Shown here one piece after another: positions 1-64,000 of a stretch of 64,000 bases of DNA. The DNA comes from Roseateles sp. (lineage in GTDB: Bacteria > Pseudomonadota > Gammaproteobacteria > Burkholderiales > Burkholderiaceae_C). Both the position numbers and the translations under genes were made by a program. The notes under the pieces are model-generated. The model was given only the letters and a program-made list of their open reading frames with translations, was not told the origin of the DNA and made no database searches. Position 1 is the stretch's first letter. Each line of letters starts with the position of its first letter. Location of the stretch: positions 1-64,000 of the forward strand of contig NZ_JAFAGT010000069.1 of the NCBI RefSeq assembly GCF_019237615.1. Reading direction: 5' to 3'.

Positions 1-603
1 GCGTTGTCGCTCACACGCACCCCGTGGGCGCCATTGGACGCCTCAGGAGGCTCGCCGGCTCAAGCCTAAGCCGACTCGCACGCCGACGCGCCGACGCCGC
101 CAGCCGTTACAGCGAGAGCGCCGTTCGCGGGCTCGATGGAGAAAACGGATTTTGCAGGGCCGACTCAATAGTTGTCCTTCGATCCTCGCAACCAGGGAGG
201 CTCAACACATGCGCCTCTGACTTGACAGCCAGCAAGGCAAGGAGGATCAGAGCGATTGTTTTCATCTTGGTCAACGACTTGCCCCCTTAAAGAAGCTGTC
301 GCTCTATGTGCGCGGACGGGGCCGGCGGCATCCGGTGGGCTGTCTTTCTCGACTCCCGCGCTATGGTCGTATTCCGCCTTCACGCGTCACCACGATACCA
401 AGCGTCAGTCCGAATCCTGGCCGGGACCGTGAATTGACGTCGCCGCACGGAAGCCGCCTGTCGTTGCGCACGACGGTCCGCATTGAAGGCGCACCGGTCG
501 ACGCTCGTTCAGGCATGTGGGTCGGGAGAGAATCAAAGCTTGGACTGCCCCTGGTCGGATAGACGGATTTTCCCTATCTACAGCTGGTGCCGTCAGACCA
601 CTC
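1..603. other. Region without recognisable gene upstream of truD
   Basis: Short ORFs occur on both strands here, but they are arginine- and serine-rich with no recognisable domain and no convincing ribosome binding site. I see no RNA gene and no clear promoter. The last bases before 604 form the leader of truD. Confidence 0.4.
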
Positions 604-1617
604 ATGACCGACGCTCAATACACGACCTTGCCGCAATGGCCCAACGCTTATCCGGCCAGCGGTGCCAGCGCGACCCTGAAACTCCTCAACGAGGATTTCA
701 TCGTGACCGAACTGCCGCTGCAGCTGCCCTCAGGTGAGGGCGAACACATCTGGCTGGACATCGAAAAGAACGGAGCCAACACCGCCTTCGTCGCCCAGCA
801 ACTGGCCAAAGCCGCCAGCGTGCAGGAATGGGACGTGGGCTACGCCGGCCTCAAGGACCGCTACGCCATCACCCGTCAGTGGTTCAGCATCTACCTGCCG
901 AAGGGCGAGACGCCCGACCTGACCCAGCTTCAGCATCCGGAATTCAAGGTGCTGAATCAGAGCCGCCACGTGAAAAAGCTGCGCCCCGGTGATCTGCAGG
1001 GCAACCGGTTCCGCATCGTGCTGCGTGACGTGACCGGCGACCGCGACGCCATTGAGGCCAATCTTGAGGCTGTCGCGTCACGCGGCGTGCCCAACTACTT
1101 CGGCGCTCAGCGTTTCGGACGCGACGGCGGCAACGTCGAGCAGGGCCGGGCCATGCTGGCGCGCGAAATCCGCGTGCGCAACCCGAAGAAGAAGGGCATC
1201 TATCTGTCAGCGGCGCGCTCCTTCGTCTTCAATGAAGTGCTGGCGCTGCGAATTCAGCAGGGACTCTGGGGCAAGTCCCTGCCCGGTGACGTGATGGACG
1301 AGGCGGGCCGGCCCACCGGACCACTCTGGGGACGGGGCCGCGTGACCGCCACCGATCAAGCGCAGGCTCTGGAAAACGGAGTGGCTGAACGTCACGCCAC
1401 CTTGTGCGACGGCATGGAGCACGCCGGCCTGGATCAGGAGCGCCGCGCCCTGGTGGCGAGTCCGGCGGACATGTCATGGGAATGGCCGCAAGCCAACCAA
1501 CTGGTGCTCACGTTCTCTTTGCCCGCCGGGAATTACGCCACTTCCGTTCTGAACGAAATCCTCCGCGCCACGGAGCCTGAGCGGCACACAGAGAACGAAT
1601 CTGCGGCTGTCGAATGA
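604..1617 (+). CDS. truD: tRNA pseudouridine(13) synthase TruD
   Basis: Converts uridine 13 of certain tRNAs to pseudouridine in the cytoplasm. The 337-residue reading from ATG 604 carries the TruD catalytic motif GLKDRYAIT, whose Asp is the nucleophile in this family, and the signature NYFGAQRFG near the middle, followed by the family-typical insertion domain and a C-terminal YATSVLNEILR helix. The ORF track starts upstream at 517, but those 29 residues do not look like TruD and the family begins about where 604 starts. Length is normal for the family. It stands alone, with no gene partners close by. Confidence 0.93.
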   Translation: MTDAQYTTLPQWPNAYPASGASATLKLLNEDFIVTELPLQLPSGEGEHIWLDIEKNGANTAFVAQQLAKAASVQEWDVGYAGLKDRYAITRQWFSIYLPKGETPDLTQLQHPEFKVLNQSRHVKKLRPGDLQGNRFRIVLRDVTGDRDAIEANLEAVASRGVPNYFGAQRFGRDGGNVEQGRAMLAREIRVRNPKKKGIYLSAARSFVFNEVLALRIQQGLWGKSLPGDVMDEAGRPTGPLWGRGRVTATDQAQALENGVAERHATLCDGMEHAGLDQERRALVASPADMSWEWPQANQLVLTFSLPAGNYATSVLNEILRATEPERHTENESAAVE

Positions 1618-1713
1618 CGGTGTCCTCGCCTCGGGCCGAAGGGGGCAGCCCCTGTTCCTGGCACACCGTTTTCCGTCCGGCCGCCTTCCCGTCGGCACGT
1701 GTTCACGCCTGAT

Positions 1714-2082
1714 TCAGCGGGTGGCTTGACTGGGTCGAAGGCGTCGGCCGCGTTGTCGACCATGAGGACCCTCCCTCTGCCCAATCGCGGCGAGGGTGTC
1801 CACGGGGGCTGTCCGCGCCGCTCGGCAAGCGCTCAGGGCGTCTGCTTCCGGCGATTCGGCTGACCAAGCTACTGGTTGCAGCGCATCGAGAGACATCGGG
1901 CAAGTTCGATCGGGAGCAATCGCTTGAGGCCAATAGCCCAGCGCGATGCGACCGAGCAGTTGGTGTGGGGGACAGCGGTCCAGATGCCAGCCGCGCGTCC
2001 TTACCAGCCGGATCATGGCAGGCGGCGCCTCGCCGATAGCCAGGCTCCTGGAGCCAGGCAGGAACATGTGCCTCATCTTCAC
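1714..2082 (-). CDS. Possible small protein of unknown function
   Basis: A 122-residue reading frame on the minus strand in the gap between truD and the yjjJ-like gene. I do not recognise the product. Codon use in the first half is GC3-rich like the neighbouring genes, and the composition (GWHLDRCPPHQLLGRIALGYWPQ) is more protein-like than that of the usual shadow ORFs, but the C-terminal part becomes arginine-rich. There is no strong ribosome binding site. It may be a real small gene, a gene fragment or chance. The rest of 1618-2237 holds nothing I recognise apart from the inverted repeats noted next. Confidence 0.25.
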   Translation of the reverse strand: MKMRHMFLPGSRSLAIGEAPPAMIRLVRTRGWHLDRCPPHQLLGRIALGYWPQAIAPDRTCPMSLDALQPVAWSAESPEADALSACRAARTAPVDTLAAIGQREGPHGRQRGRRLRPSQATR

Positions 2083-2148
2083 AGCACATCAAATCCACGC
2101 CGGCTCGCGGCGAGCCTCGCTGCTCAGCACCCACGCTTTTCACCCAAC

Positions 2149-2169
2149 AAATCATTTCATAAATGATTT
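2149..2169. promoter_or_regulatory. Perfect 9-bp inverted repeat upstream of the YjjJ/HipA-like gene
   Basis: AAATCATTT and AAATGATTT are separated by CAT, a perfect inverted repeat in an AT-rich patch 69 bases before the kinase start. Size and spacing suit a dimeric repressor operator. The kinase has its own N-terminal helix-turn-helix-like domain, so autoregulation is plausible but not shown. Confidence 0.5.
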
Positions 2170-2206
2170 CGCTGAAACACCACAAAACCTGAAGCGCCGA
2201 TGTAGA

Positions 2207-2224
2207 GTTCACACACATTTGAAC
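2207..2224. promoter_or_regulatory. GTTCA-N8-TGAAC inverted repeat at the yjjJ-like promoter
   Basis: Perfect 5-bp arms GTTCA and TGAAC with an 8-base spacer, ending 13 bases before the start codon at 2238. Together with the inverted repeat at 2149-2169 it suggests two operator elements, or one promoter flanked by two sites. The arms are short, so chance is possible. Confidence 0.35.
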
Positions 2225-2237
2225 CATTAATCGTTTC

Positions 2238-3644
2238 ATGCCATCAGTCGCCGACGAACTGATACAGCTGCTGCGCCGGCGCCATCTGCTGACTGCCGAG
2301 CAGTTGCGCACAGCGCTGGGTGTGAGTCCTGCGACGCTGATGCGGGCAGTGCGCGCCGTGCCGAGGGGCGAGGTGCTGGGCATCGGTCGCGCACGTCGTA
2401 GCGCCTACGCCTTGCGCCGACCGCTGCGCGGCAGCATGGCGCCGCTGCCTTTGTATGCCGTGGACGCGGCGGGCCGGGCCGATCAGGTCGGCCTGATGCA
2501 CCTGGCCCACCCGCATGGCACGCTGCTCGAGCTGACTGGTCACCTGGATGATTTCGAATGGCCGCTGGTCCAGCGAGGCACCCGCATGCAGGACGGCTGG
2601 TTCGAAGGCGTGCCCTACTTCCTTCAGGACATGCGCCCCCAGGGCTTCCTCGGCAGGCAGTTCGCGCGCGCCAACGCCGCCATGCTGCAGGTCAGCGAAG
2701 ACCCCGTCGACTGGAGCGACGACGACACACTCCATGCACTCTCAATGCTGGGTGCGGATCAACCCGGCAACCTCATCATCGGAGAGGCCGCCCTGCGGCT
2801 GTGGCAGGCCGCGCAAAACCGTGGGCCGGCCCGGGAGCCCATCGCCGAGGGCGAAGAGGCGCCGGCTTATGTCGAGCTTGCGGCGCACGCCATGTCACTG
2901 GGTCATCAAGGCTCGTCCGCCGGCGGCGAGTTTCCGAAGTTCGGCGCCGCGCGAACGCTCGGCGGCGTGCCGGCACATGTGCTGGTCAAGTTTTCCGGAT
3001 CAGACGGCTCCCCGGGAACACAGCGCTGGTCGGACCTGCTGACATGCGAGCAACTGGCCTCGGAGATCGTGTCGACCCTGGAAGGGCTGGAGGGCGCCAG
3101 GAGCCGGATCCTGCAGGCCGGCCATCGCACCTTCCTGGAGGTCGAGCGTTTCGACCGCCACAGCATGCCGGGGCGCTCGGGCCTGTGTTCCTGGGCAGCG
3201 ATCAATGCCGACTGGTTCGGCCTGCACGGCCGCTCCTGGGTCGAGGGTGCGACCGCGTTGGCAGGCGAGAGACTGATCGACACCGAATCCGTACGAGCGG
3301 TCGAGCGACTGGTCTTCTTCGGCCGCCTGATCGGCAACACAGACATGCACGATGGCAACCTGTCATTCCGGCCCGGAGCCCGGACGGGCACCCCCCTTCG
3401 TCTGGCGCCGGTCTACGACATGCTGCCCATGGCCTACCGTCCCCAGGTAGGCGTCGAACTGCCCGACGTGACGTTCACACCGCAACTGCCGCTGCCGGGT
3501 CAGCGCGACACCTGGAGCGAGGCGGCGAGCGCCGCGATGAGCTTCTGGCGACGGGCCGCGGATGACCCGCGCATCTCCGCTTCGTTCCGCAAGATCTGCG
3601 AGCGCAATGCCGACCTCGTGGCAGACGCGCGTCGGCGGGCATGA
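2238..3644 (+). CDS. yjjJ: YjjJ-type HipA-family kinase with N-terminal HTH
   Basis: HipA-family Ser/Thr kinases are toxins of type II toxin-antitoxin modules; the YjjJ branch carries its own DNA-binding-like domain instead of a separate HipB. Residues 1-70 look like a winged or helix-turn-helix domain (LTAEQLRTALGVSPATLMRAVR). The kinase core follows: HVLVKFSG with the ATP-binding lysine, FLEVERFDR, the catalytic loop GNTDMHDGNLSF and the metal-binding APVYDMLPM. Length of 468 residues matches YjjJ. No separate antitoxin gene lies on either side, and no clear Shine-Dalgarno precedes ATG 2238. The inverted repeats upstream suggest autoregulation. Confidence 0.85.
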   Translation: MPSVADELIQLLRRRHLLTAEQLRTALGVSPATLMRAVRAVPRGEVLGIGRARRSAYALRRPLRGSMAPLPLYAVDAAGRADQVGLMHLAHPHGTLLELTGHLDDFEWPLVQRGTRMQDGWFEGVPYFLQDMRPQGFLGRQFARANAAMLQVSEDPVDWSDDDTLHALSMLGADQPGNLIIGEAALRLWQAAQNRGPAREPIAEGEEAPAYVELAAHAMSLGHQGSSAGGEFPKFGAARTLGGVPAHVLVKFSGSDGSPGTQRWSDLLTCEQLASEIVSTLEGLEGARSRILQAGHRTFLEVERFDRHSMPGRSGLCSWAAINADWFGLHGRSWVEGATALAGERLIDTESVRAVERLVFFGRLIGNTDMHDGNLSFRPGARTGTPLRLAPVYDMLPMAYRPQVGVELPDVTFTPQLPLPGQRDTWSEAASAAMSFWRRAADDPRISASFRKICERNADLVADARRRA

Positions 3645-3767
3645 CGCCCGGCCCAATACGACGCCGCCGCCGGCAATGCGCTCATAAGCGACCCAAACTG
3701 CGTCAACCAGCCTGACGGGCGGTCTGTCAGCGATGGCTACAGACCCTGCCGCGTCCTTTGCCCCTAC

Positions 3768-4724
3768 TCAGGGCAGCAGCGTCGCCATGGCATCGGACAG
3801 CCTGTACCCTGCCAGGACCATCCTTCTTTCGGCCGCATCCTGTGCTTTGCCGACGTAGTCGTCGGGCAGCGACTTTCCATTTGACTTGCTACTGCTTCCC
3901 TTGAGCTTGCCATTCAGATAGACCACGCTCTTGGCCACGACGAGGCTTTCGTCCCTGGCCCATGACATGGCCGCATTGGGGCTGAATGGCCGCTCGGCAA
4001 GCTCGGGAAGATCAGCGCGGCTCAAGCCAGCTCGATTGCGCAGGCCTGTCGCCCGATTGGCGACAACCTGATACCGCTCAGAGCCGAGGATCAGGTTGTC
4101 CCAGAACGCATGCAGGGAAATCGTGGACGAGTCCGGCGTGACGCGAATGTAGAAGCGCGTGCCGCCGCGATCGCCTTCGACCGTGGGGTACTGCGTCGTG
4201 AACAGGCTGACCGAATGCAGCGGCTGGTGGACGTCGCCGGTCAAATGGAAGAGCCAGCAGAGCGCGACCGCGCGATCGCCTTCGTCCGTGGAGTTCAGCA
4301 GGGTCGACACATGCTCGGCATAGGCGGTGACGAGATTCTCCGGACCGGGCTGTGTGACCTTCACCGAGGACGGCTGCCCGGGCGGCTTGTATGCCAGGTC
4401 GATGAAGTGATCTTCAGGCCGATCGAAATCGTGGTCACCGCGGACATCGTCCGGCCACCGCGCAGCCAGCATGAACAGCCTGCGGTTGGCATCGTCTTCG
4501 GACAGGCCGGCCGCCTCGACGTCCGCACGCCATCGTTGGTCGTACTGTGGATGCAGCTTCAGGGCGGCAACGATCCTCGCGACCGTCGAGGGAGAGCGAG
4601 CCTTCAGGTCGTCGTAGGCGATTGCCGCTGAAGTCATGTGCCCCGCCTTGTTCCAGGCCTGAGCCGATGGCATGCAGCCCAACGCAGCCGCACAGAGCAC
4701 CAGGGAACCCAGTTTGCAGTGCAT
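3768..4724 (-). CDS. Secreted S1/P1-type zinc nuclease
   Basis: S1/P1 nucleases are extracellular or periplasmic tri-zinc enzymes that degrade single-stranded nucleic acids and release 3'-phosphate. The start at 4724 is preceded by GGAGG at good spacing, so the 10 extra residues of the longest ORF are discarded. A signal peptide ends SAQA, leaving the N-terminal Trp that is itself a zinc ligand in this family. All nine P1-type ligands appear present: WNKAGH, WPDD, DHF, HLTGDVHQPLH and HAFWD. Length of 318 residues is normal. It faces the DNase II-like gene across a 437-bp divergent gap, which suggests a nucleic-acid scavenging pair. Confidence 0.9.
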   Translation of the reverse strand: MHCKLGSLVLCAAALGCMPSAQAWNKAGHMTSAAIAYDDLKARSPSTVARIVAALKLHPQYDQRWRADVEAAGLSEDDANRRLFMLAARWPDDVRGDHDFDRPEDHFIDLAYKPPGQPSSVKVTQPGPENLVTAYAEHVSTLLNSTDEGDRAVALCWLFHLTGDVHQPLHSVSLFTTQYPTVEGDRGGTRFYIRVTPDSSTISLHAFWDNLILGSERYQVVANRATGLRNRAGLSRADLPELAERPFSPNAAMSWARDESLVVAKSVVYLNGKLKGSSSKSNGKSLPDDYVGKAQDAAERRMVLAGYRLSDAMATLLP

Positions 4725-5161
4725 GGCTATGCCCTCCGCATTGGTCGACGACAAATCCTACGAAGAGATCACTGCGTTCGCGTCCACAGAATTGTGGAGT
4801 TCGGGCGCCGACCCGCCCGAGACATCCTGGGACTGCCGGGAACGCCGGTAAAGCCGGACAGGGGGGGCCAGATCATCTGCGACGGCTCCCCCGAGCCCTG
4901 GCCGCCCTCGATCCGCATGTCACCGAGGCGGGATCCGTGAACTCTCGGCCCGCCACAGGACCAAGGCGGGCGAACAGCTGCGCAAGCCCCTGGGAGCACG
5001 CCACACCGTTGAGCGCGACGTCGCCGGCTTCGCCCCCAACATTGCGGGTGCCAGTGCACCGGCGAACCGTTAGCGTACGAAATCGGGGTTAGTTCACTCC
5101 TGCCCGCCGCTCCCCGACAACGGCGGAGCCTTGCCATAGGGCGCATGCCTCGGAGGGTGTC
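4725..5161. other. Divergent intergenic region between the two nuclease genes
   Basis: No gene is seen. It must carry promoters for the S1/P1-like gene (leftward) and the DNase II-like gene (rightward). A small inverted repeat TCCACA-GAAT-TGTGGA lies at 4783-4798, close to the S1/P1 start, but its 6-bp arms are too short to call an operator with confidence. Confidence 0.4.
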
Positions 5162-6424
5162 GTGCGATTCCAGCGGATTCAGTTGATTCGGCCGGCGGCA
5201 TGGGCCTGCGGCGTCGTGGCACTGTGCATGGCCACTCCGATGCAGGCCATGGCGCAAACGGCGCCGGTGCCGCAGGTCCAGGACGGCAAGCCGGTGGACT
5301 GGTGGTTCGTCTTCAAGTTCAACGCCAAGTCCTTCCCGGCTTGCCCAGGCGGCGAGAACACGCTGTGCCCGTTCGGCGGAGAACCGTCGAACGCCACACG
5401 CGGTCAAACCTTCGTCTTCGCGAGCAACGCCAACCCCAAGCTCGAGATGGGCAGCACCTGCGTTGGCGAGACGGATGCCGACCCTGTCGGCGCCACCTTC
5501 GGCGAAGTCATCAGGAGCAAGGTCTTCTATGTCGTCTGGAACGACCAGTTCTACCAGGACCCCTCCATTGGAGGCTGCGCAGACTCCTGCTCCGCTCCCT
5601 GGGGGCATTCCAAGGGCGTGCTGGCCTGGGGCGCCGACGGCAGCGGCCTGCTCGTCCAGGTCACCACTCCGTCCTGGCCCGGCGCCGCCAGCGAGGCATC
5701 CCCGCGGACATCGAGCGGCAACACGCTGGGCTGCATTGCGCGCCCCAACAACGTGCTCGTCAGCCAGGCCTTCTTCTCCGTGCGATTGAGCGCAGCGGAC
5801 GTGCTGCAGGTGCTGCGCGCGCTGGGGAACTCGAGCGTCGTCACCGACCCGAAGAACCGGCAGCTCGTGAACAACGGTGGCCCCAAGGACATCCAGGACG
5901 CCGTCAACTCATTGGGCGTGAGATCCACGAGCACCAAGATCTTCAAGACCCAGCTCTCGTCGGGCGTCGGCCTGCTGTCAAAGCCGTCGCGACTGCATGT
6001 ACCGCCGTGGCAACTGGTGTCGTCGCAGCTGGGCCAGGTGTCGCTGCGCGTCGCCTCCTGGTGGGCCAACCCGGCCATCGGCTCCACAAAGTCATCCACA
6101 CCCATCGATTGCTGGGATGCCAGCCTGTCCAAGCCCGGTGCCGTGCAAATCGCGACCTCCGGCGGCTGGCAGGGCACGAGCTTCGGTCTCAAGGGTGGCG
6201 CGGGCCCCGACTTCAACCACGCCAAGGTCGGTGTTTCGACGACGGGCGACAACCATTTCGTCATCTTCGGCGACATGAACCAGCAGGGCACGATCTCCGA
6301 TTCCAACTGCGGACGCAGCCAGAACGGTCGAGGGGGGTTGTTCTTCATCGTGGACAACCAGGCGCTGTGGACGAGCGTGTCGGAACTGCTCGACGGCAAG
6401 AGCGCACCCGTGATCGGTCAATGA
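5162..6424 (+). CDS. DNase II family protein, secreted
   Basis: DNase II enzymes are metal-independent endonucleases of the phospholipase D superfold, best known from animal lysosomes; bacterial homologues are sparse. The 420-residue protein starts at GTG 5162 after GGAGG and has a signal peptide ending AMAQ. The family pattern is clear: WWFVFKF near the mature N-terminus, a first HxK motif in GHSKGVLAW followed by LLVQVTTPSWP, and a second HxK in NHAKVGVS followed by IFGDMNQQG and RGGLFF. Two HxK motifs match the paired active-site histidines of the family. Its neighbours are the divergent S1/P1 nuclease and, 30 bases downstream, a membrane protein. Confidence 0.85.
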   Translation: MRFQRIQLIRPAAWACGVVALCMATPMQAMAQTAPVPQVQDGKPVDWWFVFKFNAKSFPACPGGENTLCPFGGEPSNATRGQTFVFASNANPKLEMGSTCVGETDADPVGATFGEVIRSKVFYVVWNDQFYQDPSIGGCADSCSAPWGHSKGVLAWGADGSGLLVQVTTPSWPGAASEASPRTSSGNTLGCIARPNNVLVSQAFFSVRLSAADVLQVLRALGNSSVVTDPKNRQLVNNGGPKDIQDAVNSLGVRSTSTKIFKTQLSSGVGLLSKPSRLHVPPWQLVSSQLGQVSLRVASWWANPAIGSTKSSTPIDCWDASLSKPGAVQIATSGGWQGTSFGLKGGAGPDFNHAKVGVSTTGDNHFVIFGDMNQQGTISDSNCGRSQNGRGGLFFIVDNQALWTSVSELLDGKSAPVIGQ

Positions 6425-6454
6425 ACAGCGCCGCCCGGGCGCAAGGGAGGTCCT

Positions 6455-7204
6455 ATGTCCAAGGGTTACAGCGGCGCCGCCATCCTGTCGGCCGCGGCCA
6501 TCCCCGTCGCCGGCTGGGTCGGCGTCGCGCAGCACAGCTACCGGCTCGCATGGGGCGCGATAGCCGTGCTGATGCTCTGCTTCGTTGCCATCGCCGGCAG
6601 ATCCATAGTCGGGCGCTGGAGCGGCATCCTGATCGATGACCGCAACGTCATCAGCTTGTCGCGGTTCCAGATGACGCTGTGGACTGTGGTCGTGCTGTCG
6701 GCCTACCTCATGGCGGCGCTCTACAACGTCTACATCGGCGTCGATGAGCCGCTCGCGATCGGCATCCCCAAGGAGCTCTGGCTGGCCATGGGCATCAGCA
6801 CCACTTCCCTCGTGGGAACGCCGCTGCTGCTGGCGTCGAAGAAGGACAAGCCCGCCGACGAGAAGGCGTTGGAGCGCACCCTGGAACTCGAGAGGCGGCC
6901 GGCCGGCAGCGACAAGGTTGAGGGGCAGGTGCTGGGCAACATCGATCCCGCCCTGGCCCGCTGGTCCGACATGGTCACCGGCGACGAAACCAGCAACGGT
7001 GCTCACGTGGACCTCGCCAAGGTGCAGATGCTGTTCTTCACGATCGCCATCGTCGCGGCCTACTGCTTTGCACTGTGGCGCACCTTCAAGTACGCCCAAC
7101 CCGATGGCATCACCGACTTTCCGGTGCTCGACGACAGCACCGTTGCATTGCTGGGTATCAGCCACGCGGGCTATCTCGTCAACAAGGCGGTGCCGCGGGT
7201 CTGA
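6455..7204 (+). CDS. Multi-pass membrane protein with internal repeat
   Basis: A 249-residue protein with about six predicted membrane segments (near residues 8-28, 31-51, 75-95, 107-127, 188-206 and 225-245). It is built from two related halves: SLSRFQMTLWTVVVLSAY followed by LAMGISTTSLVG, and DLAKVQMLFFTIAIVAAY followed by ALLGISHAGYLVNK. I do not know a named function; the DxRN..SLSRxQxxLWT pattern recalls conserved hypothetical bacterial membrane proteins. GGGAGG-like sequence (gggaggtcct) precedes ATG 6455. It lies 30 bases after the DNase II gene and is probably co-transcribed, perhaps helping export or immunity, but that is inference only. Confidence 0.7.
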   Translation: MSKGYSGAAILSAAAIPVAGWVGVAQHSYRLAWGAIAVLMLCFVAIAGRSIVGRWSGILIDDRNVISLSRFQMTLWTVVVLSAYLMAALYNVYIGVDEPLAIGIPKELWLAMGISTTSLVGTPLLLASKKDKPADEKALERTLELERRPAGSDKVEGQVLGNIDPALARWSDMVTGDETSNGAHVDLAKVQMLFFTIAIVAAYCFALWRTFKYAQPDGITDFPVLDDSTVALLGISHAGYLVNKAVPRV

Positions 7205-7513
7205 CAACGGCCCGGCGCCAGGTCATCACAGCCACACGGCCCTCCCGGCAATCTGCGACAGGGTTTTCTATGCCGTCCACCCAGGCCAGCGTCAACAACG
7301 ACGACCCGATGATCTGACCGGCATGGCAGCATGCAAGCCTGGCAAGCCGCCAGGGCTACTCTGTCCGGGGCATCACGCCAAGCGAGGCGTCGCCTGCACT
7401 GCATCAACAGTCGCCAAGAAGAGCCTGGCCTCTCGAGAAGGCCGGGTCGCCAGCAATGACTAAGGCGCCCCATCGATCACAGCGCAGATAATTCAAAGGC
7501 TCCCCGTTGGACC
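7205..7513. other. Intergenic region before the small CxxC protein gene
   Basis: No convincing gene or RNA is seen. I looked for a Zur-box-like TGTTATAACA element ahead of the following receptor unit and saw none. Confidence 0.35.
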
Positions 7514-7870
7514 ATGCCGTCTCGCCCGTCCGCCCTACGCAGCCTCCGTGCCTCACGGCCGTGGAGCAAGTTGCTGCTGGGCTGGCTGTTCGGGATCGCA
7601 CTGGTCCTGACCCAGCAGGCGGCAGCGCTGCACCAGCTGGAACACAGCCTCTCGGATGCGGACGCCACGCATCAGAGCGATCGCGCGCCGCGCCAGGCCT
7701 GCCAGCTGTGCCAGCTCTTCGCCCATGTCGAATCGCTTGCCGCCGGTCCCGGGATGGTGGCGATGGCGCTGTTTGCGCTGTCGTTCGCGCCGCCGGCCAC
7801 CGTCAAGCCCGTCCGGCGCAGCCTGGATCTTCCGGGCCTTCGCAACCGCGGCCCTCCCCTGCTGGCCTGA
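7514..7870 (+). CDS. Small membrane-anchored His/Cys-rich protein (DUF2946-like)
   Basis: 118 residues with an N-terminal membrane segment (LLLGWLFGIALVLTQQAAA), then a His/Cys-rich stretch LHQLEHSLSDAD...CQLCQLF, and a second hydrophobic segment near residues 78-95. The HxLEH plus CxxC arrangement resembles small DUF2946-type proteins often found next to TonB receptors for metals. A metal-binding role is inferred. The start has no strong ribosome binding site. It precedes the TonB receptor by 100 bases and probably forms one unit with it. Confidence 0.6.
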   Translation: MPSRPSALRSLRASRPWSKLLLGWLFGIALVLTQQAAALHQLEHSLSDADATHQSDRAPRQACQLCQLFAHVESLAAGPGMVAMALFALSFAPPATVKPVRRSLDLPGLRNRGPPLLA

Positions 7871-7970
7871 ACTAGGTCCGTCCACGCCCTTCGCGCAGCT
7901 GCGACGCGCCGCGCGGGCGGCGTGCCTGGCGCCGCCGCGCGACGCCGCACCCGTTCAGACAGGGGGTCCC

Positions 7971-10094
7971 ATGCCCGCTCCCACCCTGCGCCGACTGGCG
8001 CTTTCGATCACGCTCGCCTATCCCGTCCTCAGCCCCGCAGAGCCTCCCCCCGTCGCTGCCGACCTCCAACAGCTCCCGGTCGTGGAAGTCTCCGGTGCCC
8101 GCCAGCGGCTCGACGCCGCCCGCAACGGCCTCTCGCCCGATACCGGCAGCAGCGTCTACCGACTGGAGCGGCAGGACCTGCTCAGCCTGCCGCGAGGCGA
8201 GGCCACGCCGCTGAACCAGGTGATCCTGCAGACGCCTGGCGTGGTGCAGGACTCGTTCGGCCAGCTGCACATCCGTGGCGACCATGCCAATGTGCAGTAC
8301 CGCATCAACGGCGTGATCATTCCCGAGGCCATCAGCGGCTTCGGCCAGGCCCTGGAGACCCGCTTCGCGGATCGCATCAGCGTCCTCACCGGCGCCCTGC
8401 CTGCCCAGTACGGCTACCGCACCGCCGCCGTGGTGGATATTCAGACACGCGGCGAAGTGCCCGATCACGGCGGCAGCATCAGCGTGACAGGTGGCACACG
8501 GGGCCACGGCGAGGTCGCCGCCGACCTGGCAGGCTCGCGGGGTGCGTTCAGCTACTTCTTGACGGGATCCTGGTTGCGCGACGGCGTGGGACTGGAGAAC
8601 CCGACCTCCAGCCGCACCCCCCTGCACGACAGGACCCAGCAGGGCAAGGGCTTTGGCAACCTGTCCTACGTACTCGACGCCGACAGCCGGGTCAGCCTGC
8701 TCTTTGGCATCACCAACAACCGCTTCCAGATCCCCGACGCGCCCGGCCAGACGCCCAACTTCGATCTGGTCAATACGCCGCCCAAGGACTCAGCCACCCT
8801 GGACGCTCATCAGCAAGAACGCAACCGCTTCGCCGTGCTGTCCTACCAGAGCGTCCTGGGACCCAACGTGGACTACCAAGTGTCGCTGTTCCAGCGCAGC
8901 ACCGACGTACGCTACCACCCCGACGCGGTGGGCGACCTCCAGTACAACGGCATCGCGGCCGACATCCTGCGCCGCAACGACGCCGCCGGCGTGCAAGCCG
9001 ACCTGAGCTGGCGGCTGAACTCGGCCCACACCCTGCGCGCCGGTCTGTTCGGCCAGCGGGAGCGCTTCCGCGTGGACAACGGCGCGACCGTCTTCCCCGC
9101 GGACAGCGACGGCAACCAAACCAGCAACGTCCCGCTCCTCATCCAGGACAACAGCCGGATCGATGGCCACCTGGCGGGAATCTATCTGCAGGATGAATGG
9201 AAGCCGGCCAGCGGCCTGGTGGTCAACTACGGCCTGCGCTACGACCGGGTGCACACCGTGGTCAGCGAAAGCCAGTGGAGCCCCCGGCTGGGCCTGGTCT
9301 ACGACCTGAGCAAGACGGTGCGCCTGCATGCCGGTTATGCCCGCTACTTCACGCCGCCGCCGACCGAGAAGATCGACACCACCACGGTCGCCAAGTTCCT
9401 GGGCACGACAAACGCCCTGCCGTCCGATGCGAACACAGCCGTGCGCTCCGAGCGTTCCAACTACTACGACGTCGGCGCCGCCTGGCAGGTCACGCCGCAG
9501 CTGACCATTGGCATTGATGGCTACTACCGCCAGGTCCGGCATCTGCAGGACGAGGGGCAGTTCGGCAACGCCCTGATCTTCTCGGCCTTCAACTACGAGC
9601 AGGGACGCATCTACGGCGCAGAGCTGAGCGCGAGCTACAAGGACAAGCGCTGGTCCAGCTACCTGAACCTGGGCTTCACCCACGCGCGAGGCCGTGGCAT
9701 CGAGACCGGCCAGTTCAACTTCGGTCAGGAGGAGCAGGACTACATCCAGTCGCACTGGGTGCATCTGGACCATGAGCAAAAGCTCAGCGCCTCGGCCGGC
9801 GTGGCCTGGCACCTGGACGGCGACCTCACCCTGAGTGCGGACGCCCTGTTCGGCAGCGGGCTGCGCAACGGCTTTGTCAACACCAGCCACCTGCCCGGCT
9901 ATGCCAGCGTCGATGTGGCGGCAGCCAAGAGTTTCAACCTTGGCAACGGACTCGGAAAGTTCGACGCGCGTCTCTCGGTGGTGAACCTGTTCGACCGGAC
10001 CTACCAGATCCGAGACGGATCGGGCATCGGCGTCAGCGCGCCACAGTTCGGGGCGCGGCGCGGGGTCTACATGACGGTAACGAAGCCTTTCTGA
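7971..10094 (+). CDS. TonB-dependent outer-membrane receptor (unit 1)
   Basis: TonB receptors import scarce ligands such as metal chelates across the outer membrane using the proton motive force. ATG 7971 follows AGGGGG and gives 707 residues with a signal peptide-like N-terminus; the longer ORF from 7656 is a shadow of the upstream gene in another frame. The plug domain is seen as LNQVILQTPGVVQDSFGQLHIRG, and the barrel ends in a terminal Phe (TVTKPF), as expected for BAM substrates. Signature pieces such as YLQDEWKPASGLVVNYGLRYD and ERSNYYDVGAAW are typical. It lies just upstream of zur and after a small His/Cys protein, so a metal substrate is likely, though no Zur box was seen in front. 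Confidence 0.88.
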   Translation: MPAPTLRRLALSITLAYPVLSPAEPPPVAADLQQLPVVEVSGARQRLDAARNGLSPDTGSSVYRLERQDLLSLPRGEATPLNQVILQTPGVVQDSFGQLHIRGDHANVQYRINGVIIPEAISGFGQALETRFADRISVLTGALPAQYGYRTAAVVDIQTRGEVPDHGGSISVTGGTRGHGEVAADLAGSRGAFSYFLTGSWLRDGVGLENPTSSRTPLHDRTQQGKGFGNLSYVLDADSRVSLLFGITNNRFQIPDAPGQTPNFDLVNTPPKDSATLDAHQQERNRFAVLSYQSVLGPNVDYQVSLFQRSTDVRYHPDAVGDLQYNGIAADILRRNDAAGVQADLSWRLNSAHTLRAGLFGQRERFRVDNGATVFPADSDGNQTSNVPLLIQDNSRIDGHLAGIYLQDEWKPASGLVVNYGLRYDRVHTVVSESQWSPRLGLVYDLSKTVRLHAGYARYFTPPPTEKIDTTTVAKFLGTTNALPSDANTAVRSERSNYYDVGAAWQVTPQLTIGIDGYYRQVRHLQDEGQFGNALIFSAFNYEQGRIYGAELSASYKDKRWSSYLNLGFTHARGRGIETGQFNFGQEEQDYIQSHWVHLDHEQKLSASAGVAWHLDGDLTLSADALFGSGLRNGFVNTSHLPGYASVDVAAAKSFNLGNGLGKFDARLSVVNLFDRTYQIRDGSGIGVSAPQFGARRGVYMTVTKPF

Positions 10095-10494
10095 GGCGTA
10101 CCTTGGTGCAGGCGACAACGCAGTGGATGGGCGGGCCGCACCCTTGGTCCCGGCGTCGACAAGCGGGCGTGACCGGGCCGGGCCGGGCGGGAGAGATCCA
10201 AAGTGCCGTCCACCGCGGTCCCGATAGCGGCGATCGGGTATGCCGGCCCCTCCCGTCCTATCTGCAGCGGCATCTGGCCATAGGGCTGAACGGCGTCCGG
10301 ATTCCTTCGATCACTCTCCCTTGCCGAGCGTTGCCACAGGCTGCGCATCCGTCGAGTGCCCTGTGCGGCAAGGGTGGTTAGGCCGCGCATGTGCAGCCCC
10401 ACCTGCGACTGGCCCGCAAGAGTTCCCCGGAAGCGATAGACTGTGACCGTTACAACATTACATTCATCCGGTACAACAGATCCTGGAGCTGGAC
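10095..10494. other. Intergenic region before zur
   Basis: No gene is recognised between the TonB receptor and zur. The last 60 bases hold a degenerate Zur-box-like element, listed separately; the remainder shows nothing I can support. Confidence 0.35.
10445..10460. promoter_or_regulatory. Degenerate Zur-box-like site before zur
   Basis: The stretch GTTACAACATTA matches 10 of 12 bases of one side of the perfect palindrome found at 13237-13252 (GTTATAACATCA). It lies 35 bases before the zur start, a suitable place for autoregulation. The other half-site is poorly conserved, so this is tentative. Confidence 0.35.
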
Positions 10495-10896
10495 ATGTCA
10501 CACGCGCCCGAGCTGACGAAGCATCAAACGCTGGTGTTCAATGCCCTCACGCATGGGGTTGGGCCGGCCAGCGCCTACGACTTGCTGGACCAGCTGCGCG
10601 GGGAAGGGCTGCGCGCGCCGCAGCAGGTCTATCGCGCGCTGGACAAGCTCGTCGAGTACGGACTGGTCCACCGCCTCGAGAGCCTGAACTCCTTCGTCGC
10701 CTGCGCCCATCCCCATGACCACAAGCATGGTCTGCTCGCCTTTGCGATCTGTGACAGCTGCGGCCATGTGGACGAGTTCTCCGATGTGACCATCGAGCGG
10801 CGCCTCAAGAACTGGTCGAACGACCACGGCTTCAGACCGGGCCATGCGGCGATCGAACTGCATGGCACCTGCGCCCGCTGCGAGGCGCCGCAGTAA
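10495..10896 (+). CDS. zur: Zinc uptake regulator Zur (Fur family)
   Basis: Zur is a dimeric zinc-sensing repressor that shuts off zinc uptake genes when zinc is sufficient. The 133-residue protein has the Fur-family winged helix (SAYDLLDQLRGEG...QVYRALDKLVEYGLVHRLES) and the Zur-like SFVACAHPHDHKHGL. Two CxxC pairs for the structural zinc are present: CDSCGH and, at the C-terminus, CARC. VHRLESLNSFVAC is closer to Zur than to Fur proper. It is convergent with the TonB receptor that ends at 10900, three bases away. The palindrome between that receptor and the cobN-like gene is the probable target. Confidence 0.85.
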   Translation: MSHAPELTKHQTLVFNALTHGVGPASAYDLLDQLRGEGLRAPQQVYRALDKLVEYGLVHRLESLNSFVACAHPHDHKHGLLAFAICDSCGHVDEFSDVTIERRLKNWSNDHGFRPGHAAIELHGTCARCEAPQ

Positions 10897-10899
10897 TCG

Positions 10900-13209
10900 T
10901 CAGAAGTCGACCTTGAGGCTCGCGGATATGGTTCTGCCGGGCGCGGTATAGGCCGACAGACGGGCATCATTGGCGGTCAGCGAACTCACTGCGGACCAGT
11001 CGAAATACTGTCGGTCGAAGAGGTTGTAGACCGCCGCATTCAGCGTGGCTTGCTTGCCCAGCCGCCAGTAAGCCGTGAGATCCGCGGTGCCGTAGCCAGC
11101 CGTGGTCAGCGGCACAGGCATGGTCGAGCCGGTCTGCGCGAGCGCCCGGTTGACCCGTGTCTTGGCATCCACGATATTGCCGATCAGCTGTCCGCCGAAA
11201 CGACCGCCGCGCTCGTCCCAACGAAGTCCCGCGATCAGACGGGCGGGCTGGATGCTGTTGATCGGCTGGCCGCTGCTCCTGTCATTGCCGATCGACCATT
11301 GCATCGCGCCGATCAGGCGCCAGGCGTCAACGGCATTCAACCAGCGTCCGATCGGCAGTTGCCCCCGCGCCTCGACGCCGTAGATTTCCACCTCGCCTAT
11401 GTTGCGCGATTGAAAGCGCCGTATCGGCCGTGTGCTGCCGCTCGCACCCGCGGGGATGTAGGCGATCATGTCCGTGCTGATGAAGTCGGTGTAGCGGTTG
11501 TAGAACGCCGACAGCTCATAGGAACCGGCACCGGCCATGCCACGCAGTCCGAATTCGACACCCTTGCTGTGTTCAGGCTTGAGATTCGGGTTGGGGATGA
11601 AGTCGTGGATGAAAGTTGCCACCGCGACTTGGCCCACGCGATTGAGCTGGTCATGGGTCGGCATGCGAAAGCCCGTCACGTAGTTGGCAAAGACAACCTG
11701 CTTGGGCTGCCACTCGTAGCTCAGGCCCAGGCGCGGAGTCCATGCCCCCTGCGACAGCCCAACCGGCGTGGCGTTGGCGACGTTGGCATTGGCAAACAGC
11801 GCATCGGGCTTGGGTGTGAGGCGGTAGCTGTCAAAACGCAGGCTGGGCGTCAACCGCAGTCGGCCGTCCCCAAAGGCCATTTCATCCTGGACGAACAGGC
11901 CGACGTTGCGCACATCGGTGTCGGGAGCGGTCTTGCGAGGGTACACATAGCCGTCGATGACGCTGGTCAGGCCCGCGCCAAGCACTGTCTTCTGCGAAGC
12001 GTCGCTATACACACCCACCGATTTCGACAACAGGTCCACTCCGGTCACCCAGCGGTGCGTGATGCCCCCCGCGTCGAGGCGTCCATCGAGCTGGACGTTG
12101 CCTGACCACTGCGGCTCGCTGTGAGACAGCAGGCCGTCACGCAGCAAGGCGGTCGCGGCGCCGGGCGGCTGCCTGTTCTCGTAGGTGCGCTCCCTGGAGG
12201 TGCTGCGCTGGTAGTCGATCTGCGCGGAGAAGCGTTCGAACCACCTGCCATCGGGTGCATAGTCATAGGCCAAGCCGATCCGGTTGCGCTGACTGTCATC
12301 CTGGGCACGGCTTCCGGTGAGGGTCGTGCCGCCCGCCAACGGACCGAGCAGCGAGCGCTGATCTGTCTCGATCGAATTTTCATAGTGCTCGACGGTGAGC
12401 GTCAACGCCTGCGCGGAGCAGACGTCAAGCACCGACTTGAGCAACAGGTTGCGCAGCTGCGAGCTCTGCGGGTTGGGATGAAGCGAACTGTCCGGATGGT
12501 TCTCCAGTTCGTGGCCATTGCGCGCCGACAGCGACACAAGGTTTTGTGTGGCGCCGGCACGGAACGCCAGGTTGGCATGGGACCAGCGGGCGCCGTCGCG
12601 ACCGTCATAGCCCACGGAAGCCGACCCGGCAATCGACTGGCTGCCGTCAAGGAGGTCCTGTGGCGACAGCGTACGGAACAGCACCACGCCGGCCAAGGCA
12701 TCACTACCGTAAAGGCTGGATGCCGGCCCGCGCAGCACTTCGGCCCGACCTAGTGACAACGGATCGAGCTTGAGCTGGCCCAGGTTCGCGCCCGAGGCCG
12801 CGTAGCCTCCGGGCAACCTGACGCCGTCGACCAGCAGCGCCAGCCGCTGGCCGCCGATCCCGCGCACCTCGATGCCGGCCTCATCGCCACGCCCCCGCGG
12901 CTCGCGGGTCACTGCGACACCGGGTTCATAGCGCAGCAGCTCCGAGAAGTCGGTGACCAACTGTTCCTGCAACTGCGCCTCGCCGATCACATTGATGGTG
13001 GTCGGTGTGGTCAGTGCTGGAGCGGGGCGGCGGGTGGCGGTCACGACCACGGAAGGAAGCTCTTGCGCTGCAACCGGCGCAGCCGCCAGAGATGCCTTGA
13101 AAGCTGCCAACGGTTGGGGGCCTTGCCCCTCCTCAGCCCAGGAGATCGAACTCGCGGCCACCCCGAGCACCCCCAGAGCAGCCGCCTGCAGCGGCCTCAA
13201 ACGAAACAT
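10900..13209 (-). CDS. TonB-dependent receptor, probably Zur-regulated
   Basis: 769 residues from ATG 13209, which has AGGAG at good spacing; the 38 upstream residues of the longest ORF are discarded because they would cross the operator. It has a signal peptide, an N-terminal ELPSVVVTATR segment, a plug with LLRYEPGVAVTREPRGRG...IEVRGIGGQRLALLVDGVR, and a barrel ending in Phe (SASLKVDF). The plug style resembles heme/cobalamin receptors (HmuR, BtuB-like). It is divergent from the cobN-like operon and shares a perfect palindromic operator with it. P. aeruginosa has a comparable receptor (PA1922, cirA) beside a CobN-like gene, reported as zinc-responsive. The ligand is unknown. Confidence 0.9.
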   Translation of the reverse strand: MFRLRPLQAAALGVLGVAASSISWAEEGQGPQPLAAFKASLAAAPVAAQELPSVVVTATRRPAPALTTPTTINVIGEAQLQEQLVTDFSELLRYEPGVAVTREPRGRGDEAGIEVRGIGGQRLALLVDGVRLPGGYAASGANLGQLKLDPLSLGRAEVLRGPASSLYGSDALAGVVLFRTLSPQDLLDGSQSIAGSASVGYDGRDGARWSHANLAFRAGATQNLVSLSARNGHELENHPDSSLHPNPQSSQLRNLLLKSVLDVCSAQALTLTVEHYENSIETDQRSLLGPLAGGTTLTGSRAQDDSQRNRIGLAYDYAPDGRWFERFSAQIDYQRSTSRERTYENRQPPGAATALLRDGLLSHSEPQWSGNVQLDGRLDAGGITHRWVTGVDLLSKSVGVYSDASQKTVLGAGLTSVIDGYVYPRKTAPDTDVRNVGLFVQDEMAFGDGRLRLTPSLRFDSYRLTPKPDALFANANVANATPVGLSQGAWTPRLGLSYEWQPKQVVFANYVTGFRMPTHDQLNRVGQVAVATFIHDFIPNPNLKPEHSKGVEFGLRGMAGAGSYELSAFYNRYTDFISTDMIAYIPAGASGSTRPIRRFQSRNIGEVEIYGVEARGQLPIGRWLNAVDAWRLIGAMQWSIGNDRSSGQPINSIQPARLIAGLRWDERGGRFGGQLIGNIVDAKTRVNRALAQTGSTMPVPLTTAGYGTADLTAYWRLGKQATLNAAVYNLFDRQYFDWSAVSSLTANDARLSAYTAPGRTISASLKVDF

Positions 13210-13236
13210 GACATCTCCTGTTGTTCCAAAAATGTT

Positions 13237-13252
13237 TGATGTTATAACATCA
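13237..13252. promoter_or_regulatory. Zur-box-like palindrome between TonB receptor and cobN-like operon
   Basis: TGATGTTATAACATCA is a perfect 16-bp palindrome containing TGTTATAACA, close to the known enterobacterial Zur sites (TGTTATANTATAACA type). It sits 27 bases upstream of the receptor start on the minus strand and immediately before the cobN-like gene on the plus strand, so one dimeric repressor could control both. A Zur gene lies 2.3 kb away. The assignment to Zur rather than another Fur-family member is inference. Confidence 0.75.
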
Positions 13253-13262
13253 CACTCAGATC

Positions 13263-16200
13263 GTGAATCTGAATTCGTTGCATGTAATGGATGCGGGAGA
13301 TATGCGCCTCTACTCGATGACAAGCCGGCCCCGGCGACAAAAGCTGCTGGCCGGTGTGCTGCTCATGATTGCCCTGGCCGCAGGCTGGACAACCTGGCTG
13401 ACCTGGCTCGCTCCCACGCGCATTGCGCTGGTCAACTATCCGGAGTTCCAGATCGCGCGAATGATGAGGTCGAGCACCTCATCATTCGCGCGGGTCGAAC
13501 TGCTTGCGATTGACCATCTGGACCGTGCGTCACGCTACGACCTTGTGCTGCTGTTTGGACGTGGACTCAAACTGGACGACGCGCAGATCCAGCAGCTGCG
13601 CTCGACCGGCCTCGCGGGCACGCCCGTCTATGTCGATGGCGCGACCAATCCCCAGCACGACGGCCTGACCACGCTCAAGGGCGCAGATCTGGACGCCGTT
13701 GCCGGCTATCTGCGCGGTGGTGGCCCGGTCAACTATGCGAGGCTGCTTTCCTATGCGCGCCGCACGCTTGACGGCAAGACCTTGTTCGCCGGCGATGTCG
13801 GGCCGCCGCAACCCGTACCGCAGGACGTGTTCTTCCACCTGGGCGACGAGGCGGTCTTTCCTGGCTTCGACACCTTCCAGCAGTGGCTGCGCCAGCGTCC
13901 TGGCTGGCGGCCTGGTCGCCCACGGCTGGCGCTCCTGACCAGCGTGCCAGGCCCGTTCAATGCCAATCGCGACCATGTGGATGCCCTGATCCGCACCTTC
14001 GAGGCACGTGGCTTCGAGGTGATTCCAATCTCGGCGACGCGCCAGCGGCTGGCCTTCCTGAAGGCTGCGGATCCCGCGGCGGTCGTCTACATGCCGCATG
14101 GCCGGCTTACCTTGGGCCAGGCGGACGAGGCACGGCAGTGGCTGGAGGCCCGCAATGTTCCCCTCTTCGCGCCCCTGACGGTGTTCTCCGAGGCCGGGCG
14201 TTGGGAGGCGGACCAGCGCAGCTTTGACGGCGGACTGATGAGCATGTCGGTCACGTTGCCCGAGATCGACGGTGCGACGGCGCCGATGGCCATTGCCGCG
14301 CAGTTCCGCGGCGACGACGGCCTGCGAGTATTCCGGGCGTTGCCCACACGGCTCGACCGCTTCGCCGACCTGGTGCAGCGCACGCTGGCCCTGAAGGCCA
14401 AGCCCAATGCCGAGAAAAAGCTGGCCATCTACTACTACAAGGGTCCGGGTCAAAGTGCCTTGACGGCCGGCGATCTGGAGGTGGCGCCCTCGCTCTATGC
14501 GCAATTGCAGGAGCTCAAGCGGGCCGGCTACCGGGTGGACGGCCTTCCCGCCACGGAGGAGGCCTTCGAGAAGCTGCTGCAGCGCCGCGGCCCCAACATA
14601 GGTCCCTATGCCAAGGGTGACTTCTCCCGCTTCCTGCAGGGGGCCGAACCTGCGCTGGTCTCGGCCACGCAGCTGGCGGGCTGGTGTGGCAAGGCGCTGC
14701 CGAAAGCGCTTTGCGAACAAGTGATCCAGCAATACGGCCCCGCACCGGGTGCCTACTTGAGCACTGAAAGCCATGTGGCTGTCGCGCGCGTGCCCCTGGG
14801 CAATGTGGTGTTGCTGCCGCAGCCGCTGCCTGGCGTCGGTGACGACTCGTTCAAGCTCGTCCATGGTGCGCACCAGGCACCACCTTGGCCCTATGTCGCC
14901 TCCTACCTGTGGATGCGCGAGGTCTTTGGTGCCGATGCGGTGATGCATTTCGGCACGCATGGCAGCCTGGAGTTCACGCCGCACAAGCAGGTGGCGCTGT
15001 CGGACAAGGACTGGCCTGACGCCCTGATCGGTGGCCTGCCGCATGTCTACCTGTACACCATGGCCAATGTGGGTGAGGCGATGATGGCCAAGCGTCGCAG
15101 CTATGCCGCCGTCGTTTCCCATCTGACGCCGCCGCTGCGCGAAGGCGGTGCGCAGCTGGCCTACAAGCGGCTCGCGGACGGCCTGCAGACCTGGGCTGCT
15201 GCAACAGGGGCCCTGAAGAGCCAGTATGGACGGGACATGCAGCATCAGGCCGTCGAGCTCGGGCTGCACCGCGATATGGGCCTCGAGGCGAGCGGATCTT
15301 GGAGTGACGAGCAGCTCGAGCGCCTGGCCGACCACATGGAAACGGTGGAAAGTGCCCGCATCACCGCGGGCCTGTACACGCTGGGACGCCCCTATGCGCC
15401 GCAAGCGATCGACACAACAGCCCGATTGATGGGGCTGGATGCGCTGGTGCAGGCGCTGGCGGAGCTGGACGTGGCCCGCGGCAGCGTGCCACGCGAGAGG
15501 CTCGATCGCTCGGCTTGGTTAAGCGCCACCTACCGTCCCCGTGCAGATGCACTGATTGCGGACGTCGAGCGCGGCATGCCGCCCGAACAGGTGTTGGCGG
15601 GTGCAGTCAGGCCCGAAGAGCTGCGGCGCGCACTTGCCTGGCAGACCACCCAGCGCCGCCCCGGCGATGACGAGCTGGTGCGGGGCTTCGCGTCGCTGGG
15701 CAACGTACGCTCACCGGCCAAGCGCCCACCGGAGGCAGCAATGGACGAGGCGTCGCTGCGCCGGCACCTGGCCCGCGCGCTGGCCGATCCTAAGAAGCGC
15801 CGGTTCCTGGAGGAGCTGCGCTCGGACCAGAAGCTCCGCCAAGCCCTGCGCACGCTCGATCCCGACTCGCTACAGGCGGCGCGTAGCGTCTCCCGGTCGA
15901 TACCGGCGATGGCCGAGGCATTGGACATAGCGACCGATGCAGACGTCAGACCCGTGCTGGCCGCCATGGCGTCGGAAGCCGTGCGCCAGCGCATGCTCGG
16001 CTGGATGGCCCAGCCGACACTGCAGGCGGACGTCGACGCCGAGGCGCGACGTCAGCGCGAGGCGCTGCTGGCGCAGGCGCGCCAGCACGAGCCTGCACTC
16101 GATCTGGCGGAGACCAACACGGATGCCCAGATGGCCGTCCGACAGGTTCGCGCCCTCGACGCCGGCGCGCAGGAAAAACTGACGGCGGCGCTGCGCTTCT

Positions 16201-18056
16201 GGCGCGACGCCCGTGGCTTGAGCGGTGAGCACGAAAGCCGCCGCCAAGCGGCCACGGCGGGCATCGGCCGGTTGCTGCAGGCGCTGGAGCACGATTCTGT
16301 AGCCCGCGCCGACCGCGAGCGTCGATTCGCCGAGGCGGTCTTGACCCTGCAGAATCGCCTGCGCGCCATTCCTGGCTACCGCGGCCTCCTGGCCGACAGT
16401 CCACGGCGCGAACTGGCCTCGCTCACGAACGCGCTGGCGGGCGGATTCACTTCGCCGTCCTCCGGCGGGGATGCACTCGTCAACCCGGCCGCACTGCCCA
16501 CTGGCCGCAACCTGTTTGCCATCGACGCCGAGAAGACGCCCTCCGAGCAGGCCTGGGCCGTGGGGCGCAAGCTGGCGGACCAGTTGCTGGCACAACACCG
16601 CGCCGCGCACGGCGGGGCCTGGCCGACCAAGGTGGCCTTCACGCTGTGGGCGGGAGACTTCATCCAGACCGAAGGCGCCGGCCTCGCGCAAGTCCTGTAT
16701 CTGCTGGGCGTCTCGCCCGTGCGCGATGCCTTCGGACGCGTCTCGGGGCTGCGGCTGATTCCGCGCGACGAGCTGGGCCGTCCGCGCATCGACGTGGTGG
16801 TCCAGACCTCAGGGCAGCTGCGCGACCTGGCCGCTTCGCGCCTGTACCTGGTGAACCAGGCCGTGGCGATGGCGGCGCAGGCTCGCGAAGCCGACAACGC
16901 CGTGGCACAGGGCGTGCAGTCGGTCGAACGCCAGCTCAAGGAACGCGGCGCGGCTCCGGCCGACGCCAGGCGTTTCGCCACCGTGAGGGTCTTTGGCAGC
17001 GTCGACGGCGGCTACGGCACCGGCATCATGCGCATGGTCGAGGCCGGCGACCGGTGGAAGGACCGCTCGGAGGTCGCACGCACCTATCTGGCCAACATGA
17101 ACGCGACGTTCGGTGAGGGCGAACTGTGGGGGGCCTCGCAGCCCGGCGCCTTCGAAGCGGCGCTGGCAGGCACGCAGATGGTGGTCCAGCCGCTGCAATC
17201 CAACACCTGGGGACCGATCTCGCTGGACCATGTCTACGAGTTCATGGGCGGCCTGAATCTTGCCGTGCACGAGGTCACCGGACAGGACCCTGCGGCCTAC
17301 TTCAACGACTATCGCAACGCATCACGCCCCACCGTTCGGGAAGCCGTGGCCGCCATTGCGGTCGAGGCGCGCGCGACGCTGCTGAACCCGGCCTACGTCG
17401 AAGCCATGAGCCGGGGCGGCGCTTCATCGGCCGAGGTTTTCGCAGAAACCTTCCGCAACCTCTATGGCTGGAACGTCATGAAGCCTTCAGCCATTCCCGG
17501 CGAGCTGTGGGACGCACTGGACGAGGCCTACGTGCGCGACGCACGCGGCATGGGCGCTCATGCCTTCTTCGAGCGCGTGAACCCCTATGCGCTGCAGGAG
17601 ATGACGGCGGTGATGCTGGAGACGGCGCGCAAGGGCTACTGGCAGCCCGGCAGCGATAGGCTGCACGCGATCGCTCAGCTGCACGCCGATCTGGTGGCGC
17701 GTTTCGGTGCCAGCGGCACCGAGTTCGTCAACGGCAACCGTGAACTGCGGCGCTTCATCGCCAGCCAGCTTCCGGCCCAGGCGCGGGCGTCCTATGACGA
17801 CGCGCTGCAGCAAGCCAATGAGGGCACAGCCATCGCGACCGAGAAGGCGACGGTGCTGCATCAAGAGAATTCACCGTCGGCCGCCGGCGCAACGGCTGGC
17901 CGTGCCGACACGAAACCGGCTGCTCAGACACCGCGAGGACTGCTGCCGCGCTTCGGAGGTGCCGGCGCCGCGGTGGTGGCCGTCGCGCTGCTTGCCCTGG
18001 CTGCACTCGCCTGGTGGTTGCGCCGTCGCTTCGTTCAGACCGAGGCGCCGACATGA
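13263..18056 (+). CDS. Membrane-anchored CobN-like (HmuS-type) chelatase homologue
   Basis: A very large protein (1597 residues from GTG 13263) related to CobN, the big subunit of aerobic cobaltochelatase, and to HmuS of Bacteroides hmu loci. The CobN core shows as VMHFGTHGSLEFTPHK, then LIGGLPHVYLYTMANVGEA and AKRRSY...HLTPP, and later GGYGTGIMRMVEAGDRWKDR. Unlike CobN it has membrane segments at both ends (near residues 29-50 and 1560-1585) and a long helical, charged insertion near residues 770-1030. Starts at 13287, 13302 (after GGGAG, close spacing) and 13317 are also possible; the operator just upstream favours a downstream one. No CobS or CobT is nearby, so B12 synthesis is unlikely; metal handling during uptake is more likely. 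Confidence 0.85.
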   Translation: MNLNSLHVMDAGDMRLYSMTSRPRRQKLLAGVLLMIALAAGWTTWLTWLAPTRIALVNYPEFQIARMMRSSTSSFARVELLAIDHLDRASRYDLVLLFGRGLKLDDAQIQQLRSTGLAGTPVYVDGATNPQHDGLTTLKGADLDAVAGYLRGGGPVNYARLLSYARRTLDGKTLFAGDVGPPQPVPQDVFFHLGDEAVFPGFDTFQQWLRQRPGWRPGRPRLALLTSVPGPFNANRDHVDALIRTFEARGFEVIPISATRQRLAFLKAADPAAVVYMPHGRLTLGQADEARQWLEARNVPLFAPLTVFSEAGRWEADQRSFDGGLMSMSVTLPEIDGATAPMAIAAQFRGDDGLRVFRALPTRLDRFADLVQRTLALKAKPNAEKKLAIYYYKGPGQSALTAGDLEVAPSLYAQLQELKRAGYRVDGLPATEEAFEKLLQRRGPNIGPYAKGDFSRFLQGAEPALVSATQLAGWCGKALPKALCEQVIQQYGPAPGAYLSTESHVAVARVPLGNVVLLPQPLPGVGDDSFKLVHGAHQAPPWPYVASYLWMREVFGADAVMHFGTHGSLEFTPHKQVALSDKDWPDALIGGLPHVYLYTMANVGEAMMAKRRSYAAVVSHLTPPLREGGAQLAYKRLADGLQTWAAATGALKSQYGRDMQHQAVELGLHRDMGLEASGSWSDEQLERLADHMETVESARITAGLYTLGRPYAPQAIDTTARLMGLDALVQALAELDVARGSVPRERLDRSAWLSATYRPRADALIADVERGMPPEQVLAGAVRPEELRRALAWQTTQRRPGDDELVRGFASLGNVRSPAKRPPEAAMDEASLRRHLARALADPKKRRFLEELRSDQKLRQALRTLDPDSLQAARSVSRSIPAMAEALDIATDADVRPVLAAMASEAVRQRMLGWMAQPTLQADVDAEARRQREALLAQARQHEPALDLAETNTDAQMAVRQVRALDAGAQEKLTAALRFWRDARGLSGEHESRRQAATAGIGRLLQALEHDSVARADRERRFAEAVLTLQNRLRAIPGYRGLLADSPRRELASLTNALAGGFTSPSSGGDALVNPAALPTGRNLFAIDAEKTPSEQAWAVGRKLADQLLAQHRAAHGGAWPTKVAFTLWAGDFIQTEGAGLAQVLYLLGVSPVRDAFGRVSGLRLIPRDELGRPRIDVVVQTSGQLRDLAASRLYLVNQAVAMAAQAREADNAVAQGVQSVERQLKERGAAPADARRFATVRVFGSVDGGYGTGIMRMVEAGDRWKDRSEVARTYLANMNATFGEGELWGASQPGAFEAALAGTQMVVQPLQSNTWGPISLDHVYEFMGGLNLAVHEVTGQDPAAYFNDYRNASRPTVREAVAAIAVEARATLLNPAYVEAMSRGGASSAEVFAETFRNLYGWNVMKPSAIPGELWDALDEAYVRDARGMGAHAFFERVNPYALQEMTAVMLETARKGYWQPGSDRLHAIAQLHADLVARFGASGTEFVNGNRELRRFIASQLPAQARASYDDALQQANEGTAIATEKATVLHQENSPSAAGATAGRADTKPAAQTPRGLLPRFGGAGAAVVAVALLALAALAWWLRRRFVQTEAPT

Positions 18057-18715
18057 GCCCCGATAGCGCCGTAGTGCTGTTGCTCGGGCTTTGTTGCGCC
18101 GCTGTCGCGGCAGTGCAGGCCGGGGACTGGCATCGTCGATGGCTCATCTCGGTGGCCGCAATGCTGGCTGCTGGACTGATCATCGAGAGCGACATGGCGA
18201 GCCGCACCAGCTTGGCCGATGCGATGCGCTGGGCTTCCTCTCCTCAGCGACGTCAGGACTTGGCGGCGTTGCTGCTGGCCGAGGCGCTGCTGTTCGGCGG
18301 CCTGGCGGTGCGGCAGGCGCAGGCGGATATGGGTTTGGCGTGGCGCGCGCTTGGTGCGCTGCCGCCCCCGTCGCTGCTGCTAACGCTGTTCTTGGTGCAG
18401 GTGTTGGTGATGCTGTCGATCGACGGCATCGACTACGCCGTGCTGTCGTGGCCGTTCGGCGGTGCATGCGCGCTGCTCTTCACCGCCGCTGCGCTCGGGG
18501 TGCGGAAGGTGCTGCCCAGCACGGCGCTGCGCGCCAGTTTGCGCGTCGCCCTGCACGGCGTGCAGGCGGCGGCTGGCCTGTGGCTGGCGCGTCCAGCCTT
18601 CGCTGCCGGTGTGGACCCCACGCCGCCATGGGGGGAGCGCCTCGCAGTGGTCGCAGCGATTGCCGCGGCGCTGGCGGCGGCGGGATGGTTGCGCTGGCGG
18701 ATTGCCAGCCATTGA
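18053..18715 (+). CDS. Multi-pass membrane protein of the CobN/Hmu-like operon
   Basis: 220 residues with about five or six hydrophobic segments and no enzymatic motif. The start overlaps the stop of the cobN-like gene (ATGA), so the two are translationally coupled. Its position, between a CobN homologue and an ExbB-like protein, is that of the small membrane protein in Bacteroides-type hmu operons (HmuT position). I do not recognise a specific family from sequence alone. A conserved-looking loop SIDGIDYAVLSWPFGG lies near residues 122-137. Confidence 0.7.
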   Translation: MSPDSAVVLLLGLCCAAVAAVQAGDWHRRWLISVAAMLAAGLIIESDMASRTSLADAMRWASSPQRRQDLAALLLAEALLFGGLAVRQAQADMGLAWRALGALPPPSLLLTLFLVQVLVMLSIDGIDYAVLSWPFGGACALLFTAAALGVRKVLPSTALRASLRVALHGVQAAAGLWLARPAFAAGVDPTPPWGERLAVVAAIAAALAAAGWLRWRIASH

Positions 18716-18737
18716 GATACGAGCAACGAGAACGACG

Positions 18738-19328
18738 ATGGAATCCTTGATACATGCACTTTCGTGGGTCTCCACCGCACTGCAGGTGCCGGTGGTGGTG
18801 GGGATCCTCTACCTGCTTGTGCGCGGCCTGATGATGCTTGGCGAGACCTATGGGCGATGGGGCGAGCGGCTGCAGCGTGCACGCCGTGGCGCCGTTGCTG
18901 GCGACGTCAGGATCGATGAGCTGCTGACGGCCCTTCGGCCCGCCGGCCACCGTAAGCCAGATGTGCTGCAGCAATCTGTTGACGCCCTGTGTCAGGCACC
19001 AGGCGACCAGGCCTGGCATGACCACGTGGTTGCGCGGTTCGAGTTGCAGATCGACCGCCGCCTGGCGCTGCTACGCACGATGACGCGCATCGGCCCCTTG
19101 CTGGGCCTGATGGGCACGCTGATCCCGCTCGGACCCGCCCTGGTCGCACTCGCGGCTGGCGACATCGCCGTACTGGCGCGCAAGATGGAAGTGGCCTTCG
19201 CCACCACCGTGGTCGGACTGGTGATCGGTGCGATTGGCTTCCTGCTGCACCAGGCAGCACAACGCTGGGCGCTGGACGACTTGTCGATGCTGGAATTCGT
19301 CAGTGCGCGGCTACGAGGCGCGCAATGA
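18738..19328 (+). CDS. MotA/TolQ/ExbB-type proton channel protein
   Basis: 196 residues with an N-terminal membrane segment (PVVVGILYLLVRGLMML) and two further segments in the family core: RTMTRIGPLLGLMGTLIPLGPALVAL and AFATTVVGLVIGAIGFLL. This is the MotA/TolQ/ExbB pattern, proteins that use proton flow to drive partners across the periplasm. In this operon it probably energises the CobN-like protein, its receptor or both, replacing the usual ExbB. GAGAACGACG precedes the start 22 bases after the previous gene, and the stop overlaps the next start by ATGA. Confidence 0.85.
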   Translation: MESLIHALSWVSTALQVPVVVGILYLLVRGLMMLGETYGRWGERLQRARRGAVAGDVRIDELLTALRPAGHRKPDVLQQSVDALCQAPGDQAWHDHVVARFELQIDRRLALLRTMTRIGPLLGLMGTLIPLGPALVALAAGDIAVLARKMEVAFATTVVGLVIGAIGFLLHQAAQRWALDDLSMLEFVSARLRGAQ

Positions 19329-19693
19329 GCCGGCGCCGCTCCTTGCTACGCGGCCGTGGGATTGGCGCCGACAGTGACGACATGGACCCGCTCGGCTTCC
19401 TGATCAACCTGTTCGACGTCGCGCTGGTCTTTGCCCTGGCACTGATGATTGCGCTGGTATCCAACCTGCGTATTGCTGACATGCTGACGGCCAAGGACTT
19501 CACCGTCGTGAAGAATCCGGGCCGCCCGGATATGGAAATCATCACTCGCGAAGGCGGCAAAGTTTCGCGTTACGTTGCCGGCGACGCCACGGCCAGCAGT
19601 CGCCAGGGCCAACGCGTGGGCACCGCCTATCGTCTCGACAGCGGCGAGATTGTCTACGTCCCCGAAGCTGGCCCGCCTTTGCCGGCGAGGTGA
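19325..19693 (+). CDS. DUF2149 family membrane protein
   Basis: 122 residues with one membrane segment near residues 26-46 (LINLFDVALVFALALMIALV) preceded by the DPLGF motif typical of DUF2149, then a periplasmic tail with GQRVGTAYRLDSGEIVYVPE. Topologically it is like ExbD/TolR, so it probably forms the second half of the proton channel with the preceding ExbB-like protein. Start overlaps the previous stop (ATGA). It is the last gene of the operon; DUF2149 occupies the same last place in hmu-type operons. Confidence 0.85.
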   Translation: MSRRRSLLRGRGIGADSDDMDPLGFLINLFDVALVFALALMIALVSNLRIADMLTAKDFTVVKNPGRPDMEIITREGGKVSRYVAGDATASSRQGQRVGTAYRLDSGEIVYVPEAGPPLPAR

Positions 19694-19891
19694 TGAAGCG
19701 GATTTCACGGCCAAGCTGGGCAGGTTTCCGGTCGTGGGCCAAGAGCGCCTCGCCATCCTGAGGCCCGGCGGCGGCCAGGCGCCCCCAATCGCGTCGCCGG
19801 GGTCGGCCCCGATGCTGACCCAGGCCGGACATCTATCCGGTCGACGCTTCGATGACCTCCCCGGCGGGCAGCAGGCGTCCACGCTTCAGCC

Positions 19892-20222
19892 CTCAAGGCC
19901 ACCGCGCCCAAAAGGTCTACCAGGCCTTGCTCGACGAGAGCGCCGAAACCGGCCTGGCGACGGTCTACCGCGTGCGGGTGCAGTTCGTGCAGGCCGGCCC
20001 GTTGCTGCGCACGCACTTCGAAATCGGCAGAGCCGTGTTCGAGCTCGACGAGGTGCGCACCACGACCACTTGATCTGCCACGCGGCGGCGGGGTCAAGGA
20101 GTTCTGCGCCCCCCGGAATCGGAGGCCGCCAGCAGGCCATCGCGGCCGAGCGTAGCTCCCGGCTACAAGCCCACGACCTGGTCTTTCATGGCTTGTGCTC
20201 TCACGGCCCGCCGGCGAAGAAA
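19892..20222 (+). pseudogene. fur: Decayed fur gene remnant
   Basis: Fragments of a Fur repressor are spread over at least three frames. LKATAPK, as at a Fur N-terminus, is followed within a few bases by VYQALLDESAETGLATVYRV, so about 20 residues (the first helices) are deleted. Then come QFVQAGPLLRTHFEIGRAVFELDE, a frameshift, GAHHDHLIC, another shift giving VKEFC, and a last shift giving RQQAIAAERSSRLQAHDLVFHGLCSHG. The HHDH metal site is still readable but the CxxC is broken. The genome should carry an intact fur elsewhere. The stretch 19694-19891 before it and 20223-20310 after it shows nothing I recognise. Confidence 0.8.
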
Positions 20223-20310
20223 CAGTTGACAGCGCCTCACGGATGGGCGCGCCGGCATGAGGCCACAGATCGACGCCGGGGCGGCCGCTCTCTATGGCCT
20301 TTGACGCAAG

Positions 20311-20355
20311 GGGGCGGCCATGCACCGGTCTGATGGCCGCCCCGAGGCGGCCATC
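20311..20355. terminator. Three-arm hairpin at convergent gene ends
   Basis: GGGGCGGCCAT (20311-20321), ATGGCCGCCCC (20333-20343) and GGCGGCCATC (20346-20355) can form two mutually exclusive perfect hairpins, the second with a 10-bp stem and 4-base loop. The element lies just past the stop of the minus-strand TonB receptor at 20384. No U-run follows, so Rho-independent termination is not certain; a bidirectional terminator or transcript-end stabiliser is the likely role. Confidence 0.5.
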
Positions 20356-20383
20356 TGCGCTTGCAGGGCTACCCCTGCGGCGC

Positions 20384-22813
20384 TCAGTACGACGCCGACA
20401 TCGTCAGCAGCAGTTGCCGCGGTGCTGCACGCTGGAACGTCTGGTAGTCGCCCGACACCGAGTAGCCGCCGATGCCAACCGATCCGATGTTGCGGTGGTC
20501 CAGCAGGTTGTTCACATCAAGCCGGAACTGCAACTCAGGCATGGCACCTGACGCACCGAGCTTGTAGGACGCGTTGGCGTTCACCGTCCATTGCGTGGGC
20601 ACGTAGATGTCGTTGCTGTACGTGAACGGTTGTCGGTTGAACAGCGTGCTGGCCAGGCCCGCCTCGAAGGCGCCCCGCCGGACCGAGGCCTGCGTGATGA
20701 ACGACTGGCCCGGATAGCCGGGCTGGCTCTTGCCGCGCAGGTCCACCGGTTCGCCGGGCACTTCGAGCGAGCTGTCGTAGCGGAACCTGCTGACGGACCA
20801 CGACTGCGACAACGTGAGCCAAGACAGCAGATCGGCGCTGACGGTCAGATCGGCGCCGACGACGTGCGAGCGCGGCACGATACCCACGCTGCGGACCGGT
20901 GCGAACTGCGGACCGGTGGCTCCGTTGAGCAGCCGGTTGCGGATCCAGCCGACATAGACGTCGGCGTTCACCCTGGCGGCGCCCATGCGCTGGTAGCCGC
21001 CCAGCGTGAGGTTCCAGGTCTTCTCAGGCTTGAGGGTCTTGACGGCGGCGTCGAAGGTCTCCTGGTCGGTAGCAGACCAGGCCGAGTTGACCGGGCCGAT
21101 GTTGTCGCGGGGGGAGATGCGGTAGGCAACCGTGCTGGCTCCGGTATCGACGAACAACAGCGAGCCTGCGGCGGGCCGCCATTCGACGGCCAGGTGGGGC
21201 AGGAAGGGCGCCGTCACGCCCAGCTTGCCGGTGGGCGCCTGATCGGGACCGACACCGCCGCCCGCCGTCACGAAGCGCACGGCCTTGAAGCCGGCATCGA
21301 TGCTGACATCGCCGAGCGTCACGACGTCGCGGACGTAGAGCTGCGTCGACGAGGTGTGCCAGCGCGAGAGGTTTGCGGTCTCAAACGCCGGGCCGTAAGT
21401 GGTGTAGGGACCGACCGCCTTGAGCGGGGCGCCGGTGCCGAGCGCAGGCTGGTTGTACCAGTTGACGGCCGACCTGCTGGAACCGTGCTCGACCCACACG
21501 CCCACGGACGCATCGTGCCGGTCGGACTTGTAGGTCAGCTCGGCCGTCGCACCGCCGCGATGCGAGCGCGGTTGCCAGACCTGCGACGAGAACGGCGCAC
21601 CGGTTTGCGAGGGCACCGTCACGTCGGAGATCTCGATGTCGCTGCGGTTGCTCGCGCCATAGACCATGAGCTTGCCCGACAAGGACTTCGAGATCGTGAA
21701 GCGATGCGCGATGTTGCCGATCAGGTCGGTCGTTGCCTGGCCGGTGTCGTACGGGACCTGGCTGGCCAGATCGCCGCAGGTGTAGGCGCCGCAGGAGGCT
21801 TGCGCATTCTCGGGCGACGCGACATGGTAGGCGTGGGCGTAGTCGGGATAGAAGATATCCGTGCCCTTCCAGCCGAGCTTGTCGAGCATGTCGAACGAGG
21901 TGTTGTTGTAGCCCCAGACCTGCGCGCGCGCGGCAGAGACGAACATGGAAACATCGCCCCAGGGCAGGTCCTGCACGGCCTTGAAGTTGGCACGCAGGAA
22001 CTGTTGCGTGCCGTGACCCGTGTACTTGTCCTTGGATATCTGCTGCACGCCCAGCAGCAACCTGGGCCCGCTTTCGCCGATGCGCCCCGATTGCCAAGTC
22101 AGCGAGTACAGCTGCGTGTCGTGGCTGCCGCGGCCTACCGTGGCAGCGAGCTTCGGCGCTTCGGCGAGATCGGTCAGCGCGTACAGCAGTTCTCCGCCGC
22201 TGGCGGTGCTCGAGAACGTCGATACGCGGGCCGAACCCGGCGCGACCTTGACCGAGCCGATGTTGTCGGGCACACCGACGCTCAGCACCGAGTTGCCGGT
22301 GACGCTGCCGAAACTGCCGTCGTTGAGGGGAATGCCCTCGAAGGTGTAAGCCAGCTCGTTGTTGAAGAAGCCCCGGACGAAGATGAAGGCGTCCGACGCG
22401 TCCAGGCCATAGGCATCGGCAGAGGTGACGGTGACGCCCGGCAGGTTCCGCGTGAACAGCAGCGGGTTGGCGGCGGGCATCGCCGCTGCGGCCCAGTCTT
22501 CGGCGCGCAGCCTGTACTGGCCCGGAGCGACCGGTGCCGTCGTACCCTCGCCCAGCTTCCTCGCCCCGGTGACGACGACGGTCTTCAGGGCGACGGGCGC
22601 CGCGGCCTGCGCGTCGTCGTCAACTGCGGCGGTTTGCTGATCGCGGACTTCGTTGTCGGGCTTGTCATCGGGGCGCTCGCCTGCGCTGGCGCTGCGCGCG
22701 TTCTGCGTGGATGGAGGTGGTGCCGTTTGCTGTTGTGCCAGCGCCGGCAAGGCCGACGCGATGCAGGCCGTTGCGGTGACGATGGCGGAGGAGAGACGGT
22801 ATTCGAAAGACAT
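20384..22813 (-). CDS. TonB-dependent outer-membrane receptor (unit 3)
   Basis: 809 residues from ATG 22813, preceded by GGAGA; the extra N-terminal residues of the longest ORF are not part of the signal peptide (SSAIVTATACIASALPALAQ). A low-complexity Gln/Pro/Asp linker follows, then VALKTVVVTGARK and a plug with LLFTRNLPGVTVTSADAYGL and FIFVRGFFNNELAYTFEGIPLNDG. The barrel ends LLLTMSASY with the aromatic terminal residue expected for outer-membrane insertion. It stands alone, and no Zur- or Fur-like box was recognised upstream. The ligand is not predictable. A large 838-residue ORF on the opposite strand is its shadow. Confidence 0.88.
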   Translation of the reverse strand: MSFEYRLSSAIVTATACIASALPALAQQQTAPPPSTQNARSASAGERPDDKPDNEVRDQQTAAVDDDAQAAAPVALKTVVVTGARKLGEGTTAPVAPGQYRLRAEDWAAAAMPAANPLLFTRNLPGVTVTSADAYGLDASDAFIFVRGFFNNELAYTFEGIPLNDGSFGSVTGNSVLSVGVPDNIGSVKVAPGSARVSTFSSTASGGELLYALTDLAEAPKLAATVGRGSHDTQLYSLTWQSGRIGESGPRLLLGVQQISKDKYTGHGTQQFLRANFKAVQDLPWGDVSMFVSAARAQVWGYNNTSFDMLDKLGWKGTDIFYPDYAHAYHVASPENAQASCGAYTCGDLASQVPYDTGQATTDLIGNIAHRFTISKSLSGKLMVYGASNRSDIEISDVTVPSQTGAPFSSQVWQPRSHRGGATAELTYKSDRHDASVGVWVEHGSSRSAVNWYNQPALGTGAPLKAVGPYTTYGPAFETANLSRWHTSSTQLYVRDVVTLGDVSIDAGFKAVRFVTAGGGVGPDQAPTGKLGVTAPFLPHLAVEWRPAAGSLLFVDTGASTVAYRISPRDNIGPVNSAWSATDQETFDAAVKTLKPEKTWNLTLGGYQRMGAARVNADVYVGWIRNRLLNGATGPQFAPVRSVGIVPRSHVVGADLTVSADLLSWLTLSQSWSVSRFRYDSSLEVPGEPVDLRGKSQPGYPGQSFITQASVRRGAFEAGLASTLFNRQPFTYSNDIYVPTQWTVNANASYKLGASGAMPELQFRLDVNNLLDHRNIGSVGIGGYSVSGDYQTFQRAAPRQLLLTMSASY

Positions 22814-24555
22814 GGGAAATCTCCGCAAACTGAATTGCGTGAATGGCATGGGAGAGGACGTGGAGCGATTCGCAGGCCACGCTCGGCGGGGCACGGCGAA
22901 TCGACGGCAGGCGGTGCCCGCTGCCGCTGCGCTCAGGTCACCAAGAGCTCGACAGCGGTCTCACGCACGGTGAGGCAGTCGGTCCTTGTGGAACGAGGGC
23001 GGCAGACATCGGGGCGGAGTCAGCCCCGCGGCCGGCGTCTGGTGGGTGCCCCCGGCGCTTGCGCAGCAAGGCGGCCGAGGCACGATGGAGGCGGATCAAC
23101 AGCATGAAGTTGCTTCGGGCGCTCGGCCACGGAGGCAACCTCGGGCGCTCTAGCGAGCCGGTTGTCCGTGTCGGAGCAGGATTCGGGGGGACGACCGGGA
23201 GGTCGTCACGGGATCGGGCGCGCATCGGCGCCAACTAGGGTCGGGGTCCATGAAGGCTCCTGTGGTTTGAGGTGAAGGGGCGCGACCGGACAGGACGCGG
23301 CGTCCCGCGTCCGGCGCTATGGTCGGCGTGACATCGAGCGGCGCACGATCGAACGCAACCGCCGGCCGCGTGCTCACGCACCGGCGCTCAGGCGGATCGA
23401 CTGATCAGGAAAAAGGGCTGCGGCCTGCAAGGCCGGCCCGCGGAGCGAGCGTTAAACGGCCAGGCAGGCGGCGGCCATCCCGGCACGCACGCATTTGCTG
23501 CAACTACTACTGGCACTGTCCACGCGAGCGGCTCCGAAGTGATGATCTAAAAAGTATCGACGGCCGCATCGACGGCTGTCAACAAACTTTTATCGCTGCG
23601 AACAAAGATGATCGCCTCTGAAGCCGTCCGCCACGGACATCGCTGCCGAAGACTCATGGGATGCCAGCCCATTGCATCCGACTCGGGAGCATTGGGACTA
23701 CGTCCCGCGGCACCGCCAACGCCGCGCCTGTAGGAGCGTCGACCGCGGTCCGGGCGCCAGCTTGCCGCCGTTGCCGAACTCCTCGGCAACAAGGTCCATC
23801 GACCCTGCCTGGCCCGCATGCTCGGCTGCGCGTGCTGTCGGCGTTGCACGACCATCTATCGCTTCTTGGTCTGCTTGGCGTGAGGTGCAACCGCTCATCG
23901 CCGTCGATGCGGCGGCAATGGCCTCGCCAGAGTTGCGGGCCTTCGCGGCGCACCAGTACGCGCTGCCGTCGACGCCCCATTGGCCGGCGTCCCGCATGCG
24001 CCTCCTCGGCTCCGGCCACGAGTCCTTGCAGCGCGTGGCCGTGCGAGCTTCGCGGCACCGGAATCAGTCGGCAGGCCCGACGCGGACCGATGCCAAGGTC
24101 AAGCGAGCAGCAATCTTCGTCACATGGCGGCCCCAGGACGGGCGATGCGCCACCCACACCTCCTCCAGGGAAGCCATTGACGACACTCTGAAGGACCTGA
24201 AGAAACGGGGGATCCAGGATGTCGACGACCCCCCACAAAATCCGTCTTCTCAGTCAAATTCATAACGTCAATGTCAGTGCATTGAAGATTGATCATCAAG
24301 TCTATGGACGAGATCACCATCGCCAGCTCTGCACTGCTAGCATATCGATGACGCTGACTCATGGGAAAGATGTCGACTGCGGCATTGCTCGAATCGAACC
24401 TCTGGATTCCGCAAGTAAAACTGATCCCATAACTTGCGGATGCATGCACATGGAAGGCTGGATAGAACCCTCCCTGACGCTCACCCGGATTACCGCTTCA
24501 GCGCTAACCGCTGACAGGGAAAGAGCGCTTCGAGCGTGGCAACAGGGAGATCGCT
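22814..24555. other. 1.7-kb region without convincing gene
   Basis: Several ORFs exist on both strands but none resembles a protein I know. Around 24180-24230 the plus strand reads TLKDLKKRGIQDV, faintly like the LKxRGVQD motif of IS256-type transposases, so a degraded insertion element is conceivable. From about 24240 to 24540 the sequence becomes less GC-rich and probably holds the promoter and leader of the amine oxidase-lipoxygenase operon. No RNA gene is recognised. Confidence 0.35.
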
Positions 24556-26388
24556 ATGTCCTCCGAACAGATCAAGGCCGCGCAGGCGAGGCGCGACCAA
24601 CACCACCAGAACTTGGCCAAGAACCGGCGTCAGCTGGTCGAACGTCTGGGCGAGCATCTGAAGGAACAGGAGCGCCAGCGCCGCCCTTCGGTCTCCCCGC
24701 AGGAAGCCCGCCCTGGCCTGCCCCGGAACATGGCGGCAGCCACCAGCACGCCGCTACGGGTGGGCATCGTGGGCGGTGGCATGGCCGGCATGTACGCCGC
24801 GCTGCTGCTGGATCAGCTCGGGATCGACTACCAGATCCTGGAGGCCTCCGGAGAACGCCTGGGTGGCCGGGTACGAACGCACTACTTCAACAACAAGCCG
24901 CATCAGTATGCGGAACTGGGCGCCATGCGCTTCCCGCAGTCCTGGCTGCAGTCTCGCCTTTTTGCGTTCTGGGACTATCTCAACCGGACCGCCCCCGGCA
25001 TCCCGGGCGCCCGCGAAATCACCCGCATCCCCTACATCCTCTACGACGCCAGCACCGACCCCAAGGCCGGCAACCTGCTTTGCTTCAATGGCCAGCCGCC
25101 GGTCACTCGCAACGAAGCCAGCCTGAACAACCGCCTGCTGGGCTTCGACCCCCTCTTCGAAGGAGCGGAGTTCGATTACTTCAAGGACGCGCAGGGAAAC
25201 TTGAAGCCGGCGCAGGAGCTGCTTGACCGCGCAATTCAGCCCTTCATGGATCTTCTCAAAGGCGATCACATCGAGGCGGCCTGGGACAAGATCCTGAGCT
25301 ACGACGGCTACTCGGGCCGCAGCTACCTGCAGGAGGTCGGCGACGGCACGGTCCCCTACCCGGTCCGTATCGTGGACTACATGGAGAGCGTGCTCAGCTA
25401 CACCGGCGTCTATGACCTGGCTTTCCTGGAGATGCTGCTGGACAACTTCTCCTTCGACGACACCAGGCAGTGGTGGGCCATGGACGGCGGCACGGATCGC
25501 GTGGCCCAGGAGATGAGTCATCGGATACCCCGCGAGAAGATCATCATGGGCGCCTCGGTGTTCCGTGTGGAGGAGTCGGGCGACCACGCTCGGGTCCACT
25601 ACCGCTTCGGACAGGGCAACCTCACTGAAGTGGAGGAGTTCGACCGCGTCATCGTCACCGTGCCCTTCTCGGTGCTGCGCTTCATGGACACGCCGATGTC
25701 CTGGTCCGCGCAGAAGTACGAGGCCATACGCATGCTCAAGATGACCAACGCGGTCAAGGTGGCGCTCGGCTTCCGCAGCCGTTTCTGGGAGCGGCCCGGC
25801 CTCTACAGCGAGGGCATGCGCGGGGGCCAGAGCAATACGGACCTGCCGGTGCGCAGCGTGGTCTATCCTTCCTTCGGCATTGGCGAGCCAGGCTCGTCAT
25901 ACATCCTGGCCAGCTACTGCTGGCAGAACGACGCGGACAAGTTCTCGCATCTCACGCAGGAACAGATGTTCGAGGTCTGCCTGCAGCACGTCGTGCGCCT
26001 GCATGGCGAGGTGGCCCGCGAGGAGTACCTCGGGCACGGCGCGTCCATCGTCTGGAACCAGGACCCGCTGGCCGGCGGCGGCTTCGAGTTCTTCGCCCCG
26101 GGCCAGTTCCTGCAGAAGTTCCTGGATGCTCGCGAACCGCAGGGACGCTTTCACTTCGCCGGAGAGCACCTGGACATGGTCCATTACTGGATCGCGGGGG
26201 CCTATGACTCGGCCTTTCGCACGGTCTGGGAGATCCTGATCCAGGAGGGGCGCATGAACCGCCACACCATGGAGCAGCTGGGTTCCGCCCTCGGCGGCGG
26301 CCTCATCCTGCCCTCCATGCTGCCCTGCTTTGGTCGCGCCGACATCGAGGACATGGCGCGCAGCGTGCTGCTCGTGCCCGAGGACTGA
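24556..26388 (+). CDS. FAD-dependent amine / L-amino-acid oxidase 1
   Basis: Flavin amine oxidases oxidise amines or amino acids to imines (then keto acids or aldehydes), releasing hydrogen peroxide. The 610-residue protein has a charged, helical 65-residue N-terminal extension, the FAD Rossmann motif VGIVGGGMAGMYAALLL, the ILEASGERLGGRVRT signature, ELGAMRFP substrate-site region, and the C-terminal flavin contact FHFAGEHLDMVHYWIAGAYDS. No signal peptide is seen, so it is probably cytosolic. AGGGAG precedes the start. It opens a five-gene operon with a lipoxygenase, a ThDP decarboxylase, a second oxidase and an M61 peptidase. LAAO and other amine oxidases cannot be distinguished from sequence alone. 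Confidence 0.85.
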   Translation: MSSEQIKAAQARRDQHHQNLAKNRRQLVERLGEHLKEQERQRRPSVSPQEARPGLPRNMAAATSTPLRVGIVGGGMAGMYAALLLDQLGIDYQILEASGERLGGRVRTHYFNNKPHQYAELGAMRFPQSWLQSRLFAFWDYLNRTAPGIPGAREITRIPYILYDASTDPKAGNLLCFNGQPPVTRNEASLNNRLLGFDPLFEGAEFDYFKDAQGNLKPAQELLDRAIQPFMDLLKGDHIEAAWDKILSYDGYSGRSYLQEVGDGTVPYPVRIVDYMESVLSYTGVYDLAFLEMLLDNFSFDDTRQWWAMDGGTDRVAQEMSHRIPREKIIMGASVFRVEESGDHARVHYRFGQGNLTEVEEFDRVIVTVPFSVLRFMDTPMSWSAQKYEAIRMLKMTNAVKVALGFRSRFWERPGLYSEGMRGGQSNTDLPVRSVVYPSFGIGEPGSSYILASYCWQNDADKFSHLTQEQMFEVCLQHVVRLHGEVAREEYLGHGASIVWNQDPLAGGGFEFFAPGQFLQKFLDAREPQGRFHFAGEHLDMVHYWIAGAYDSAFRTVWEILIQEGRMNRHTMEQLGSALGGGLILPSMLPCFGRADIEDMARSVLLVPED

Positions 26389-26623
26389 CCGCACTGCGAG
26401 AAGCCCGCCCGTGTTGACCCTGGCGCCGACGCACGAGGTCGGCATCGAGGTCATCAACTTCAGAGCCTTTGCCCGGCACGGAACTCGCGCCCCCAAAGCT
26501 GGCGCACAGACAGGCAGAGGCATCAAGGTGCCCATCCCCGGGATGGGCTCAATCGGCATCGATCCGACTCGAGCCGCTCATGCGTCGGACTCGCGGTCGG
26601 TGCCATCAACTGGGAGATTCACC

Positions 26624-28678
26624 ATGGCTTCCAAGCAACCTGCCTTCTCTTCCGCAATCCCCGCCACCATGCAACGCTACATGGCCGGTCTGTCGCACCG
26701 GACCAGCAGCCTCTACCAGACGGCCACCCAGGTGAGCGTCCTGCGCAAGGCAGCGGCCGCCGATGCCCCTAGCGTGGTGGACTATGTCTACAGCGGGCTC
26801 ACATCCCAGGATCTGGCCTACGACACCGACCAGTACCCGGTGAGCGGAACCTTCCAGGGTGTGATGCCACCCTGGTTCAACTCCCTCAGTTCAGTGCCCG
26901 CCAATTGGCTATGGAGCCCCGTCTGGTACGAGTACAACCCGCAGCGCACGGCACAAGTCACTGCGGAGAACGAGTACATCCAGGCCAATGTGCCGCAACA
27001 GACATACAACGGCAGCACCGCCTCGACGCTGATCCAGCAGTGGTACACGCAGGGCATGTGGGACCTCGCCCCCACCCCCAGCTCTCCCGCTCCCTTCTCC
27101 GCGGACCAGGTGGCTGCGCTGAGCACGCACTGGATTGCCGATGACCTGGAGTTCGCCCGCCAACGGCTGGGTGGCGCCAACCCCAACGTCATTCAACAGG
27201 CCGATGCCCAGCGTTACCAGGTGAGCAGCTGGGTCCAGGCCGCCAGCAACGGCGGTCAGCTCGCAACGCTGGCAAGCACGCTGGCCGCCGCCCAGGCCAG
27301 TGGCGCGCTGTATGTCTGCGACTACACGCCGGTGCTCGGCAATGCGGTGAAGAACCAGCTTGTGGTCAAGGGCCGCTATCTGGCCGCCCCGATCTGCTTC
27401 TTCCAGGTGGATACCACCGGCAAGCAGCTGCGCCCCCTGGCAATACAAATCCAGGGCACCGATCCGCAGTCCTACATCTTCACGCCCAACGACCCCTCCG
27501 ACCCGGACGGCAATGCCTGGTTGCTGGCCAAGCTCTGGGCCGCCTCGGCCGATCAGCAGTGGTGGTTCAGCGGTTCGCACCTGTTCAACACCCACACCAT
27601 CGACATGCTCTTCGGCGTGGCTGCGCTGAACCAGGTTCAGCAGGGCCAGCTGGCGGCCAACCACCCCATGCTGCTCCTGGCCCAACCTTTCCTGGCCCAG
27701 GTCTTCGACATCAATGCTGTCGTGATCAGCGCACCCGGCAGCGACGAGAGCGGCATCTACCAGAAGGCCAGCGGCGCCAAGCCAAACTTCTGCGACGCGG
27801 TGCTGCCTACCGGGCGTGTCGGGCTCTATCAGGTCGTCAGCGACCTGTTCAAGAACTACAGCTTCGACGCCAACGCCTTCACCGCCCAGCTGTCCAGCCG
27901 TGGTCTGCAGCAGGGGGCCATCGCCCAGTTGCAGTACCCCTATCGAGACGACGGCCTGGTCTGGTGGAACGCCATTGAGGCCTTTGTCGGGAACGTGGTC
28001 AAGGCCAGCTACGCCAACGACGCCGCCGTGGCGAGCGACACGGGGCTCAACGCCTGGATGGAGACCACCCAGGCCGCCTTCAACCACGACGGGACAGCGC
28101 GATTCAGCTGGACACCGACGATGGCCTATCTGCAAGGCGCCTTCACCAACCTGCTGTTCACCTGTTCGACACAGCACACGGCCGTCAATGACACCATGCT
28201 CAATGGCTGGGCCTTCACGCCCAACGGGCCCTTCGCCATGCAATCGGCACCGCCGGTAGACGCAAAGAGCGTCAGCCAGGCGGCTGTGCTGAACGCACTG
28301 CCCAACCCGCAAACCACGGCAGGCCTGGACCTCATCAAGAACCAGATCAGCTTTGTGATGAACGGCACCGCGATAGTCACACCACCCGACACCCTGGCCC
28401 AGGACAGCGGCAGTGCCAGCGGCATGCTCAAGGTCTTCCCCTACGCAGCCGGCTCCGCGCAGCAGCAGGCGGTGAGCGATTTCTGGAACGCCATCTGGAC
28501 CGGCCCGAGCTCGGTCAACGGCCTGATCACCCAGAACCAGAGCCGGCGCGTCGCTTCCTGGAGTGGCGCGCAGCCGGTACCCAACAGCCTCAGCTACTAC
28601 TACCTGAGCGCCGGGCTCTCCCCATGGAGCGCGCCCGCCTACCTGAACGCCCCCGTGATGAACCAGATCCAGATCTGA
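26624..28678 (+). CDS. Bacterial lipoxygenase
   Basis: Lipoxygenases are non-haem iron dioxygenases that add O2 to polyunsaturated fatty acids, giving hydroperoxides. From ATG 26624 (GGGAG upstream) the protein has 684 residues; the longer ORF start is rejected for lack of family match. Family landmarks are in order: FARQRLGGANPNVIQ, HLFNTHTIDMLFG (two iron-ligand His five apart), HPMLLLAQPF, YPYRDDGLVWWNAIEAFV, QHTAVND (third His and the Asn four residues on) and the C-terminal Ile that serves as an iron ligand. No signal peptide or PLAT domain is evident. Lipoxygenases are rare in bacteria, and this operon context is unusual. Confidence 0.9.
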   Translation: MASKQPAFSSAIPATMQRYMAGLSHRTSSLYQTATQVSVLRKAAAADAPSVVDYVYSGLTSQDLAYDTDQYPVSGTFQGVMPPWFNSLSSVPANWLWSPVWYEYNPQRTAQVTAENEYIQANVPQQTYNGSTASTLIQQWYTQGMWDLAPTPSSPAPFSADQVAALSTHWIADDLEFARQRLGGANPNVIQQADAQRYQVSSWVQAASNGGQLATLASTLAAAQASGALYVCDYTPVLGNAVKNQLVVKGRYLAAPICFFQVDTTGKQLRPLAIQIQGTDPQSYIFTPNDPSDPDGNAWLLAKLWAASADQQWWFSGSHLFNTHTIDMLFGVAALNQVQQGQLAANHPMLLLAQPFLAQVFDINAVVISAPGSDESGIYQKASGAKPNFCDAVLPTGRVGLYQVVSDLFKNYSFDANAFTAQLSSRGLQQGAIAQLQYPYRDDGLVWWNAIEAFVGNVVKASYANDAAVASDTGLNAWMETTQAAFNHDGTARFSWTPTMAYLQGAFTNLLFTCSTQHTAVNDTMLNGWAFTPNGPFAMQSAPPVDAKSVSQAAVLNALPNPQTTAGLDLIKNQISFVMNGTAIVTPPDTLAQDSGSASGMLKVFPYAAGSAQQQAVSDFWNAIWTGPSSVNGLITQNQSRRVASWSGAQPVPNSLSYYYLSAGLSPWSAPAYLNAPVMNQIQI

Positions 28679-28779
28679 TCGTCACCCACTTCGCTGCCCG
28701 CACCGCTCGGGAGGACGAGACGACATGACCGCCTCGCCCTCCTTGTGCCGCCCACCATCGAACTGCCCCAGGAGTCGCC

Positions 28780-30903
28780 ATGCCCCAAAGCGGCCTCATG
28801 ACCCAATCCATGTTCCAGCGGTACTTCCGCAAGCCCGCCACCGAATCACCGGCAGCCCCTTCCAACCGCAGGGTCGGCGCCTGGGCCCAGGGAGATCGGG
28901 AAACGGTGGCCAGCTACCTGAACAAGCGCTTGGCCGAGATCGGCGTCAAGTACGTGATGGCCATACCTGGCGACTACATCAGCGACTGGGTTGAGACACT
29001 GGACGGCCCAGACAGTGCCGGGTTGATCCGCGTCCACCCCAACAACGAGATGTGCGCCACCTACGCCGCCGACGGCTTCGGCCGTGCCGGCGGCGGCAAG
29101 ACGGTGGGTTGTGTGTCCACGACCTATGGCGTGGGCTCTCTCAACGCCGTGCAAGCCGTGGCCGGCGCCTATGTGGAGCATGTGCCGCTAGTGCTGATCA
29201 ACGGCACACCTTCCGTGGCGCAATTCAACTCGCAACGCGACCAGGGCGTGCTGTGGCACCACATGTTCGATGGTTCCCTGACGGATCTGCGCATCTACGA
29301 GCAGATCACCCGCATGGCCGTCCGCATCGACAACCCGGTCTTGGCGCCAGACCTGATCGACGCAGCACTCACAGCCTGCATCACCGACTCACGGCCGGTC
29401 TACATCGAGATTTCCAACACCCTGGAAGGCTATGACGTTGCCTCGGTGTCCAGCCGCCCCGCGCTGAAGAGGTCCCCCATCCCGCAGGACAGCCAGTCGC
29501 TGGACGAAGCCCTGGCCGGCATGCTGCAGGTGCTGGTCGACGCCAAGCGGTTGGTGGTGCTGGGCGGCGTGGAGATCGCGCGCTTCGGCCTGCAGGAGCA
29601 GTTCAGCCAGATGCTCAGAGTTCTGAAGGCACCCTACCTCTCCAGCCTGCTGGGCAAGAGCGTGCTCAGCGAGTACAGCGCGCCCCACTTCAGCGGCACC
29701 TACAACGGTCGCAACTCGCAGGCGAACGTGCTGGACCTGATCGACAACGCCGACGTCATCCTCAGCCTTGGCGTGCAGGAGACGGACTTCAACTTCTCCG
29801 GTGTGGTCAGCACGGACTCCGACCCGGGCCAGGCACCCGGCCTGCCGCTGGAGCGCAGCATCGAGGTCCGGCTGGGCGCCGCGCGCATCAATGCCGGACT
29901 GACCCATCACCATCGTGAACTCTACTGGGGGGACATCCAACTGGGTGGCCTTGTCAGCCAGCTGCAGGAGTTGATCTGCGAGCCAAGCGGCCCTGCCATG
30001 AGGGCCCTGGTCAGCAAGTTTGCCGCGCTTGAACCGGTGCAGGAGAAGTTGATCAATGCAAAGGGAAAGCTGCCCAACGCTCCCTTTCCCAAGCTGGTTG
30101 GCGCCGTCTGGGACATCCCACCGCCCGACAGCTATGGCGCACAGGATCAGATCACCTGGGACAGTTTCAAGTCCCTGCTGCACCACCAGTACCTGTGCAG
30201 CTTCGGCAACGACGAGCACAAGGATGCCCCCATCCTGCTGGCCGACACCGGGCTCACCTTCTACAACCTCAACAACGTCAAGGTGCCGCAGAACGGCTTC
30301 ATTGCCCAATTGGCCTGGGGCGCCATCGGCTATTCGCCCGCAGCGAGCTACGGCGTCAAGCTGGCACAGGAATCCCTGGGCAGCCAACGGCGTGTGATCA
30401 GCGTTTCCGGCGACGGCGCCTTCAGCCAGAGTTCCAATGCCATCGGCACCATCGCTGCGCTGGGGTTGGACAACGTGGTCTTCGTGATGGCCAACGGCGT
30501 GTTCGCCATCGAGCAGTTCCTGGTGAACGCCGGCGCCTTCGGCCCGGGCAGTGGCAGCACGGCACCTCCGCAGTTCGCTCCCTTCACCCGCGTCCCGGAG
30601 ACCTCGCTGTGGCAGTGGCAAAAACTGGCGGAGGGCTTCGGCGGCGTGGGCTACGAGGTCAGCACCAATGCCGAGCTGGCGTCGGTGCTGGAGAAGATCA
30701 AGGCCGGGTCACCACCGCCCGCCCAACCTTCGGGGCCTTGTAGTGGCAAGGCTGGTCCGGGCTGCTGCGATTTCGCGCCCGACGCCGCACCGCAGACGCG
30801 TCGCTCGACCTTCACCCTGGTCGCCGTGCGCAATGTCTGCGACGACCTGCCCAGCAATACGCGCTGGAAGCTCGGTGGGGCCTCGCCCCGCCCAGCCGAC
30901 TGA
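28780..30903 (+). CDS. ThDP-dependent 2-keto acid decarboxylase
   Basis: 707 residues of the pyruvate/indolepyruvate decarboxylase class of thiamine diphosphate enzymes, which turn 2-keto acids into aldehydes and CO2. The N-terminal domain has IPGDYISDW, the catalytic-glutamate region NNEMCATYAADGFGRA and the paired His of decarboxylases (VLWHHMFDGS). The C-terminal ThDP motif is ISVSGDGAFSQ...VFVMANGVFAIE. AGGAG precedes ATG 28780; an in-frame ATG at 28798 is possible. A Cys/Pro-rich insertion (PSGPCSGKAGPGCCDF) near residue 650 is unusual for the family. Placed between two amine oxidases, it could decarboxylate the keto acid made by one of them. Confidence 0.85.
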   Translation: MPQSGLMTQSMFQRYFRKPATESPAAPSNRRVGAWAQGDRETVASYLNKRLAEIGVKYVMAIPGDYISDWVETLDGPDSAGLIRVHPNNEMCATYAADGFGRAGGGKTVGCVSTTYGVGSLNAVQAVAGAYVEHVPLVLINGTPSVAQFNSQRDQGVLWHHMFDGSLTDLRIYEQITRMAVRIDNPVLAPDLIDAALTACITDSRPVYIEISNTLEGYDVASVSSRPALKRSPIPQDSQSLDEALAGMLQVLVDAKRLVVLGGVEIARFGLQEQFSQMLRVLKAPYLSSLLGKSVLSEYSAPHFSGTYNGRNSQANVLDLIDNADVILSLGVQETDFNFSGVVSTDSDPGQAPGLPLERSIEVRLGAARINAGLTHHHRELYWGDIQLGGLVSQLQELICEPSGPAMRALVSKFAALEPVQEKLINAKGKLPNAPFPKLVGAVWDIPPPDSYGAQDQITWDSFKSLLHHQYLCSFGNDEHKDAPILLADTGLTFYNLNNVKVPQNGFIAQLAWGAIGYSPAASYGVKLAQESLGSQRRVISVSGDGAFSQSSNAIGTIAALGLDNVVFVMANGVFAIEQFLVNAGAFGPGSGSTAPPQFAPFTRVPETSLWQWQKLAEGFGGVGYEVSTNAELASVLEKIKAGSPPPAQPSGPCSGKAGPGCCDFAPDAAPQTRRSTFTLVAVRNVCDDLPSNTRWKLGGASPRPAD

Positions 30904-30943
30904 CAGCAGGCGCCCCTGCATCACCAGCTCGCCGGAGACTCCC

Positions 30944-32638
30944 ATGACCAAGACTTTCCACGACCTGCTGCCCGAGTCGGACGACCCGGTGGTGAAGCAC
31001 TACATCGAGATCATCAAGCAAGGGCTGCCCAAGACCCGCAAGCCCCGCAGGATCGCCATCGTGGGTGCCGGCATGGCCGGCCTGGTCTCGGCCCAGTTGC
31101 TGGCCGAAGCCGGCCATCGTGTGACGATCTTCGAGGGCAACACCCGGGTGGGTGGACGGATTCACACCTTGCGTGGCAGCAGGTACTTCGGACGCCCGGA
31201 TCTCTACGGCGAGGCAGGCGCCATGCGCCTGCCCCTGGTCTACCACGACCTGCTACGCACCTATATCTGCAAATACCAGGTGCCGGTGAACACCTTCTTC
31301 CAGGTGGATGTGGAGAAAGACAGCATCAACAGGCAGAACCAGAACCAGGTCATCTGCGACAACGCCCCGATCAAGCCCGCCACCAAGGCATACAACGCCT
31401 GGACCTTCGTCAATGGCATCAAGATGCGGACACGGGACTACATGGCGGCCGAGTTCCCGGCCAAGTCCCTGGGCTACGACATCTCGGCCCTGCCCCAGCC
31501 TCTGCAGAAGATGAACGCCGCCGACCTGCTGGGCTCGGTCACCAACCAGGTCCGGGACTTCGTCAATCAGGACCCACGCAACAACTGGCCGGTGGCCATC
31601 GCACGCTACGACAACTATTCGGTGCAGGGCTTCCTGCGACAGTTCTCCCTGCTGCCCGGCAAGGCCATCGAGTACGTGGAGGTACTGCAGAACCTGGAAA
31701 GCCGCAGCGCGCTGAGCTTCGTACAGAACCTCATCGAGATCTCGCTGATCAACTCCAACAACACCTACTGGGAGATCACCCAAGGCAGCGACAACCTGGT
31801 CAAGGCCTGGTTCGCCCCGCTGACGGCCGCCGGGGTGAAGGTGCACTTCAACCAGTGGATCGATAGCGTGGCCTATGCACCCCAAGGTGGGCGAGCCACA
31901 TTGCGCTTCTCGCCTTTCGACAAGGAATGGGACGGCGACGTCGAGTTCGGCGGCGAGCTCAAGGCTCCGAGCTTTGTGCCCGAGTTCGAGGCAGACGAAG
32001 TCATCCTCACCGTGCCTGTGCCGTGCATGCGCACGATCGACTTCCACCCATGCCTGCCGCAGGACAAACGCCTGATGATCCGCAACCTCTACTACGACTC
32101 TGCGGCCAAGGTTCTGCTCGCGTTCGATGAGCGCTTTTGGGAAACGCGGGACGACATCTGGGGCGGTGGCTCTGTGACGGACCTCTCCAACCGCATGGTC
32201 TATTACCCCAGTCATGGCTTTGGCGAGCAGGCCGGCGTGGTGCTGGCCAGCTACACCTGGGAGACCGAGGCCCGCGGCTGGGGTTCCCTAACCGACGCCC
32301 AACGCATCGAGCTCTCGCTGGATGGCCTGGCCCAGCTGCATGGCGACTACATCCGTCGGCACTTCATCTCCGGTGCGTCGGTCTTCTGGGATGAAAGCCC
32401 ATTTGCCATGGGCGAGGCGGCCATGTTCGCGCCAGGTCAACTGAGCGAGTTGCAGCCGATGGTCTCGGCGCCGCTGGGGAACCTGCATTTCGCCGGGGAC
32501 TGGACCACGCTGCGCCACGCCTGGATAGAGGGCGCGATCGAGTCCGGCATCCGGGCCGCGCTGGAGATTGAGCCCACGCCAAAGGCCAGTAGCGACAAGG
32601 CCAACATGCTCCGCCCCATCCCGCCCAGGGTGATGTGA
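30944..32638 (+). CDS. FAD-dependent amine / L-amino-acid oxidase 2
   Basis: 564 residues from ATG 30944 (GGAG upstream). FAD motif RIAIVGAGMAGLVSAQLL, FEGNTRVGGRIHTLRG, YGEAGAMRLP, and C-terminal FAGDWTTLRHAWIEGAIESG place it in the flavin amine oxidase family, close to L-amino-acid oxidases of bacterial and fungal type. It is only distantly related to the first oxidase of the operon, so the two are unlikely to be a recent duplication and may act on different substrates. No signal peptide is seen. Gene spacing of 40 bases to the decarboxylase and 22 to the peptidase supports one transcript. Confidence 0.87.
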   Translation: MTKTFHDLLPESDDPVVKHYIEIIKQGLPKTRKPRRIAIVGAGMAGLVSAQLLAEAGHRVTIFEGNTRVGGRIHTLRGSRYFGRPDLYGEAGAMRLPLVYHDLLRTYICKYQVPVNTFFQVDVEKDSINRQNQNQVICDNAPIKPATKAYNAWTFVNGIKMRTRDYMAAEFPAKSLGYDISALPQPLQKMNAADLLGSVTNQVRDFVNQDPRNNWPVAIARYDNYSVQGFLRQFSLLPGKAIEYVEVLQNLESRSALSFVQNLIEISLINSNNTYWEITQGSDNLVKAWFAPLTAAGVKVHFNQWIDSVAYAPQGGRATLRFSPFDKEWDGDVEFGGELKAPSFVPEFEADEVILTVPVPCMRTIDFHPCLPQDKRLMIRNLYYDSAAKVLLAFDERFWETRDDIWGGGSVTDLSNRMVYYPSHGFGEQAGVVLASYTWETEARGWGSLTDAQRIELSLDGLAQLHGDYIRRHFISGASVFWDESPFAMGEAAMFAPGQLSELQPMVSAPLGNLHFAGDWTTLRHAWIEGAIESGIRAALEIEPTPKASSDKANMLRPIPPRVM

Positions 32639-32660
32639 ACGCGCAGCCAGGAGACATGCC

Positions 32661-34466
32661 ATGAGCAAGACCTCGCTCTCCGATGTGCACTACCGGGTCC
32701 GGGTCGATCCGCAGTCGCACGAGCTACACGTGCGCATGCGTCTCACCGGTCCGGTTGCACAGGGCACCCTGCACCTTCAGACGCCGAGCTGGGTGCCCGG
32801 CAACTACACCTTCACTCAACTGGGCAGGGACCTGTTTGAGCTGCAGGCATTCAACACCCGAGACGAGCACCCGTTGGCCCTGCATCGTGAGGGCTGGCAG
32901 GCCTACCGGATCGAAGGCGGGGACGGCGACGTCACCGTCAGCTATCGGGCCTGGGCCTATGCCACCGACCTGGGCGAACCCTCCGGCATACTCGACAACC
33001 AGTTCGCTGTCTTGCTGGGCACGCGCTATCTGCACAGCCCGCAACACCTCGGGGCCTGCACGGTCAGCTACGAGTTGCCGCCTGACTGGCAGGGCAGCAT
33101 CCATCACCCCAGCGGCGCGCAGCCGGTCTCGCCGGACAGCTGGCGCTACCCCAGCTACGAGACCCTGCTTGACACCCCGGTGGTGATGGGCCATTACGAC
33201 CTGATCAAGCGGTACGTCGAAGGCACGCCGTTCTTCTTCGCCTTCGTGGATCGTGGTGTCGGCTTCGAGGCGGAGGTCGACGGCTTTGTGGACCAGATCT
33301 GCACGGTGGCTGCCGGCTACCGCAAGCAGTTTGGCAGCTTCCCCTTCGAAGACTACAGCTTCGTCCTCAGCTTGAACCCCCAATCCTCTTGGGGGCTGGA
33401 GCACTTGACAAGCACCATGTGCGGCCTGGGGCCGGACGTCTTCACAGATCCGGACCAACGGGCCATAGGTGTGCGCGTCTGCGCCCATGAGCTCTTTCAC
33501 GCCTGGAATGTCCGCCGGCTGCGCCCCTCGCCGCTGATGGACGTTTCCCAACAGCTTGAGAGCGGCAGCTTCAGCGAGGGGCTGTGGATGGCCGAAGGCT
33601 TCACCCGCTACTACGAGTTCCTGGCCTGCACCCGCGCCCAGGTCTACAGCCCGGCGCAGTTCCTTAGCAACCTGGTGGGCTATCTGGAGCATCTGCGCGC
33701 CGTGCCGGCCTACCAGCGGGTCAGCGCGGCGGACTCTTCATTGGCCACCTACCTCAACCATGCGCCCAAGTACGCCGGCCGGCCATGCAACTGCATTGAC
33801 TATTACGACAAAGGCATGCTGATTGCCTTTGGCGTGGATGCGATGCTCCGGCTAGGCTCGCCCGTGCGCACGCTGGACAAGGCCTTTCGCGGCTTCTACG
33901 AGGAATATGCAAGCGGCGGCCCCAATGGCAAGGGCTACAGCACGAACGACGCCATAGCGTACTTTCGCCAGTTGCAGCCCGCCATCGGCGACATGTTGGA
34001 CGCCACGGTACGCCAGCCTGGCGGCCTGAGCACCGAAGACCTGCTGGGTCAGCTGGGCTTTCTCGTCGAGCACAAAAGCACCCATCAGCTGGGCCTGATG
34101 TTCCTCGACAACGGTGCACCGACGATCTACAACGTGCTGGACGACAGCCCCGCCGGTGACAGCGGCCTCGCTCCGGGCGACGTGATCAGCACGGTCAACG
34201 GTTTCAGCTACACGGCCGCCGCGTTGAACTGGGCTGCCAGCCATGAGGGAATGGTAAGCCTGGGCGTACAGCGTGGACACCGCAGTCTGACCTTCTCGAT
34301 GAGGCCCCGCAGCCACCGGCAGATCATCCGACTGCGCTGGCAAGGCACCGTGGAGCAGGCAGAGCGCCTCTACACCTGGCTGGAGCAGCGCTTTCCCCTG
34401 GCCGAGGGGCAGGTCTTCGAGCCGTCCTTCTACGAGAACTTCCATGGCATCGAAACCGTGGTCTGA
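32661..34466 (+). CDS. M61 family glycyl-type aminopeptidase with PDZ domain
   Basis: M61 peptidases are zinc aminopeptidases. The 601-residue protein has an N-terminal beta domain (QTPSWVPGNYTFTQLGRDLFELQAF, as in the family), the zinc site HELFHAWNVRRLRP, the downstream glutamate in GLWMAEGFTRYYE, and a C-terminal PDZ segment (VLDDSPAGDSGLAPGDVISTVNG). AGGAGACATGCC precedes ATG 32661. No signal peptide is recognised, unlike many secreted members. It closes the amine oxidase-lipoxygenase operon; releasing N-terminal amino acids for the oxidases is a possible role but is inference. It is convergent with the hybrid kinase that ends at 34591. Confidence 0.88.
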   Translation: MSKTSLSDVHYRVRVDPQSHELHVRMRLTGPVAQGTLHLQTPSWVPGNYTFTQLGRDLFELQAFNTRDEHPLALHREGWQAYRIEGGDGDVTVSYRAWAYATDLGEPSGILDNQFAVLLGTRYLHSPQHLGACTVSYELPPDWQGSIHHPSGAQPVSPDSWRYPSYETLLDTPVVMGHYDLIKRYVEGTPFFFAFVDRGVGFEAEVDGFVDQICTVAAGYRKQFGSFPFEDYSFVLSLNPQSSWGLEHLTSTMCGLGPDVFTDPDQRAIGVRVCAHELFHAWNVRRLRPSPLMDVSQQLESGSFSEGLWMAEGFTRYYEFLACTRAQVYSPAQFLSNLVGYLEHLRAVPAYQRVSAADSSLATYLNHAPKYAGRPCNCIDYYDKGMLIAFGVDAMLRLGSPVRTLDKAFRGFYEEYASGGPNGKGYSTNDAIAYFRQLQPAIGDMLDATVRQPGGLSTEDLLGQLGFLVEHKSTHQLGLMFLDNGAPTIYNVLDDSPAGDSGLAPGDVISTVNGFSYTAAALNWAASHEGMVSLGVQRGHRSLTFSMRPRSHRQIIRLRWQGTVEQAERLYTWLEQRFPLAEGQVFEPSFYENFHGIETVV

Positions 34467-34590
34467 GCGCGCCCGCCGGAAGCGCCTCCACGAAGGCCAC
34501 CTGCGCGCCACAAAGCCCCCCCACAGAAGAACCGGTAGGCTCAATGGCGTTTGGCGCGCGGCCGTGAATGCGGTCCGGGCGGAGGAAATG

Positions 34591-36522
34591 CTAGCGTCGC
34601 TCCAGGGAATACTGGAGCGCGCTGTCCAGCGCATTCATCAGCTCCGCCGCGTCCAGCGGCTTGGTCAGATAGCGGAAGAACCCGGCCTTCAGGCTCGCGG
34701 CGGCGGCATCGGGCATTGCATTGGCCGTCAGCGCGATAACGGGAATATGTGCGGTGCGCGGATCCTGCTTGAGCAGCGCCTGGGCCTCACGGCCAGTCAT
34801 CAGCGGCATGTTGTTGTCCATCAGGATGACGTCGGGCCTTTCAGCCCGGGCGACCTCCACGCCAGAGCGACCATTGCTGGCCGTCAGCAGACGCAAGCCA
34901 CGGCGCGCCCTTAGCAGCTCCTCGACGAGCCGCAGACTGGCGGGATTGTCCTCGACATAGAGCACTGTAGCTGGCGGCCCCTCCCGGACGCTCGCGGGGA
35001 GCGCGTCGATGTGTGCCGCGCTGGTCTTGGGCAGCGTGGCCAATTCGCTGGCCAGCAGTTCAACCCAGAACACGCTGCCCTCACCGGGCGTGCTCTGCAC
35101 GCCGACGCGGCCGCCCATCAACTCAACGAGCCGTTTCGTGACGACAAGCCCGATACCCGTTCCCTGCTCGGGCCCAGCCTCATGGCCCAGGCGGTTGAAG
35201 GGCTGGAACAGCGCCTCGACCTGATCGGGTGCCAACCCTGCGCCAGTGTCCCGCACAGCGATGCGCAGCTGACGCGCGTCCGTCAGCTCACCCCCGACTG
35301 TCACCGTGCCATTCGGGCGGTTGTACTTGATTGCGTTGCTGACGAGGTTGAGCAGCACCTGCTTGAGTCGCGTGCGGTCAGCATGGACGACGAAGCCCCC
35401 GCTGGTCTCAAAGCGCAGCACGATGCCACGCTGCGTGGCCAGGGGCTCCATCATCCGGCGGCATTCGTCCAGCAGTCCGTCCAGGGGCACAGGCTCCAAG
35501 GACAGCTCGACATGACCACTTTCGATACGAGCGAGGTTGAGGATCTCGTTGATCAGCGTCAGCAGATGCTTGCCGGCGCCGACGATGTGTTCAGCGTATT
35601 CCTGGCGCCGCTCTCCCCCCAGCTCCGCGACGCTTCCGCCCAGCAACTGGCCAAAGCCGATGATGGCGTTCAGCGGCGTGCGCAGTTCGTGGCTCATGCT
35701 GGACAGGAACTCCGATTTCGCGCGATTGGCCTTCTCGGCCGCCGCTGTGGCAACTCGCAGTTCTTCGTTGGATGCCTCGAGTTGGGCCGTACGTTCGCGC
35801 ACGCGGGCCTCCAGCTCCTCGTTGAGCCGCAACACCTCGCGGCTGTGGCGCTCGATTTCACCGAGCATGCCGTTGAAGGAGTCGGCCAACACACCGACTT
35901 CGTCGTCGCGCGCCTTGGGTGCGCGGCGCGAATAGTCCTGGCGCAGCATCACGTCACGCGCCACGCTGCCGATCGCCAGAATGGGCTGAACGACAGCCCG
36001 CTGCAGCCGCATCGACAGCATCAGGGCCACGATCAGAGCCGCCAGCGCGACGGCCGTGGCGATGCCCACGTAGGTGGGCACGCGCTGCCACAGGCCGTAC
36101 TCGGCACGCAGGTAGACGCGACCGATCTCGCGACCGTCTTGCAGTATGGATTGCACCACCAGCAGGTCGCGGCCGTCGTAGCGCACACCGGGCGGCTCGG
36201 CACGCGCGGGTGGCGCGACTCCTGAAGTGGTATAGGTCGCGAAGCTCTGGCCGTTGGCGCCGTAGACCGCCGCGGCGTGGACGCGCGACTGCAGGCGCAG
36301 CAGCGAGAGGTTCTCGTGAGCCACTCGCGCGTCATCGAACTCCAGCGCCGGAGCCGTCGAGCGGCCAATCAACTCGGCCTGGGACTGCAGGTCGCTTACC
36401 CAGCCCTCGTGGTAGGCGTGCAAGTCGTAGGTCACCATCGCGCCGAGCGCAACGAACAGCGCCACCAGTGTCGTCAGCATCGTGACGGCAAGCAGCCGGT
36501 GCTGGAGCGAGAACCTAAGCAT
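34591..36522 (-). CDS. Hybrid sensor histidine kinase with C-terminal receiver
   Basis: 643 residues: two membrane segments (near 9-32 and 152-172) enclosing a periplasmic CHASE8-like sensor, a HAMP domain, a coiled coil (RLNEELEARVRERTAQLEASNEEL), HisKA with SSMSHELRTPLNAIIGF, HATPase with LVSNAIKYN, DTGAGL and GTGIGL, then a receiver with phosphoacceptor DVILMDNNMP and the TKP lysine. It is the third gene of a receptor-YfiR-kinase operon, starting 2 bases after the yfiR-like stop. YfiR proteins signal across the inner membrane, so its periplasmic loop is the natural partner. No DNA-binding output domain is present. Confidence 0.88.
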   Translation of the reverse strand: MLRFSLQHRLLAVTMLTTLVALFVALGAMVTYDLHAYHEGWVSDLQSQAELIGRSTAPALEFDDARVAHENLSLLRLQSRVHAAAVYGANGQSFATYTTSGVAPPARAEPPGVRYDGRDLLVVQSILQDGREIGRVYLRAEYGLWQRVPTYVGIATAVALAALIVALMLSMRLQRAVVQPILAIGSVARDVMLRQDYSRRAPKARDDEVGVLADSFNGMLGEIERHSREVLRLNEELEARVRERTAQLEASNEELRVATAAAEKANRAKSEFLSSMSHELRTPLNAIIGFGQLLGGSVAELGGERRQEYAEHIVGAGKHLLTLINEILNLARIESGHVELSLEPVPLDGLLDECRRMMEPLATQRGIVLRFETSGGFVVHADRTRLKQVLLNLVSNAIKYNRPNGTVTVGGELTDARQLRIAVRDTGAGLAPDQVEALFQPFNRLGHEAGPEQGTGIGLVVTKRLVELMGGRVGVQSTPGEGSVFWVELLASELATLPKTSAAHIDALPASVREGPPATVLYVEDNPASLRLVEELLRARRGLRLLTASNGRSGVEVARAERPDVILMDNNMPLMTGREAQALLKQDPRTAHIPVIALTANAMPDAAAASLKAGFFRYLTKPLDAAELMNALDSALQYSLERR

Positions 36523-36524
36523 CG

Positions 36525-37079
36525 TCAGTTTCGTCCTTCGATGCGTCGCGCCACGCCGAGCAGCCGTGCGCTGATCTTGAGCCCGCTTTGGGCGGCGGCT
36601 GGCAACTGAATGTCAAAGCGTACCTTGTCGTCGACGATGACAAAGTTGATCATGCCCGCCGTGCGGCCCTGGTCAAGCTCGGTGATGGTGAGAATGGGCC
36701 GACCGCGCGCAGCGGCCAGCGCGCTCGCGGCCTGCGCCGTCACCGAACGTGTGATGTAGATGGCATGCAGTCCGTCGGGCAGGTCGGCACGACTCAAGGG
36801 CAGCATCTCCACGGGCCGGCCGGCCACCGAGGCCGCCGCCGCTGTGCGCCGCAGCACCTCAAGCACAGCCTCGTCGCCCAACACGCCGATGCGAAAGGGC
36901 TCCCCCGACCGCCCCAACGCTTCGGCCGGCCATTCCACGTAGTTGCCGAACTTGCAAACGAAGGCGGCCTTGATCTGATACTCGGTGCTGGCTTCGCCAT
37001 TGGCCCTTGAAGCGGCAGGCAGGGCCATCATCCCGAGCAGCAGCAAGCGACGACGAAGTCGGACGGACGGCACGGCCAT
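36525..37079 (-). CDS. YfiR family periplasmic regulator
   Basis: 184 residues from ATG 37079, which overlaps the stop of the upstream TonB receptor (ATGA), so the longer ORF start at 37184 is rejected. It has a signal peptide (LLLLGMMALPAASRANG), then the YfiR/DUF4154 pattern: EYQIKAAFVCKFGNYVEWP, FRIGVLGDEAVLEVL, IYITRS, LTITELDQGRTAGMINFVIVDDKVRFDI. In Pseudomonas, YfiR restrains the cyclase YfiN; here the neighbour is a hybrid kinase instead. Its place between a receptor and a kinase suggests it relays an outer-membrane or periplasmic signal to the kinase. Confidence 0.88.
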   Translation of the reverse strand: MAVPSVRLRRRLLLLGMMALPAASRANGEASTEYQIKAAFVCKFGNYVEWPAEALGRSGEPFRIGVLGDEAVLEVLRRTAAAASVAGRPVEMLPLSRADLPDGLHAIYITRSVTAQAASALAAARGRPILTITELDQGRTAGMINFVIVDDKVRFDIQLPAAAQSGLKISARLLGVARRIEGRN

Positions 37080-39019
37080 CAGCGGTAGCGCATGTGAAGC
37101 TGCAGCATGAGGTTGCGGCGCAGCTGGGTGCGCGTCTCGACCGCGGTGAACTCGCCGTGGGCGCGGTCGAAGAGGTTCTGGCACAGCAGCGCGATCTCGG
37201 TGTCGGCTCCGAGGCGGCTGGCCAGGCGCAGGTCCGCGGTCGTGTAGGCCGGCACGGCGGGCGCCGCGAGTTCGCCGACACGGCGCAACATCAGATCCAG
37301 CGCCGTTTCACGCGGCAGATCGAAGGCCGCGCGCAACTGCCATTGCCGTCGCGGCATCGCCCCTTCGGTCGCAGCCACGGAGCCACCGGTGTCGTGGCTG
37401 CCGGGCTTGAGCGCCATGTTCGGGTGCAGCAGCGCGATGCCGCCGTACAGGCGCAGCCAGGGTGCGGCTTGCACAATGCCCCAGGCCTCGACGCCGCTGA
37501 CGCGGCCCTTCATGCCATTGCCGAAGTACAGCGATGTACGACTGGCGGCCAGCTCCTGAGTGCGCAGCTGATCGTAGTCGGCGTGGAAGGCCGTGGCCGA
37601 CAGCGTCACCGCCGGCAGCACCTGGCCGCGGTAGCCCAGCTCCAGCACACGCGCCGTCTCGCTACGGAAGTCCGGGCCGCCGCCAAGCAGATAGGGCGGC
37701 CGATCCGGAATATAGACGTCGCGGTCAAAGCGCGATGGCGCCCGCACCGTATCCGTTACAGAGGCCCACCAAAGATGGTCGCGCGATGGCTTCCACGCCA
37801 GACGCAGGCTGGGCAGAAACTCGCTGCCGGTGTAGTCGTTGCGTTCGACGCGCGCACCCAGCGTCAGTTGAAGCTCGTCGGTCAGCGCGATCTCGTCCTG
37901 CGCGAACAGGCTGCTCCAGGCCTGGTTGAGGCGCTCGGGCAGTATGGCGAACATCGGCGAGCCGTGCTCCACACGGTCACGCGAGCGTCGCAGCTCGCCG
38001 CCCAGCACCAGTGTGTGGCCCCTGGCCGGGCGCAACGTGTACTGCAGCTCCACGTCTGCAGTGGTCAGCGTGTCGTCGAAGAAGGGCGGCGTGACACGCG
38101 CCGTGCGGTCCAGATAGCCCTGCACGCTGAGCTCGCCGCCCGCCAGCGTCGTTTCCCAGCGCGCCAGCAGGTTGGCGCCGGACAGCCGTATCGTGTCCAG
38201 AGCGAAGCTCGCACCATTGATGACGATGGTGCCAGGCTTGGGCTGGCCATGGTTGCCACGATAGGCGTTGCCGACAACCGTGAAGCGGTCGCCCGTGCCC
38301 CCCCAGTCGGCGCGCAAGCCCCCTTGCAACATGTGCCCGGCATCCGCCACAGGAGCGCCGGCTGCCGTCTCGGTCGCGCTCAGGTCACTGCGCTTGACGT
38401 ACAAGCGCAGCGCCCCGCCGCCGGGCAAGCCCAGGCCATGGCGCAGCGCGGCGGAGCGCTCTCGCCGGCCTCCCGACACCGACGCCAGCGTGCCCTGGGT
38501 ATCGGCCGCACTGCGCGTGATGACGTTGATGACGCCGTTAACAGCGTTGACACCCCACAGCGTGCTGCCCGGGCCGCTGGCGACTTCGATTCGCTCGACA
38601 TCCTCCAGCACCACATCCTGCACATCCCAGAACACGCCGGCGAACAGCGGCGAATAGACCGAACGCCCGTCGATGAGGACGAGCAGCTTGTTGGCCGAGT
38701 TGGCGTTGAAGCCCCGTGCGGTGATGTTGTAGCCACCGGCATAGACCTCGGAGACCTGGAGATTGGGTGCCAGCCGCAGCGCCTCCGGCAGTCGCGTGGC
38801 ACCGCTGCGGCGGATATCGTCGGCCGTGATGACGAAGATCGAAGCCGGTGCGTCGGCCAGGTGCTGCTCGCGCCGCGCGGCGGAGGTGATGGTGACGTTG
38901 CCCAGTTCTTCGAGGCTGAGATAGACGAGGCTGGATTGAGCCCGGGCAGGCCAGGGCAAAGCCAGGGGCACGAGCGCGATTGCAGCAACGATGCCGGGCC
39001 AAGTCGGTAACGGTCGCAT
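37079..39019 (-). CDS. TonB-dependent receptor of a receptor-YfiR-kinase operon
   Basis: 646 residues from ATG 39019, preceded closely by AGGAGG; ATG 39040 is an alternative start. After the signal peptide comes LVYLSLEELGNVTITSAARR, a stretch typical of the receptor subfamily found beside YfiR and kinase genes, then a plug with LRLAPNLQVSEVYAGGYNITARGF and LLVLIDGRSVYSPLFAGVFWD. The barrel ends LQLHMRYR without a C-terminal aromatic residue at the very end, which is less usual. It is the first gene of a three-gene operon. Whether it transports or mainly senses is open. Confidence 0.85.
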   Translation of the reverse strand: MRPLPTWPGIVAAIALVPLALPWPARAQSSLVYLSLEELGNVTITSAARREQHLADAPASIFVITADDIRRSGATRLPEALRLAPNLQVSEVYAGGYNITARGFNANSANKLLVLIDGRSVYSPLFAGVFWDVQDVVLEDVERIEVASGPGSTLWGVNAVNGVINVITRSAADTQGTLASVSGGRRERSAALRHGLGLPGGGALRLYVKRSDLSATETAAGAPVADAGHMLQGGLRADWGGTGDRFTVVGNAYRGNHGQPKPGTIVINGASFALDTIRLSGANLLARWETTLAGGELSVQGYLDRTARVTPPFFDDTLTTADVELQYTLRPARGHTLVLGGELRRSRDRVEHGSPMFAILPERLNQAWSSLFAQDEIALTDELQLTLGARVERNDYTGSEFLPSLRLAWKPSRDHLWWASVTDTVRAPSRFDRDVYIPDRPPYLLGGGPDFRSETARVLELGYRGQVLPAVTLSATAFHADYDQLRTQELAASRTSLYFGNGMKGRVSGVEAWGIVQAAPWLRLYGGIALLHPNMALKPGSHDTGGSVAATEGAMPRRQWQLRAAFDLPRETALDLMLRRVGELAAPAVPAYTTADLRLASRLGADTEIALLCQNLFDRAHGEFTAVETRTQLRRNLMLQLHMRYR

Positions 39020-39736
39020 TCGCCTCCTGCAACTGTCCATGGACGCGGCACGATAACGTGAGCACATGGCGGTGGCAATCTCTCATGCCCGGCCCTCCTG
39101 GCCCAGGAGGATCTCCGCATGAACGGGATGTTTCTCCCCCTTCAGCGGAGCGTGCGACGCCCACCTGCGTAGCCTGCGGCGCCGGCCGGAATCGGACCTC
39201 GTGCGCATGCCCCGTGCAATCGAGGCCAGCATCCCGCCCGACACCAAGGCGAGTCGGCCCACGGGTGGCCATGCGCTCTGGTTGGCCGTCCCGCGGCGGC
39301 TGGACTCACGCCCGCTTTTCGACCGGGCCATCGAGGCCGGCAGCTGCTTCGCACCGGGTGACATCTTCTCCGCCAGCAGACGATTCCCGAACGGTCTGCG
39401 CCTGAGCGCCGGGCACTCCTGGAGTGCCCGGGTGGAGGACGGCGTCAAGCGTTTGGGGGCCTCGCAAGCGTGTTGCTCGAAAGCTGAGTTCAGCGCGTCG
39501 CCGTGACCCCGAACGCGCCAGCGCCAGCGGTCGCTCATCTCCGCCATCTGCGCCTGGGCGAAGTGGGGCGAGCTGTTGGGCTGGCCGAGGACGCAGCGTG
39601 TTGTAGCGCTCGTACGCCCCGCCCGAAGTTCATGAACAAGGTCACGCCAGGCTCGGTGGTAACACCTATACCAGAGATTGGCACGGCGAAGATCGCGGGC
39701 GGCCCGTCTCCGTGACCCGATTCCATCGGCCTCTTC
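39020..39736. other. Divergent intergenic region between the receptor and MHYT kinase operons
   Basis: No gene is supported; the 440-residue minus-strand ORF across 39083-40405 is largely a shadow of the MHYT kinase. Apart from the inverted repeat at 39409-39431 I see no named element. Confidence 0.4.
39409..39431. repeat. Perfect 11-bp inverted repeat
   Basis: CCGGGCACTCC and GGAGTGCCCGG flank a single T, a 23-base near-palindrome in a noncoding stretch. It could be an operator for a dimeric regulator or fold as a tight hairpin. It lies about 300 bases before the MHYT kinase. Confidence 0.5.
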
Positions 39737-42685
39737 ATGCTTGAGCAGTTCTTCGTCACCGGCCGTCCCCTCGACGCCTTGTTGCTGCAGCAACACAACC
39801 CCTGGCTTGTCGCGCTGTCCGCGGCGCTGGCCATCGGCGCCTCGGTCATGGCGCTGCACATGGCAGAGCTGGCGCAGCGTGCGCAAAGTGGTGGCATGCG
39901 CCGCTGGACGCTGGGCACGGCCGGGTTGGCGCTGGGCGGCGGCATCTGGGGCATGCACTTCATCGACATGCTGGCCTTCTCGGTCTGTGCGGCGGGGGAT
40001 TTCTCGCCCTGGGTGACGGCGGTGTCCATCCTGCCCAGCGTGATCGCAGCGTGGATTGCCCTGTGGCTGCTGGCCCGACGGCGCGTCAATGCCCTTACGC
40101 TGTTGAGCTGCGGCGTGCTGGTCGGCGCGGGCATCGGCGCCATGCACTACAGCGGCATGGCAGCATCGAGCGCGATGTCCGTCATGCGCTACGACCCCAT
40201 CTTCTTCGGCATCTCCATCGTCGTGGCCGTGGCGATGGCCACGCTGGCGCTGTGGGTGCGCTTTGGCCTGCGGCACTGGCAGCGCAGCCACCTCGCCACA
40301 CTGGTGGCAGGCACGGTGATGGGCATCGCAATCACCAGCATGCACTACACGGGCATGGCGGCGCTGCGCTTCGTGGGTCCGGCGAATACCCAGGGCCACG
40401 AGCAAGTGGCCATGTCTCTAGTCATTGCGATGGTGGTGCTGATCTTCAGCATGCTGGTCGTCGCCATCAACGTCAGCCTGCGCTTCCGGCAGTTGTTCCT
40501 GCATGCGCAGCGCAACGAGTCCCGCCTGCAAGCGGTGGTGGAGACCGCCGTGGATGGCATCTTCATGGTGGATGGCCAGGGCGTCGTTCAGGCATTCAAT
40601 AGCGCCGCAGAGCGCATGCTGGGCTGGGACGCCGCCGAAGTGCTGGGCCAGCACGCGCGCATGCTGGCGCCCGACACGCTGCAGGAGGACAACACCGCCG
40701 TCCACAGCCTGGCCCGTACGGCAGGCAGCAGCCGTGAGACGGAGATGCGAACCCGGGACGGCCGGTTCATCCCCGTGCGCATGGCCGTGGGCTGCGTAGA
40801 TGTGCAGGGAGCTCCGCTATACGTGAGCTTCATCACCGACATCCGCCAGCGCCTCGACCACGAACAGACGCTGCGAGAGGCCCGCGACCGTGCCGAAGCC
40901 GCCGCTGCCGCGCGAGGCACCTTCCTGGCCAATATGAGCCACGAGATCCGCACGCCGATGAACGCCATCATTGGCTTCACCGAGGCGCTGCTGGATTCAC
41001 CGCTGGACGCCTCGCAGCGCCGCCACCTCGGCACGGTGCACAACGCCGCGCGTTCCATGCTGCGCCTGCTGAACGACATCCTCGACACCGCCAAGCTCGA
41101 GAAGGGCGCGGTTGAACTGGAGGTGGCCGACTTCTCGCTGCGCGAGCTGTGCGAGCAGACCCTCGCCTCGCTGCGCATCACCGCAAGCAAGAAGCGGCTG
41201 CCGCTGGAGCTGGACTACCCGCAGGCCGAACCCGAGTTCGTGCGCGGCGATGCGCTGCGGCTTCAGCAGGTGCTCGTCAACCTCGTCGGCAACGCGATCA
41301 AGTTCACCGAGCGCGGCCATGTGCGGCTGCACGTGCGCTATGCCGACAACGAACTGCTGCTGGATGTGGAAGACACCGGCATCGGCATCGCGCCCGAGGC
41401 GCTGGAGCGCATCTTCGACCCCTTCGCGCAGGCCGACGCGTCCACCACTCGCCGCTTCGGCGGAACGGGCCTGGGAACCACGATCTCGCACCAGCTCGTC
41501 GAGCTGATGCGAGGCCGCATCAGCGTGCGCAGCACCCTGGGCCGGGGCAGCGTGTTCAGCGTGCGACTGCCCATGCCGCTTGGCGACGCCAACGCCGTCA
41601 CGCATGGCTTGCAAAGCGCCCGCGTGCTGCCGGCGCTGCGCGTGCTCGCCGTGGACGACGTCCCCAACAACCTGGAGCTGCTGCAGATGACGCTGGAACG
41701 CGGCCGCCACAGCGTCACCACCGCCCACAACGGCGAGGACGCCATCCGGCTCTGCACCGACCAGCACTTCGACATCGTGCTGATGGATCTGCAGATGCCC
41801 GGCCTGGACGGGCTCGAGGCCACGCGCCGCATCCGCGTCGTCGAGCAGGCCCAGCGCCGCAAGTCCGTGCCCATCATTGCGCTGTCAGCCAGCGTGCTGG
41901 AGAAGGACCGCCGTGACGCGCGGGCCGCAGGCATGGACGGCTTTGCCAGCAAGCCGCTGGAGCTGCCCCGCCTCTACAACGAGATCGCCCGCGTGCTGGG
42001 CCTGCGCTCGGACGGCATCAGCCCCGCGGCTGCCGCTTCGATATCGGCCTTCGGCGATCTGGAAGGCACGGCCATCGAAACGCCACCCACCGACAGCCAC
42101 CCACCCATCGACTGGGAAAAGGGCCTGCGCCTGTGGACCCAGGCGCCGCTGCTGCGCGATGCCATCGAGCGCTTCACCCACGAGCAACAGGCCTTGCCCG
42201 AACGGCTTGCCGCCCTGCATGACGCTGGCGATTGGCAGTCGTTGGCCGATTTCTCACACCGCCTGCGAGGCGTTGCGGGCAACCTCGCGCTGGGCCCTTT
42301 GCACACGCTGCTTGGGCAGCTTGAAGGCGCGGCCCGTGCAGCCGACGCAGCGTCGGCCGAAAGCGCCCTCGCCGCTCTCGTGCCCGCCTGGCACCATGTG
42401 ACGCAGGCGCTGGCCGCGCAGGCCAGCGCCCCCGCCGAAGCGCCCCACAACGCTTCGACCCCCTGCGCAATGGACGCGCAGCAAGCTACGCAGGCACACG
42501 CCCTGCTCGAGAACGCCATCGCCGCCCTGGAGCAGGGCGAACTGCCCGAAACCACGCTGACCAAGCTGGCCGCGTTGCTGCCTGCGCTCGCGCTCGAACC
42601 GGTGCGTGATGCCGTGGACAGCTTCGACTTCGACCAGGCCCAATCCCTGCTGCGCGTGCTGCGCGGCTCACTGGCCACGTCATGA
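39737..42685 (+). CDS. MHYT-PAS hybrid sensor kinase with receiver and HPt
   Basis: 982 residues. The N-terminus is a seven-helix MHYT sensor with its repeated motif (GMHFIDM, AMHYSGMAA, SMHYTGMAAL), thought to bind copper and sense O2, CO or NO. A PAS domain follows (VVETAVDGIFMVDGQGVV), then HisKA ANMSHEIRTPMNAIIGF, HATPase with LVGNAIKFTERG, DTGIGI and GTGLG, a receiver with DIVLMDLQMPGLDG, and a C-terminal HPt (SHRLRGVAGNLAL). All parts of an internal phosphorelay are therefore in one chain. The stop overlaps the start of the HD-GYP gene (ATGA), which is the evident output partner. Confidence 0.92.
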   Translation: MLEQFFVTGRPLDALLLQQHNPWLVALSAALAIGASVMALHMAELAQRAQSGGMRRWTLGTAGLALGGGIWGMHFIDMLAFSVCAAGDFSPWVTAVSILPSVIAAWIALWLLARRRVNALTLLSCGVLVGAGIGAMHYSGMAASSAMSVMRYDPIFFGISIVVAVAMATLALWVRFGLRHWQRSHLATLVAGTVMGIAITSMHYTGMAALRFVGPANTQGHEQVAMSLVIAMVVLIFSMLVVAINVSLRFRQLFLHAQRNESRLQAVVETAVDGIFMVDGQGVVQAFNSAAERMLGWDAAEVLGQHARMLAPDTLQEDNTAVHSLARTAGSSRETEMRTRDGRFIPVRMAVGCVDVQGAPLYVSFITDIRQRLDHEQTLREARDRAEAAAAARGTFLANMSHEIRTPMNAIIGFTEALLDSPLDASQRRHLGTVHNAARSMLRLLNDILDTAKLEKGAVELEVADFSLRELCEQTLASLRITASKKRLPLELDYPQAEPEFVRGDALRLQQVLVNLVGNAIKFTERGHVRLHVRYADNELLLDVEDTGIGIAPEALERIFDPFAQADASTTRRFGGTGLGTTISHQLVELMRGRISVRSTLGRGSVFSVRLPMPLGDANAVTHGLQSARVLPALRVLAVDDVPNNLELLQMTLERGRHSVTTAHNGEDAIRLCTDQHFDIVLMDLQMPGLDGLEATRRIRVVEQAQRRKSVPIIALSASVLEKDRRDARAAGMDGFASKPLELPRLYNEIARVLGLRSDGISPAAAASISAFGDLEGTAIETPPTDSHPPIDWEKGLRLWTQAPLLRDAIERFTHEQQALPERLAALHDAGDWQSLADFSHRLRGVAGNLALGPLHTLLGQLEGAARAADAASAESALAALVPAWHHVTQALAAQASAPAEAPHNASTPCAMDAQQATQAHALLENAIAALEQGELPETTLTKLAALLPALALEPVRDAVDSFDFDQAQSLLRVLRGSLATS

Positions 42686-43707
42686 TCACCACCGACGACC
42701 GCCCCCGCCTGCTCGTCGTGGACGACGAGCCAACCAACCTGCAGGTGCTGCGCCACGTACTGCAGGCCGACTACCGACTGCTGTTCGCCACCGACGGCGA
42801 GCGGGCCATCGCGCTCGCACGCCAGCAGCGGCCCGACTTGATCCTGCTCGATGTGATGATGCCGGGCATGAACGGCCACGAGGTCTGCCGGACCCTCAAG
42901 GCCGACTCCGCGACCGCGTCAACCCCCATCATCTTCGTCACCGCGCTGAGCGACAGCCAGGACGAGGCCCACGGCCTTGACGTCGGCGCGGTGGACTACA
43001 TCACAAAGCCCGTCAGCGCGCCCGTCGTCCGTGCCCGTGTGCGCAACCACCTCACACTCGTACGGCTGGACGAGTTGCGCGAGACGCGCCTGCAGATCGT
43101 GCAGCGCCTCGGCCGCGCCGCCGAGTACAAGGACAACGAGACAGGCCTGCACGTCATCCGCATGAGCCACTTCTCGCGACGTCTGGCGCTGGCCGCGGGC
43201 TTCAACGAAGCCTGGGCCGATGACCTGCTCAATGCCGCACCCATGCACGACGTCGGCAAGATCGGCATCCCCGACGCGGTGCTGCGCAAGCCTGGCCCGC
43301 TGGATGAGGCCGAGTGGGCCATCATGCGCCGACACCCCGAGATTGGCGCCGAGATCATCGGCGAACACCCCTCGGGCCTGCTGCGCATGGCCCGCACCAT
43401 CGCGCTGGCCCACCACGAGAAATGGGACGGCAGCGGCTACCCGAGAAACCTCGAAGGCGAGCAGATTCCCGTCGAGGCCCGCATCGTCGCCATTGCCGAC
43501 GTGTTTGACGCGCTCACCACGCGGCGGCCGTACAAGAGCGCATGGCCGGTGGAACAAGCGCTGGAACACATCCAGGCGCAGGCGGGGCGGCATTTCGATC
43601 CCGCGCTGGTGGAGAAGTTCATCGGCTTGGTGCCAGACCTGCTGGAGATCCAGCGGCGATGGGCGGATGAGCCCGAGGTGGCGCATGCTGTGAGCGAAGC
43701 ACCCTGA
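42682..43707 (+). CDS. Response regulator with HD-GYP phosphodiesterase domain (RpfG-like)
   Basis: 341 residues: a receiver (LLVVDDEPTN, phosphoacceptor in LILLDVMMPGMNG, TKP lysine) followed by an HD-GYP domain that hydrolyses cyclic di-GMP. HD residues are seen in APMHDVGKIGIPD, the GYP loop in HHEKWDGSGYP, and the later IADVFDALT. It is translationally coupled to the MHYT hybrid kinase, so the pair probably links a gas- or redox-sensing input to c-di-GMP breakdown. Confidence 0.92.
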   Translation: MITTDDRPRLLVVDDEPTNLQVLRHVLQADYRLLFATDGERAIALARQQRPDLILLDVMMPGMNGHEVCRTLKADSATASTPIIFVTALSDSQDEAHGLDVGAVDYITKPVSAPVVRARVRNHLTLVRLDELRETRLQIVQRLGRAAEYKDNETGLHVIRMSHFSRRLALAAGFNEAWADDLLNAAPMHDVGKIGIPDAVLRKPGPLDEAEWAIMRRHPEIGAEIIGEHPSGLLRMARTIALAHHEKWDGSGYPRNLEGEQIPVEARIVAIADVFDALTTRRPYKSAWPVEQALEHIQAQAGRHFDPALVEKFIGLVPDLLEIQRRWADEPEVAHAVSEAP

Positions 43708-44043
43708 AGCTTCCAGCGGGCAGGCGGGCCCGGCCATCAGGGCCTGCCGCACCCGACACGCATCAGCGGGAACACCCCGATGCGTAGCTGAGGGACATCC
43801 TCAAGCGGCTGTCAACTCACCGCGCCAGTCAGGTCGATGACTTGCGGCCGCACCGGTGGCGGCATTCTGTCGTGGTCAACCTGCGTTCGGCGTGCGTGCG
43901 GCTATAGGTGCCGCGGCGTTGATTTCCCAATGCCCATCCCGGGCGACTCGGGATCGTCCGTCACCATCGGTGGCCCGCCCCCTGCCAGTGCTGCGCGGCC
44001 CGGAGGGCGTTAGCAAAGAGCAATGAGAGGCGAGCCGGACGCA
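43708..44043. other. Convergent intergenic region
   Basis: No gene is seen. GGCAGGC (43719-43725) and GCCTGCC (43742-43748) can pair just after the HD-GYP stop, a possible terminator stem, but no U-run follows. Confidence 0.35.
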
Positions 44044-45081
44044 TCACTCCTTTCCCGCACCGACAACTTCGTAGCGCAACAGCCCAGCCAGACCCTTGTC
44101 TGAGCCGCCAACGGCCACGTACAGCAGGTTCTGAGAGGACACGAGAAAGGAGGTCTTGGCGCCGTACTCGGAGGGCACCTTCTCCAGTTCCTCGTAGTGG
44201 TCCGCATCGATCTGGCGGAACACCGCGACGTAGCCGTCGCCGGCCGCGTATATGCGCCGGTTCTTCGCGTCGAAGCTCACACCGTTGGTGCGCGGCGGCG
44301 CTTCGAAGCTGGCCACCGTCTCGCCGTTGACCGTGGATTTGACGACGAGCTTGAAGGGCTTGCGCGTGATGAGGAAGAGGCGCTGGTTCTTCTCGTCGAG
44401 GTCGATGGCCGAGTTGTTCTGCCCCTCGGTGACGGGCCACGTGGAGAGCAGCTTGCGGGTTTTCTTGTCGATCACCGCGATCTCGCTCTTGCCCGCGACG
44501 TTGACGAACACGCGGGAGCCCTTCTGCTCTGCGACAACACCCTCGGTGAAGTCAGTGTCGAAGCTCACCTCTCCCAGCACCTTGCCCGTGCGGATATCGA
44601 CCTGGGAGAGCACGGTCATCGGCAGCTTCTGCGCCGCGTTCTTACCTCCGGTGACGAACCAGAGCTGACGTGCCGAGGCATCGTAGGCCATCACGTCGGC
44701 ACCTGGCGTCAGTCTGATCGTTTCCACGACCCCATAACTGCGACCATCCAGCACCTTGCTCATTCCGTCGCCGCTGTTGCTGACGATGAGGCGATTGGTC
44801 TCGGGCTGATAGTGGATGGCATGGGGGGTCTCCATGCCGGGCACGCTGGTGATGCGTTCACCGCTGCGCAGGTCGAAGACCTCCAGCGTACCGCCGTCCT
44901 CTCCGGCGAGGAAGAGGCGCTTTCCTTTGAGATCGGCGCCGAAGTGGTCGAAATCACCCTGGTAGGTGGGCATGTCGGTGCGCCCGAGCAGGCGCAGCGC
45001 CGGGTCGGCGCTGGCCTGGCAAGGGAACAGCGCCAGAACGGCGAGCAACGCGGCGCCTGGCGCCGCAACGGAGGTCTTCAT
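44044..45081 (-). CDS. Secreted YncE-like beta-propeller protein
   Basis: 345 residues with a signal peptide ending QASA and then repeated four-strand blade motifs: GTLEVFDLRSGERITSVPG, SKVLDGRSYGVVETIRL, SQVDIRTGKVLGEVSF, SEIAVIDKKTRKLLSTWPV. This is the YVTN/YncE beta-propeller pattern, a periplasmic binding scaffold with no catalytic residues that I can name. It is the last gene of a three-gene minus-strand unit with two small periplasmic proteins. A ligand-sequestering or sensing role in the solute-capture locus is inferred. Confidence 0.75.
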   Translation of the reverse strand: MKTSVAAPGAALLAVLALFPCQASADPALRLLGRTDMPTYQGDFDHFGADLKGKRLFLAGEDGGTLEVFDLRSGERITSVPGMETPHAIHYQPETNRLIVSNSGDGMSKVLDGRSYGVVETIRLTPGADVMAYDASARQLWFVTGGKNAAQKLPMTVLSQVDIRTGKVLGEVSFDTDFTEGVVAEQKGSRVFVNVAGKSEIAVIDKKTRKLLSTWPVTEGQNNSAIDLDEKNQRLFLITRKPFKLVVKSTVNGETVASFEAPPRTNGVSFDAKNRRIYAAGDGYVAVFRQIDADHYEELEKVPSEYGAKTSFLVSSQNLLYVAVGGSDKGLAGLLRYEVVGAGKE

Positions 45082-45113
45082 TGCGATCCCTTCCCGGTGA
45101 TGGCGTGAGCCGC

Positions 45114-45641
45114 TTACTTGACGGCGTCGAAAAGCGCGTTGTAGGACGGGATCAGCTTGGCGAGGTCGTCGCGCAGCACCGTGGCCTTGCGCAGGTACTC
45201 GATCTCCTGCTCACTGACGTGCGGCATGGCCGGCGGGTTTTTGAAGGCATAGACAACCAGGCCGACGTTCTCGCCCTTGGCATCGCGCATCGGCATCAGG
45301 ATGACGACCTTCTTGGGGTTGTCCTTCACGCGTTTCCAACGCGGGTCGACGATGGTGATGCCCTTCTTGATGACGTCAATGTCATCCGGGTCGTCAGCGT
45401 TGCCGATGCGATCCGGGAAGGAGCCGGCAAACATGGTGTAGACCTCACTCAGGCCGGGCGGAGTGCCATGCAGCGTGACGCTGAGCAGTTCTGGGTGCTT
45501 GGCCATCGTGTCATCGGACAGCTTCTGGCCGTAGATCCTGTGTGCCGGGGCCGTCCAGTTCTTGTCGGCAGCCGAGGCCGGCGTTGCGTTGAAAGCGAGC
45601 ACGGCAGCCATGGCCAGCGCGCAACCGATCATCTTCTTCAT
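45114..45641 (-). CDS. Periplasmic protein of the SFPDRIGN family, copy A
   Basis: 175 residues with a clear signal peptide (ATPASAAD). I do not recognise a named family. It is a paralogue of the next gene and of both halves of the protein at 50592: shared features are ...HPELLSVTLHGTPPG, the strongly conserved GSFPDRIGN followed by an acidic DDPDDIDVIKKG stretch, a VVILMPMRDAKGENVGLVVYAF strand pair, and a closing RDDLAKLIPS helix. The alternating strand pattern with a closing helix resembles a small periplasmic sensor (Cache/PAS-like) fold, but that is a guess. GGAGACACC precedes the start. Confidence 0.75.
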   Translation of the reverse strand: MKKMIGCALAMAAVLAFNATPASAADKNWTAPAHRIYGQKLSDDTMAKHPELLSVTLHGTPPGLSEVYTMFAGSFPDRIGNADDPDDIDVIKKGITIVDPRWKRVKDNPKKVVILMPMRDAKGENVGLVVYAFKNPPAMPHVSEQEIEYLRKATVLRDDLAKLIPSYNALFDAVK

Positions 45642-45669
45642 GGTGTCTCCTTTGGCAGCTTGTTTGCAA

Positions 45670-46224
45670 TCACTGCGCCGGCGCGAACAAGGCGTCGACG
45701 CTGGGCGTGCGCGGGCTCAGCGCATCGCGGATGGCCAAGCCGGGGGCCAGGAAGTCCGTGTCCTTCTTACCGCTGGTGGGCGAGGTGTGGAAGGCGATGA
45801 CCATGGCTACCGGCAGATAGTTGCCCTTGACGTCCTTCAGCGGCAGCACCGTCGACACCTTCTTCTGGTAGTCCGGCGTTCCCCACTTCGACTCGACCTG
45901 GCTGACGCCCTTCTTCAGCGTGATGACGTCACCCGGCGATGATTGGTTGCCGATGCGGTCCGGGAACGAGCCGGCGATCATCGTGTAGACCTCCTTCTCG
46001 CCGGGCGGGGTGGCGTGCATCGTGATGCTCATGATGTCGGGTCGGCTGGCGATCAGCTCGTCGACGAGCACCTGCGCCACGATCTTCTGCTTCGGACCTA
46101 CCCAGTTCTTGGGCGTCTGCGGCGTGGACGGTGCGCGCGGGATCTCCTGCGCATGGACCGCTGCGGCGGTGCACATCGCCAGCAGCAGAGTGGCGGTGGG
46201 TACGAATTTCCTGATGATGCTCAT
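45670..46224 (-). CDS. Periplasmic protein of the SFPDRIGN family, copy B
   Basis: 184 residues from ATG 46224 (GGAGA upstream); the 52 extra residues of the longest ORF are rejected as unrelated to a signal peptide. The signal ends AAVHAQ. The body aligns with its neighbour: VDELIASRPDIMSITMHATPPG, MIAGSFPDRIGNQ, GDVITLKKGVSQVESKWG, TVLPLKDVKGNYLPVAMVIAF. It is the first gene of the minus-strand unit, divergent from the sensor kinase at 46358, so the kinase and these proteins may share regulation. Confidence 0.75.
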   Translation of the reverse strand: MSIIRKFVPTATLLLAMCTAAAVHAQEIPRAPSTPQTPKNWVGPKQKIVAQVLVDELIASRPDIMSITMHATPPGEKEVYTMIAGSFPDRIGNQSSPGDVITLKKGVSQVESKWGTPDYQKKVSTVLPLKDVKGNYLPVAMVIAFHTSPTSGKKDTDFLAPGLAIRDALSPRTPSVDALFAPAQ

Positions 46225-46305
46225 GGTTTGTCTCCGTCGAAGGCATTGAAGGGAGGTATGCGGTCTGGATTCTGGAAACCCACCCTGTACGCTGCCTTTC
46301 TCGAT

Positions 46306-46347
46306 CCTGAAATTCCGTTCAGGCCGCTGGCGCCCAGCATCACTAAT
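46306..46347 (+). promoter_or_regulatory. Possible weak version of the locus promoter box before the sensor kinase
   Basis: CCTGAA-N6-TTCAGG forms an inverted repeat at 46306-46323, and GTTCAG at 46317 is followed 25 bases later by ACTAAT. That is the distance between the second repeat and the CCTAAG-like -10 in the four strong boxes of this locus. Only one of three repeats is convincing, so this is tentative evidence of kinase autoregulation. Confidence 0.3.
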
Positions 46348-46357
46348 ATCGCGCCCC

Positions 46358-47719
46358 ATGAAATCGATAGGCAGTCGCATCGCACTTGGGTACGCGCTCA
46401 GCTTGACCGGCGCCCTGATCGTCCTGTTCTTTGCGGGCCACTACCTGCTGGAGCGTTACCTGATCCGCCAGCTCGACAAGTTGACGGAGGCGCAGTTCAA
46501 GCATCTGGCGGCGACGCTGGGGCGCGACTATGCGACCTTGACACCCCATGTCATCGATGAGCGCATCCGCGAGGCGACCGAATCGGCCTCCCTGATGTTC
46601 TACGTGGACATGCACGGGCCGATGACGAACCGATTCTTCAAGTCGCACAACCTTCGCGGGCTCACCATCCCGGACCTCATCGGACAGAAAACGTATTCAA
46701 TCGCCGTCGATGGCATTGGCGAGGTGCGCGTAGGCGAGTATGTGCTGCAGCCCTTCGACGTCCTGATCGCCACGCCGCTGGCACCCGTGCGCGACCTGAT
46801 GGCGGGCTACCGGCGCGTCTTCTTCGGCCTGCTTGGCGCCGCACTCTTGCTTAGCGCCCTCGTCGGCTTCGGCCTCAGCGAAGTGATCCTCAAGCCGGTG
46901 CGCGTGATGCAGGCCACCGCGATACGCATTCGCTCTGACAACCTCAGCGAACGCATCCCGGTCGCCGACGTGAGCGACGAGCTGTCGCAGCTCGCGAGCT
47001 TCCTCAACCAGATGTTCGACCGGCTGGAGGCATCTTTCTCGGAAGTCCGCCATTTCGCGGCCGAAGCCTCGCACGAGCTGAAGACACCTCTGTCCCTGGT
47101 ACGGCTTCACCTGGAGCGCTTGCTGATGGACGACGCCTTGAGTCCCGCGCACAAAGATTCGGTGATGGTGCAGCTCGAAGAGATTGGCCGTGTCAACCGA
47201 ATCATCGACGAGCTGTTGTTCCTGTCGCGAGCCGATTCCGGCGCGGTTGTGCTCGACATGGAGTCGCTGCAGCCCGAGCGCCTGCTCGCCAGCTTCGCAC
47301 AGGACGCGGCAGTGCTCGCCGAACACGGCGGCAAGCGTTTCGAATGGTCCCATCATGGCGTAGGCACCGTGCTCGTGGACGACGAGCGCATCCGCCAGGT
47401 GCTGCTCAACGTGCTGACAAATGCGCTCAACGTGTCCCCGCCAGGCGGCCTGGTAAGCCTGGCGTCGACGCTCTCCGACGAGTTCTGGCGCATCAGCATC
47501 GTCGATGGCGGACCGGGGCTCGACCCGGAGGCGTGCGAGCGAGTCTTCAACCGCTTCGTACGGCTCGACCCGAGCCGCGGCGACTCGCGCGGCAGCGGCC
47601 TGGGTCTGCCGATTTCGCGCAGCATCGCAACGATGCACAAGGGCCGCATCTGGGCAACCAGCAGCGACGTCGGACGTGGCCTGCGCGTCGTCATCGAGAT
47701 CCCGACGTCCGCGGCTTAG
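46358..47719 (+). CDS. Sensor histidine kinase without adjacent response regulator
   Basis: 453 residues: membrane segment near 8-30, a periplasmic sensor of about 115 residues, second segment near 148-172, HAMP, HisKA with EASHELKTPLSLVRLHLE, and HATPase with NVLTNALNVSP, VDGGPGLDP and GSGLGLPISRS. This is the classical EnvZ/PhoR-like layout that usually pairs with an OmpR/PhoB-type regulator, yet none is encoded in the window. The 11-bp tandem repeats before the next operons are of the kind such regulators bind, so the missing partner may be just outside the window or elsewhere. Confidence 0.88.
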   Translation: MKSIGSRIALGYALSLTGALIVLFFAGHYLLERYLIRQLDKLTEAQFKHLAATLGRDYATLTPHVIDERIREATESASLMFYVDMHGPMTNRFFKSHNLRGLTIPDLIGQKTYSIAVDGIGEVRVGEYVLQPFDVLIATPLAPVRDLMAGYRRVFFGLLGAALLLSALVGFGLSEVILKPVRVMQATAIRIRSDNLSERIPVADVSDELSQLASFLNQMFDRLEASFSEVRHFAAEASHELKTPLSLVRLHLERLLMDDALSPAHKDSVMVQLEEIGRVNRIIDELLFLSRADSGAVVLDMESLQPERLLASFAQDAAVLAEHGGKRFEWSHHGVGTVLVDDERIRQVLLNVLTNALNVSPPGGLVSLASTLSDEFWRISIVDGGPGLDPEACERVFNRFVRLDPSRGDSRGSGLGLPISRSIATMHKGRIWATSSDVGRGLRVVIEIPTSAA

Positions 47720-47749
47720 CCCCTGCGCAACGGCCCAGTCTGAACGTAC

Positions 47750-47791
47750 TTTCAGGAAGAGTTCACCCAGCAGTCAGGTCGCAATCCTAAG
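47750..47791 (+). promoter_or_regulatory. Locus promoter box 1 (tandem 11-bp repeats plus -10)
   Basis: Three 11-bp direct repeats begin TTTCAG (47750), GTTCAC (47761) and AGTCAG (47772), followed by CCTAAG at 47786, 36 bases after the first repeat begins. Three other operons of this locus have the same layout. It drives the NMT1-type ABC operon that starts at 47857. Tandem 11-bp repeats with a TTCA core suit an OmpR/PhoB-family activator. Confidence 0.75.
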
Positions 47792-47856
47792 GTTCAGGCC
47801 ATCGTGAGCGGCACAGGCGCCGCACGACAACCACCCCGAACCGGAGACAGACTGCC

Positions 47857-48858
47857 ATGAACGTCAAACACAAACTTCTTCTGTGCGCCAGCCTGGTCAG
47901 CGCACTGATGGCCACTGCACCTGCGGCCCACGCCGAGAAGATCACTCTGATGGTCGGTGGCTACGAGAAGATCATCTACCTGCCTGCCAAACTGGCAGAG
48001 CGCCTGGGCTACTTCAAGGAAGAAGGCCTGGACGTCGAGTTGCTGAACGAGGCCTCCGGGGTCGATGCAGAAAACGAGCTTCTCATCGGCGCCGTGCAGG
48101 GGGTGGTCGGCTTCTACGACCACTGCATCGACATGCAGGCCAAGGGCAAGCACATCCAGTCCGTCGTGCAGTTCAGCCACGCGCCCGGCGAGGTCGAGCT
48201 GGTTTCGAGCAAGCACCCGCAGGTCAAGAGCATGGCCGACCTGAAGGGCAAGACGATGGGCGTCACCGGCCTCGGCTCGTCCACCAACTTCCTGACGCAG
48301 TTCCTGATGGTCAAGGCCGGCGTCAACATTGGCGAGTTCACCTCGCTGCCGGTGGGCGCGGGCACCACCTTCATCGCCGCGATGCAGCAGGACAAGATCC
48401 AGGCTGGAATGACCACCGAGCCCACGATTTCTCGCCTCCTCAAGACCGGCGAGGCGCGAGTACTGGTGGACCTGCGCACGCTGGACAAAACCCGGGCCGC
48501 GCTGGGCGGCACCTATCCGGCTGCTTCGCTCTACATGGCCAACGCCTGGGTCGAGAAGAACAAGCCCACGGTGCAGAAGCTGGCGAACGCCTTCGTGAAG
48601 ACGCTGCGCTACATCAACACCCACAGCGCCGCCGAAATCGCATCCAAGATGCCCAAGGACTTCATGGTCGGCGACGAGGCGGCCTATGTGAAGGCGCTCG
48701 ATGAAGGCAAAGGCATGTTCACCGCCGACGGCGTGATGCCTCACGGGGGCCCCGAGACGGTACTGTCCGTGCTCGGCGCGTTCTCCAAGAACGTCAAGGG
48801 CAAGACGATCGACCTGTCCAAGACCTACACGACCGAGTTCGTGAAGAAGGCGAAGTGA
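47857..48858 (+). CDS. NMT1/THI5-type ABC substrate-binding protein
   Basis: 333 residues with a signal peptide (ATAPAAHAEK). Family features: MVGGYEKIIYLPAKLAERLGYFKEEGLDVELLN, GAVQGVVGFYDHCIDMQAKGK, and ADLKGKTMGVTGLGSSTNFLTQFLMVKAGV, as in SsuA/TauA/THI5-like binding proteins for sulfonates, nitrate or pyrimidines. The ligand is not predictable. It is the first gene of a five-gene operon with its ATPase and permease directly downstream. It shares its GYE/ADG..YLP-type N-terminus and the GVTGLG loop with the second NMT1-type protein at 61723. Confidence 0.85.
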   Translation: MNVKHKLLLCASLVSALMATAPAAHAEKITLMVGGYEKIIYLPAKLAERLGYFKEEGLDVELLNEASGVDAENELLIGAVQGVVGFYDHCIDMQAKGKHIQSVVQFSHAPGEVELVSSKHPQVKSMADLKGKTMGVTGLGSSTNFLTQFLMVKAGVNIGEFTSLPVGAGTTFIAAMQQDKIQAGMTTEPTISRLLKTGEARVLVDLRTLDKTRAALGGTYPAASLYMANAWVEKNKPTVQKLANAFVKTLRYINTHSAAEIASKMPKDFMVGDEAAYVKALDEGKGMFTADGVMPHGGPETVLSVLGAFSKNVKGKTIDLSKTYTTEFVKKAK

Positions 48859-48860
48859 GC

Positions 48861-49688
48861 ATGAGCGCCGCAGCAGACAACAGCAGCCCGGCGATCGAGC
48901 TCGTCAACGTCACGCGGCGTTTCACGACTCAGGACGGCAAGTCGATGACCGCGCTGCGCGACTTCACGATGACCGTGGAACGCGGAGAGTTCGTCGCCGT
49001 GGTCGGCCCGACCGGCTGCGGCAAGTCCACCACGCTCAACCTCATCACCGGACTGGCCAAGCCCTCGGCGGGCGAAGTGCGGCTGTTCGGCGGGCCGGTG
49101 GACGGAATCGACCCACGCATCGGCTTCGCATTCCAGACGGACGCGCTGTTCCCGTGGCGCAGCGTCATCGACAACGTCGTCGCTGGCCCGCTGTTCCGTG
49201 GCATGGCGAAAGATGAGGCTTACGAGAACGCACGCCACTGGTTGGCGCGCGTCAACCTCTCCGGCCACGAGACCAAGTTCCCGCACCAGCTCTCCGGCGG
49301 CATGCGCAAGCGCGTCTCGCTGGCCCAGACCTTCATCAACGGGCCACAGATCCTGCTGATGGACGAGCCCTTCTCGGCGCTGGACGTGCAGACCCGCGTG
49401 CTGATGCACGACGAGTTGCTGCGCCTATGGTCGCAGTCGCGCGCGTCCGTCGTGTTCGTGACTCACGATCTGGAAGAGGCCATTGCGTTGGCCGACAAGG
49501 TCTATGTGCTGACCTCGGGGCCAGCCACCGTGAAGTCGATCTATCCCATCGACATCCCGCGGCCGCGGGTCGCCAGTGAGATCCGCTACGAGCAGAGGTT
49601 CATCGACATCTCGCACACCATCTGGAACGACCTGCGCGCCGAGGTTCTGCGCGGCGCCTCGCGTGACGAAGCTCGCGCCGCAGCATGA
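48861..49688 (+). CDS. ABC transporter ATPase (SsuB/TauB-type)
   Basis: About 275 residues. Walker A is VGPTGCGKSTTLN, the Q-loop region FAFQTDALFPWRSV, the signature LSGGMRKRVSLAQTF, Walker B ILLMDEPFSALD, and the switch His in VFVTHDLEEA. The FPWRSV after the Q-loop is typical of the nitrate/sulfonate/taurine importers. GTG 48855 overlapping the upstream stop is an alternative start. This is the only ABC ATPase in the 20-kb locus, so it may serve more than one of the binding proteins. Confidence 0.92.
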   Translation: MSAAADNSSPAIELVNVTRRFTTQDGKSMTALRDFTMTVERGEFVAVVGPTGCGKSTTLNLITGLAKPSAGEVRLFGGPVDGIDPRIGFAFQTDALFPWRSVIDNVVAGPLFRGMAKDEAYENARHWLARVNLSGHETKFPHQLSGGMRKRVSLAQTFINGPQILLMDEPFSALDVQTRVLMHDELLRLWSQSRASVVFVTHDLEEAIALADKVYVLTSGPATVKSIYPIDIPRPRVASEIRYEQRFIDISHTIWNDLRAEVLRGASRDEARAAA

Positions 49689-50566
49689 ACGACACCACCA
49701 TGAACACCACAACCGCCGCCGCGCAAGCCCGCGGCACCTCCGAGGCCGAGATCGAGGCGGCAGCCGCGCGCGCCGCCGTCAAACGCCGCCGCACCGTCTA
49801 CTTCTGGCGCTACTTCATCCTGGTCGTCTTCCTGGGAGGCTGGGAACTGTTCTCGAGAACCCAGTTGATCGACGAATTCTTCTTCTCCAAGCCCTCCGAC
49901 ATCATGTCCCGGCTCTACACCTGGGTCACGGAGGGCACCGCTGAGGGCTCGCTCTGGTATCACCTGTGGGTGACGATGGAGGAGTCCATCCTGGGCTTCG
50001 CCGTCGGCTCGCTGGCCGGCATCCTCGCGGGCATCACGCTCGGCCGCAACCACATGCTGGCTGATGTGTTTTCAATCTACATCAAGCTCATCAACTCCGT
50101 GCCTCGCGTGGTGCTGGCGCCGATCTTCATCATGATCTTCGGGCTGGGACTCACGTCCAAGGTCGCGCTCTCCTTCGTGATGGTGTTCTTCGTCGTCTTT
50201 TCCAACGCCTTCCAGGGCGTGCGCGAAGCCGACAGGAACCTGCTGGCCAACGCGCAGATCCTCGGCGCCAAGGGTTGGCAGCTGACGCGCTCCGTCGTCA
50301 TCCCGTCGGCGATGAGCTGGATCTTCGCGTCTCTGCATGTCAGCTTCGGCTTCGCCATCGTCGGCGCCATCGTCGGCGAGTTCGTCGGCGCACGCTACGG
50401 CATCGGCCTGCTGATCAACATCGCCAAGGGCTCGTTCGACGCGGCCGGAATGTACGCGGCCATCGTCATCATCATGGTCGTCGCCCTCGCGGCCGAGTAC
50501 CTGATGACGCTGGTGGAGAACCGCCTGGCCAAGTGGCGCCCGGCGCCGACGCACGACTCGAACTGA
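49685..50566 (+). CDS. ABC transporter permease (SsuC/TauC-type)
   Basis: 293 residues with an N-terminal Ala-rich cytoplasmic stretch, about six membrane segments, and the EAA loop near residue 185 (NAFQGVREADRNLLANAQILGAKGWQLTRSVVIPSAMSW) that contacts the ATPase. The start overlaps the ATPase stop (ATGA). It forms the importer with the preceding two genes, and is the only ABC permease in the locus. Confidence 0.9.
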   Translation: MNDTTMNTTTAAAQARGTSEAEIEAAAARAAVKRRRTVYFWRYFILVVFLGGWELFSRTQLIDEFFFSKPSDIMSRLYTWVTEGTAEGSLWYHLWVTMEESILGFAVGSLAGILAGITLGRNHMLADVFSIYIKLINSVPRVVLAPIFIMIFGLGLTSKVALSFVMVFFVVFSNAFQGVREADRNLLANAQILGAKGWQLTRSVVIPSAMSWIFASLHVSFGFAIVGAIVGEFVGARYGIGLLINIAKGSFDAAGMYAAIVIIMVVALAAEYLMTLVENRLAKWRPAPTHDSN

Positions 50567-50591
50567 GCACGAATCCACAGCGAGGAGATCA

Positions 50592-51461
50592 ATGAACAAG
50601 AGCCCCTTCATGGCGGCGGCTCTGCTGGCCGCCGCGTTTGCGGCACAGGCGCAGCAGCCGGTGCCGGTCAAGACCTACGCGCAAGAGCTTGTGGACCGCA
50701 TCGTGGCCCAGCACCCCGACCTGCGCGCCGCAGTGATGCACGTCACGCCGCCCAAGGCTGTCGAAAACATCATCGTCGCGTCCAGCATCGGGCGCATCGG
50801 CGTCCCGGCGGACGCGAACGACCTCGACGTCATCGCTACCAGCACGACGCACGTGGCGATGGATCACGGGAGGAAACGCATCGAGGTAGAGCTGCCGCTG
50901 CGCGACGTCGGCGGCGCTACCGTGGGCGCCTTGGGCCTGGTCTGGCGGCTGCCGGTGGGCGGTTCGCGCGCCGAGTTCGAACGCAACGCGACAGTGATTC
51001 GCGACACGGTGTCGCGCCGCATTCTGAACGCAGCCAACCTGATGGACCCCTATCCCTACGAACCCCTGGTGACGACCAAGTCGCGTGCGCAGACGCTGGT
51101 CGACGAGGCCCTGCTGCGCCACCCTGAGGTAACCTTGCTGGCGCTGCGCGCACACAGCCGCGGCGAGCTCGTGCTACTGGGTTCCACCTTCGGCCGTCAC
51201 GGCAAGAAGGCCGATGCCGACGACGCCAAGGTGATGAGCAGCAGGGAACCCAGTACCGGCATCTACTCGGGCGGCAGGCGCTTCGGCGTCGACATGGCGC
51301 TGCACGACCGCAACGGCGCGCTGATCGGCACGATGAACGTCGGCTACGCCTACTCCGGCAAGGAGGACACCAGGGCGCTGACCGCCCGCGCCGTCGCGCT
51401 ACGGGACGAACTGCAGTCGCGCATCGACCCCGCCCAGCCGCTTGACGAGATCGATCCATGA
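50592..51461 (+). CDS. Tandem two-domain periplasmic protein of the SFPDRIGN family
   Basis: 289 residues with a signal peptide (AAAFAAQAQQ) and two copies of the domain seen singly at 45114 and 45670. Copy 1: QELVDRIVAQHPDLRAAVMHVTPP, SSIGRIGVPADANDLDVIATS, VELPLRDVGGATVGALGLVW. Copy 2: QTLVDEALLRHPEVTLLALRAHS, STFGRHGKKADADDAKVMSS, VDMALHDRNGALIGTMNVGYAYSG. The conserved core is GR(I/H)G plus an acidic DANDLDV-like stretch. I do not know the family name. It is co-transcribed with the NMT1-type ABC importer, and its stop overlaps the next start (ATGA). Confidence 0.75.
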   Translation: MNKSPFMAAALLAAAFAAQAQQPVPVKTYAQELVDRIVAQHPDLRAAVMHVTPPKAVENIIVASSIGRIGVPADANDLDVIATSTTHVAMDHGRKRIEVELPLRDVGGATVGALGLVWRLPVGGSRAEFERNATVIRDTVSRRILNAANLMDPYPYEPLVTTKSRAQTLVDEALLRHPEVTLLALRAHSRGELVLLGSTFGRHGKKADADDAKVMSSREPSTGIYSGGRRFGVDMALHDRNGALIGTMNVGYAYSGKEDTRALTARAVALRDELQSRIDPAQPLDEIDP

Positions 51462-52918
51462 GGATCGCGTTGGTCTCCATGTGCGCGGCGCTCCTGGCCG
51501 GTGGTGCGCCGGCGGCGACACCCGCGGCCGGCAAGCTCCCCGTCTCCAGCGTCGGCGCCGCAACGATGGCTCCGATGATGGACGCGTGGATGCAGGCTCT
51601 CGCGCAGCAGCATGCCGCCCCTGTTCGCGGCCCGCGTTGGCAGCATGTGGACGACGCCGCCGCCATCGGCGCGCTGATGTTCGAGCGCGCCGACCTGGCC
51701 CCGATGACGCGCGCGCCGCTGGCCATCGAGCTGGCACCTTATGCCCACCAGTTCCACGGCGACATGATGAAGTCGCCGGTACTGGCGCGCGTCGCGCTGC
51801 GCAATGGGCAGCCGGTCTTCCTCGCATTCAACAAGCGCCCCGACACGCCCGTTCCGCCGGCCGTGGACGGCTTCGTGCGCTTTGCGCTCAGCCCGGCAGG
51901 CCAGGCGCTGGCCGCCGGGCAGCCGGGCATTGCGCCGCTGCCGGCCGGCGAAGCTGACGCCGAGCTCGCCAAGCTGGCCGGCTACCGCGCCGCGCTCGAC
52001 CCGAAGCTACCGGTCTACAGGGCCGGGACAGTCGTGCACGGCGAGCTGCGCAGCGTCGGCAGCGACGGCATGAAGTCGCTGATGGACGGCTGGCTGCGCA
52101 GCTTCCGCACGCTGCAGCCCGGCGTCCGCCCCGGCGACCGTTGGGAGCATCTCGGCACGTTGAACGGTTTCCATGCGCTGATGGCCGACGAAACCGATAT
52201 CGCGCCGATGGGGCGCGAGCTCTGGCCCGACGAAGCCGCGGCGTTTGCGACGCTGCGGGACGGACGCGTGCCGCTGGAGATCCGCGTGGCGCGCGGCGGT
52301 TTCAACACCCAGCAGCGCACCACGGCGCAGGCAGTCTTCGTGAACGCGGCCAACCCCATCCAGCAGTTGACGCTGCCGCAGCTGGCCGCCATCTTCGGCA
52401 AGTCGCCGACGATCACACGCTGGGGCCAGCTGGGTCTCACCGGCGAGTGGGCCGACAAGCCCATCACGCTGGACGTACCGCCGCGCGTGGCGCCCAACGC
52501 GATGTCGATGCAGATGATGGCGCTAAACGGCGGGCCGTGGGCCGAGAGCGTGCACGAGGCCTCCGTCGCCGACACCGCCAAGGCTATCGCCGCCGACACA
52601 GGTGCCGTGGGCTACGGGGGCTTCGAGGACGGTGGCCCGGGCCTGAGGGCAGTGCCGCTGGCGCGCGACGCGGCCAGCCCTGCAGTGGCCGGCACGCCCG
52701 AGAGCGCCGCCACTGGCCGCTACCCGCTGACGCGCTACATGTACATCCGCCTCGACCGCAGGCCCGGCCAGCCCGTCCCGCCAGTGGTCAGGGAATTCCT
52801 GCGCTACGTCTTGAGCCGCCAGGGCCAGGAGCCGATCCCGTATTCCGGCTACTACCCGTTGAGCGCGCAGGAGGTCGCCGCGGAACTCGCCAAGCTCGAC
52901 GGCGTCGCGGCTGAATGA
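51458..52918 (+). CDS. PstS-like binding protein with a second shortened copy fused in front
   Basis: 486 residues. After the signal peptide, residues about 26-175 read as a shortened PstS-like domain (VSSVGAATMAPMMDAWMQALAQQ ... PVPPAVDGFVRFALSPAGQALAAG ... PAGEADAELAKLAG). Residues about 190-486 are a full copy: VGSDGMKSLMDGWLRSF, LMADETDIAPMGRELWPDEA, LPQLAAIF, WGQLGLTGEWADKPI, YPLTRYMYIRLDRRPGQPVPPVVREFLRYVLSRQGQ, AQEVAAELAKLDG. The front copy lacks the central WG.LGLTGEWADKPI module, as if that part was deleted after duplication. No PstCAB is nearby. Confidence 0.75.
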   Translation: MRIALVSMCAALLAGGAPAATPAAGKLPVSSVGAATMAPMMDAWMQALAQQHAAPVRGPRWQHVDDAAAIGALMFERADLAPMTRAPLAIELAPYAHQFHGDMMKSPVLARVALRNGQPVFLAFNKRPDTPVPPAVDGFVRFALSPAGQALAAGQPGIAPLPAGEADAELAKLAGYRAALDPKLPVYRAGTVVHGELRSVGSDGMKSLMDGWLRSFRTLQPGVRPGDRWEHLGTLNGFHALMADETDIAPMGRELWPDEAAAFATLRDGRVPLEIRVARGGFNTQQRTTAQAVFVNAANPIQQLTLPQLAAIFGKSPTITRWGQLGLTGEWADKPITLDVPPRVAPNAMSMQMMALNGGPWAESVHEASVADTAKAIAADTGAVGYGGFEDGGPGLRAVPLARDAASPAVAGTPESAATGRYPLTRYMYIRLDRRPGQPVPPVVREFLRYVLSRQGQEPIPYSGYYPLSAQEVAAELAKLDGVAAE

Positions 52919-52920
52919 TT

Positions 52921-52962
52921 TTTCAGAAGGGGTTCAGGATGACTTCAGGGTCGCGGCATAAG
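52921..52962 (+). promoter_or_regulatory. Locus promoter box 2 (tandem 11-bp repeats plus -10)
   Basis: Repeats begin TTTCAG (52921), GTTCAG (52932) and CTTCAG (52943); CATAAG starts at 52957, again 36 bases after the first repeat begins. All three repeats keep TTCAG perfectly, making this the strongest of the four. It lies two bases after the stop of the preceding gene and drives the TonB receptor operon starting at 53044. Confidence 0.8.
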
Positions 52963-53043
52963 TTTTGAGTCGGGAGTTGACCTGACTCAGCTTGCGTAAT
53001 CGAGGCACCAGTTCTCGAAACTATTACTACTAGGAGACAGACA

Positions 53044-55359
53044 GTGAACAAAACAACTCTTGCGACCGCCCTGGTCGCCTGTTTTCCGTTTCTGGGCTCG
53101 CCCTGCGCGCATGCTCAGGCGAACACAGGCCCAGGCCCGGCCCAGGATGAGTCCGCCGCCACGGCGGAGGCGCCCGTCGAGACGCCACAAACCGTCGAAC
53201 GGGTTGTCGTGCGGGGTTCATACCTGAGCGCCGGCTCGCAGAGCGCGATGAAGGGGAATGTCGCGGTCCGCGACACACCGTTCTCGGTTTCGCCCTACCA
53301 GGAGTCCTTCCTGAAGGCGATCGAGTCGACCAACATCGCCGACCTCTACAACTACATGACCGGCGTGAAGCGCAACGGCAACACCGGCTACGACCTGAAC
53401 ATCCGCGGCTTCAAGACCTCGGGCAACGACCGCAACGCGATCATGGTGGACGGCATGCCTGGCCTGGGCGTTCGCTTCGGCTCACCGCCGACGATCGGTG
53501 TAGAGCGGGTCGAGGTTGTCAAGGGGCCGGCCTCTGTGCTCTACGGGAACGCCCAGCCCGGCGGTTTCGTCAACATGATCAGCAAAAAGCCCAAGTCCGC
53601 ATGGGCCGGTTCGGCGGAGGTGCGCGCCACTGGCTATAGCGGCGCCGGTCTGCGTCTCGGCGACGCCGCCGGCTATGACGCCGCCATCGATCTGACGGGA
53701 CCGCTCGACAAGGAGGGCAACTACCTGTTCCGCGTGGTCGCGCAGACCACCGACAAGAACACCTTTCGCACCGACGCCTACAACAAGGGCACCTACTTCG
53801 CCCCCAGCTTCACCTGGGTCATCGACGAGGCGACGAGTCTGAGCGCGGCGGTTGAACTGCGCCAGACGACCTCCGCCTACGACACCTTCCTGGTGGCGCC
53901 GAACCGTGACATCCAACTCGCGTCACCCATCCGCACCCGGTACCAGGAACCGACCGACACGCAGAAGGAGGCCGGCAGGACGCTGACCCTGTCCTTCAAC
54001 CACTCCTTCGACAACCGCTTCGAGTTGAATGCCAAGGTCCGCAGCGTGCGTCAGCACGACGACGCATCGGGTTTCGACGTCAACAGCATACTCACTGCCG
54101 CCAACTCGAGCTGCCAGACCCACAACGGCCCCGTTACAGGCGCCAACCTCTGCCTCAGCCGGCGCGCCCGCGGCCAGCACAACGAGAGGCAGTACGACTT
54201 CTTCGACGTCAACGTCGGTGGCCCTTTCAAGACAGGCGACATCGGTCACAAGATGCTTCTGGGCATCAACGGCGGGCGCGAGACTGCGGACCTTAACCGC
54301 CTGCAGTTCAATGTGCTGACGGCCGCACAGAACGGCAATATCTCGATCTACGACCCGGTCTATGGGGTCGTCGCTCCCCTCAGCTCCTATTCGGCGGGCC
54401 TGCCGAAAGATCTGACCCATCGCGCGACGGTTTCGCGCAGCCTAGGCGTCTACGCGAGCGACCTGATCACGCTGAGCGAAGACTGGAAAGCCATGGCCGG
54501 CCTGCGCTGGGCGAATGAGAAGCAGGACGCTGAGGAACTGCGTGTCCCCGGAACGCTGCCGTCGAGCAAGAGCGACGTCAAGGTGCTGCCGATGTTCGGT
54601 GTGCTGTACCAGCCTACCAAGCAGTGGACGCTCTACACCAGCTATGCGACCTCGATGGTGCCCGTACCGGCTGCGACCCAGGACATTTACGGCGCCAATC
54701 CCTTCCAGCCCGAACAAGCCAAGCAGATCGAGGCCGGGGTCAAGGCCGAGTTGTTCGAGGGCCGGCTGAACGCGACCCTCGCCGCCTTCCGGATCAGGAA
54801 GAACGACGCGATCAACAGCTTTGCCTGCAACACCGTGCCTGGCGCGACGGCGACCGGCACCTGCTCCACGCAAATCGGCTCCGAAGAGGCCAAAGGCATC
54901 GAGTTCGAGCTGAACGCGCGGCCGACCAGGGACTGGCAGTTCACGCTGGGCTATGCCTTCTCTGATGCGAAGGTGACGGCGTCCAAGGACGCAGCCCAGG
55001 TGGGCGCACGCCTGACCAACAACGCGAAGAACAACCTCAACATCTGGAACCGCTACGAGTTCGGCGGCGCGCTGGATGGCTTCGCACTTGGCGCCGGACT
55101 GGTCTACGTGGGTGAGCGCATGGGATTCATCCCGACCACGGCGGCCAACGGCACGGTGGACAGCCGCCTGATGCCGCTGCCGAGCTACACGGTGCTCGAT
55201 CTCGGCGCTTACTACAACGTCGGCCGGTATTCCTTCTCCGCCAAGGTTGGTAACGTCACCGGCAAGACCTACTACGAGAGCGCCGGCTTCACCGGGGACA
55301 TCAATATCGTCCCAGGCAGCCCGCGCAATGTCGCTGTTTCGATGAGGGTGCACTTCTGA
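53044..55359 (+). CDS. TonB-dependent siderophore-type receptor of the binding-protein locus
   Basis: 771 residues from GTG 53044, preceded by AGGAGA. Signal peptide, then TVERVVVRGSYLSAGSQSAMKGNVAVRDTPFSVSPY, a plug of the ferric-siderophore subfamily (LYNYMTGVKRNGNTGYDLNIRGF, IMVDGMPGLGVRFGSPPTIGVERVEVVKGPASVLYGNAQPGGFVNMISKKPK) and a barrel that ends AVSMRVHF. No N-terminal signalling domain is present. The stop overlaps the start of the next PstS-like gene by one base. The plug type suggests an iron chelate, but the PstS-like partners leave the ligand open. Confidence 0.9.
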   Translation: MNKTTLATALVACFPFLGSPCAHAQANTGPGPAQDESAATAEAPVETPQTVERVVVRGSYLSAGSQSAMKGNVAVRDTPFSVSPYQESFLKAIESTNIADLYNYMTGVKRNGNTGYDLNIRGFKTSGNDRNAIMVDGMPGLGVRFGSPPTIGVERVEVVKGPASVLYGNAQPGGFVNMISKKPKSAWAGSAEVRATGYSGAGLRLGDAAGYDAAIDLTGPLDKEGNYLFRVVAQTTDKNTFRTDAYNKGTYFAPSFTWVIDEATSLSAAVELRQTTSAYDTFLVAPNRDIQLASPIRTRYQEPTDTQKEAGRTLTLSFNHSFDNRFELNAKVRSVRQHDDASGFDVNSILTAANSSCQTHNGPVTGANLCLSRRARGQHNERQYDFFDVNVGGPFKTGDIGHKMLLGINGGRETADLNRLQFNVLTAAQNGNISIYDPVYGVVAPLSSYSAGLPKDLTHRATVSRSLGVYASDLITLSEDWKAMAGLRWANEKQDAEELRVPGTLPSSKSDVKVLPMFGVLYQPTKQWTLYTSYATSMVPVPAATQDIYGANPFQPEQAKQIEAGVKAELFEGRLNATLAAFRIRKNDAINSFACNTVPGATATGTCSTQIGSEEAKGIEFELNARPTRDWQFTLGYAFSDAKVTASKDAAQVGARLTNNAKNNLNIWNRYEFGGALDGFALGAGLVYVGERMGFIPTTAANGTVDSRLMPLPSYTVLDLGAYYNVGRYSFSAKVGNVTGKTYYESAGFTGDINIVPGSPRNVAVSMRVHF

Positions 55360-56489
55360 TGCGTAGAAAACAACTGACCTGCGCGGTCGCCATCATGCTG
55401 TTCGCCAGCGCCGGCGCGCGCGCGCAATCCATGGTCGAGTGGGTCGTCCCGACCACCCCGACCAATGTCAAGCAGACCGAGGAGCAAGCCGAGGAGGGTC
55501 GGCAGAAAGGCCGCGAACTGCCCGCCCCCGAGATCTTGCAGCCGATGCTGGACGCGCAGTTGCCCAGCTACCAGCCGCGCCGCGACATCAAGATCAGTGG
55601 CACGTTCAAGGGCGCGGCGTCCGACGTGCTCGTCGTACTGGCGCAGAAGTGGATGGCGAAGTTCAAGGCCTACTACCCCAACGCCCACCTCTCCATTGCC
55701 CCGCCCTACGCGGGCAGCCTGGGCGCCATCGAGCTCATCAAGGGCGACCTGGACTTCGTCTTCGTCTCGCGCGAGCTCAAGCCCGAAGACATCAGCAAGT
55801 TCAAGACCAAGTTCGGCTACGAACCGCTGAGCGTGCCCATCAGCGGCGGCTCGTATCGACACTACGGCGCACTGGATGCCGTCGGCTTCTTCGTCAACAA
55901 GGCCAACCCCATCGAGAAGATCACATTCCAGCAGCTCGATGCCATGTACTCGACGACCCGCCACCGCGGCGGCCAGGCGATCAGCAAATGGGGTGACCTG
56001 GGTCTTACGGGCGAATGGGCTGACAAGCCCATCCACCTCTATGGCATCAAGCCCTGGAACGGCTTCGAGGAATTCGTGCGCCAGCGCGTGCTCAGTACCG
56101 ATGGCAAACGCGGCGAGTGGCGCGACGACATCCGTTTCGAGAAGCTCGTCTTCCCGATGGCCAAGGACATCGCCGCCGACCCAGAGGGCATCGGCTACGC
56201 CGGCATGGCCTACACGGATGCGCCGGTCAAGCTGATCCCCCTGGTCGAGAAGGCCGGCGACCCGCCGCAGGCACCCACCTACGAGAACGTCGCGTTGGCC
56301 TCCTATCCACTCAGCCGCCTCATCTACTTCAACACCAACAAGGCGCCCGGCAAGCCGCTGAATCCGGTGCTTGAGGAGTTCCTGCGCTTCGTTCTGAGCC
56401 GTGAAGGCCAGCAGGTCGTGCTCGAGCACGCGCGCTACATCCCGCTGCGGGCCGGTCAGGCCAGCCAGGCGAAGGATCTGCTGAAGTGA
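55359..56489 (+). CDS. PstS-like periplasmic binding protein, paralogue 2
   Basis: 376 residues with a signal peptide (FASAGARAQ). After a charged N-terminal stretch (EEQAEEGRQKGRELPAPEILQPMLDAQLPSY) come IKISGTFKGAASDVLVVLAQKWM, the putative ligand loop PPYAGSLGAIEL, FVFVSRELKPEDI, NPIEKITFQQLDAMYS, WGDLGLTGEWADKPIHLYG and YPLSRLIYFNTNKAPGKPLNPVLEEFLRFVLSREGQ. The late motifs are shared by all PstS-like proteins here. PstS-type proteins bind phosphate in classical systems; whether this one does is unknown. It is directly coupled to the TonB receptor. Confidence 0.82.
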   Translation: MRRKQLTCAVAIMLFASAGARAQSMVEWVVPTTPTNVKQTEEQAEEGRQKGRELPAPEILQPMLDAQLPSYQPRRDIKISGTFKGAASDVLVVLAQKWMAKFKAYYPNAHLSIAPPYAGSLGAIELIKGDLDFVFVSRELKPEDISKFKTKFGYEPLSVPISGGSYRHYGALDAVGFFVNKANPIEKITFQQLDAMYSTTRHRGGQAISKWGDLGLTGEWADKPIHLYGIKPWNGFEEFVRQRVLSTDGKRGEWRDDIRFEKLVFPMAKDIAADPEGIGYAGMAYTDAPVKLIPLVEKAGDPPQAPTYENVALASYPLSRLIYFNTNKAPGKPLNPVLEEFLRFVLSREGQQVVLEHARYIPLRAGQASQAKDLLK

Positions 56490-57622
56490 AGCGCGCCGGG
56501 GCCGCCGCTGCCCTGACGGTGGCGACCTGGCTCGCACCCTTCGGCGCGGTGGCCGATCCGCCGGAGTGGGCTCAGGCCGGGCGCCCTGCCCCGCCGCCAG
56601 AGTTCCTCCAGCCGACGCTGGACGCCGGGCTCGCACCCTACCGCACCAGCGGCGCGCACGGTCGGCTCGAAGGCTGCGCACCGCCCATCGTGGCAGCGCT
56701 CGCGGCGCAGTGGATGCGGGCGTTCCAGGCACGCGAGCCCGGCGTGCGGGTCGAGTTGTCGCCGCCCTATCTGCCGCCGCAGGGTGCGCTCAACCCCCGT
56801 CTGCGCGACTTCCTGGAGGGGCATCTCGACTTCGCCTTCCTGACGCGCGAGATGGCGGCCTCCGACGTGGCGCAGTTCCGCCGCGTGCACGGATTTGACC
56901 CGCTGCTGCTGCCGGTGAGCGGGGGCAGCTTCCGGCATTTCGGCTTCGTCGATGCGGTCGCCGTCGTCGTCCATCGCAACAACCCGCTGCAAGGCCTGAG
57001 CCTGGCGCAGCTCGACGCCATCTTTTCTCGCACCCGCCATCGCGGGCAGGCGGCACCGGCGGTGACCTGGGGCGAGCTTGGTCTTCCCGAATGGACCGGC
57101 CGGCCGGTACACGTCGTCGGCACCGGCGCCTGGGTCGGCGAGGAGTCTGCCCGCGCAACCTTCTTCCGCGAGCGCGTGATGGACGGCGCCGCACAGCGGG
57201 GCGAATGGCGCGACGACGGCCGTCCGCCCGATGCGGGTGACGCCGTCGTCACCGAGGCGGTGGCAGCCGACCCGCTGGCAATCGGGTTCACGGCGATGGG
57301 GCATCTCACGCCTGGCGTTCGTGCGATTGCGATCGCAGTGCAACCCGACTCGCCCCTCATCGAGCCGAGCTACGAAAACGTGGCGCGCGCGACCTATCCG
57401 CTAAGCCGGGTCTTCTACCTGGCCCTGGCGCGCAAGCCGGGCCACACGCTACGTCCCGCACTCGAGGCCTGGACGCGCTTCCTGGTGAGCAAGGACGGGC
57501 AGGCCCTGGTGCTGGCGCAGGGCGTCTTCCTGCCGTTGCGCGAGTTCCAGGCCAGCCAGGCGCTGGAAAAGCTGTCGCAATTTTCAGGTGGCGTTCAGCC
57601 TGGATTCGGCTTCGCACCCTAA
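56486..57622 (+). CDS. PstS-like periplasmic binding protein, paralogue 3
   Basis: 378 residues from GTG 56486, overlapping the previous stop (GTGA). It is the closest relative of its upstream neighbour: PAPPPEFLQPTLDAGLAPY, loop SPPYLPPQGALN, FAFLTREMAASDVAQF, NPLQGLSLAQLDAIFS, WGELGLPEWTGRPVHVVG and YPLSRVFYLALARKPGHTLRPALEAWTRFLVSKDGQ. The ligand loop differs from that of its neighbour, so the ligands or affinities may differ. Its last codons and stop overlap the promoter box of the next operon; the TAA stop is part of the CCTAAG -10 element. Confidence 0.8.
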   Translation: MKRAGAAAALTVATWLAPFGAVADPPEWAQAGRPAPPPEFLQPTLDAGLAPYRTSGAHGRLEGCAPPIVAALAAQWMRAFQAREPGVRVELSPPYLPPQGALNPRLRDFLEGHLDFAFLTREMAASDVAQFRRVHGFDPLLLPVSGGSFRHFGFVDAVAVVVHRNNPLQGLSLAQLDAIFSRTRHRGQAAPAVTWGELGLPEWTGRPVHVVGTGAWVGEESARATFFRERVMDGAAQRGEWRDDGRPPDAGDAVVTEAVAADPLAIGFTAMGHLTPGVRAIAIAVQPDSPLIEPSYENVARATYPLSRVFYLALARKPGHTLRPALEAWTRFLVSKDGQALVLAQGVFLPLREFQASQALEKLSQFSGGVQPGFGFAP

Positions 57623-57623
57623 G
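57582..57623 (+). promoter_or_regulatory. Locus promoter box 3, inside the end of the preceding gene
   Basis: Repeats begin TTTCAG (57582), GTTCAG (57593) and ATTCGG (57604); CCTAAG starts at 57618, 36 bases after the first repeat begins. The box overlaps the last 14 codons of the preceding gene. It drives the two-gene PstS-like operon starting at 57679. Confidence 0.75.
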
Positions 57624-57678
57624 GTTCGCCGGGCCCTGGCTCTCGCCGAGAGCCGGTGAATTACTGATGGAGACATTG

Positions 57679-58731
57679 ATGAAGACCCATGCTTTCAACA
57701 TCGCCGTCGCTGCCGCGCTGCTCGCATTCGCCGCCGGCCCCGTCCGGGCGCTGAAGTACGCAGCCCCCGAGCACTCGCTCAAGGCCGACCCGTCGATCCC
57801 CAAGTGGAACCCCGGTCCCGTCGCCAGCGAGCCCGAGGAGGAACTGACCATCGTCGGCGCCGACATCATGGACGAGATGGTGCTGGGCTGGACCAAGATC
57901 TACCGCAAGCAGTACCCGCGCCTTTCGCTGACGATGGACCTGCGCGCCTCGGGCGCCGGCAGCCCCGGTCTGGTGTCGGGCCAGGGCCACCTGGCCCCGG
58001 TCGGCCGCGAGATGTTCCCGAAGGAGCGCCAGGCCTTCATCGACAAATTCGGCTACGAGCCGCTGGAGATCAAGGTCGCGACCGGCAGCGTCGGCTCGCT
58101 CGGCAAGACGGCCAGCAGCGTCATCCTCGTCGACAAGGACAACCCGATCGACTGCCTGAGCCTGCCGCAGCTCGACGCAATCTACTCCAAGACGCGCAAG
58201 CTCGGCCACAAGGAGGTCAACACCTGGGGCGACCTTGGTGCGACAGGTGCCTGGGCGACCAAGCCCATCCACCTGTACGGTCTGAAGGCGGTCAACGGTA
58301 TCGAGCAGTACTTCAAGGCTGTCGCGATGGACGGCGGCGAGTACAAGGACAACATCCAGTTCGTCAAGGGCAAGGGCTTCACGCACGCCTTCACCGTCGC
58401 CGCCGAAGACATGGCCAAGAACCCTGGCGGCCTGACCTACGCGCTGCTTGCCAATGTCACGCCCAACGTCAAGGTGCTGAACCTGTCGTCGAAGCAGGGC
58501 GGCACCTGCTATGCGCCGACGGTCGAGAACGTCTACCAGCACAAGTACCCGTTCAGCCGCTACGTCTACATCTACGTCAACAAAGCCCCGGGCAAGCCGC
58601 TGGAGCCCAAGGTCAAGGAGTTCCTCAAACTCGTGCTGAGCCAGGAGGGCCAGCAGGTGGTGGCGGATGAGCGCGTCTTCATCCCGCTGCTGCCCGAGGT
58701 GGCGAAGGAAGAGCTGAAGAAGCTGGACTGA
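57679..58731 (+). CDS. PstS-like periplasmic binding protein, paralogue 4
   Basis: 350 residues from ATG 57679, chosen because GGAG lies at proper distance; the ATG at 57667 is too close to any site. Signal peptide ends GPVRA. Motifs: LTIVGADIMDEMVLGWTKIY, ligand loop RASGAGSPGLVSG (closest of the set to the classical PstS SGxG loop), LAPVGREMFPKERQAF, NPIDCLSLPQLDAIYS, WGDLGATGAWATKPIHLYG, YPFSRYVYIYVNKAPGKPLEPKVKEFLKLVLSQEGQ. Of the five PstS-like proteins this is the best candidate for true phosphate binding. First gene of its operon, 14 bases before the next. Confidence 0.83.
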   Translation: MKTHAFNIAVAAALLAFAAGPVRALKYAAPEHSLKADPSIPKWNPGPVASEPEEELTIVGADIMDEMVLGWTKIYRKQYPRLSLTMDLRASGAGSPGLVSGQGHLAPVGREMFPKERQAFIDKFGYEPLEIKVATGSVGSLGKTASSVILVDKDNPIDCLSLPQLDAIYSKTRKLGHKEVNTWGDLGATGAWATKPIHLYGLKAVNGIEQYFKAVAMDGGEYKDNIQFVKGKGFTHAFTVAAEDMAKNPGGLTYALLANVTPNVKVLNLSSKQGGTCYAPTVENVYQHKYPFSRYVYIYVNKAPGKPLEPKVKEFLKLVLSQEGQQVVADERVFIPLLPEVAKEELKKLD

Positions 58732-58745
58732 CTCGTAGCCTGAAG

Positions 58746-59723
58746 ATGGACAGGCGAAGCCTGCTTGCGGCCTTGTCGGCCGCTCTCGCGAGGGCCCCGG
58801 CGATGGCGGAGCAGTTGCTGCCACCCCCGGGTGCGCCCTATCTGAACGCCGACGGCGCGATCCGCATCGTCGGCTACAACGATATGCAGGAGATGCTGGA
58901 CGCGATCACCGCGCTGTTCCGGCGCATGCATTCCGGCTTCAAGTTCGAGCTGATTCTCAAAGGCACGCGAACAGCGCCCGACGCGCTGGCCCGCGGTCTG
59001 TCGCTGCTGGCGCCCATGGGTGCGGAGTTCTCCGAGGCCGAGCTGGCCGGCTACGCTCGCATCACTGGGGGGGACCTGCCGCTGCCCTTTCATGTCGCGC
59101 ACGATTCGCTGAATCCGGCGGCGCTGTCGGCGCCGCTGGGCGTCTTCGTCGATGCGCGCAACCCGGTGAGCACTCTCAGCATGGCTCAGCTCGCACGGGT
59201 GTTCACGGGGGGCGTCATGCATTGGGGCCAGCTCGGAGTCGGAGGTGAGTGGGCCAGGCGCCCCATCCACCTCTGCGGCATGGCGCCCGCGACGGCGCTG
59301 GGCCGGCTGATGCTGCACCGGCTCGGCGGCGAAGCCTTCGCACCGGGCTTTGCGGGATATGCACAGTCGCGCGATGCGGTCGCCTGTGTCGCGGCCAACC
59401 CGCTGGCGATCGGCTTCGCGTCGCTGAACCGCGGCGTTCCTGGCGTGCGCGCCCTGCCGCTGTCGGCGCACGACGGCAAGCCCGCCTTTGCCGGCACGCG
59501 CGACGATCTCGTCTCCGGCCGCTATCCGTTGGATCGCCACCTGCTGATTTATCTGCGCACCGACCCGCTGACGAAGCGCATCGACCCGGTGGCGCGCGAG
59601 TTGCTGCGCCTGATGCTGTCCGCCGAAGGACAGCAGGCCATCGCCGCCGGCACACTCGGCTACCTGCCCTTGAGCGAACCCGAGCGCATGGCGGAACTGA
59701 AGAGGCTGGCTGCGCTGGAATGA
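58746..59723 (+). CDS. PstS-like periplasmic binding protein, paralogue 5
   Basis: 325 residues. The N-terminus (MDRRSLLAALSAALARAPAMA) reads like a short, possibly Tat-like (DRRSLL) signal. Then IRIVGYNDMQEMLDAITALFRRM, ligand loop KGTRTAPDALARG, LLAPMGAEFSEAELAGY, NPVSTLSMAQLARVF, WGQLGVGGEWARRPIHLCG, YPLDRHLLIYLRTDPLTKRIDPVARELLRLMLSAEGQQ. The C-terminal motif deviates most from the set. It is the second gene of the unit that begins at 57679. Confidence 0.8.
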   Translation: MDRRSLLAALSAALARAPAMAEQLLPPPGAPYLNADGAIRIVGYNDMQEMLDAITALFRRMHSGFKFELILKGTRTAPDALARGLSLLAPMGAEFSEAELAGYARITGGDLPLPFHVAHDSLNPAALSAPLGVFVDARNPVSTLSMAQLARVFTGGVMHWGQLGVGGEWARRPIHLCGMAPATALGRLMLHRLGGEAFAPGFAGYAQSRDAVACVAANPLAIGFASLNRGVPGVRALPLSAHDGKPAFAGTRDDLVSGRYPLDRHLLIYLRTDPLTKRIDPVARELLRLMLSAEGQQAIAAGTLGYLPLSEPERMAELKRLAALE

Positions 59724-59743
59724 GGTCGCAGCCTGAAAGAATA

Positions 59744-59785
59744 TTCAGGTCCGTTTCAGACTGGCTTTATGCACGAGGCCTAGTC
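59744..59785 (+). promoter_or_regulatory. Locus promoter box 4 (tandem 11-bp repeats plus -10)
   Basis: Repeats begin ATTCAG (59744), TTTCAG (59755) and CTTTAT (59766); CCTAGT starts at 59780, 36 bases after the first repeat begins. The third repeat is weak. It drives the operon that begins with the barrel-like protein at 59832. Confidence 0.7.
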
Positions 59786-59831
59786 TCCTCGTGAGCTACC
59801 GGCAACGTACCGGTTCGGCCGGAGACATAAT

Positions 59832-60608
59832 TTGCGCAACCTCGCTGTTCTCATTCTTTGCGTCGCATTGGCCGCGGGCCCCTTCACCGCCCGCGCCGAG
59901 CTCAGCGACGAGATTCAGGTCTACACCGACGACATCAATGCACCCGGCCAGAAGGGCCTGGAGTTGCACGTCAATACGACGCCGCGCGGCCGCAGGACAC
60001 CCGACTATCCCGGCGAGGCCGTGCCCTACCACGGACTACGAGTCACACCTGAGTTCTCGCTGGGGCTGACGCCTACGCTGGAAGCGGGCCTCTACCTACC
60101 CACCAACCGCGACGCCAACGGTCATTTCAGCCTCGCCGGCATGAAGCTGCGCATGAAATGGCTGCCACTGAAGGCCGAGGAAGGCGGCAGCGGCTTGTTT
60201 GCCGGGGCCAACGTCGAGCTGTCACGCCTGCAGCAGCGTTTCTCGGAATCTCGCAACAGTGCCGAGCTGCGCCTGATTGGCGGCTGGCGCGGCGCCGACT
60301 GGCTGCTGGCGGCCAACCCGGTCATCGGCGTGAACCTGTCGCCCGGCTACCGCAGCGGCGGCGCCGACCTGTCGCTGGGGCTGAAGGCGGCGCGCAGCGT
60401 CGCCAACAAGCTCGCGCTCGGGCTGGAGTACTACGTCGACATCGGCACGACCCAGGGCAGGCTGCCGGCTGCACAACAGCCTCGCAGCCTCTACCTCGCC
60501 ATGGACGGAGAGATCCACGGCTGGGACATCAACGCCGGCATTGGCCATGGCCTCAACGGCGCGACCGACCGGCTGACGCTCAAGCTCATCGTCGGCTTCC
60601 CACTCTGA
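59832..60608 (+). CDS. Predicted outer-membrane beta-barrel protein
   Basis: 258 residues, apparently from TTG 59832, which follows GGAGA at proper distance; no in-frame ATG lies nearby. Signal peptide ends FTARA. The body is an alternating series of amphipathic strands (LELHVNTTP, LRVTPEFSLGLTPTLEAGLYLP, GMKLRMKWLPL, SAELRLIGGWR, LALGLEYYVDIGT, LYLAMDGEIHGWDINAGIGHGL) ending LKLIVGFPL, as in small porin-like or MetA-pathway-type barrels. I cannot name the family. It heads the operon with the iron-type binding protein and may be a channel for the locus ligand. Confidence 0.65.
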   Translation: MRNLAVLILCVALAAGPFTARAELSDEIQVYTDDINAPGQKGLELHVNTTPRGRRTPDYPGEAVPYHGLRVTPEFSLGLTPTLEAGLYLPTNRDANGHFSLAGMKLRMKWLPLKAEEGGSGLFAGANVELSRLQQRFSESRNSAELRLIGGWRGADWLLAANPVIGVNLSPGYRSGGADLSLGLKAARSVANKLALGLEYYVDIGTTQGRLPAAQQPRSLYLAMDGEIHGWDINAGIGHGLNGATDRLTLKLIVGFPL

Positions 60609-60637
60609 ACCGCCTTCAAGCTCTCATCGGAGACTCC

Positions 60638-61726
60638 ATGTTGCGTTCACGTTTCCTCCTGCTCATGCTGTGCGCCCTCTCGGCCACCGGCGGCGCGCTG
60701 GCCCAGTCCTCCGCCGACCTCGTGTCGGCCGCGCGGCGCGAAGGTCGCGTCGTCATCTACAGCGTGCTGAGCAACAAGGCCGCTGCCCCGCTGGTAGCCG
60801 GCTTCAAGGCGCTCTACCCAGGCATCGAAGTGGACTACGACGGCGAGGGCGGCTCCAACGAGGTCGATGAGCGCTTCCGCGGCGAGGTGGCGGCGGGCAA
60901 GCCATCGGCCGACGTGATGTGGAGCTCGGCGATGGACCTGCAGATGAAGCTGGTCGTCGACGGCTACGCGGCCCATTACGAAAGCCCCGAGCGTGGCGCC
61001 CTGGCCGCGGGCCTGAACTTCGAGGACCGCGCCTGGGGCACGACGCGCGAGCCTGTCGTGTTCGCCTACAACCGCCGCCTGCTGCCCATTGACGCGGTAC
61101 CGCGGGACCACGCCGCGCTGGTCCGCGCGCTGCGCGACCCCGCCGGCCCACTGCGCGACAAGGTGACGGCCTTCGACATCGAGAAAAGCGGTGTCGGCTT
61201 CATGTTCGCGGCCCAGGACGCGGCCCAGAACCCCGCCTTCGACGAGCTGCTGTTGGCCCTGGGCGCGGGAGGCCTGAAGCAGTCTCCCGGCACCGGCGCG
61301 ATGCTGGCCGACATCCACGCGGGCCGCAGCCTGCTGGGCTACAACATCATGGGCGCCTACGCGCTGTCGCGCTCCCGCAAGGACCTGCCCGACCTCGCCG
61401 TCGTGATGCCGAGCGACTACACGCTGGTACTGTCGCGCGTGATGCTCGTCAGCCTCCACGCGCCGCACCCGAATGCCGCGCGCCTGTGGGCGGACTACCT
61501 GCTGTCGCGGCACGGCCAGCAGATCGTCGCCGACGCACTGGAGCTGTTCTCGGTGCGCTCCGACGTGAGTGGAGAGCACAGCGGCGCGGCCCTCGATGCC
61601 CGCCTTGGCGCCAACGGGCGCCTCATCTCCGTCGACACCCGCCTGGCCGACACGCTAGTGCCCGCGCGCCACGACGCGCTGGTGCAGCGCTGGCGCACCA
61701 GTCTGCAACGCGGGGCCGCGCAATGA
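60638..61726 (+). CDS. Iron(III)-type (AfuA/FbpA-like) substrate-binding protein
   Basis: 362 residues from ATG 60638 (GGAGAC upstream); the long ORF start is a shadow of the preceding gene. Signal peptide ends GALAQ. Family features: SAARREGRVVIYSVLSNKAAAPLVAGFKALYPGIEVDY, then GKPSADVMWSSAMDLQMKLVVDG and VVFAYNRRLLP, as in class-II iron(III) or related binding proteins. The Tyr residues used by FbpA for iron cannot be assigned with confidence, so the ligand is uncertain. No cognate ATPase or permease adjoins it. The stop overlaps the next start (ATGA). Confidence 0.78.
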   Translation: MLRSRFLLLMLCALSATGGALAQSSADLVSAARREGRVVIYSVLSNKAAAPLVAGFKALYPGIEVDYDGEGGSNEVDERFRGEVAAGKPSADVMWSSAMDLQMKLVVDGYAAHYESPERGALAAGLNFEDRAWGTTREPVVFAYNRRLLPIDAVPRDHAALVRALRDPAGPLRDKVTAFDIEKSGVGFMFAAQDAAQNPAFDELLLALGAGGLKQSPGTGAMLADIHAGRSLLGYNIMGAYALSRSRKDLPDLAVVMPSDYTLVLSRVMLVSLHAPHPNAARLWADYLLSRHGQQIVADALELFSVRSDVSGEHSGAALDARLGANGRLISVDTRLADTLVPARHDALVQRWRTSLQRGAAQ

Positions 61727-62748
61727 AGGCCGCCGCGCTCTCGCGCCGCCGCCTCGTCGCCGCCGCGCTGGCCTGCCACGCCGCCGGCCTTGCGCGGGCC
61801 ACGGCTGCGCTCGTCCCGCTGACGCTGATGGTCAAGGCCGACGGTCTTGACAAGCCACACTACGCGCCGATCACGCTGGCCAAGGCGCTGGGCTTCTATA
61901 CCCTGGCGGGGTTGGACGTGAGGCTGGTCAATGAGGTCGAAGGCGTCAACGCCGACGCCGAGCTGGCCGCAGGCCGCGTGCAGGCCGTGGCCGGCTTCTA
62001 CGACAAGCTCATCACCGACCTCGCCAGACCAGACGCGCCACGCGGCCTCAACATCGCAACGCTGGCCGACACGCCCGGCTACGTGCTGCTGGCGAGCACG
62101 CGGCTGGCGGACTTGCCCCCCGGGCCGGCCGCGCTGCGCGGCCGCCGCGTCGCCGTCACTGGGCTCGGCAAGATCGCCCACCTGCTCGTGAACCAGGTGG
62201 CCGCCACCGCTGGGCTGGCGACAAATGACTTCCAGGCCTTGGCCCTAGGTGGGCGCGTCGCTGCCGCGCTGGCCTCCGGCGAGGCCGATTTCGGCATCTT
62301 CTGGGGCCAGGAGGCGCTCAAGGCCGTCGACGCCGGCCATGCGCGCATCCACTGTGACCTGATCTCGCGCGACGCGACGCTGCCGCTGTTCGGCGGACTG
62401 TTTGCCTCCACCTGTGTCTACGTCGACCCGGTGCGCCAGCCGACCGACGCGGAGGCAGTGCGCCGCTTGGCGGGGGCTTTGTCGCGGACCCTGGCCTGGA
62501 TGCAGGCGAATGGCCCGGTCGAGGCCGCCAATCGCTTGCCGGCGAACTATGCGCGCGGCGACGCCGAGTTGCACCGGCGCGCGCTAGCGCTGGCCTGGCC
62601 ATCCTTCACCGCTGACGGCCGCCTGCAGCCGGGGACGGCAGAGAACATGCTGCGCGTGCTGTCCGCTTGGCGGCCCGAACTTCGCCGCAGCGGGCTGGAC
62701 CCGGCCTCCAGCTTCAGCAACCGCTTCATCGACCGGGCGCAGGGGTAG
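61723..62748 (+). CDS. Second NMT1/THI5-type substrate-binding protein
   Basis: 341 residues. The N-terminus has RRRLVAAALACHAAGLARA, possibly a Tat-type signal. The family pattern is LMVKADGLDKPHYAPITLAKALGFYTLAGLDVRLVN, RVQAVAGFYDKLITDL, LRGRRVAVTGLGKIAHLLVNQVA and ALASGEADFGIFWGQEAL. It is a paralogue of the binding protein at 47857 (shared GFYD and VTGLG loops) but has no ATPase or permease of its own, so it could share the importer at 48861-50566. Start overlaps the previous stop (ATGA). Confidence 0.8.
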   Translation: MKAAALSRRRLVAAALACHAAGLARATAALVPLTLMVKADGLDKPHYAPITLAKALGFYTLAGLDVRLVNEVEGVNADAELAAGRVQAVAGFYDKLITDLARPDAPRGLNIATLADTPGYVLLASTRLADLPPGPAALRGRRVAVTGLGKIAHLLVNQVAATAGLATNDFQALALGGRVAAALASGEADFGIFWGQEALKAVDAGHARIHCDLISRDATLPLFGGLFASTCVYVDPVRQPTDAEAVRRLAGALSRTLAWMQANGPVEAANRLPANYARGDAELHRRALALAWPSFTADGRLQPGTAENMLRVLSAWRPELRRSGLDPASSFSNRFIDRAQG

Positions 62749-62793
62749 GCCGCCCCAGTCCAATCGCATGCCATCGCGCTCAAGGCAACACTC

Positions 62794-64000
62794 ATGAAAG
62801 TCAACCTGCGCAGCCCGCTGCTGTTCGTGCATCGCTGGACGGGCATGACGCTCGGCCTGCTGTTCCTGTTCCTGGCGCTCACCGGATTGACGCTCGTCTT
62901 TCGCGGTGAGCTCGGGGGCTGGATGGACACAAGCCTCCACGGCGACGTCGAATGCCGGGCCCCGCAGCCGCTGGACGCACTGATCGAAAAGGCGCGCGCC
63001 GTGCGCCCCGACGCCGAGGTCCAGGCCATCCGTGTCAGGGACGACGGCCAGTCGGTGATTGTGCGCATGTCCGACCGTCACGACCTGTATGTGGGCCCCT
63101 GTTCCGGCAGGGTGATGGACCGCAATCGCTGGGCTGGCGTGTTCGGCCTGCTGGAGCAGTTGCACCGTTTCCGCTTCCTGGAGAGCGCCGACGCGGGCAA
63201 CTTCATCACCGGCGGTGCGGCGATGGCGATGCTGTTCGCAATGGGCTTCGGCGGCCTCTTCGTGCTATGGCCTTCGTCCTGGCGCCAGCTCAAGACCGTG
63301 ACGACGCCTCGCCCACACCTGCGCGGCCGCGCACTGGATCTCAACCTGCATCGCAGCATCGGTTTCTATACGGCCACGGTCATCGTCATCGTGTCGATCA
63401 CGGCGCTGCCGATGGCCTTCAAGTGGACTCGCACCGTCATCAACGTCGCCGTCGGCTCGCCGACGGAGAAACCACCCAAGCTGCGTTCCACGCCCGTCGC
63501 GGGTGCCCAGGTGCTGGATGCCGGCGCACTGTGGGAGCAGGTCCGACCGCTGCTCGAGCACCCCGACACGACGCCGCACGAGATCTCCATCGAGCTGCCC
63601 AGGAAGCCGAACGACGCGGCCGTGATCTACGCGGTCGAGATCGGCGCCGCCCATCCGAATGCGCGCAGCTACTACTACCTCGACGCCTACAGCGGCAAGC
63701 TGCTGCGCGCCGAACCCTATGCCACAAGCCCGCTGGGCAACCGCATCTACCGCTACACCTCGTCGCTGCATTCCGGTGAAGTCGGCGGCTTGCCGGTGCA
63801 ACTGCTGTTCTTCACCGGCATCGCCGGCGTGCCGGTGCTCGCCTACACAGGCCTACGTAGCTTCTTCCGCCGGCGGCGTCGCGTGGCCGCCGCGCCGCCG
63901 CCGCTGCGGTTACGTGTCGCCGAGATGCGCGACGTGGCCCAGGACATCCGCTGCTTCGTGCTCATCGCGATCGACGGCGGCAAGCTGCCGCCCTTCACGG
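62794..64000 (+). CDS. PepSY membrane protein fused to ferredoxin-reductase-like domain (partial)
   Basis: Open from ATG 62794 to the window end (402 codons), and absent from the ORF track because its stop is outside. It has PepSY_TM features: FVHRWTGMTLGLLFLFLALTGLTLVFRGEL, a second segment near residues 142-162, LNLHRSIGFYTATVIVIVSITALPMAFKW, LRSTPVAG..., SYYYLDAYSGKLLRAEPY and a last segment near 335. After an Arg-rich linker a new domain begins: LRVAEMRDVAQDIRCFVLIAIDGGKLPPF, the first strand of phthalate-dioxygenase-reductase/FNR-type flavoproteins. Such fusions act as membrane reductases, for example of iron chelates. It is 46 bases after the NMT1-type gene. Confidence 0.82.
   Translation, partial: MKVNLRSPLLFVHRWTGMTLGLLFLFLALTGLTLVFRGELGGWMDTSLHGDVECRAPQPLDALIEKARAVRPDAEVQAIRVRDDGQSVIVRMSDRHDLYVGPCSGRVMDRNRWAGVFGLLEQLHRFRFLESADAGNFITGGAAMAMLFAMGFGGLFVLWPSSWRQLKTVTTPRPHLRGRALDLNLHRSIGFYTATVIVIVSITALPMAFKWTRTVINVAVGSPTEKPPKLRSTPVAGAQVLDAGALWEQVRPLLEHPDTTPHEISIELPRKPNDAAVIYAVEIGAAHPNARSYYYLDAYSGKLLRAEPYATSPLGNRIYRYTSSLHSGEVGGLPVQLLFFTGIAGVPVLAYTGLRSFFRRRRRVAAAPPPLRLRVAEMRDVAQDIRCFVLIAIDGGKLPPFT

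Follow-up and report, generated by a model that had tools for sequence, protein, structure and literature searches.

In canonical lipoxygenases, the iron-ligand helix follows an H-x4-H-x4-H pattern, in which the first two histidines bind the iron and the third is not a ligand. The canonical iron ligands, in soybean numbering, are H499, H504, H690, N694, and I839 (PMC6244800), and in reviewed mammalian lipoxygenases the three histidine ligands are all kept, with variation only at the fourth position (PMC11593649). Bacterial members of the family include PA-LOX (LoxA) of Pseudomonas aeruginosa, which has a signal peptide, CspLOX2 of Cyanothece, and MF-LOX1 of Myxococcus fulvus, which is intracellular (PMC6612559). 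A lipoxygenase-family gene of Roseateles sp. differs from these in carrying tryptophan at the position of the first iron-binding histidine, and it is a member of a rare clade with genetic ties to L-amino-acid oxidases; this clade is probably an unstudied variant of the family.

The gene lies at positions 26624–28678 on the forward strand of the window (the whole 64,000-nucleotide stretch of DNA that was analyzed), and encodes a protein of 684 residues from an ATG preceded, about 8 nt to its 5' side, by GGAG. An in-frame upstream extension to a TTG at 26330 is possible; the related proteins begin near the ATG. The Pfam Lipoxygenase profile (PF00305) matches the protein with 102.2 bits (E = 3.6e-29), exceeding the curated cut-off of 23.6, and finds no other match in the genome, while a PDB search returned 53 distinct sequences that are all lipoxygenases or allene-oxide-synthase-lipoxygenase proteins, with CspLOX2 among the best solved relatives (E = 1e-32). 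The first-pass annotation was thus right to place the protein in this family. In structure comparisons the top Foldseek matches are lipoxygenases, with E values of about 1e-10 to 1e-11 but TM scores of only about 0.3 and no residue map; the AlphaFold2 models used, built from alignments of only six close relatives, are of low confidence (pLDDT 49 for the full protein and 54 for the catalytic core). Around the ligands, pLDDT is about 25–45 in both models, which is too low for measuring ligand distances.

The protein is probably cytosolic, as had been suggested, and has no N-terminal hydrophobic stretch or export signal, unlike PA-LOX and the Rhodococcus lipoxygenase. This feature had been regarded as distinctive, a view that does not hold, since many of the compared bacterial lipoxygenases also lack a signal peptide, and MF-LOX1 resides inside the cell (PMC6612559).

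Judged from its sequence, the gene is a genuine member of the lipoxygenase family, but its iron ligands are not intact. The first-pass annotation had taken HLFNTH (residues 319–324) as the ligand pair, a reading that is off by one register. The CspLOX2 alignment sets HEAISHLARTH opposite WFSGSHLFNTH, and a profile built from 18 other bacterial lipoxygenases yields the same register for the six clade members with alignments spanning this region. The position of ligand 1 (soybean H499) is therefore occupied by Trp314 (27563–27565, forward strand, as are all residues below; codon TGG), that of ligand 2 (soybean H504) by His319 (27578–27580), and His324 (27593–27595) is the conserved third histidine of HxxxxHxxxxH, a non-ligand in canonical lipoxygenases. 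The remaining assignments stand, as the His and Asn of QHTAVND (residues 517–523) fall in the correct columns: His518 (28175–28177) at ligand 3 (soybean H690) and Asn522 (28187–28189) at ligand 4 (soybean N694; Asn, His, or Ser in canonical enzymes) are both invariant in the clade, and the last residue, Ile684 (28673–28675), occupies the C-terminal carboxylate position (soybean I839) within an IQI end common to all seven clade members.

The register with His319 as ligand 2 is favored in every clade member by about 9–14 bits per sequence; the emission scores of the helix block in this register and in the earlier one are 4.0 vs. -5.5 bits for the 684-residue protein and 9.0 vs. -5.2 bits for the homolog from a Bacteroidetes metagenome-assembled genome (MAG; L018). 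The block before the helix fits the His319 register and the block after it fits the shifted one, which places a five-residue insertion between them, in the post-helix stretch that aligns poorly with canonical lipoxygenases. A related group of fusion proteins, described below, aligns with the clade gaplessly across AWLLAK...HxxxxHxxxxH, its helix reading HDVGFHQLLTH, and carries a larger insertion at the same post-helix place, where a loop is expected, so that this stretch appears to tolerate indels. The NTH of FNTH corresponds to the third-histidine motif of other lipoxygenases.

These columns were compared in 35 sequences, comprising the seven clade members and 28 other bacterial lipoxygenases. 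Ligand 1, ligand 2, the third histidine, ligand 3, and ligand 4 read W-H-H-H-N throughout the clade and H-H-H-H-N in 27 of the 28 others, the exception being one Nostoc plasmid protein with H-H-H-H-G; the ligand 1 residue is thus Trp in 7/7 sequences of the clade and His in 28/28 of the remainder. All seven genomes share the tryptophan, which excludes a sequencing error. The exceptional protein, encoded at 2530–4371 of locus L057 on a Nostoc cf. commune plasmid, also ends in Gly and possibly has a degenerate or altered site.

The six other members of this Trp clade are 47–63% identical to the Roseateles protein. A search for related loci recovered five of them, with identities of 55–60%, from Rugamonas aquatica, Rugamonas rivuli, Janthinobacterium fluminis, the Bacteroidetes MAG, and another MAG that is labelled Nitriliruptorales, and whole-genome searches added a single further member (G899; 47% identical). 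The genomes sampled comprised about 400 of the phylum, about 400 of the order, 295 of the Janthinobacterium family, 248 of the phylum of the Bacteroidetes MAG, and 61 of the genus Rugamonas. No Trp-clade member beyond these seven was found in any of these samples, which points to a rare and patchy distribution, and scans of viral contigs yielded no further lipoxygenases. The other lipoxygenases from the bacterial family to which this Roseateles belongs, one of them from its own genus, have canonical sites and share only about 30% identity with the protein. In the Nitriliruptorales-labelled MAG (L015), the AO1 (L-amino-acid oxidase), lipoxygenase-like, and thiamine diphosphate (ThDP) enzyme genes are 60–68% identical to their Roseateles counterparts, for which horizontal transfer and a mis-binned contig are alternative explanations. 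Separately, a lipoxygenase-family gene on a Pantoea ananatis plasmid (L060, 2347–4143) adjoins genes for a lysozyme, a lysis protein, and Ig-like domain proteins, an odd, phage-like setting.

In Roseateles, the lipoxygenase-fold gene is the second of five genes on the forward strand. Directly upstream lies AO1 (24556–26388; 610 aa; Pfam Amino_oxidase, 5.7e-48), an L-amino-acid oxidase of the L-lysine oxidase/LAAO4 subfamily whose best PDB relatives are L-lysine alpha-oxidase and LAAO4, and whose orthologs, 66–69% identical, adjoin the lipoxygenase gene at five other loci. Downstream follow a 707-residue ThDP enzyme of the pyruvate/indolepyruvate decarboxylase type (28780–30903; Pfam TPP_enzyme N, M, and C domains; 4.8e-49 against pyruvate decarboxylase in the PDB), a second L-amino-acid oxidase, AO2 (30944–32638, with its ATG at 30944; 564 aa; Pfam 1.1e-55), for which the nearest PDB entries are a reconstructed vertebrate L-amino-acid oxidase (LAAO; 1.6e-78) and L-glutamate oxidase, and an M61-family metallopeptidase (32661–34466; 601 aa; Pfam M61 N-terminal and catalytic domains) that keeps the HELFH zinc motif. 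The ThDP enzyme keeps the decarboxylase-site Asp, the cofactor Glu, His-His, GDG, and the C-terminal Glu. Both oxidases keep the FAD motif, the carboxylate-binding Arg and Tyr, and the active-site Lys, residues whose roles we take to be those of their counterparts in snake-venom LAAO. The catalytic residues of all partner enzymes are likewise kept in the relatives.

The intergenic gaps are 235 bp (AO1 to lipoxygenase), 101 bp (lipoxygenase to ThDP enzyme), 40 bp, and 22 bp; a single transcript for the five genes is plausible, and promoter and terminator scans at the block gave no signal above chance. The order AO1–lipoxygenase–ThDP enzyme–AO2–M61 is intact in two Rugamonas and one Janthinobacterium, and the M61 gene is present in matching blocks at four loci (L016, L017, L019, and L032). 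In the Bacteroidetes MAG (L018, 6862–15124), the block is rearranged and also includes genes for an asparaginase, a DAO-family oxidase, and a third amino-oxidase; the Nitriliruptorales-labelled MAG has AO1 next to the lipoxygenase gene, with the ThDP gene divergently oriented. In G899 (L032), the block lacks both oxidases and consists of the lipoxygenase, ThDP enzyme, and M61 genes, after which come genes for a serine dehydratase and an aminotransferase; AO1 is therefore not strictly required. The surroundings had been called an amine oxidase operon: the block is indeed conserved and operon-like and contains flavin oxidases, but the term is imprecise, as both flavoproteins are of the L-amino-acid oxidase family and the block also contains the 2-oxo-acid decarboxylase-type ThDP enzyme and the M61 peptidase. 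Upstream, 13263–22825 holds a large ORF that by its appearance is CobN-like, an ExbB/TolQ-type channel gene, a DUF2149 gene, and, on the opposite strand, a TonB-dependent receptor, and resembles a TonB-type uptake cluster; just downstream, 34591–39067 carries on the opposite strand a CHASE8-HAMP hybrid histidine kinase, a YfiR-like (DUF4154) gene, and a TonB-dependent receptor.

The fusion proteins join the two kinds of domain in one chain. The search of the Janthinobacterium family recovered four single polypeptides of about 1,330 residues (L041, L042, L053, and L054), in which an amino-oxidase domain is followed by a lipoxygenase domain, and the same fusion is encoded on Burkholderia stagnalis plasmid NZ_CP156687.1 (L055, 6562–10539; WP_347469750.1, annotated as "FAD-dependent oxidoreductase"). 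The genomes of the genus Rugamonas contained three more long open frames (L061, L062, and L063), and L063, whose full frame is L069, is the same LAAO–lipoxygenase fusion. The oxidase domain of the fusions is nearest to LAAO4 and L-lysine oxidase, the same type as AO1; the oxidase-domain tree is unrooted, and a sister relationship between AO1 and the fusion oxidases is not drawn from it. A phylogeny of the lipoxygenase domains, a check that the first-pass annotation had proposed, groups the Trp clade and the fusions together and apart from all canonical bacterial lipoxygenases, with an SH-aLRT support of 100, and with bootstrap/SH-aLRT values of 100/100 in a second tree from which three long-branched rows were excluded. 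In keeping with this grouping, the Trp-clade profile scores 155–187 bits on the fusions vs. about 60–110 bits on most canonical lipoxygenases.

The fusions retain both ligand histidines of the helix (HxxxxH), so the tryptophan is not due to association with an oxidase as such. Their C-terminus reads NTIQT, with Thr rather than Ile, in the five fusions compared, an end also noted in L069; exchange of the terminal Ile for any residue except Val has been reported to inactivate lipoxygenase (PMC6244800). Both sister lineages thus deviate from the canonical site in their aligned residues, each in a different way. No ThDP enzyme or M61 peptidase was found near the fusion genes. The B. stagnalis fusion is instead surrounded by two octopine/nopaline dehydrogenase-like genes, a phytanoyl-CoA dioxygenase, a methyltransferase, an LLM flavin oxidoreductase, a PLP decarboxylase, a tyrosinase-family gene, and an MFS transporter, and these surroundings look like a small-molecule pathway. 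Literature searches on fusions of both families, on co-occurrence of both Pfam accessions, and on lipoxygenases with lost ligands returned nothing relevant within a scope that left out most subscription journals.

The two genes adjoin in one lineage and are fused, in unchanged order, in the sister lineage, which is good evidence that the oxidase and the lipoxygenase-fold protein function together. The reading favored here, put forward tentatively and at somewhat less than an even chance, is that the protein is a cytosolic lipoxygenase-fold partner of AO1 with a modified metal site, acting on an amino-acid-derived compound and not on a polyunsaturated fatty acid. The M61 peptidase could supply amino acids, AO1 and AO2 would oxidize L-amino acids, giving 2-oxo acids, ammonia, and H2O2, and decarboxylation of the 2-oxo acids by the ThDP enzyme would yield aldehydes. 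The lipoxygenase-fold protein, which retains four of the five canonical ligand positions, would keep its metal in a site nearer to two histidines and a carboxylate, and would oxygenate an amino-acid-derived compound instead of a polyunsaturated fatty acid, possibly in physical contact with AO1. Such a substrate is favored by the amino-acid and 2-oxo-acid chemistry of the partner enzymes and by the poor alignment of the post-helix stretch with canonical enzymes; a role differing from that of the secreted P. aeruginosa enzyme, suggested earlier, is probable. Gene linkage, on the other hand, is silent on which step the lipoxygenase-fold protein catalyzes, and the lost ligand histidine may mean lost catalysis.

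The two-His-one-carboxylate site is a common arrangement in other non-heme iron oxygenases, and by analogy a site composed of two His, an Asn, and a carboxylate would resemble it. Exchange of H367 of human 5-lipoxygenase, the residue equivalent to the replaced histidine, reportedly abolishes activity and leaves some iron; should this hold, it would be credible for the protein to retain a metal yet lack ordinary lipoxygenase activity. A more specific and rather unlikely extension is that giving up the first histidine produced a two-His-one-carboxylate-type site that could accommodate a bidentate substrate, for example a 2-oxo acid produced by the neighboring L-amino-acid oxidase, and thereby a lipoxygenase-derived oxygenase of amino-acid-derived compounds.

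Lost catalysis is the strongest of the competing explanations and is nonetheless unlikely: the protein would be a pseudo-lipoxygenase serving as a scaffold, a substrate binder, or a regulator of the adjacent L-amino-acid oxidase. A bulky tryptophan replaces, throughout the clade, a histidine found in every other lipoxygenase compared, the natural oxidase–lipoxygenase fusions indicate a physical association, and the fusions are themselves non-canonical, with a terminal Thr that falls among the non-Val exchanges reported as inactivating (PMC6244800). A dead scaffold, however, should lose the remaining site residues. Seven divergent members, down to 47% identity, instead keep ligands 2, 3, and 4 and the C-terminal Ile without variation, which favors a retained metal site.

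An ordinary lipoxygenase acting on polyunsaturated fatty acids is distinctly improbable. The HLFNTH pair would have to lie at the iron despite the alignment, or His324 would have to swing in for ligand 1. HLFNTH does have the identical H-x4-H spacing, moving the five-residue indel to a place before the helix would restore both ligands, in agreement with the alignment downstream of the helix, and the Pfam and PDB relatives are all lipoxygenases. However, the helix block is gapless with the HDVGFHQLLTH of the sister group, the profile scores prefer the other register in each sequence, the post-helix stretch tolerates indels, as the larger sister insertion indicates, and NTH matches the third-histidine motif elsewhere; polyunsaturated fatty acids are, moreover, unusual in such bacteria. 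That the block is an amino-acid catabolic island in which the lipoxygenase-like protein is an unrelated neighbor with a role of its own, such as lipid peroxide handling, fits gaps of 235 and 101 bp that do not force one transcript and the absence of promoter or terminator signals above chance in the scans, but is very unlikely given that the linkage is kept across Betaproteobacteria and a Bacteroidetes MAG and that a single polypeptide of the sister clade carries both the oxidase and the lipoxygenase part.

The three histidine ligands are treated as defining for lipoxygenases, and the Trp clade is a natural exception at one ligand only. Its place in an amino-acid-oxidation block, together with a fusion sister, suggests that part of the lipoxygenase family lies outside fatty-acid chemistry. 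The locus also illustrates that motif-based annotation, relying on HxxxxH, HxxxN, and a final Ile, can accept a protein in the wrong register.

Compared with PA-LOX and CspLOX2, the Roseateles protein belongs to the same family, with about 25–32% identity over the catalytic domain, and has ligands 2, 3, and 4 and the C-terminal Ile in the expected columns; it differs in the Trp in place of the ligand 1 His, the five-residue insertion after the ligand helix, a poorly alignable arched-helix region, and a different gene neighborhood, and, unlike PA-LOX, it has no signal peptide. The ThDP enzyme has the catalytic residues and the three ThDP domains of pyruvate/indolepyruvate decarboxylases, but is about 150 residues longer than solved pyruvate decarboxylases and scores far under every named NCBIfam decarboxylase cut-off. 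AO1 resembles L-lysine alpha-oxidase and LAAO4, and AO2 resembles vertebrate-type LAAO and L-glutamate oxidase, in profile, FAD motif, Arg, Tyr, and Lys; unlike these oxidases, they are genetically linked to a lipoxygenase-fold gene. The LAAO–lipoxygenase fusions likewise combine an LAAO4/L-lysine-oxidase-type flavoprotein and a lipoxygenase domain, in identical order, and differ from the Trp clade in forming one polypeptide of about 1,330 residues, in keeping both helix ligands, and in ending with Thr.
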